A stretch of DNA of 22,632 bases from a virus: positions 1 through 22,632 of the IMG/VR virus record IMGVR_UViG_3300045107_000090; one strand, given 5' to 3'. Shown here piece after piece: positions 1 to 22,632 of this stretch. The notes beneath the pieces are model-generated. The model had not been told where the DNA came from, did not search any database, and saw only the letters and a list, made by a program, of their open reading frames with translations. Each line of letters begins with the position of its first letter. Positions within the stretch are counted from its first letter, which is position 1. A program made the translations under genes and the position numbers.

Positions 1-312
1 GACGTCGCGGCGGTCAAGGCGGAGACGGCCGCGATTCTCGACGACACCGGGACGTCCGGCGTCGTGGTCGCGAGCGGCTCAAAGACAGGCTATTCGCTGG
101 CCGCCGCCGGGCTCGATTCCATCGTGATCGAGACGGGGCTCAATGCCCGCCAGGCCCTGGCGATCATCGCGGCGAGTGCCGCCGGCACGCTGGCTGGCGC
201 CGCGACGACGACGATCACGATCGACGGGGCCGGCGTGGCAATCGATCGGATCGTCGCCACGGTGGACGCGGATGGCAACCGCACGGCCGTCATCCTGACC
301 CCGCCGGCCTGA
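1..312 (+). CDS. C-terminal part of a phage structural protein (5' truncated)
   Basis: The reading frame is open from base 1 to a TGA at 310-312, giving the last 103 residues; the start lies outside the window. The visible part begins with a short helical segment (VAAVKAETAAILDD). An Ala/Thr/Gly-rich region follows, then a small beta-rich C-terminus ending in TPPA. Helix-plus-beta tails of this kind are familiar from proteins encoded just before the neck genes in phages of planctomycetes, where they are usually annotated as hypothetical or fibre-like. It directly precedes small structural genes, with one base between its stop and the next ATG, so I infer a virion component such as a head decoration or fibre protein. 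No catalytic motif is visible. The exact role is unknown. Confidence 0.6.
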   Translation, partial: DVAAVKAETAAILDDTGTSGVVVASGSKTGYSLAAAGLDSIVIETGLNARQALAIIAASAAGTLAGAATTTITIDGAGVAIDRIVATVDADGNRTAVILTPPA

Positions 313-313
313 G

Positions 314-508
314 ATGTTCCCGCTCCGCTTCTGGCCACTGCGGTTCTTCGCCCGGAGGTTCTGGCCGAAGGTCGGAGCCGATCCGGCCGACCCCGTCGGC
401 CCATCTGTCTTCCGGTCGCGAGGCGAGCCTTATCCCTTCGCTCCCGGCCGGGCGACGGCCGAACACTATCTCGCCCATCCAGGCCGCTCGCGCGCGGAGC
501 CCAACTGA
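314..508 (+). CDS. Small aromatic/Arg-rich protein of unknown function (64 aa)
   Basis: The ATG at 314 lies one base after the preceding stop, and the TGA at 506-508 is followed directly by the next gene's GTG at 509, so it is packed in the operon. The first 20 residues carry an imperfect repeat of aromatic, Arg and Pro residues (FPLRFWP, then LRFFARRFWP). The rest is Pro/Arg-rich and probably disordered. I recall similar short proteins with F/W-P repeats at this position in planctomycete phage operons, but I know of no function. The tight packing supports a real gene. A structural linker or a membrane- or DNA-associated peptide are only guesses. Confidence 0.55.
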   Translation: MFPLRFWPLRFFARRFWPKVGADPADPVGPSVFRSRGEPYPFAPGRATAEHYLAHPGRSRAEPN

Positions 509-904
509 GTGGACACGATCGAGGTCGGATACGGCTATTCGGCTCGTTACGTGGTCACATTGCGTGATGGGTCGGGACGTGCTGTGACCGGCGTCTATGC
601 CGGCACCGAGACGCTTGGTGTTGTGATCGGCATCGGGGCGGGCGCCGAGCTGCCTGGTGTCCTGTCGACGGCCGAGTGGGCCGCGGTGACACGGGCGGCC
701 GACGGGCGGATCACGTCGGCCGTGGCCAATGCCTCCGGCGGCCCCGCCGGCACGATCCTGCTCACGATCGATGAGGCCGACATCGTGGCGTGCGGGGTAG
801 GCACTTTCGGCCTCACGATCGAGCTGACTGACGCGGGCCGCGTCTACGAGTGCTATCGCGCCAGCCTGCGTGTGAAGTGTCGGCCTGGTGGGAGCGGCTA
901 CTGA
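509..904 (+). CDS. Putative phage structural protein (131 aa)
   Basis: It starts with GTG at 509, immediately after the previous stop, and ends with TGA at 902-904. The sequence is mostly beta-type: alternating hydrophobic residues with many Gly/Thr turns (MDTIEVGYGYSARYVVTLRDG, a central Ala-rich part, then a C-terminal strand ending in KCRPGGSGY). There is no signal peptide or membrane segment. It resembles a beta-sandwich of the kind used in head decoration, fibre or baseplate wedge proteins, and it lies in the head-to-tail connector region. I do not recognise a named family. Its virion role is inferred from position only. Confidence 0.6.
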   Translation: MDTIEVGYGYSARYVVTLRDGSGRAVTGVYAGTETLGVVIGIGAGAELPGVLSTAEWAAVTRAADGRITSAVANASGGPAGTILLTIDEADIVACGVGTFGLTIELTDAGRVYECYRASLRVKCRPGGSGY

Positions 905-905
905 G

Positions 906-1319
906 ATGGCATGGCCCGACGACCTGCCCACCGATCGGCTCAAAGTCGGTCTCGCCCGGCTGACCACCCGGCTCGCCGGGTCGGCGGCGCAATCCGTGCT
1001 CTACCGCCGCGGCCCCGATGAGGTCCGCGTCCGGGCCACGCTCGGCTCTAAGCTGCTCCGTGTCGAGGACCTCGACGGCGGCGTCCGACACGAGTGGACC
1101 GACATGGACTTCTGCGTCCCGGCCGTCGACCTGGTGCTCTGCGGCGAGCGGGTGACGCCCGACCGGGGCGACGAGCTGACGGTCACCCTCGAGGACGGCT
1201 CCGAGGAGCGATACGAGGTGTTCCCGTACAACGGCGAGCCGGCTTGGCGATGGAGCGACCCGCACCGATCGATGGTGCGGATCCACGCCAAGCTGGTCGG
1301 CTCCGACAGGATCTGTTGA
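906..1319 (+). CDS. Putative head-closure (stopper-like) protein
   Basis: I choose the ATG at 906, one base after the upstream stop. A GTG 18 bases earlier (888) would only overlap the previous gene. The product is 137 aa and ends at TGA 1317-1319. It begins with a helix (TDRLKVGLARLTTRLAG). A beta-rich domain follows with strands VLYRRGPDEVRVRATLG, MDFCVPAVDLVL and DELTVTLEDGSEERYEVFP. It finishes with GEPAWRWSDPHRSMVRIHAKLVG. Size, fold impression and position just before the tail-terminator-like gene match head-closure proteins of siphophages (SPP1 gp16/HK97 gp9-like role), which seal the portal and dock the tail. The assignment rests on context and sequence character, not on a diagnostic motif. 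Confidence 0.55.
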   Translation: MAWPDDLPTDRLKVGLARLTTRLAGSAAQSVLYRRGPDEVRVRATLGSKLLRVEDLDGGVRHEWTDMDFCVPAVDLVLCGERVTPDRGDELTVTLEDGSEERYEVFPYNGEPAWRWSDPHRSMVRIHAKLVGSDRIC

Positions 1320-1323
1320 ATCC

Positions 1324-1785
1324 ATGCCGCTCGACGTCCATGCCTCGATCTGCCAGGCCGCGATCGACCTGCTCAACGCCGCGAGCCTGTCGATGGGACT
1401 GGTGGCCGAGCGGACCTATCTGCCGATCCTGACGCTGGCCGAGCTCGACTCGCTCAAGGTGCCGGTCGTCCCTCGCGACTGGTCGCTGACGCGGCTTTCT
1501 CGCCGCGACGACGACTGTGACTACGGGGTCGACGTGGGCGTCTTCCGCAAAATCGCCGACCTCGAGCCCGAGTCGATCGACCCGTTCATGCTGCTGGTTC
1601 AGGAAATCGCGAACCTGTTTCGAGCGGAGACGTCGATCGACTTCGGCGATCCCTATTCCGAGACCGGCCGTGCCCACCTCGTCGCGCTTGCGATCGACCC
1701 GATCTTCGACCGGACCTTGCTGGACGAGAAGCGGGTGTTCGCATCGGTCGTGAGCCTCACCTACCGCGTTGCCAGGGCCCGCTGA
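1324..1785 (+). CDS. Putative tail terminator / minor tail protein
   Basis: A 153-aa product starts at ATG 1324 and ends with TGA 1783-1785, which overlaps the next ATG (TGATG). The N-terminal helix (HASICQAAIDLLNAASL) is followed by AERTYLPILTLAELDSLKVPVVP, and then an acidic segment, GVDVGVFRKIADLEPESIDPFMLLVQEIANLF. This pattern of helix, strand with R-x-YLP, LxxLDSLKVxVVP, and helix around L..LVEEIA is one I associate with tail terminator or minor tail proteins of siphophages (lambda gpU-like role). These cap the tail tube and join it to the head. Position between the stopper-like and gp10-like genes fits. The fold should be checked by structure prediction. Confidence 0.6.
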   Translation: MPLDVHASICQAAIDLLNAASLSMGLVAERTYLPILTLAELDSLKVPVVPRDWSLTRLSRRDDDCDYGVDVGVFRKIADLEPESIDPFMLLVQEIANLFRAETSIDFGDPYSETGRAHLVALAIDPIFDRTLLDEKRVFASVVSLTYRVARAR

Positions 1786-2222
1786 TGCTGACGTTCAAGG
1801 CGGCGAAGTCGAACTTTTTCGACCGCGCGAAGGTGACGTCGGCCGTCGACCGGGCGACGCTCCGCGTGCTGTCGCGGTTCGGGGCGTTCGTCCGCACCCG
1901 GGCCCGGTCGAGCATCCGCAAGCGGCGCAGGCCGAGTGTCCCTGGCACGCCGCCCAGCTCACACACCGACCTGCTGAAGCGGTTCCTTTTCTTCTCCTAC
2001 GAGCCTGAGCGCAAGTCGGTCGTCATCGGCCCGGCGAAGCTCAACTCCGTCGTGGATCCCGACGCCCCTCCCGCCCTGGAGTATGGCGGGCGATCGACCG
2101 TCGAGGGGCGACGCGGCGGGCCCCGACGCCGCATTACCGTCCGCCCGCGCCCGTTCATGGGCCCGGCCTTGAAGGCCGAGCTGCCCGGCCTGCCCGCCAT
2201 GTGGCGGGACTCCGTTCGCTGA
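1785..2222 (+). CDS. HK97 gp10-like tail completion / neck protein
   Basis: The ATG at 1785 overlaps the previous stop by one base, indicating coupled translation. The product is 145 aa and strongly basic (RARSSIRKRRRPS). It carries the run PSVPGTPPSSHTDLLKRFLFFSYEP and a C-terminal RPFMGPALKAELPGL. The elements Arg-rich helix, PGxPP...HTDLLKR and RPFMGPAL are typical of the phage neck/tail-completion family often labelled HK97 gp10-like. These proteins sit at the head-tail interface. The order stopper, terminator, gp10-like, tail tube is classical. A 24-base gap then separates it from the major tail gene. Confidence 0.7.
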   Translation: MLTFKAAKSNFFDRAKVTSAVDRATLRVLSRFGAFVRTRARSSIRKRRRPSVPGTPPSSHTDLLKRFLFFSYEPERKSVVIGPAKLNSVVDPDAPPALEYGGRSTVEGRRGGPRRRITVRPRPFMGPALKAELPGLPAMWRDSVR

Positions 2223-2246
2223 TCCTAAACCCCGGAGGCTCCGCTC

Positions 2247-2726
2247 ATGGGCCTGAGACTCGGCCTCGAAGCCAAGCTCTACCGCAACTCGGGCACGCTG
2301 GGCTCGGCCTCGCCGACGCTCAACCCGATCGACAACTGCCGCGACCTGACGCTCAACCTCGAGAAGAACGAGGCAGATGTCACGACCCGCGGTGCCAACG
2401 GCTGGCGGCAACTCGTCGGCGTTCTCAAGGACGCGACGATCGAGTTCTCCATGATCAAGGATGGTGCCGACCCGGATTACATCGCGATCCGCGACGCATT
2501 TTATGCCTCGTCCGCCCCTGCCACACAGCTTGACATTTTCGTGATGTCGGCCGACGTGGACGAGAGCGACAGCGAGGGCATCCGAGCCGTTTGCATCGTG
2601 ACCGGCCTCACCGACAACCAGCCGCTCGAGGAAGCGCAGACGGTCGACGTTACGCTGCGGCCGACCTACTTCCCGGCCATGCCGCCGGCCGCCGTCGCGG
2701 GCACGACCTATGGGGCCTATGACTGA
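2247..2726 (+). CDS. Major tail tube protein
   Basis: A clear Shine-Dalgarno sequence (GGAGG at 2234-2238) precedes ATG 2247. This is the first gene of the tail block with its own strong site, as expected for an abundant protein. The product is 159 aa: MGLRLGLEAKLYRNSGT, then DNCRDLTLNLEKNEADVTTRG, GWRQLVGVLKDATIEFSMIKDG, FYASSAPATQLDIFVMSAD, and VTGLTDNQPLEEAQTVDVTLRPTY. The series of beta strands with the 'LEEAQTVDVTLRPTY' ending is typical of tube proteins that stack as hexameric rings. The two chaperone frames and the tape measure follow directly. The TGA overlaps the ATG of the chaperone gene. Confidence 0.75.
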   Translation: MGLRLGLEAKLYRNSGTLGSASPTLNPIDNCRDLTLNLEKNEADVTTRGANGWRQLVGVLKDATIEFSMIKDGADPDYIAIRDAFYASSAPATQLDIFVMSADVDESDSEGIRAVCIVTGLTDNQPLEEAQTVDVTLRPTYFPAMPPAAVAGTTYGAYD

Positions 2727-3223
2727 TGCGACGAGCATTCACCGACGCCGCCGGCCGCGAGTGGTCGGTCTCGATCAGCGTCACCGCGATCAAGCGGGTC
2801 CGGGCGTCGCTCGGCGTCGACCTCTACAAGCTGCTCGACGACGGCTTCGCGGGGCTCTCGTCGCTGCTCGGCGACCCGGTGTCGCTCGTCGACGTGATCT
2901 ATGTCCTCTGCCGAGGCCAGGCCGACGCGGCGGGCGTCTCCGATGAGGCGTTCGGAGAGGCGATGGCCGGCGACGCGCTGGAATCCGCCACGTCGGCATT
3001 CTGTGGGGCCCTGGTCGATTTTTTCCCGAATCCCCGGGCGCGGGCGGCGATGGAACGCCTGCTGGCGACCGGGGAGACGCTGCGGGAGAAGGTGCTGGAT
3101 CGGGCGGAGGCGGAGCTGGCGAGTCTGGACGCCGACCGCCTGGCCGACGCCTTGAGCCGATCGTCTGGGAGCTCGCCGGAATCCTCGGACTCGATCCCGG
3201 CCCCTTCACCCTCCGCGAGCTAG
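2726..3223 (+). CDS. Tail assembly chaperone, G-like product (zero frame)
   Basis: The ATG at 2726 overlaps the tube stop (TGATG). The 165-aa zero-frame product has an N-terminal domain of about 95 residues (FTDAAGREWSVSISVTAIKRV, LGDPVSLVDVIYVLC, ESATSAFCGALVDFF). A charged helix (ARAAMERLLATGETLREKVLDRAEAELASLDADRLADAL) and a Ser/Pro tail follow. Position between the tube and tape-measure genes and the overlapping second frame match lambda gpG-type chaperones, which hold the tape measure during tail assembly and are absent from the virion. At codons 98-100 (GAT TTT TTC) the gene carries a slippery heptamer, so only part of the ribosomes should complete this form. Confidence 0.75.
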   Translation: MRRAFTDAAGREWSVSISVTAIKRVRASLGVDLYKLLDDGFAGLSSLLGDPVSLVDVIYVLCRGQADAAGVSDEAFGEAMAGDALESATSAFCGALVDFFPNPRARAAMERLLATGETLREKVLDRAEAELASLDADRLADALSRSSGSSPESSDSIPAPSPSAS

Positions 3224-3474
3224 CCTGGATGGCGGAGGGTCGGTCACGCGCGGCGTGGGATCACACGGCCTACGTTGTCGCCACGCTCGCCAACGTCCAC
3301 CGCGACCCCAAGAAGCGGCCACGCCCCTACGAGCCGGAGGACTTCCACCCCCTCCGCCGCCGGGCCAGAAGGACGCCGCCGACGGCGAAGGTCACCGTCG
3401 GCGAACTGAGGGCGATTCTCGGCTTGAAACCACGTCCCCGCGAGCGGCGGACGCCGCCGGAGACGAAGGGCTAG
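2726..3474 (+). CDS. Tail assembly chaperone, GT-like fusion by predicted -1 frameshift
   Basis: After codon 100 (TTC, 3023-3025) a -1 slip continues in the frame starting at 3025 and stays open to TAG 3472-3474, predicting a 249-aa fusion. After the slip the protein has a Gly-rich linker (residues about 105-135). A compact T-like domain follows with VWELAGILGLDPGPFTLRELAWMAEG, then AAWDHTAYVVATLANVHRDPKKRP and a basic tail with TVGELRAILGLKPRP. The LGLDPGPFTLRELAWM segment lies upstream of the only ATG in this frame (3229), which shows that the conserved domain is not a separate 81-aa gene. Lambda-like gpGT fusions recruit the tube protein to the tape measure. The final stop shares a CTAG with the antisense lipoprotein gene. 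Confidence 0.72.
3019..3025 (+). promoter_or_regulatory. Predicted -1 programmed ribosomal frameshift site (T TTT TTC)
   Basis: The heptamer TTTTTTC is in the correct phase for simultaneous slippage (zero frame GAT TTT TTC). Five bases downstream a perfect 7-bp stem can form between TCCCCGG (3031-3037) and CCGGGGA (3069-3075). Its GC-rich loop may pair further. Heptamer, 5-base spacer and GC-rich stem are the usual parts of a stimulated -1 site. The -1 frame is open for 149 codons afterwards. Confidence 0.75.
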
Positions 3475-3794
3475 TTGCCCGGTGAGGCCTTGGCCCGGGC
3501 GATCAGCTCCGCGGCCGTCATGCCGTGGTAGGGATGCAACTCGGATGCCGTCGTGGGCATCCGCTCAGCGTCGCGGCGAGCGGCGGACTGGAACGCCCGC
3601 GGGACGGCCGACCGCATCGTGAGCATGACCACTGATCGCATCAGATCGGCTCGCTCCGGCTCGGGCAGCTCGCGGGCCATCTGCGTGAGCGAGTCCGTGA
3701 TCGATCTGTCGCTGGTCGCGTCCAGCGTCGGCACTTCGCCGCATCCCGCCGCGAGCGCCGCGGCGACGATCATCCCGATCCGTCTCGCCCTCAT
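3471..3794 (-). CDS. Lipoprotein, DUF6694-like; probable moron
   Basis: I choose the ATG at 3794 because GGAGGTGA (complement of 3801-3807 region) sits five bases before it. An ATG 21 bases upstream would overlap that site. The 107-aa product starts MRARRIGMIVAAALAAGCGEV: a basic n-region, hydrophobic core and an LAAGC lipobox, so the mature protein should be lipid-anchored at Cys18. The mature part runs TLDATSDRSITDSLTQMARELPEPERADLM, then helices, and ends with a GMTAAELIARAKA motif. This layout (C..P.LD.SS...F..SL..M...LP...R and a terminal GMTA-E-I-A-A) resembles the DUF6694 lipoprotein family. It is the only minus-strand gene in the tail operon, suggesting lysogenic expression. Superinfection exclusion is possible but unproven. 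Confidence 0.7.
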   Translation of the reverse strand: MRARRIGMIVAAALAAGCGEVPTLDATSDRSITDSLTQMARELPEPERADLMRSVVMLTMRSAVPRAFQSAARRDAERMPTTASELHPYHGMTAAELIARAKASPGN

Positions 3795-3832
3795 GGTTTT
3801 CACCTCCATCATCACTCTAGGAGCCCGAGCAC

Positions 3833-5581
3833 GTGGCCGCTAGAGCCTCCGGCATCAGGGCGGGTCGGGCCTATGTCGAGGTTGGAGCGGATGACGCTCC
3901 GTTCCGCGCCAGAATCGAGGCAGTCGAGGCGCGCGTCAAGGCGTTTGGCATGTCGGTGTCGGCCATCGGCGGCAAGCTCCTCTCCCTTGGAAAAGCTGCC
4001 GGACTTCAGATCCTCGGCGGCGCGGGGCTGGCCAAGCTATTCGCCGACGCCGGCTCCGAGTTGAACGACATGAGCGCGAGGACTGGTCTATCGGTGGAGG
4101 CTCTCTCGCAGCTCGGCTACGCCGCCAAGCAGACCGGCACCGACCTGGGCACGGTCGAGGCCGCGGTCCGCAAGATGCAGAAGTCGCTCGTCGGGGCTGC
4201 GAACGGGAACTTCGAGGCCCAAGCGGCCTTGAGCCTTTTGGGTCTCTCCGCCGAGAAGTTGCTGAGGCTCTCGCCGGATGAGCAGTTTCAGGCGATCGCC
4301 AAGGCGATGGCGGCGATCCCGGACCCGACGATGAAAGCCGCACTGGCGATGCAGCTTTTCGGCAAGGGCGGCACCGCCATCCTGCCGCTGATCGACGACT
4401 TCGATGCCCTGACCGGCAAGGCCCGCGACCTCGGGCTCGTGATGTCCTCCGAGGATGCCGCCGCGGCGGACGCTCTCGGCGACGCGATTGACACCGTTTC
4501 GGCCTCGCTGCGGCGAGCGGTCAACGTCATCGGCGGGGCGATGGCACCAGCCCTGACATTCGTGGCCGACAGGATTTCCGAGACGGTGAAGGTGGCAGCC
4601 GACTGGATCGCTGCAAACCGTGGGCTGGTCCAGATCCTCGCGGCCGTGGTCCCTGGGGCCGTCGCTCTCGGTGCCGCGATGGTCGCGCTTGGCCCGGCGA
4701 TCTCCGCTGTCGGCATCGCGATCGGAGCATTGGCCAGCCCCATGGTTGTGGTCATCGGTTTGGCAGCCGGGCTCGGCAGCGTGCTGGTGCAGACCAGCGG
4801 CGTCGCCGCGGAAGCCTTCGGCTGGTTGAGTGAGCGTCTGGGTGAGCTCCTGGCCGACGCCCGCTCCGCCTTTCAGGGCATCGCCGACGCCTTGGCCGCC
4901 GGCGACATCGGGCTCGCGGCAAAGGTGCTCTGGTCCGAGCTGAAGCTCGAATGGGTCAAGGGTGTCTCGTTTCTACGGAAGATCTGGCTCGATTTCTCTT
5001 CCGCGTTCCGCGACGTGTTCGCCGATGCCGTGCGGGGCATCGCTGGGATCATCATCGACCTGGGCGCGAAACTGCAGGAAGTCCTCGCCCGCGTCAACAT
5101 CTTCGACCAAGGCAACCTCGACGCGAAGCTCGCCCAGATCGAGCAGGACCGCCGCGTCGCCCAGGGGGCCCTCGATGACGAGTTGCAGGCACGCCGCGAT
5201 GCCACGCTCGATGCCTATGGAAAGGAGCGGGAGCAGCTCGAGAAAGAAATCTCGGACGCTCGGGCGCGATTGGCTCAGGTCCGCGGCGAGGCGAGGGACG
5301 CGGCGGGGCGGGCATTTGGCGATCCGCCCGGTGGCAAGCCGGGTACTCCCGGTGGCAAGCCGGGTACTCCCGGTGTCGATCTGCCCGACCTCGACGCCGC
5401 GATCGGCGAGGCCCGCCGCAAGGTTGACGTTGCCGGCAGTTTCTCCGCGTCGGCGCTCCGCGGCCTCGGCGCTGGCAGTTCGGTCGCCAACGACCAGCTC
5501 AAGGAGCAGCAGAAGCAGACCAAGCTGATCGAGCGGCTCAACGAGCGGCTGCGTAACGCCCGCGTGCTGATGGAGGACTGA
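3833..5581 (+). CDS. Tail tape measure protein
   Basis: GTG 3833 has TAGGAG (3818-3823) nine bases upstream. The 582-aa product follows the G/GT chaperones, as tape measures do. It has an N-terminal helical region (FRARIEAVEARVKAFGMSV), then SELNDMSARTGLSVEALSQLGYAAKQTG, a common tape-measure motif (residues about 75-102). A long hydrophobic stretch follows at about 265-320 (VVPGAVALGAAMVALGPAI...). A coiled-coil of about residues 430-490 is rich in E/R/K/Q, then comes a Gly-Pro hinge with two exact 21-bp repeats. The C-terminus reads AGSFSASALRGLGAGSS and ends in a charged helix. It sets tail length and probably helps DNA cross the host envelope. At about 1.5 angstrom per residue it predicts a tail of at most about 87 nm. 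Confidence 0.87.
   Translation: MAARASGIRAGRAYVEVGADDAPFRARIEAVEARVKAFGMSVSAIGGKLLSLGKAAGLQILGGAGLAKLFADAGSELNDMSARTGLSVEALSQLGYAAKQTGTDLGTVEAAVRKMQKSLVGAANGNFEAQAALSLLGLSAEKLLRLSPDEQFQAIAKAMAAIPDPTMKAALAMQLFGKGGTAILPLIDDFDALTGKARDLGLVMSSEDAAAADALGDAIDTVSASLRRAVNVIGGAMAPALTFVADRISETVKVAADWIAANRGLVQILAAVVPGAVALGAAMVALGPAISAVGIAIGALASPMVVVIGLAAGLGSVLVQTSGVAAEAFGWLSERLGELLADARSAFQGIADALAAGDIGLAAKVLWSELKLEWVKGVSFLRKIWLDFSSAFRDVFADAVRGIAGIIIDLGAKLQEVLARVNIFDQGNLDAKLAQIEQDRRVAQGALDDELQARRDATLDAYGKEREQLEKEISDARARLAQVRGEARDAAGRAFGDPPGGKPGTPGGKPGTPGVDLPDLDAAIGEARRKVDVAGSFSASALRGLGAGSSVANDQLKEQQKQTKLIERLNERLRNARVLMED
5330..5371 (+). repeat. Two perfect 21-bp tandem repeats in the tape-measure gene
   Basis: The unit GGTGGCAAGCCGGGTACTCC plus C occurs at 5330-5350 and 5351-5371 without mismatch and encodes GGKPGTP twice. 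It lies in the flexible Gly/Pro segment between the coiled-coil and the C-terminal domain, so copy-number change would stay in frame and alter hinge length. Confidence 0.9.
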
Positions 5582-5587
5582 CGCCCC

Positions 5588-6373
5588 GTGGCGACGATCA
5601 TCAGCGAGAACTATCAATCGCGCACGTTCTCGATCGGCTCGCAGTCCGCACGCGAGCTGATCTACGACGTGTTCGACGATGACAACTCCGAGGAGAACGT
5701 CGAGACGGTCCTCGCGGCGACGGCGCCGGAGGTCTACTACGGGCTGGTGCGTGAGTCGGTCTCCGGCGAGCCGGTCGGCGCCGGCTGGTGGAAGGGGTAC
5801 GTCCGCTACATCCGGCTCGACGCCGGCGAGTTCAGTTTCGACACGTCCGGCGGCAATATCCACATCACGCAGAGCCGCTCGACGATCGCCTCGTACGCCC
5901 CGCCCGGCTTCACCGCCCCGGACTTCCAGGGCGCCATCGGCGTCTCCGACGACCGCGTCGAGGGCGTCGACATTCCCGGCCGCGCGTACGTGTTCGCCGA
6001 GACCTACCGGATGCCGGCGGGCATCGTGACCGGCGCGTATCGCCGCAACCTGTTTCTCCTCACCGGACGGTACAACAGCGCTCCGTTCAAGGGCTTTGCC
6101 TATGGCGAGTGCCTCCTGCTCGGTGTCTCGGGCAGCCAGCGGCAGGATGAGGACTGGTCGCTGACGTTCCGATTCGCCGGCTCGCCGAACGAGACGAACA
6201 TCCAGATCGGCGACATTACCGTGGCGTCGAAGTACGGGTGGGATTACCTCTGGGTCCGCTACGCGGACTTCGAGGACTCGCTGGCCTACGCGCTGGTCAA
6301 GCGGCCGGTCGCCGCGTACGTCGAGCGCGTGCTCGAGCCGGGTGATATGTCCTTGCTCGGCATCGGGATCTAG
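5588..6373 (+). CDS. Putative distal tail / tail tip protein (261 aa)
   Basis: GTG 5588 follows the tape-measure stop by six bases, with GGAGG at 5572-5576 upstream. The 261-aa product opens MATIISENYQSRTFSIGSQSARELIYDVFDDD. The body is beta-rich with many aromatic residues, e.g. VGAGWWKGYVRYIRLDAGEFSFDTSGGN. The ending is WDYLWVRYADFEDS...VKRPVAAYVERVLEPGDMSLLGIGI. The conserved-looking ending and the place right after the tape measure are features I associate with a frequent, uncharacterised gene in planctomycete phages. In siphophages this slot usually holds the distal tail or hub protein. Virion tail-tip function is therefore inferred from position. No enzymatic motif is visible. Confidence 0.65.
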   Translation: MATIISENYQSRTFSIGSQSARELIYDVFDDDNSEENVETVLAATAPEVYYGLVRESVSGEPVGAGWWKGYVRYIRLDAGEFSFDTSGGNIHITQSRSTIASYAPPGFTAPDFQGAIGVSDDRVEGVDIPGRAYVFAETYRMPAGIVTGAYRRNLFLLTGRYNSAPFKGFAYGECLLLGVSGSQRQDEDWSLTFRFAGSPNETNIQIGDITVASKYGWDYLWVRYADFEDSLAYALVKRPVAAYVERVLEPGDMSLLGIGI

Positions 6374-6375
6374 TC

Positions 6376-7170
6376 ATGCCCGGCGACCCATTCCGCCGCT
6401 ACCAGCCTGGCGAGCCGCCGCGGTTCTCGGCCGTGCAGTGGAACGCCTGGACCGACGCCGCCAAGGCGCATCGCGACCGAGAGCTGGCCCGCGTCGCCGG
6501 CACGCCGACCACGTGGCGGCATCCGTCGATCGTGCGCGTCACGAACGGAACCGGCGGCGACCTGGCCCGGTTCTCCGTCGTCGGCCTGGGCGATCCGATC
6601 TTCACGCCTGACGACTCCGTCGAGGCCTTCACTCGCGATGTGACCTTCCGGGCCGAGACGCCCACGATCGATCATGTCGGGCGGTTCGGGATCCTTCTGG
6701 AGCCGTGCCTCGACGGACGGGTCGCGAAGGCCCAGGTCGACGGCGTCTGCCAGGTCGTGCTTGACCACGTCGAGGAGTGGCACCGCCGGGCCGACATCAC
6801 GCCCGGCGACTCGACCAAGCTGACGAGCAGGCCCTACGGCTTCGCGGAGGTCCTCTGGACGGAGCCGGGCGTCTACTACGGCGATCAGTGGGCGATCGTT
6901 CGTCTGGGGGACGGATACCCCGACGACGGCTTTCCGGTCCTCACCACGTCGACGATCACGGCCTGGAACAAGACGACGAAGGCATACGGCTCCGGGACGT
7001 GCCGGCTGCCCCTGCTCGACGTCGACGCGGGGACGCTCGAATACGGCACGGTCGACGTGGAGATCCTCAACGCGCACCCCGACGCCGTGCCCGACGACCG
7101 GATCACAACGGCGAAGTGGTGGGCGAGCCGGCTCTGGGTCTGGAGCCCAAGCTGCTCGTCGGCGGTCTGA
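6376..7170 (+). CDS. Putative tail-tip structural protein (264 aa)
   Basis: ATG 6376 comes two bases after the previous stop. The product opens with FRRYQPGEPPRFSAVQWNAWTDAAKAHRDREL, an N-terminal helical segment. A beta domain follows (VRVTNGTGGDLARFSVVGLGDPIF, HVGRFGILLEPC, VDGVCQVVLDHVEEW), then a C-terminal part with DQWAIVRLGDGYPDD and AWNKTTKAYGSGTCRLPLLDVD. The motif 'V.N.TG.DL.RF.VVGLG.PI' recurs in hypothetical structural proteins of planctomycete phages as I remember them. Its place among tail-tip genes supports a virion role such as a fibre adaptor. It ends SPSCSSAV. No hydrolase or lectin motif is recognisable. Confidence 0.6.
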   Translation: MPGDPFRRYQPGEPPRFSAVQWNAWTDAAKAHRDRELARVAGTPTTWRHPSIVRVTNGTGGDLARFSVVGLGDPIFTPDDSVEAFTRDVTFRAETPTIDHVGRFGILLEPCLDGRVAKAQVDGVCQVVLDHVEEWHRRADITPGDSTKLTSRPYGFAEVLWTEPGVYYGDQWAIVRLGDGYPDDGFPVLTTSTITAWNKTTKAYGSGTCRLPLLDVDAGTLEYGTVDVEILNAHPDAVPDDRITTAKWWASRLWVWSPSCSSAV

Positions 7171-7173
7171 CCG

Positions 7174-7842
7174 ATGGCCCACCAGTTCACGGCCGGGTCG
7201 TGCTGCGGCTGCTCGCCGTGCGACTGCGCCGGGTGCGATCCATGGCCCGAGTGCGCCGTGCTGGCGTTCGACTATTACTGGGCCTCATCGCTCCCCGGTC
7301 AGATCACCGGGCCCTGCGAGGACCGGACCGCGTCGATCACCATGAATCGCGGGGCCGATTGCCGGCTGCTGGGAATCCTCAACGCGCCCGGGACCGCGTT
7401 CGGGTTCGCTCGGCTCGGCCCCTATTCGAGCTGCGCCGGCTTTCTCCAGGACTCGTTTCGAGGCAGTTACACATTCTCGCTCTACTGCGAGGATGGCGAG
7501 CCACGGCTGCGAGTGACGCAGGCGACCAACCCGTTCTCGCAGGACGCCAACAACAGCCAGACATTTCAGTATCTCTCGCTGGAGTCGGTCTGGTCGCTCG
7601 CCGGGACATGCGACCCGCTGGACCTGACGCTCGACTCACTGCTTTCCTGCACGGCGAGATGGCGGGCGCGCAACAAGCCGACATCTCAATGGACCTATTA
7701 CTCGGCCGACTGCTCGACGCTCGACTACTACCTGCTGACCCCCGGGGCCTATGGCTGCGAGACGGAGTGCGTTGACAATGGGTCGCCCGCCGGCCTGTCG
7801 CGGCCGTTCAACCTCAGCGGCCTCTCCATCGTCGCGTGCTAA
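7174..7842 (+). CDS. Cysteine-rich protein of unknown function (222 aa)
   Basis: ATG 7174 starts three bases after the previous TGA. The 222-aa product contains 17 cysteines, seven of them in residues 9-27 (CC, C, C, C, C, C in the segment SCCGCSPCDCAGCDPWPEC). The remainder has regularly spaced single cysteines and many aromatic and Ser/Thr residues. There is no signal peptide. The ending is LSGLSIVAC. The cysteine cluster could bind metal, form disulfides in the virion, or be modified. It is immediately upstream of a radical SAM gene, and the stop of this gene overlaps the longest reading of that gene. A tail-tip protein is the default inference from operon position. An enzyme substrate is a speculative alternative. 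Confidence 0.6.
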   Translation: MAHQFTAGSCCGCSPCDCAGCDPWPECAVLAFDYYWASSLPGQITGPCEDRTASITMNRGADCRLLGILNAPGTAFGFARLGPYSSCAGFLQDSFRGSYTFSLYCEDGEPRLRVTQATNPFSQDANNSQTFQYLSLESVWSLAGTCDPLDLTLDSLLSCTARWRARNKPTSQWTYYSADCSTLDYYLLTPGAYGCETECVDNGSPAGLSRPFNLSGLSIVAC

Positions 7843-7865
7843 CTCCGGGGAGGTCCGCGACAGTG

Positions 7866-9191
7866 ATGGCACCCCAACATGATGGACGGCCTATGACTCG
7901 TGATGAGTCGTGCCGGTCTCTGCCGGACGGTCCATGCATTCGCGGGCTCGACAACTGCCCGGGCCGGCGGCGAAGGGCGCTCTGTCAGGTCGCCGACGAT
8001 CCGAGATACGACGCGATCTTCGCCCGCGCGACCGCCGGACCAGCCCGCCTCGAACACCCCGACGCGGCGGCGTGGCGGGCCAGGCGTTCGCTCAACGCCC
8101 GCGCGCGGAGCTGCCGGCACCGCGAGCCGTGCGGCTGCGGGATCGCCGACTGCGCCAAGCTCGGGCGCAAGGTGACCTATGAGGAGTGCCATGCCTGCCC
8201 CGATCTGCCGCCGACCCCCGACCTGCAGGAGATGGACATGGGCGGCCTGCCTGTCCGCATGGTGATCCCCTCCGAGCGGCGGCCCGTCTGGCGCGGCGGA
8301 ATCATCCAGGTCCACGTCACCCGGGCCTGCGATCTCGCGTGCGTCCACTGCACTCAGGGGTCCAATCTCGCGGGCAAGCCGGTCGTCATGTCGGCCGACG
8401 AGTTCGAGACGGCCGTCAAGAGCCTCGCCGGCTACTGGGGCGTCGTCGGGATCTTCGGCGGAAACCCGGCGATCCATCCCCGGTTCGAGACGCTCTGCGA
8501 GATACTCCGGGCCCACGTCCCGTTCGAGCAGCGTGGGCTCTGGTGCAACCATCCCCGCGGCAAGGGGGCCGTCTGTCGGATCACGTTCAATCCCGCCGTC
8601 TCCAACCTCAACGTCCACCTCTCGGCCGAGGCCGCCGCCGAGTTCCGCCGCGACTGGCCGGAGTCGGCCGCCGTTCTGAAGGGCGAGGCGGAGGACTCCG
8701 TCCACGGGCCGCCGTTCGTGGCGATGCGCGACGTGGTCGCCGACGAGGCCGAGCGGTGGAGGATGATCGGCGATTGCGACGTCAACAAGTACTGGTCGGC
8801 CCTGGTCGGCGTCGTGCCCGGCCGCGGGCTCCGCGCCTACCTCTGCGAGATCATGTACACGCAGGCAGCACTCCACGCGACCGCCGACGACGCCGAGGAC
8901 TGGCCCGACCTGGGGCTGCCGGTCGAGCCCGGCTGGTGGACGCGACCGCTGGCCGAGTTTGCCGGGCAGGTCCGGCACCACTGCCATCGCTGCGGCATCC
9001 CGCTCCGCCGGCCCGGCCAGCCCGCCGTCGCGGGCGAGGTCGAGGAGTTCAGCCAGACGCATCGGGCGATCGCGAGGCTCAAGGTCCGGGAGCGCCGGGT
9101 CGATCTGGTCGAGTCGATCGGCACAATCGCCCGTCCCGACCGCCCCGCGACCGAGTATCTGCCGGGGACCACGCCGAGGGCGAAGGCGTGA
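7866..9191 (+). CDS. Radical SAM enzyme with extra cysteine clusters
   Basis: I choose ATG 7866 (441 aa); GGGGAGG at 7847-7853 lies upstream, and GTG 7863 is almost equally possible. Residues 155-162 read CDLACVHC, the CX3CX2C motif that ligates the radical SAM [4Fe-4S] cluster. GGNP (about 198-201) stands where GGEP binds SAM. The N-terminal 115 residues carry ten cysteines in two groups (16, 24, 31, 40 and 83, 89, 91, 96, 108, 111). Later ones occur at 304, 327, 373 and 376, the last two as HHCHRC. These could hold auxiliary clusters or zinc, as in SPASM-like enzymes. Its stop overlaps the GTG of the methyltransferase gene, so the two are co-translated. The substrate is unknown; a phage or host surface molecule or tail protein is inferred from context. 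Confidence 0.8.
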   Translation: MAPQHDGRPMTRDESCRSLPDGPCIRGLDNCPGRRRRALCQVADDPRYDAIFARATAGPARLEHPDAAAWRARRSLNARARSCRHREPCGCGIADCAKLGRKVTYEECHACPDLPPTPDLQEMDMGGLPVRMVIPSERRPVWRGGIIQVHVTRACDLACVHCTQGSNLAGKPVVMSADEFETAVKSLAGYWGVVGIFGGNPAIHPRFETLCEILRAHVPFEQRGLWCNHPRGKGAVCRITFNPAVSNLNVHLSAEAAAEFRRDWPESAAVLKGEAEDSVHGPPFVAMRDVVADEAERWRMIGDCDVNKYWSALVGVVPGRGLRAYLCEIMYTQAALHATADDAEDWPDLGLPVEPGWWTRPLAEFAGQVRHHCHRCGIPLRRPGQPAVAGEVEEFSQTHRAIARLKVRERRVDLVESIGTIARPDRPATEYLPGTTPRAKA

Positions 9192-10459
9192 CCGACCCCC
9201 GCGTCGCCCATCGCCACGTCGTCGCCGCCGACGGCGACCGGCTGACCTACGTCTGCGGCTGCGTCAACGCGATCGACCCGTGGTCCGGCTGGCTGCGGTC
9301 GGAGTCGAAGTGCGCCGCCCATCGGGCCGAGTCGCGGGAGGCCGGCACGCTGGGGCGGCGGTACTACCGCGACATCGGCTCGCTCGACCGCGAGGCGCCG
9401 GCCCGCTACGTCGGCGAGCTCGTCGAGGCCCTCGGCCCGCTGCCGACGGGGCCGGGACTGGCCGTCGAGGTCGGCTGCGGCGCCAGCCCCTACGCCGGGG
9501 CGATCCGCGACGCCGGCTGGCAGTACGTCGGGATCGACCGCTCCCGGTGGGGCTGCGGCTGGACGGCGAAGCGGTGGGGCGTGGAGGCCGAGCCGGTCGC
9601 GTGGGAGGACTACGAGCCGCCCCGGCCGCCGGGGCTGATCCTCTGCGCCCACGCCGTCGAGCACATGGCCGAGGGCCCGTTCCAGCTCGGCCGCATGGCC
9701 GTCCGGCTCGCGCCCGGGGGCGAGCTCTGGATCGTCGTGCCCGACGACGAGGACCCGCTCAACCCGGACCATCTCTGGTTCCCCAACGCCGACGCCCTTC
9801 GCGGCCGGTTGGAGGCGTGGGGGCTCGAGGTCCTCCGGCTCGCGTCGATCCGCCGGATCGCCCGGGAGAGTTTCCTGTACGCGAGGGCGAGGCGTCCGGC
9901 TGACGCGGATCCGCACGCCCTGCCGGTCGTGTGGCCGGGGCTCGCGGGGCGATCCTGGATGTCGCGGCCGGAGCTGGCGTGGCTGATCGGCCGGCTGCCG
10001 GAGTCGGGCGCGTTCGTCGAGGTCGGCACGGCCTCCGGCGTCTCGGCGGCCCGGATCGCCGACGCGCGGCCGAGGCTGGCGATCGTCTGCGTCGACACCT
10101 TCGCCGACGCCGACGCGACGCACATGGCCGAGTCGGAGCGCGACCGACGGGGCAACTGGGCCGCCAACCGCCGGCCGAACATGCGGCTCCACGTCGGCGA
10201 CCTGGCGAGCCTCGCCGCCGCCGAGCCGGGACTGCGGGCCGACGCGATCCTCGTCGACGCCTGGCACGACGAGTCCTCCGTCGCCGCCGACCTGGCCGTT
10301 GCCGACGCGATGCTCTCCGAGGGCGGCGTGATCTTCGCCCACGACTACGCCGACCCGGCGCACCCCGGCGTGCGGTCGGCCGTCGATCGCTTCTGCCGCG
10401 ACTCCGGATACCGAGCGGACGGCGACCGCTTCACGCTGCGGTCGCTGCGGAGGATCTGA
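9188..10459 (+). CDS. Protein with two class I SAM-dependent methyltransferase domains
   Basis: GTG 9188 overlaps the stop of the radical SAM gene (GTGA). The same frame is open far upstream, but that part is antisense-like shadow of the upstream gene. The 423-aa product has a short N-terminal Cys part (CGC at 23-25, KCAAH at 41-45). Domain 1 (about 88-235) has motif I AVEVGCGASP (92-101), acidic D117 in GIDRS, HAVEHM (155-160) and LAPGGELWIVVPDDED. Domain 2 (about 258-423) has motif I FVEVGTASG (276-284), D303 in VCVDTF, ILVDAWHDESS and SEGGVIFAHDY, like Methyltransf_24-type enzymes. Both domains keep SAM-binding signatures. The tandem arrangement and its link to radical SAM and glycosyltransferase genes suggest modification of a glycan or surface component. 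The substrates are not visible. Confidence 0.82.
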   Translation: MTDPRVAHRHVVAADGDRLTYVCGCVNAIDPWSGWLRSESKCAAHRAESREAGTLGRRYYRDIGSLDREAPARYVGELVEALGPLPTGPGLAVEVGCGASPYAGAIRDAGWQYVGIDRSRWGCGWTAKRWGVEAEPVAWEDYEPPRPPGLILCAHAVEHMAEGPFQLGRMAVRLAPGGELWIVVPDDEDPLNPDHLWFPNADALRGRLEAWGLEVLRLASIRRIARESFLYARARRPADADPHALPVVWPGLAGRSWMSRPELAWLIGRLPESGAFVEVGTASGVSAARIADARPRLAIVCVDTFADADATHMAESERDRRGNWAANRRPNMRLHVGDLASLAAAEPGLRADAILVDAWHDESSVAADLAVADAMLSEGGVIFAHDYADPAHPGVRSAVDRFCRDSGYRADGDRFTLRSLRRI

Positions 10460-10461
10460 GC

Positions 10462-11265
10462 GTGCCGGCGATCCGCGGTCTGACCGTCTCCGTCGGCCAA
10501 TGGTACGCCCGGACCCTCGAGGTCTGCCTTGTCCGCAACATGCGGCACCTGACGCGGTGCCTGGTGGTGACCGCGCCCGGCGACCCGGCCGTCGCCGTCG
10601 CGCGATCGGTGCCGAACGTCGAGGTCCTGGAGACGGACGCCTTCACTCGCCACGGTGCCCGGTTCAACAAGGGCCTGGCGATGGAAGAGGGCTTTGAGCG
10701 TCTCGGCCGGTCGGGATGGCTCGCGATCTTCGACGCCGACATCGTCTGGCCCGATGCGATCCCGCTCGACCGGCTCCGGTCCCACGCCCTGCATGGCTGT
10801 CGCCGCCGCGTGCTCGACGATCCGGCGGCATGGCGGCCGGACATCGACGCCCGCCGGCTCCCGCTGATCAACGACAAGGGGCCGATCGGGTTCACCCAGA
10901 TCTTCCACGCCGACGCGCCGTACCTTGCGGGAAAACGGCCCTGGTACGACGTCAGCTTCGCCCATGCCGGCGGCGGCGACGCCTACTTCCTCTCGCTCTT
11001 CCCGCGGGAGCGGTGGGTGACGCTGCCGGTCGAGTCGATCCACCTGGGGCCCGTCGACCGGCACTGGTTCGGCACTGACGCCGAGGCGAAGGAGTTGATG
11101 GCGGCGTTCGTCAAGCGCAACAACTGGCGACGCGCGATCAACGGCCTGCCGCCCGGCGCTGGGGCGTCCGTGGGCGAGATTCGGGAGCGTGTCGAGGTGC
11201 CCGGCTACGCACCGTCGACCTACGAGCTGCCCTTCGTGAAGCGGGCCCGAGAACAAACGAGGTAG
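10462..11265 (+). CDS. Glycosyltransferase-like protein (GT-A type)
   Basis: GTG 10462 is preceded by GGAGGA (10449-10454) and follows the methyltransferase stop by two bases. The upstream extension of this frame is a shadow. The product is 267 aa: AIRGLTVSVGQWYARTLEVCL, a Rossmann-like start, then ARFNKGLAMEEGFERLG and GWLAIFDADIVWPDAI with a DAD motif at 91-93, the metal- and sugar-nucleotide-binding signature of GT-A enzymes. Later segments include TQIFHADAPYL and GGGDAYFLSLFPRERWVTLPVESIHLG. The family is that of small cytosolic transferases found in phage and capsule loci. It ends the enzyme cassette. I infer sugar transfer to a tail protein, host glycan or lipid; the acceptor is unknown. 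Confidence 0.75.
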   Translation: MPAIRGLTVSVGQWYARTLEVCLVRNMRHLTRCLVVTAPGDPAVAVARSVPNVEVLETDAFTRHGARFNKGLAMEEGFERLGRSGWLAIFDADIVWPDAIPLDRLRSHALHGCRRRVLDDPAAWRPDIDARRLPLINDKGPIGFTQIFHADAPYLAGKRPWYDVSFAHAGGGDAYFLSLFPRERWVTLPVESIHLGPVDRHWFGTDAEAKELMAAFVKRNNWRRAINGLPPGAGASVGEIRERVEVPGYAPSTYELPFVKRAREQTR

Positions 11266-11799
11266 ATGATGGCGACGACGATCTCCGGCTCGCTCTCGGC
11301 CAAGCTGCAGGCAATCTTCACCGGCGACTCCGGCTTCTACTCCGGCACGGGCCGCGACATCGCCAAGACGCTCGGGCTGGCGATTGCCGCCGGTACCGGG
11401 GCCGACCAGTGCGACCGCTGCGGCCTGATCTACAAGGCACTGTCATCCTCGACGCCCGACACCATCGACCTCAAGAGCCTTACCGACCCCAACGGCGTCG
11501 CGTTCACCGACCTGGCTCGCGTGCGGCTGCTCTGGCTCTGGAACGAGTCGACGACAGACGCGGCGAGCGTCGCGGTCGGACCCGACACCACGAACGGGTG
11601 GACCAACGGCATCAACGCCAATGCCAACGGCGAGGGCGTCATCCTCCGGGGCTCGACGGCGAGTTCGAGCGGGATGCTGATCCTCGTCGCGCCGGCGACC
11701 ACGGGGCTGGTCGTCGCGTCCAACAACAAGGTGATCCGGCTGACGCCCTCGGCCCACGCGCAGACGATCCGCGGGATCGTGCTGGGCTGCTCGGCCTGA
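11266..11799 (+). CDS. Putative virion structural protein (177 aa)
   Basis: ATG 11266 directly follows the previous TAG; an ATG at 11269 is equally possible. The 177-aa product is beta-rich with many Thr/Ser/Gly/Ala: ATTISGSLSAKLQAIF, then DTIDLKSLTDPNGVAFTDLARVRLLWLWNESTTDAASVAVG, GEGVILRGSTASSSGMLILVAPATTG and a final IRGIVLGCSA. The 'DL..LTDP.G....LARV..L...N' pattern is one I associate with uncharacterised decoration or tail-associated proteins of planctomycete phages. Its return to structural character after four cargo genes suggests the cargo was inserted between structural genes. It is the last gene of the plus-strand operon. Confidence 0.6.
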   Translation: MMATTISGSLSAKLQAIFTGDSGFYSGTGRDIAKTLGLAIAAGTGADQCDRCGLIYKALSSSTPDTIDLKSLTDPNGVAFTDLARVRLLWLWNESTTDAASVAVGPDTTNGWTNGINANANGEGVILRGSTASSSGMLILVAPATTGLVVASNNKVIRLTPSAHAQTIRGIVLGCSA

Positions 11800-11997
11800 C
11801 TACCCCTTCCCCGCCGGGTCGCCCCCCGACAGCCGGCGGATCGCCTCGTCGGCGCTGATGCCGAGGGCTCGCCAGACGCGGAGCGCGATGAACTGGCGAT
11901 CCGGCCGCGACCGAGAGAAGCCGATCTTGATGAACCCGACCGTGTGAGCGCCGACAAAATACACGAAGCCCGGCCAGGTCGTGGATTGATTGAGCAT
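11800..11997 (-). CDS. Short protein resembling the start of a T5orf172/Mug113-type domain
   Basis: It runs from ATG 11997 to TAG 11800-11802, adjacent to the stop of the convergent structural gene. The 65-aa product contains PGFVYFVGAHTVGFIKIGFS, which resembles the opening strands of T5orf172 (GIY-YIG-related) domains, where 'VYF.....G.IKIG.S....R' is the usual pattern. The catalytic half that would follow is absent and the ending is GGDPAGKG. No other frame continues the domain. It is either a degraded remnant, a minimal DNA-binding module, or chance. No strong ribosome binding site is visible. It lies between the operon and the attachment region, a usual place for cargo. Confidence 0.4.
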   Translation of the reverse strand: MLNQSTTWPGFVYFVGAHTVGFIKIGFSRSRPDRQFIALRVWRALGISADEAIRRLSGGDPAGKG

Positions 11998-12155
11998 TTC
12001 GGATCATCCGTTGTGAAGTTCGCTGTGCGGATTGCGGCGGATACCATGCAGACTGCGGCATCCCGGCGGCGGATGTCGCGCCCATGTCGCGCGGGCGACT
12101 CGCCGATCGACGCAAATCGGCCGCTCATGGGATTGGAACTTACGTCGCGGCCCGC

Positions 12156-12203
<48 letters not shown>

Positions 12204-12205
12204 CT

Positions 12206-12231
12206 CGCCGCGATCGGTGCGGATCGCGGCG
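12206..12231. repeat. Perfect 10-bp inverted repeat with 6-base loop
   Basis: CGCCGCGATC (12206-12215) and GATCGCGGCG (12222-12231) are exact reverse complements separated by GGTGCG. It starts three bases after the tRNA half and its right arm is part of the first right-hand direct repeat. No T-run follows, so a Rho-independent terminator is unlikely. It may be an integrase or excisionase site, or a structure that stops transcription between the convergent operons. Confidence 0.6.
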
Positions 12232-12384
12232 GATCGATTGCAGATCGCGGCGGTGATTGGGGTTCCGGCGACGGCGGCCGGACGCGGGCGCCGGTGGACG
12301 GGCGCCAACTCCCGGCAGATCGCGGCGGATCACGGCGAATACCTTGTATGCGCCGGTGTCGCGCCGCTCACTTCGCCGCTTCCT

Positions 12385-13296
12385 TCACCCTGCGGGCGAG
12401 TCGGCGTCGTCACGTTCCGCCGCGTGAGTCTCCTCGACCCGCGTCACCCCCTTCCCCGGTGTGTCCGCGCGGACCACGTTGCCCGCGACGTCGAGCCTGT
12501 ACGGCACGTTCGGCTCGATCCCGTCCTCGCCGACGTAGGCGACCACCAGCCGGCGACGGCCCGCGCCGACGTCCCATCTCGCCAAGCACAAGACGCCCCA
12601 GTCGCCGGCGGTGGCCTGACCACAGTCGCCGGCGGTGGCCTGACCCCGGTAGCCGGCGGTGGCCTGACCCCGGTAGCCGGCGGTGGCCTGACCACAGTCG
12701 CCGGCGGTGGCCTGACCCCAGTCGCGGGCGGTGGCCTGACCACAGTCGCCGGCGGTGGCCTGACCCCAGTCGCCGACGGTGGCCTGACCCCAGTCGCCGA
12801 CGGTGGCATGACCCCCGTAGCCGGCGGTGGCCTGACCCCAGTCGCCGACGGTGGCATGACCCCCGTAGCCGGCCACGACGGAGGCGCCGATCACGGCTTT
12901 CCCGGCGGCGACGTTGGCGATCAGATAGTCCGTCGCGCCCTTGCGGTCGCCACAGTAGACGACTTCGCCGCGCGGGAATTTCACCTTGCCGCCGAGGTCG
13001 ATCACGTCGGCCGCGACGACCGACACGACCAGCCATTTGGCGTCCGGCGACCAGTCGCCGAGGTTGCCGTCGCCCTCTCCCCAGAGCCACCCGTGCAGGC
13101 CGTTGCCACACTCCGGCTCCGGCGACCAGTCGGGCGCCTCGACCGGCCCGCTCTCGGGCCAGCGGAAGCCGCCGTGACTCGTCATGTCCGCGTTGCAGGT
13201 GCGGAGCACCAGCACGCGGGCGGGCTCGGGCTTCCTCACCCGCGGCTTCGCCGGCCGCGCGGCGGCTGCCCGTGGCTTGCGATCGGGCTCGGTCAT
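12385..13296 (-). CDS. DUF7666-like protein with about 12 octapeptide repeats (beta-solenoid candidate)
   Basis: ATG 13296 overlaps the upstream stop (ATGA). The 303-aa product has a Lys/Pro/Arg-rich start (1-27). An N-terminal domain (about 28-125) follows with VLVLRTCNADMTSHGGFRWP, CGNGLHGWLWGEGD, WLVVSVVAADVIDLG and KVKFPRGEVVYCGD. Residues 142-237 form about 12 octads of the type AGDWGQAT/AGYGGHAT. A C-terminal domain (VLCLARWDVGAGRRRLVVAYVGEDGIE) ends it. Domains of this kind followed by octad repeats are known in many phage and bacterial proteins (DUF7666 by my recall). The octads resemble the AGYGST-T units of ice nucleation proteins and probably form a solenoid. It is the last gene of the minus-strand operon, next to attP. 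The function is unknown. Confidence 0.72.
   Translation of the reverse strand: MTEPDRKPRAAAARPAKPRVRKPEPARVLVLRTCNADMTSHGGFRWPESGPVEAPDWSPEPECGNGLHGWLWGEGDGNLGDWSPDAKWLVVSVVAADVIDLGGKVKFPRGEVVYCGDRKGATDYLIANVAAGKAVIGASVVAGYGGHATVGDWGQATAGYGGHATVGDWGQATVGDWGQATAGDCGQATARDWGQATAGDCGQATAGYRGQATAGYRGQATAGDCGQATAGDWGVLCLARWDVGAGRRRLVVAYVGEDGIEPNVPYRLDVAGNVVRADTPGKGVTRVEETHAAERDDADSPAG
12586..12873 (-). repeat. Tandem 24-bp repeats encoding octapeptides
   Basis: About 12 units of 24 bp, of the form GCC-GGC/GGG-GAC/TAC-TGG/TGT/GGG/CGG-GGT-CAG/CAC-GCC-ACC, lie head to tail inside the coding sequence. Differences fall mainly at octad positions 3-4, giving DW, DC, YG and YR variants, while GQAT or GHAT is nearly constant. 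The neighbouring codons show that units have been duplicated in blocks: two AGYRGQAT units are adjacent, and a YG/DW pair occurs twice. Confidence 0.9.
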
Positions 13297-13685
13297 CCCT
13301 CACCCCCTTCCCCGCCCGGCGCCGGCGCGAGGCCGGCGGCCCACCCAAACGACTTCGGCCCCGTTTTCACCATGAGCCCGGCATCGACAAGCGCCGAGAC
13401 CAGAATCGCGTCGGCCGCCGGCATCGCACCGTAGAAGTCCGCGCCGCCGGGGCTGTCCTCGCGGTACTCGGCCGCCATGCGAGCCAGGATCGCCTCCAGT
13501 TCGGTGACGCGGGCCAGGGCGGCGGCGGCGTGGACGTATTCCGTATCCCACGGCGTCACCCTCGACTCAGCCCAATGGCGGTCGCCCTCTGTGTCTAGCG
13601 GCATCAGCCACAACCGATCCGGCGGCGGCGGCCCGTCCGGCTCATAGCCTTCCTCTCGCATCGCCTCTCGCGTCTCGTCGTCCAT
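13293..13685 (-). CDS. Hypothetical phage protein (130 aa)
   Basis: It runs from ATG 13685 to TGA 13293-13295, overlapping the next ATG. The N-terminus is acidic and Pro-rich (DDETREAMREEGYEPDGPPPPDRL). A central helix (TEYVHAAAALARVTELEAILARMAAEY) could form a short coiled-coil. The C-terminus, FYGAMPAADAILVSALVDAGLMVKTGPKSFGWAAG, looks like a small folded module. It has no signal peptide, membrane segment or catalytic motif. It is co-transcribed with the sigma-factor and repeat-protein genes. I do not recognise the family. Coding is supported by length, packing and the lack of an equally good frame on the other strand. Confidence 0.55.
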   Translation of the reverse strand: MDDETREAMREEGYEPDGPPPPDRLWLMPLDTEGDRHWAESRVTPWDTEYVHAAAALARVTELEAILARMAAEYREDSPGGADFYGAMPAADAILVSALVDAGLMVKTGPKSFGWAAGLAPAPGGEGGEG

Positions 13686-13717
13686 CGCCCCTCCCCGCCC
13701 TCTCGGGCTCTAGAGCC

Positions 13718-13963
13718 TCACCTCGTCGATCGCTCGACCTCCAACTCCAGCAGGCCGCCAGCCCAGCACCACGCGACGCACGTCCCCGGCTCGCCGTAGC
13801 CGTCGAGCGTCCCCGACGTCTCGGAGGCCTGGATCACCGCGGCGAGATGCTCCCGCTGATGCAGCGACCGCGACGGCATCAGGCCCCGGAGCCAGGCCGC
13901 GATCTGCGTCGCGGGGGGCCGTGGCAGGCAGGGATCGCCGAGACGCGCGCCAGTCCGGCTCAT
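13718..13963 (-). CDS. Hypothetical small protein (81 aa)
   Basis: ATG 13963 overlaps the stop of the sigma-factor gene (ATGA), and the stop is at 13718-13720, about 30 bases before the next gene. The product reads MSRTGARLGDPCLPRPPATQIAAWLRGLMPSRSLHQREHLAAVIQ and then DGYGEPGTCVAWCWAGGLLELEVERSTR. It has three Cys and a possible helix in the first half. No known domain is evident. The translational coupling to the sigma factor suggests a linked role, for example as a regulator of it, but nothing in the sequence proves that. Confidence 0.5.
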   Translation of the reverse strand: MSRTGARLGDPCLPRPPATQIAAWLRGLMPSRSLHQREHLAAVIQASETSGTLDGYGEPGTCVAWCWAGGLLELEVERSTR

Positions 13964-14598
13964 GACGCGGCCCCCACCGCCTTGCGGATCCGCGCCAGGC
14001 CCCGCTCTCGCAGCTGGCAGACGCGGCTCGGGCTGACGCCGTGCCCGATCACGCGACCCCCGCGGCCACTGGAGAGCCGCGGCACGAGGCGATGCGCCTC
14101 GACGTCGGCCAGCCCCTCCATGGTCGTCAGCCGGACCACGGCCCGCTCCTGGAGCGTGGCGTGCCGCAGCAGCGTCTCCACCTCATCGCGGGCCTCGACG
14201 TGATCCGGCCCCGAGTCCTCGACGCCCAGGATGTCGGCCGCGAAGACGTCCCGACCGTCGTGCCTGTCCGGGAAAAGCACGCAGTCCAGCGAGTGGTGGG
14301 CGTGCCTTGCTCGCCGCGCCGCCTTGCCGCGCGCCTTGCGCTGGTCGACGTCGAGGGCGCGGGCCACCGCGCACGTCTTCGCGAACGTCCGCCAGGTTGC
14401 CGCCCCGCCGGGCCGGTACTCCTGAGCAAGCCGGACGCAGACCTCGCCGGCCAGGTCCGCGAAATCGGCTCGAAGCCGGGCCGGCAGCCGCGACGCCGCA
14501 TAACACTGGAGCTTCGCCCGCACCCACGGCAGGGCCTCGGTTGCCATCGCCCGCTGCTCCTCGGTCAGCGGCCTCCGGTACTGCTCCTTCCGGCTCAT
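13960..14598 (-). CDS. Sigma-70-family RNA polymerase sigma factor
   Basis: A 212-aa product from ATG 14598. Residues about 28-90 look like region 2 (LQCYAASRLPARLRADFADLAGEVCVRLAQEY, then WRTFAKTCAVARALDVDQRKARGK). A spacer of about 50 residues follows. Residues about 140-210 look like region 4 (VETLLRHATLQERAVVRLTTMEGLADVEAHRL ... GHGVSPSRVCQLRERGLARIRKAVG), with a helix-turn-helix ending typical of promoter -35 recognition. This is the two-domain layout of group 4 (ECF-like) factors. In a phage it could direct host RNA polymerase to late or lysogenic promoters. A seemingly inserted segment (VPRLSSGRGGRVI) breaks the region 4 helix-turn-helix, which is odd. No anti-sigma gene is recognisable next to it. 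Confidence 0.7.
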   Translation of the reverse strand: MSRKEQYRRPLTEEQRAMATEALPWVRAKLQCYAASRLPARLRADFADLAGEVCVRLAQEYRPGGAATWRTFAKTCAVARALDVDQRKARGKAARRARHAHHSLDCVLFPDRHDGRDVFAADILGVEDSGPDHVEARDEVETLLRHATLQERAVVRLTTMEGLADVEAHRLVPRLSSGRGGRVIGHGVSPSRVCQLRERGLARIRKAVGAAS

Positions 14599-14602
14599 GG
14601 CG

Positions 14603-15151
14603 TCACCCCTCTCCGTGTGTCAGGAAGAACGTCAACGCCGCCCGGTCGATCGGGTCCATGGCGCGGATCCGCTCGGCCAGGTCGAGCAACTCGGTCAGGT
14701 CCATCACTCGCCGTCGGCGGGTCCGCCGGGGCTCCACGCGCCCCGCGATCGCCGGCGGCTCGGGCTCGGGCTCGGGAGTCGGTTCCGGCTCCGGCTCCGG
14801 CGGCGGCAGGATGGGCGGCGACACCGGCCCCGGCCTGGGTGTCGACATGGGCGACGCGGCGGCGGGGGCCGGCTCCGGCACGGGGCGCAGGACCTGCGCC
14901 GCCTCGTCGCCGTCGACCCAGGTCACCGGCGCCGGCATCGGCTTCCGCTTCCAGTCGAAGTGGATGTTCGGCTTGCGCCTCGCCGCGGCCTTGGGCGGCT
15001 CGGGCCAGTGGCCCCGGAGCCTCGCCTCGCAGTACGCGGTATAGGCCTCCGACGTCGGCACCCCGGCGGCCTCGGCCGCGGCGACGTAGGTGACGGCCTG
15101 GCCGTCGGCGGCCAGCTTCCGGGCGGCCTCCAGCACGCGCTCGGCGCTCAT
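14603..15151 (-). CDS. Hypothetical protein with Pro/Glu-rich linker (182 aa)
   Basis: ATG 15151 overlaps the integrase stop (ATGA). Residues 1-48 look like a small helical, perhaps HTH, module (AERVLEAARKLAADGQAVTYVAAAEAAGVPTSEAYTAYCEARL). A basic segment RRKPNIHFDWKRKP follows. A long disordered linker contains alternating P-E-P-E runs (residues about 118-135). The C-terminal helix reads MDLTELLDLAERIRAMDPIDRAALTFFLTHGEG. The two small ordered ends joined by a rigid acidic linker suggest a tethering or regulatory protein. I do not recognise the family. Its place between integrase and sigma genes suggests a role in lysogeny control, which is inference. Confidence 0.55.
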   Translation of the reverse strand: MSAERVLEAARKLAADGQAVTYVAAAEAAGVPTSEAYTAYCEARLRGHWPEPPKAAARRKPNIHFDWKRKPMPAPVTWVDGDEAAQVLRPVPEPAPAAASPMSTPRPGPVSPPILPPPEPEPEPTPEPEPEPPAIAGRVEPRRTRRRRVMDLTELLDLAERIRAMDPIDRAALTFFLTHGEG

Positions 15152-16290
15152 GGTCGGTCCACTTCGATGGCCCGCCGCGCGTCCTCGTCGGGCAGGTCGC
15201 AGTAGCGGTCGAGCGTCAGCGTGATGGTCGAGTGTCGCGCCAGGCGCTGGACGGTCTTGGGGTTGACCCCCGACCGCACGAGCGCGGTGATGTAGCTATG
15301 CCGCAGCGCGTGGAAGTCGACGACGCGGCCCCGCGCGTCGCGCTCGGGGATGCCGGCGGCGGCCAGGTCGACGCGGAGCATCCGCACGGCCGACCACGGC
15401 AATGCAAAGACCGGCTCGCCGGCGGGCTTACCCGAGAGCCAACCCGAGAGCCAGGCCGCGAGGTCGCGGCGGATCGGCTGAGCGTCGTCGCGGCGGCGCT
15501 TGGAGTAGGCCGCGGCGACGACGACGCACGGCTCGGCGCCGTCGAGGCGGAAGCTCTCGGGGGTGAGGCTCCGCAGCTCGCGATCGCGGAAGCCGGTGCC
15601 CATCGCGACGCGGTAGAGCGCGGCCCGGTCGGGGCCGGGGATCGCCACGGCGAGATGGCGGCTCTTCCGCGGCCAGCCATGGATCGGCCGCCCGGCCTCG
15701 GCCGCGGCGAGCAGGCGGTCGATCTCCGCGGCGGAGAGCGCCCGGCGGACACGGCGGCGGTCGACCTTCTCGTTGTACGGCCGGAGCGCGGCAATCCCGG
15801 CCGGGACGACGGCGAGCCGGCCGCCACCGACCGCCCAGGCGAGGAACGCCTTGACGGCGGCCAGGGCGTGGTTGGCGGTGCGTGCCGAGCGTCGGGCGCG
15901 GAGCCGGCCCAGGGCCTCGGAGAGCCGGTCGACGGCCAGGTCGCCCAGCGTGGCGGCGCGGGCGTCCTCGAGCAGCCGCCCGGCGGCCGACGCGACGTGG
16001 GCGGCGTGCTTGGCCGTGTCGCCGCGGGCCACCAGTGCCCCCCGGTAGTCGGCCAGGTGGTCGGCGACCGGGCGGAGCGACTCCGCGCGGCGGCGCTCGA
16101 CGGCCGGGTCGACCAGCCCGGCGGCGATCGCCCGCTGCTCGTCCTCCAGCCGCCGGGCCAGGGCCTCCGACTGCGACTTGTCGACGAAGCCGGTCGACCA
16201 CCGCCGCCGGCCGTCGGCACCGCGGTACCAGACGCGCCAGCGCGTGCCCTTGCGGCGGCGCTCGTCAGGCGTCTTGTACACGCCGGGCAC
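15148..16290 (-). CDS. int: Tyrosine recombinase / phage integrase
   Basis: I choose GTG 16290 because GGAGGG lies eight bases upstream; the longer open frame upstream is shadow of the AlpA-like gene. The 380-aa product has an N-terminal arm-type region (KGTRWRVWYRGADGRRRWSTGF, 14-35) and a core-binding SAM-like domain (about 70-170, ADHLADYRGALVARG, TANHALAAVKAFLAWAV). The catalytic domain has R235 (TGFRDREL), K264 (YSKRRR), H327-x-x-R330 (HALRHS), H353 (ARHSTITLTLD) and nucleophile Y363 (DRYCDL). All active-site residues are present. It should integrate the phage at a tRNA-Lys gene, given the tRNA half about 3 kb away. It overlaps the upstream AlpA/Xis-like gene by 26 bases. Confidence 0.9.
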   Translation of the reverse strand: MPGVYKTPDERRRKGTRWRVWYRGADGRRRWSTGFVDKSQSEALARRLEDEQRAIAAGLVDPAVERRRAESLRPVADHLADYRGALVARGDTAKHAAHVASAAGRLLEDARAATLGDLAVDRLSEALGRLRARRSARTANHALAAVKAFLAWAVGGGRLAVVPAGIAALRPYNEKVDRRRVRRALSAAEIDRLLAAAEAGRPIHGWPRKSRHLAVAIPGPDRAALYRVAMGTGFRDRELRSLTPESFRLDGAEPCVVVAAAYSKRRRDDAQPIRRDLAAWLSGWLSGKPAGEPVFALPWSAVRMLRVDLAAAGIPERDARGRVVDFHALRHSYITALVRSGVNPKTVQRLARHSTITLTLDRYCDLPDEDARRAIEVDRP

Positions 16291-16555
16291 GGGTCCGACC
16301 CTCCAGCCAGGCGTTGTACGTCGACGCCCGCCACCGCGGGCGGCCGTTGAGGTCGGCGTCGGGCGCCGGGAAGGCCTCGCGGGCGCGGAGGTCGAAGAAC
16401 GTCCGCTTGCGGATCGCCAGCAGCGCGCAGAGCTGGTCGATCGACAGCAGCGGCTCGCAGCCGGCGGGCAGCTCGACCGGCGAGAGCCGGGGCAGCGACG
16501 CGCCGGAGGGTCTCGGCTTAGCCTTGGGCTTGGTCGGCACGACGGCGCTCTCCAT
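16265..16555 (-). CDS. AlpA/Xis-like helix-turn-helix protein
   Basis: A 96-aa product from ATG 16555. After a Lys/Pro-rich start comes EPLLSIDQLCALLAIRKRTFFDLRAREAFPAPDADLNGRPRWRASTYNAWLEG (about residues 34-88). This is the winged-helix pattern of AlpA and excisionase proteins: 'LS..ELA.LL.VS.RT......G..P.P...GR.RWR...I..WL'. Its 3' end overlaps the integrase start by 26 bases and its start lies within the preceding gene by 38 bases. Overlap with int is typical for xis-type directionality factors. It may therefore be the recombination directionality factor, a transcriptional regulator, or both. The 'GRPRW' wing is intact. Confidence 0.75.
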   Translation of the reverse strand: MESAVVPTKPKAKPRPSGASLPRLSPVELPAGCEPLLSIDQLCALLAIRKRTFFDLRAREAFPAPDADLNGRPRWRASTYNAWLEGRTRARRVQDA

Positions 16556-16709
16556 GAGGCGGACGCGGCTGGCGCGCCCGGACGACCTCGACGGTCAGGT
16601 TGCTCGACGCGCACCAGCCCTGCCGGAGCGCGTCCAGGTGGGTGAGGTAGCGGCCGGACTCAACCGGCTGGAGACGGCCGCAGTAGGGGCAGCGGAGGTG
16701 CTGGGTCAT
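16518..16709 (-). CDS. Small Cys/His protein, possible zinc-binding (63 aa)
   Basis: I choose ATG 16709, which overlaps the previous stop (ATGA). The longer frame upstream is shadow. The product starts MTQHLRCPYCGRLQPVESGRYLTHLDALRQGWC and has a basic C-terminal tail. A CPYC knuckle at 7-10 is followed by a His at 24 and a Cys at 33, so a one-zinc fold is possible though not a full classical ribbon. It overlaps the AlpA-like gene start by 38 bases. The function is unknown; nucleic-acid binding is a guess from the Arg-rich tail. Confidence 0.55.
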   Translation of the reverse strand: MTQHLRCPYCGRLQPVESGRYLTHLDALRQGWCASSNLTVEVVRARQPRPPHGERRRADQAQG

Positions 16710-16912
16710 CGAGGCAGCTCGTAGTAGGCATCGGGCCGAACGCCTTTCCACACCTCGACAGCCAGGCCGGCATCGACCAGTTGCTTGAGCCGTTTGCGGA
16801 CGACAGTTTTGCTCAGTTTGGTGGCGGAGCATATGTCACGCTCCTGATACGGACGGATCTTGCGCCGGATCGCGTTCAGGATGGTTTGCGACTTCTCGTC
16901 GACGCCTCTCAT
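16706..16912 (-). CDS. Winged-helix/HTH-like small protein (68 aa)
   Basis: ATG 16912 overlaps the stop of the RuvC-like gene by one base. The product reads MRGVDEKSQTILNAIRRKIRPYQERDICSATKLSKTVVRKRLKQLVDAGLAVEVWKGVRPDAYYELPR. The pattern of a helix, 'ERDICSATKLSKTVVRKRLKQLVDAGLA' (a helix-turn-helix followed by a recognition helix) and a two-strand wing ending YYEL is characteristic of MarR/ArsR-type winged helices cut to the minimum. DNA binding is inferred. It may regulate this operon. It is short but fully packed between coupled genes. Confidence 0.65.
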   Translation of the reverse strand: MRGVDEKSQTILNAIRRKIRPYQERDICSATKLSKTVVRKRLKQLVDAGLAVEVWKGVRPDAYYELPR

Positions 16913-17403
16913 CACGCCCTCCCCGCGAGCCGTTCGGCCCGACGCTGGTCCAGCCACCAGAGCCCGATCTCGATCGCGTCGGCGATGTCGCCGCCCTTGT
17001 CCGAGCCCTGGACGGCGCGGTAGGCGTCGCACCAGAGGCCCAGCGAGCGGGCGCGGTCGCGCTTCGTCCGGCCGGCCGTCCACTCCCGCTCGTTGACGAC
17101 GCGTGGCTCGCGGGCGTGCATCTGCACGGTCCGCCAGACCGCCCCCTGCGCCATGCCCAGCGCGGCGAGGCTCGATGCCCGCACCTTCCGGTACGTGAGG
17201 CCGGTGGTGACCTCGATGAGGACCTCGTCGCACAGGTGGCGGTCCAGCAGCTCGCCGACGCCGTCGCAGATCCTGGTGACGCGGGACCAGAATGGGCGGT
17301 GCTCGCCGGGCCGGATCACGCCCAGGTCATGCACCGTCGCGGACCCGTCGAGGATCGCCCAGCCGCACGCCGTCGAGCTGGGGTCGAGCGCGAGCACCCT
17401 CAT
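16912..17403 (-). CDS. RuvC-like Holliday junction resolvase
   Basis: A 163-aa product from ATG 17403, overlapping the csrA stop (ATGA). It has the RNase H-like fold signature of RuvC: D7 in VLALDPSSTACGWAI, E64 in VLIEVTTG, and D139 and D142 in KGGDIADAIEIGLWW. These are the four acidic residues that coordinate the metal ions. The length agrees with cellular RuvC (about 170 aa). In phages such enzymes resolve branched replication intermediates before packaging. It shares an operon with a primase, a helicase and an ssDNA-binding-like protein. RuvC-like phage enzymes of this type often have relaxed sequence specificity; that cannot be seen here. Confidence 0.8.
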   Translation of the reverse strand: MRVLALDPSSTACGWAILDGSATVHDLGVIRPGEHRPFWSRVTRICDGVGELLDRHLCDEVLIEVTTGLTYRKVRASSLAALGMAQGAVWRTVQMHAREPRVVNEREWTAGRTKRDRARSLGLWCDAYRAVQGSDKGGDIADAIEIGLWWLDQRRAERLAGRA

Positions 17404-17588
17404 GACTCGCCCCCCGCCTCGCCCTTGCGGCGTCGTTCGGAGACCTCGGAGCGATCGATCGTGATCTCCCGGGGCGCGGTGAAGCCGAGCTTGACCTTGC
17501 GCTGGGTCCAGTTGACCTCGACGACCTCGACCAGCACCTTGCCGTCGATCACCACCGCCTCGCCGATGCGTCGATTCAGGACGAGCAT
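17400..17588 (-). CDS. csrA: Carbon storage regulator CsrA
   Basis: A 62-aa product from ATG 17588. MLVLNRRIGEAVVIDGKVLVEVVEVNWTQRKVKLGFTAPREITIDRSEV matches the CsrA fold across its length: start MLVLxR, the R7/G9/E10 segment, and APREITIDRSEV, equivalent to APKEVSVHREEI of E. coli with the RNA-contacting Arg kept. CsrA is a dimeric RNA-binding protein that recognises GGA in leaders and represses or activates translation. Here it sits between the DUF5131-like gene (13-base overlap) and the ruvC-like gene (ATGA overlap), all inside a phage early operon. The insert WTQRK replaces the usual KGNQ turn. A role in reprogramming host or phage mRNA translation is inferred. Confidence 0.9.
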   Translation of the reverse strand: MLVLNRRIGEAVVIDGKVLVEVVEVNWTQRKVKLGFTAPREITIDRSEVSERRRKGEAGGES

Positions 17589-18520
17589 GGGTCCGTCACT
17601 CCGTGATGGGACGATGCGACTCGTTCGCGGTCAGGGAACTCACGCACGCGCAGGTCGGCGGGCCATTCGGCCGGGTCGCCGCCCTTCGGGTCGCGGAGCG
17701 CGACAGGCCTTGTCGGGTCGCCCGGTCGGCCATCGAACCGGAATGGCCGCGAGCCCAACTGCTTGACGAACGGGGCGGCCCCGCCGAGGCGACATTGCCC
17801 GATGACGTCCCGGGCCGCCTCGACGTTGAACGGCCGGGCCTTCGGGCCGCTCTCGCCGCCGACCACGATCCAGTCCAGGCCCGGCATCCAGGGCGACCAG
17901 TCGACGGCGTCGAGGGCCGGCTCATAGCTCACCCACCGCACCGCCGCCGGGGTGTCGAGCAGGATGGGCACCCGTTCGTTGGCCCGGGCCTGGTCTTCGA
18001 CGCTCACGCCCAGCCAGACGTTCGGCGGGAAGGCGCGGCCCGACGGCTCACTACCTTGAAGCCAATCAACCGCGTTCCACCGCGGCCCGGTGAACGGGCC
18101 GGCAGTGCCGCGCCGCGGCATGGCGTCTACGGTGTCCCGCATGACCTTTCGCCACGTCCCGGGCCGCTTGGTCAAGAGCAGCCAATCGAGGTTTGGTGTC
18201 GCGTCGATCAGGGTGAACAGGCGGCCCCGGGGGGCAGCTAGCTCAGGCCGATCCTCAAACACGTCGGCGAGCGACGCGCAGAACACCCGCCGCCGCACGC
18301 CGGCCCGGGCCGCGGCCCGGTCCCAGGCCATCGGCTGCCGCCAGTAGCTCTCAGCGGCGATCACCCGCCGGCCGTCGGGTCCCCACTCGCCCAGCACCGC
18401 CGGGTTGCGGTGCGACCACGCCTCGGCGTAGCAATGCGCACAGCCGGGGCTGATCTTCACGCAGCCGCGCCAGGGGTTGAACGTGTGGTCACACCACGGG
18501 ATCTTCGTCTCGGTCGCCAT
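17576..18520 (-). CDS. Phage Gp37/Gp68 family protein (DUF5131-like)
   Basis: ATG 18520 has GGAGGA about five bases upstream; the long open frame beyond it is shadow of the primase gene. The 314-aa product starts METKIPW-like: TKIPWCDHTFNPWRGCVKISPGCAHCYAE. Cys20, Cys27 and Cys30 (CX6CX2C) are the signature of the DUF5131/Gp37-Gp68 family, thought to be radical SAM-like iron-sulfur proteins. Further segments are RRRVFCASLADVFED, LDWLLLTKRPGTW, NVWLGVSVEDQARANERVPILLDTP, RWVSYEPALDAVD, LDWIVVGGESGPKARPF and APFVKQLGSRPF, all typical for the family. The enzymatic activity is not established for the family. It is often found in mycobacteriophage and planctomycete phage replication regions. It overlaps csrA by 13 bases. 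Confidence 0.85.
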   Translation of the reverse strand: MATETKIPWCDHTFNPWRGCVKISPGCAHCYAEAWSHRNPAVLGEWGPDGRRVIAAESYWRQPMAWDRAAARAGVRRRVFCASLADVFEDRPELAAPRGRLFTLIDATPNLDWLLLTKRPGTWRKVMRDTVDAMPRRGTAGPFTGPRWNAVDWLQGSEPSGRAFPPNVWLGVSVEDQARANERVPILLDTPAAVRWVSYEPALDAVDWSPWMPGLDWIVVGGESGPKARPFNVEAARDVIGQCRLGGAAPFVKQLGSRPFRFDGRPGDPTRPVALRDPKGGDPAEWPADLRVREFPDRERVASSHHGVTDPCSS

Positions 18521-18552
18521 CAGGGTCCTCCTTCCAGCCTCGGCTGAAGTCC

Positions 18553-21162
18553 TCAGAACGCCACGTCGTCCTCGTCCACGGCCAGGCGGACGCCCACGAG
18601 CCAGCGGAGCCGATGTCCGCCCAGCTGCTGCCGCTGCATCGTGATCGACTCGCAGGCGGCGTAGAGCTGACGGCAGAAGCCGGCGGCGTCGCCCGGGTGG
18701 TCGCGCCCGACCGACTCGCACCACGTCTTCCAGGCGTCGTAGAGGTCCTTGACCGGGACGCGGCAGTCGGGGCCCAGCTCGCACTTCTCGGCCAGGAACG
18801 CCCCGACCGGGTTGGTGAGCCGCTCGAACTCCTCGAGCAGCTCGCGCCCGCTCTGCGGCTGGAGCAGGCGCCCCTCGGACCGCAAGTCGCGCCAGCCCTC
18901 GACGGCCCAGGCCAGGATCGACGGCAGCTCGGCCAGCAGACGGCCGAGCAGGCCCCGGTCCTCGCGGCCCTGGAACGATTTCGTCAGCCGCAGGACGATC
19001 AGGCGGCCGGCCATCGCCCCGGAGTAGTCCGAGAGCCTGGGCAGCTCGTTGCCCAGCAGCACGAACCGCGTCCGCAGGACGCCGTGCCAGTAGCTGATCC
19101 CCTTGCGGTCGATCGACTGCGGGTCCTCGCCGGAGATCGACAGCAGCCGCTCGACGATCGCCTGGGCGTCGGACCGCCCCGTCAGGCGGCTCTCGGGGAC
19201 GGCGGCGAGCGTCTTGCCGATCAGCGGCTGGAGCCCGAACTGGGTGCCCAGGGCCGAGAGCGTCGGGGCGGCGACGTTGGACTCGCCCACGAGCTGGCGC
19301 AGCACGCGGACGATCGTGCCCTTGCCGGATCGCCGGGGCCCGACGACGAGCAGGATCTTCTGCTGGTCGGTCGCGCTGGTGAGGAGGTAGCCGAACCACT
19401 GCCGCAGGGCGCGGATCGACTCGGGATCGTCGCCCCAGACGGCGTCGAGGAAGTCGAGCCAGGCCCGCGGCGACGGGGCGGCCGGGTCGAACGGGTAGCG
19501 CAGGGCGGTCGGCGTGAACAGCCGCGGCGTCGAGGGCCGCACGGCCGGCCCGGACCCATCCAGGAGCGCCGGCAGGCTGACGACGCCGGACGCGGTGTTC
19601 AGGACCGCGCCGGGGTCGGGGTCGGGGTCGTCGGCGGCCGTCGGGGGTAGCCAGGCCGGCTGCTCGGGCACGTCGGCCAGGTCGACCTGCACCAGCCCCT
19701 GCAGGGCCAGGGCGACGTTGGAAACGAGCGCCCGCGAGACCTTCCCGCCGCCGGAGCGATCGAGCTCGGCCCGGCAGTGGCCGGCCAGGCGCCCCGCCAG
19801 CTCGCGGTCGCTCGTCGGCGCCCAGCGTCGACCGCGCCAGACGTGCCACTCGTCGTTCCACCAGCGGATCGTCGGGCCGTCGGCATGGCGGTGCCGGGCC
19901 TCGAGGAACGACCGGGCCAGGCGGTGCGGATCGTCCGGCCTCGCCGCGTCGTCGTCGCTCCTGGACCGGGACGCCCGCCCGTTCGTCTTCGCCTCGCCGT
20001 TGCCGACGTGCGAGAGGTTTCGCGCCTTGCCGGCCGTCTTCCGTCGGGCCGAGCGGAGCGTCGCGGCGATGCCGGCCAGGCCGCAGTTCGGGTCGACGTC
20101 GAGCCCGGCGCGGCAGGCCGCGGCGGTCAGGGCCCGCTCGACGTCGGGCCAGGACAGCGCGCCCGCCTCGGCCAGTTCGTGGAGCGCGGCGGCGGAGCGG
20201 AAGAGCTGTGCGTTGCGGTCGCCGCTCGGGGCGGTCTCGACGCGGAGGACCTCCTCGGCGACCGCCGCCTCGGCGTAGGCCCGACGCGGGTCGGGGGCGC
20301 TCTCGCGGGCCACCAGCCGGCCGCCGGGGTGCTCGTGCGGTCGTCCGTTGACCTCCCCGGCGGCCGGCTGGCCAGTCTCCCTGGACTCGGACGGCGCCAG
20401 GGCGGCCACCGCCTCGATCCGACCCCGATCGACGACGACCAGGTCGGCGGGCACCTCGAGGATCGCCGAGACGCGATGCGGGAACTCCTCGGAATGCTCG
20501 CCGGTCCGCGCCACTGTGCCGTAGACCTTCGTGAGCCGGTCGGCGTTGGCGATGTTGGAGTCGATCCGGCAGACCTCCTCGTCGCCGAACCGGTGATGCA
20601 GCGCCCGCAGGACGTCGCGGACCAGCTGATAGGCGGCCGGGTCGTTGGGCAGGTCGATCCGCCACAGGGCGTGGTAGCCGTTGCCGCTGTCGGCCAGGAT
20701 CGGGGCGGGCCAGCCGTGCTCCTCGCGGAGCCAGCGGATCGCGCGGCGGGCGACGACGCGGCATTCCTGTTTCTCGGCGTCGGAGGCGGACCGCTCGCCG
20801 TGGCCCCGCGGCGTGTCGAAGTCGCCGAACAGCCAGCGGCGGCAGGCGATCAGGTCGGCCCGCGCGCTGCCCATCCCGACCGTTGTCAGCACGGGGTTCA
20901 GGGTCGCGTAGACGCCCGCCGCCCTCGGCGAGAGCTCGCGGGCGCGGCGGGCGAGCTGCGTCAGGCCCTGCTCATCCGGCGCGTAGATCTGGCTCTCGTT
21001 CGGGCTCTTGCCCGCCGTGACGCGGCGGACCTGGAAGGCTCGCAGGTTCACGAGGCCCGGTTGCCCCTCGTAGAGCAGCTTCAGCCACGCGACCATCGTG
21101 GCCAGCGGCGCGGGCTTTGGCCCCGCCGGCTCCTCGTCGAGCTCTCGGACGATCAGTGCCAT
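18553..21162 (-). CDS. Primase-helicase (AEP-like N-terminus, D5/P4-type SF3 helicase C-terminus)
   Basis: An 869-aa product from ATG 21162. Residues about 80-220 have an archaeo-eukaryotic-type primase layout: AAGVYATLNPVL, a D-F-D pair at 114-116 (FGDFDTPRG), LADSGNGYHALWRIDLP at about 157-172 and CRIDSNIANADRLTKVYGT. A Ser/Arg-rich linker follows at about 260-420. The C-terminal half carries the D5-type domain and SF3 helicase: Walker A GPRRSGKGT at about 608-616, then FGLQPLIGKTLAAVPE, GVLRTRFVLLGNELPRLSD and GAMAGRLIVLRLTKSF. It should prime and unwind phage DNA at the origin. It ends DEDDVAF, an acidic tip resembling SSB tails. It is the largest gene in the operon and is preceded by a 180-base gap. 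Confidence 0.85.
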   Translation of the reverse strand: MALIVRELDEEPAGPKPAPLATMVAWLKLLYEGQPGLVNLRAFQVRRVTAGKSPNESQIYAPDEQGLTQLARRARELSPRAAGVYATLNPVLTTVGMGSARADLIACRRWLFGDFDTPRGHGERSASDAEKQECRVVARRAIRWLREEHGWPAPILADSGNGYHALWRIDLPNDPAAYQLVRDVLRALHHRFGDEEVCRIDSNIANADRLTKVYGTVARTGEHSEEFPHRVSAILEVPADLVVVDRGRIEAVAALAPSESRETGQPAAGEVNGRPHEHPGGRLVARESAPDPRRAYAEAAVAEEVLRVETAPSGDRNAQLFRSAAALHELAEAGALSWPDVERALTAAACRAGLDVDPNCGLAGIAATLRSARRKTAGKARNLSHVGNGEAKTNGRASRSRSDDDAARPDDPHRLARSFLEARHRHADGPTIRWWNDEWHVWRGRRWAPTSDRELAGRLAGHCRAELDRSGGGKVSRALVSNVALALQGLVQVDLADVPEQPAWLPPTAADDPDPDPGAVLNTASGVVSLPALLDGSGPAVRPSTPRLFTPTALRYPFDPAAPSPRAWLDFLDAVWGDDPESIRALRQWFGYLLTSATDQQKILLVVGPRRSGKGTIVRVLRQLVGESNVAAPTLSALGTQFGLQPLIGKTLAAVPESRLTGRSDAQAIVERLLSISGEDPQSIDRKGISYWHGVLRTRFVLLGNELPRLSDYSGAMAGRLIVLRLTKSFQGREDRGLLGRLLAELPSILAWAVEGWRDLRSEGRLLQPQSGRELLEEFERLTNPVGAFLAEKCELGPDCRVPVKDLYDAWKTWCESVGRDHPGDAAGFCRQLYAACESITMQRQQLGGHRLRWLVGVRLAVDEDDVAF

Positions 21163-21342
21163 GGGATCGGCGGTTCCGCTGTCGCCAGGATTGGAGGGAT
21201 GCCGGGGGCCTGGGCGAGGTCAGAACCCATCCCCCGGCTGCGGCGGTTGACAGGGACGGGGGGAGTCCGGTCACAAGCCTCCCCCCTGCCCTCGCCCGGC
21301 GGCCACTCGCCGCTGACGCCGATGCCGGGCTACCGCGGTGCT
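21163..21342. other. 180-bp non-coding gap upstream of the primase-helicase gene
   Basis: The gap between the zinc-ribbon stop and the primase ATG contains no convincing gene. It is C- and G-run-rich (a run of six C or G near 21258-21262 and 21286-21291). No clear promoter is seen. An origin or transcript break before the primase is possible, but I see no repeats or AT-rich unwinding element. Confidence 0.45.
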
Positions 21343-21465
21343 TCAGAAGCCGGCCCCGCAGTTCGCGCAGGACAGGCCCGACGGCGACCTGAGCCATCGG
21401 GAGCCGTGACAGGCGGGGCAGCGGATCGCGCCCCGGGTCGAGATGACGACGTCAAAAGGGGACAT
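21343..21465 (-). CDS. 40-aa zinc-ribbon protein
   Basis: I choose ATG 21465 because GGAGGTGA lies about five bases upstream; the frame beyond is shadow of the upstream gene. The product MSPFDVVISTRGAIRCPACHGSRWLRSPSGLSCANCGAGF has two knuckles, CPAC (16-19) and CANC (33-36), with 13 residues between them. That is the layout of a one-zinc ribbon. It starts inside the end of the ssDNA-binding-like gene (overlap 14 bases). Role unknown; nucleic-acid or protein contact in the replication complex is plausible. Confidence 0.65.
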   Translation of the reverse strand: MSPFDVVISTRGAIRCPACHGSRWLRSPSGLSCANCGAGF

Positions 21466-22099
21466 CGTCGTCACCTCCCTTGCCCTTGGCCGCGGCGGCG
21501 GTCTTGCCGTTGCCCTTGCCCTTGCCGCCCCCGTCACCGTGGGCCTCCGTCCACTCTCGCGACTGGCGGACGCGGTCGGCGACCCAGTCGGGGACGTACT
21601 CGGGGATGTCGTCGTCTATCGTAAGCTCGTAGATGTAGCTGTCGCTCTCGGGGGTCGGCTTCGGGTCGTCGTCGTCGAGCGGCGCGAAGCTCTCGAACAC
21701 GTTGCGGGACGGGTTGCCCTCGTCGTCGCTCTTCGTGCCGACCTTCACCCGGCAGGCCGAGTCCAGCAGCTTGGTGATGTCGACGCCGGACCGCGCCTCG
21801 TCCTCGGCCAGCTCGCGGCCCAGGAGGGCCTCGACGATCACGCGGAGCTTCGGCTTCTCCTTAGTCTGGTAATTGCGGTTGAAGGTCAGGTTGCAGAACT
21901 CGGAGAGCAGGACGGGCCGCCCCTCCGAGCTCTTGATCGGCTCCTTCTTGTTGCGGATCTCGAACTGGAGAATGACCTGATGGTTGGCCTTGTCCTTGAA
22001 CGTCTGGGTGCCGATGTCGTAGATCCCGACCAGGACGCCGAAGTAGCCCTTGGCGGGGATCAGCTCGCGTGTCGCGGAGGTCTTAGCCACTATAGCCAC
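21452..22099 (-). CDS. Phage ssDNA-binding-like protein (NGO0469/replication-initiation type)
   Basis: GTG 22099 has AAGGA about eight bases upstream; a second GTG at 22090 is possible. The 215-aa product has a beta-rich core (TRELIPAKGYFGVLVGIYDIGTQTF, HQVILQFEIRNK, GRPVLLSEFCNLTFNRNYQTKEKPKLRVIVEALLGREL, ITKLLDSACRVKVGT). A low-complexity Gly/Lys/Ala tail follows. It ends GGDDDVPF, which is the SSB-type acidic tip that recruits replication and repair partners. The pattern 'A.G.Y.GV.V...DIG.Q..' with L-R..VEA...R.L and the D-x-x-K-L-x-G/D segment matches a phage family often labelled replication initiation or ssDNA-binding. It should coat single-stranded DNA during replication. Gene order with a helicase and primase agrees. 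Confidence 0.75.
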   Translation of the reverse strand: MAIVAKTSATRELIPAKGYFGVLVGIYDIGTQTFKDKANHQVILQFEIRNKKEPIKSSEGRPVLLSEFCNLTFNRNYQTKEKPKLRVIVEALLGRELAEDEARSGVDITKLLDSACRVKVGTKSDDEGNPSRNVFESFAPLDDDDPKPTPESDSYIYELTIDDDIPEYVPDWVADRVRQSREWTEAHGDGGGKGKGNGKTAAAAKGKGGDDDVPF

Positions 22100-22126
22100 G
22101 CGCGTGTCCTTGTGTGAGAGGAGTCG

Positions 22127-22632
22127 TCAGTCGCGGAGGATGGCCGGCACGCCGCCGGCGAAGGCGAGCAGACGCCGCGAACGGGTCGCGGCGACATAGA
22201 GGCAGTTCCGCTCCTGCCGGACGTCCTGGGGCGTCTCGGCCCAGGGGCCCGGCAGGAGGTCGGGACGGAGGATGACGACGGTGTCCGCCTCGAGGCCCTT
22301 GGCCCGGTGGACGGAGCTGAGGACGACCGCGTTGCGGTCGTCCAGGTCGCTGAACATCGACTCGGCGCGGCCGCGGACCTCGTCGATCGAGGACGCGCCG
22401 TCGCAGAGGGCGGCCAGGCAGTCGACCTTGTCGTTGACCGCCTGGATCGCGCCGGCCGGGTTCCGCAGCTCGCTCAGCCGCTCGATCTCGGCCACCCGGT
22501 AGTCGCTCAGCCGGCGGAGCAGGTCGGACACCTCGCGGCAACGCATTCGGGCGATCATCGCCAGGAGGCCCTTGCCGATCTCGCGGCCGCGCACCAACGC
22601 CTTGCGGCCCGATCGGATCAGCCGGTAGCAGG
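22127..22632 (-). CDS. C-terminal part of a UvrD/Rep-type helicase (5' truncated)
   Basis: The frame is open from the right edge to TGA 22127-22129, giving the last 167 residues; the start and Walker A region lie outside the window. Visible motifs are CYRLIRSGRKALVRGREIGKGL, the segment before motif V; VVLSSVHRAKGLEADTVVILRPDLLP, the motif V region; and QERNCLYVAATRSRRLLAF, motif VI with its arginine finger. This is the C-terminal UvrD-type domain of superfamily 1 DNA helicases. It probably unwinds duplex DNA in replication or recombination with the ssDNA-binding-like protein encoded next. Confidence 0.85.
   Translation of the reverse strand, partial: CYRLIRSGRKALVRGREIGKGLLAMIARMRCREVSDLLRRLSDYRVAEIERLSELRNPAGAIQAVNDKVDCLAALCDGASSIDEVRGRAESMFSDLDDRNAVVLSSVHRAKGLEADTVVILRPDLLPGPWAETPQDVRQERNCLYVAATRSRRLLAFAGGVPAILRD

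Follow-up and report, generated by a model that had tools for sequence, protein, structure and literature searches.

A radical SAM (rSAM) protein and a GT-A glycosyltransferase (GT), encoded close together behind the tail genes of a virus, occur together across very diverse viruses. They are sometimes fused, and their pairwise distances are correlated, so the enzymes are supported as one unit. We read this set as a phage glycan-tailoring cassette, which would transfer, oxidise and optionally methylate sugars, most likely on a tail-tip protein, and we give this reading an even chance of being right. The window (the whole stretch of DNA analysed) is a complete IMG/VR virus record of 22,632 bases. 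Its plus strand encodes, from 888 to 7170 and in this order, a head-tail joining protein, the major tail protein, a tail-assembly gene, the tape measure and two tail-tip genes. The matches for tape measure, major tail protein and head-tail joining confirm the tail context upstream of the block. Three enzyme genes (7866-11265) stand between the tail-tip genes and a gene of family phrog_22694, and the minus strand of the window encodes an integrase, a RuvC-like resolvase, CsrA and a primase/helicase-like protein. No RNA elements, tRNAs, promoters or terminators accounting for the block were found in the window. Relatives of the tape measure in cultured phages are distant, and their hosts are mixed. 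The features discussed here are as follows.

888-1319, plus strand: head-tail joining protein (PF25138)
2247-2726, plus strand: major tail protein
3833-5581, plus strand: tape measure
6376-7170, plus strand: tail-tip-like protein (cluster c47 family), probably the N-terminal partner of the cysteine-rich gene; not an enzyme
7174-7842, plus strand: cysteine-rich protein of 222 aa with 17 Cys, probably a variable tail protein; outside the enzyme cassette
about 7847-7853, plus strand: likely ribosome-binding site GGGGAGG for the rSAM gene, from reading the sequence
7866-9191, plus strand: rSAM protein of 441 aa (PF04055, 1.8e-8)
8112-8198, plus strand: zinc-ribbon-like cysteine motif in the rSAM N-terminal extension, a pattern match
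9188-10459, plus strand: fused double methyltransferase (PF13489, 8.5e-14; PF13578, 4.4e-14)
10462-11265, plus strand: GT-A glycosyltransferase with a DAD metal motif, from alignment and model
11266-11799, plus strand: small phage protein of unknown function (phrog_22694, E=1.5e-8), after the cassette

The block had been described as tightly coupled, with gaps of 0-3 bases and a last structural-looking gene downstream. The GTGA overlap of the rSAM and methyltransferase genes (9188-9191, a junction of -4 bases) is present, and the junctions of the block other than that before the rSAM gene measure 3, -4, 2 and 0 bases. For the rSAM gene, the likeliest start is ATG 7866 (alternative GTG 7863), downstream of GGGGAGG, which lies 20-23 bases past the cysteine-rich gene and so outside the described range. 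The downstream gene does match a phage family, but one of unknown function.

To find relatives, an rSAM alignment was scanned against 2.9 million viral contigs, which gave 49 loci, and a separate scan with a GT alignment gave 71 loci. Among the 48 rSAM loci examined, 40 have at least 3 kb of downstream sequence, and 36 of these encode a GT of the same family on the same strand, no more than 3 kb downstream; those lacking it are L011, L014 and the identical pair L021 and L023. Seen from the GT side, the rSAM is present at E<1e-40 in 43 of the 71 loci, or in 48 if the threshold is relaxed to E<1e-5, while 23 are without it, some of these being short contigs. Because the two scans are independent and each family is rare, chance cannot explain this co-occurrence. 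The rSAM and the GT are fused in one ORF in L012, and a fusion in a Proteobacteria MAG contig (L121) joins an rSAM relative with a GT2 domain; one ORF of L011 is an rSAM-MT24 fusion. Pairwise distances of rSAM and GT are correlated over 39 non-redundant loci (Mantel r=0.49, 0/2000 permutations), whereas those of rSAM and the MT24 methyltransferase domain are not (Mantel r=0.10, 286/2000 permutations). The rSAM-GT correlation could come from shared genome descent alone, so that what is informative is its contrast with MT24. In dozens of other viral contigs, the rSAM, the GT and methyltransferase domains recur in similar order. The original idea that the four genes belong together is therefore supported for the enzymes as a unit, above all for rSAM and GT, but not for the cysteine-rich gene or for the double methyltransferase as such.

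The methyltransferase ORF does hold the two SAM-binding domains predicted in it, an MT23-type domain (PF13489, residues 73-217) and an MT24-type domain (PF13578, residues 277-387). The two are separate genes in L005, and the window protein is a fusion of them. Elsewhere a locus may encode only one of these domains, have each of them in its own gene, or lack both, and within 3 kb of the rSAM MT24 is present in 24 of the 40 loci and MT23 in 5. The methyltransferases thus come and go and are an optional addition to the set, so the double enzyme is not an essential member. A C-x-C...C-x2-H motif at the N-terminus of the methyltransferase is kept in 7/7 aligned MT23 proteins. Two sugar C-methyltransferases, TcaB9 and D-mycarose 3-C-methyltransferase, are among the many small-molecule methyltransferases that the MT23 profile reaches. 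The best PDB match of the MT24 profile is 6g7d (5e-8), which we take to be the mycobacterial mannoside methyltransferase MeT1. The biology of MeT1 has been described (PMC9883506).

The rSAM protein matches PF04055 above the cut-off (E=1.8e-8, 35.2 bits against 29.5), and its predicted CX3CX2C cluster motif is present as C155/C159/C162. The protein contains a variable, cysteine-rich N-terminal extension (residues 1-130), the rSAM core and an auxiliary domain with four cysteines that resembles a twitch domain. Seven cysteines are invariant in 44/44 aligned rSAM sequences: those of CX3CX2C, then C304-X21/22-C327, a gap of 38-72 residues, and C373-X2-C376. The relatives in this alignment are 39-64% identical to the window protein. 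The first half of the SPASM/twitch motif mostly reads C-X14-G-X6-C in this family, compared with the published CX9-15GX4C (PMC6231123). The pattern of C304, C327, C373 and C376 suggests a twitch-domain arrangement with one fully ligated auxiliary cluster, comparable to that of BtrN (PMC9012708, PMC6231123). The AlphaFold model is confident from residue ~130, and the N-terminal extension is mostly unconfident. Most members of the family are without this extension and start near the core, and L002 has a similar cysteine motif in a separate small ORF upstream of its rSAM.

When the rSAM model was compared with PDB structures by Foldseek, the best matches were four SpeY chains (5e-7 to 3e-6, probability 1.00), and further matches included BtrN (6.5e-4, rank 6, probability 1.00), SkfB (rank 7) and MoaA. 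These matches are moderate, with TM-scores of 0.51-0.55 by target and 5-6 Å rmsd over ~270 columns. The profile of the 44 sequences found no match to the SpeY or BtrN chains up to E=10, and a sequence search of the PDB gave, apart from generic matches, just a QueE fragment (E=0.047). The structural comparison suggests that the rSAM may work like a twitch dehydrogenase of the SpeY and BtrN kind, an enzyme type that turns a hydroxyl into a ketone. We do not place it as a member of the BtrN family, because SpeY and BtrN are not matched by sequence and the TM-scores are moderate.

The GT carries the predicted DAD motif at D91-A92-D93, and its model (pLDDT 93.9) has a GT-A fold, with chondroitin synthases and SunS as the nearest structures. 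D91, D93, D173, H194, W202 and other residues are invariant in an alignment of 60 sequences. The ORF has no Pfam or NCBIfam match up to E=1, and a sequence search of the PDB gave nothing better than E=0.024.

In other loci the cassette also lies beside tail genes. It is found 1.6-7.6 kb after large, tape-measure-sized genes of four separate clusters (c8, c38, c14 and c34); c8 and c38 are recognised tape measures, as is the large gene in L005, and c14 and c34 are counted as such by size and position only, with no family recognition. The large gene preceding the cassette in L011 encodes a tail-fibre protein. Many loci add other glycosyltransferase-like genes, of which c7 is assigned by Pfam and c1 and c2 by sequence reading only, and some carry a UDP-glucose dehydrogenase (L043, L047), an FkbM methyltransferase or a weak sulfotransferase match. 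The cassette products show no hydrophobic segment strong enough to be transmembrane. Upstream proteins with long Ser/Thr runs would suit O-glycosylation, but this is circumstantial, since such runs are striking in a few loci (L010, L018, L035-L038) and are not general. The neighbouring tail protein of the window is not strikingly Ser/Thr-rich, and we rejected Ser/Thr-rich tail proteins as proof of O-glycosylation.

In the mechanism that we propose, the GT-A enzyme would transfer a sugar to an acceptor that is most likely a tail-tip protein or a glycan on it. With a 5'-deoxyadenosyl radical, the rSAM would abstract a hydrogen from a carbinol carbon in this sugar, either on the donor or after transfer, and would pass an electron to its four-Cys auxiliary cluster, giving a keto-sugar or a related oxidised sugar. 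Where present, the two methyltransferase domains would methylate the sugar. We infer that the rSAM may catalyse a dehydrogenation, that the methyltransferases act on a sugar and that the modification ends up on the virion, not on the host surface. A tail-tip protein is the likeliest acceptor, given that tail genes precede the set in unlike phages and that its products are without membrane segments. The extra glycosyltransferase-like genes, the UDP-glucose dehydrogenase, FkbM, the weak sulfotransferase match and the profile matches of MT23 and MT24 to sugar methyltransferases all argue for a role in glycans; the lack of a sequence match to SpeY or BtrN, the moderate TM-scores, the GT loci without rSAM and the lack of a striking Ser/Thr content in the neighbouring tail protein of the window count against the proposal. 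A broader version, in which a virus-restricted rSAM/GT pair puts oxidised (keto-) sugars on tail-tip proteins across many unrelated tail types, a system undescribed in cells and cultured phages, seems somewhat doubtful.

As the main alternative, the same enzymes may have another target. They could alter a surface glycan of the host, such as the O-chain or capsule, and thereby change a receptor and block competing phages. In pelagimyophages, such a role has been suggested for the glycosyltransferases and sugar genes of the host-recognition region, the authors reading similar gene sets as host O-chain modification (PMC7029224), and this counts against a virion target. The window may also come from a temperate phage, since it carries an integrase, which would fit a change of the host surface. 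We nevertheless consider this target unlikely: no membrane protein is found among the products, no flippase or polymerase was recognised, and the cassette follows tail genes in several tail lineages, a site where late expression is expected.

A further explanation is peptide maturation, in which the rSAM would cross-link or otherwise modify the adjacent cysteine-rich tail protein, as twitch/SPASM maturases do on Cys-rich peptides. The cysteine-rich ORF is indeed present at 7174-7842, directly upstream of the rSAM gene, and encodes 17 cysteines; SkfB, which appears among the fold matches, is a twitch sactisynthase, and the N-terminal extension of the rSAM could be a binding domain. However, the cysteine-rich protein has no Pfam or NCBIfam family and no significant PHROG, and no relative of it was found among the 2.9 million viral contigs. 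Its place is taken in L002 and L003, two close relatives, by part of a tail protein. Both loci have one ORF before the rSAM (8474-9715 in L002, 8171-9649 in L003), whose N-terminal part is 39-46% identical over ~180 aa to the product of 6376-7170 and whose C-terminal half is cysteine-rich, with 14 and 35 cysteines, respectively, counted over the whole ORF. By position and composition, we read the window genes 6376-7170 and 7174-7842 as a split counterpart of this protein. Because it has no relatives and its counterpart in L002 and L003 is a tail protein, the cysteine-rich gene appears to be no member of the enzyme set, and we rejected it as a substrate and, contrary to the original description, as a member. 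A sactisynthase or RiPP enzyme would have a conserved precursor beside it, and no Cys-rich partner gene is shared across the loci. Most rSAM relatives have no such companion, most members of the family are without the N-terminal extension, and the constant partner of the rSAM is a glycosyltransferase. Peptide maturation therefore seems quite improbable.

Phage glycosyltransferases are also known to glycosylate DNA, and a glycosylated or oxidised base could protect the phage DNA. MT24 matches part of phrog_2675, which is annotated as a DNA methyltransferase (E=1.2e-8), but no DPPY-type or PCQ catalytic motif was seen in either methyltransferase domain, and the relatives with known structures act on small molecules and sugars. 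Beside the cassette, no gene for a base hydroxylase or hydroxymethylase was recognised, and its site in a tail operon also argues against DNA hypermodification, which we regard as very unlikely. Least likely of all is a viperin-like anti-host nucleotide chemistry or another role in defence or counter-defence, which we rejected as resting on weak generic matches: the pVip profile match (E=0.0064) is limited to the generic core (positions 2-64 in a profile of 257), the other point in favour is that MT24 matches mad2, and the rSAM has a constant GT partner and, in 44/44 sequences, a four-Cys auxiliary domain that to our knowledge is not part of viperin.

A search of 50,697 annotated phage records yielded no full-length rSAM of this family: the window protein has no relatives there, and the rSAM of L046 gave just a 26% partial match, to a Synechococcus phage. 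The GT has no relative in these records either. A scan of 84,980 cellular genomes, which relies on short peptide patterns, found one distant rSAM relative, fused to a GT2. With almost no members in the cellular genomes and none in the annotated phage records that were scanned, the family is known only from uncultivated viruses. Phage radical SAM genes are usually listed as unexplained auxiliary genes. The present family has a constant enzymatic partner, a reaction proposal based on its fold and a recurrent site beside tail genes, and a specific test is therefore possible, namely for phage-made oxidised or methylated sugars on tails. If tails bear such sugars, this would matter for how phages recognise hosts and escape the loss of a receptor, and for the range of chemistry open to viruses. 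The set is probably a shared, undescribed way to decorate phage tails, or possibly the host surface, with unusual sugars.

We found no paper on this virus-restricted pair of rSAM and GT in the open-licence literature. The original view that such a set is unusual inside a tail operon is only partly right, given a report of radical SAM cassettes, perhaps of another family, together with glycosyltransferases in the host-recognition region of pelagimyophages (PMC7029224). Those cassettes are like the window in that rSAM and GT genes occur together adjoining tail-fibre genes; in that work they figure only as a gene cassette within a variable region. In single proteins, SpeY (7WZX/7WZV/7X0B) and BtrN (4M7T) resemble the window rSAM in the core fold and the C-terminal four-Cys auxiliary domain. 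The reaction of BtrN is the oxidation of a cyclitol hydroxyl, and four Cys residues ligate its Aux cluster (PMC9012708). The window rSAM differs from both in having no sequence-level similarity to them, in being virus-restricted and GT-linked, and in lying outside an antibiotic cluster. Chondroitin synthases and the S-glycosyltransferase SunS share the GT-A fold and a DxD-type motif with the window GT, at 9-19% identity, and the window GT has no Pfam family. The Gtr serotype-conversion cluster has a membrane flippase and a membrane glycosyltransferase, whereas the window cassette products have no transmembrane-like stretch. Glycosylation of virions is reported for the mycobacteriophages, with Che8 gp110 and Corndog gp38 (PMC12363180). 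Compared by description, that system has no rSAM or methyltransferase partner mentioned, and it resembles our proposal in that a phage-encoded glycosyltransferase acts on the phage's own virion proteins, there the capsid and tail tube.

Several features stand out in contigs carrying relatives of the radical SAM protein (rSAM):

L018 5431-7320, L010 4423-7446, and L035 230-1885: tail-region proteins with Thr/Ser or poly-Ser stretches
L047 7398-8366, likewise in L043: UDP-glucose/GDP-mannose dehydrogenase gene adjoining the cassette
L049 11270-11983, also L044: PAPS-reductase-type-like gene, recognized by eye, between rSAM and glycosyltransferase (GT)
L121 9854-12055 (Proteobacteria MAG contig): rSAM relative and GT2/GtrB-like glycosyltransferase domain in one fusion

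The dehydrogenase is a phage-borne gene for nucleotide-sugar supply, and the PAPS-reductase-type-like gene may possibly provide sulfur chemistry on the glycan. The Ser/Thr stretches, in proteins preceding the cassette, are very long (up to 95% Ser/Thr within 40 residues) and mucin-like.

Among the phage cassette enzymes there appears to be a shuffling of small cysteine modules. An N-terminal C-x-C...C-x2-H motif is common to the MT23 methyltransferase proteins (window 9188-9330; L004, L010, L018, and L026), and the zinc-ribbon-like extension on the window rSAM (8112-8198) is an ORF of its own in L002 (9814).

The window also contains minus-strand features:

3471-3815, minus: lipoprotein-like gene (DUF6694, E=5e-8)
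12385-13296, minus: DUF7666 protein with short repeats in a run
17400-17588, minus: CsrA homologue (PF02599, E=3.9e-15)
17576-18350, minus: Gp37/Gp68-like (DUF5131) stretch, portion of a long ORF, by eye only; CVKISPGCAHCY

The lipoprotein-like gene is antisense to the tail operon that encloses it, has a distant counterpart at the equivalent position in L002 (5060-4818), and is possibly a superinfection-exclusion or surface gene. The DUF7666 repeats are near-identical, of the GQATAG/GDCGQATAG type. The CsrA homologue, an RNA-binding regulator of host type in a phage, adjoins a RuvC-like gene, and the long-ORF portion reads like the phage protein Gp37/Gp68.
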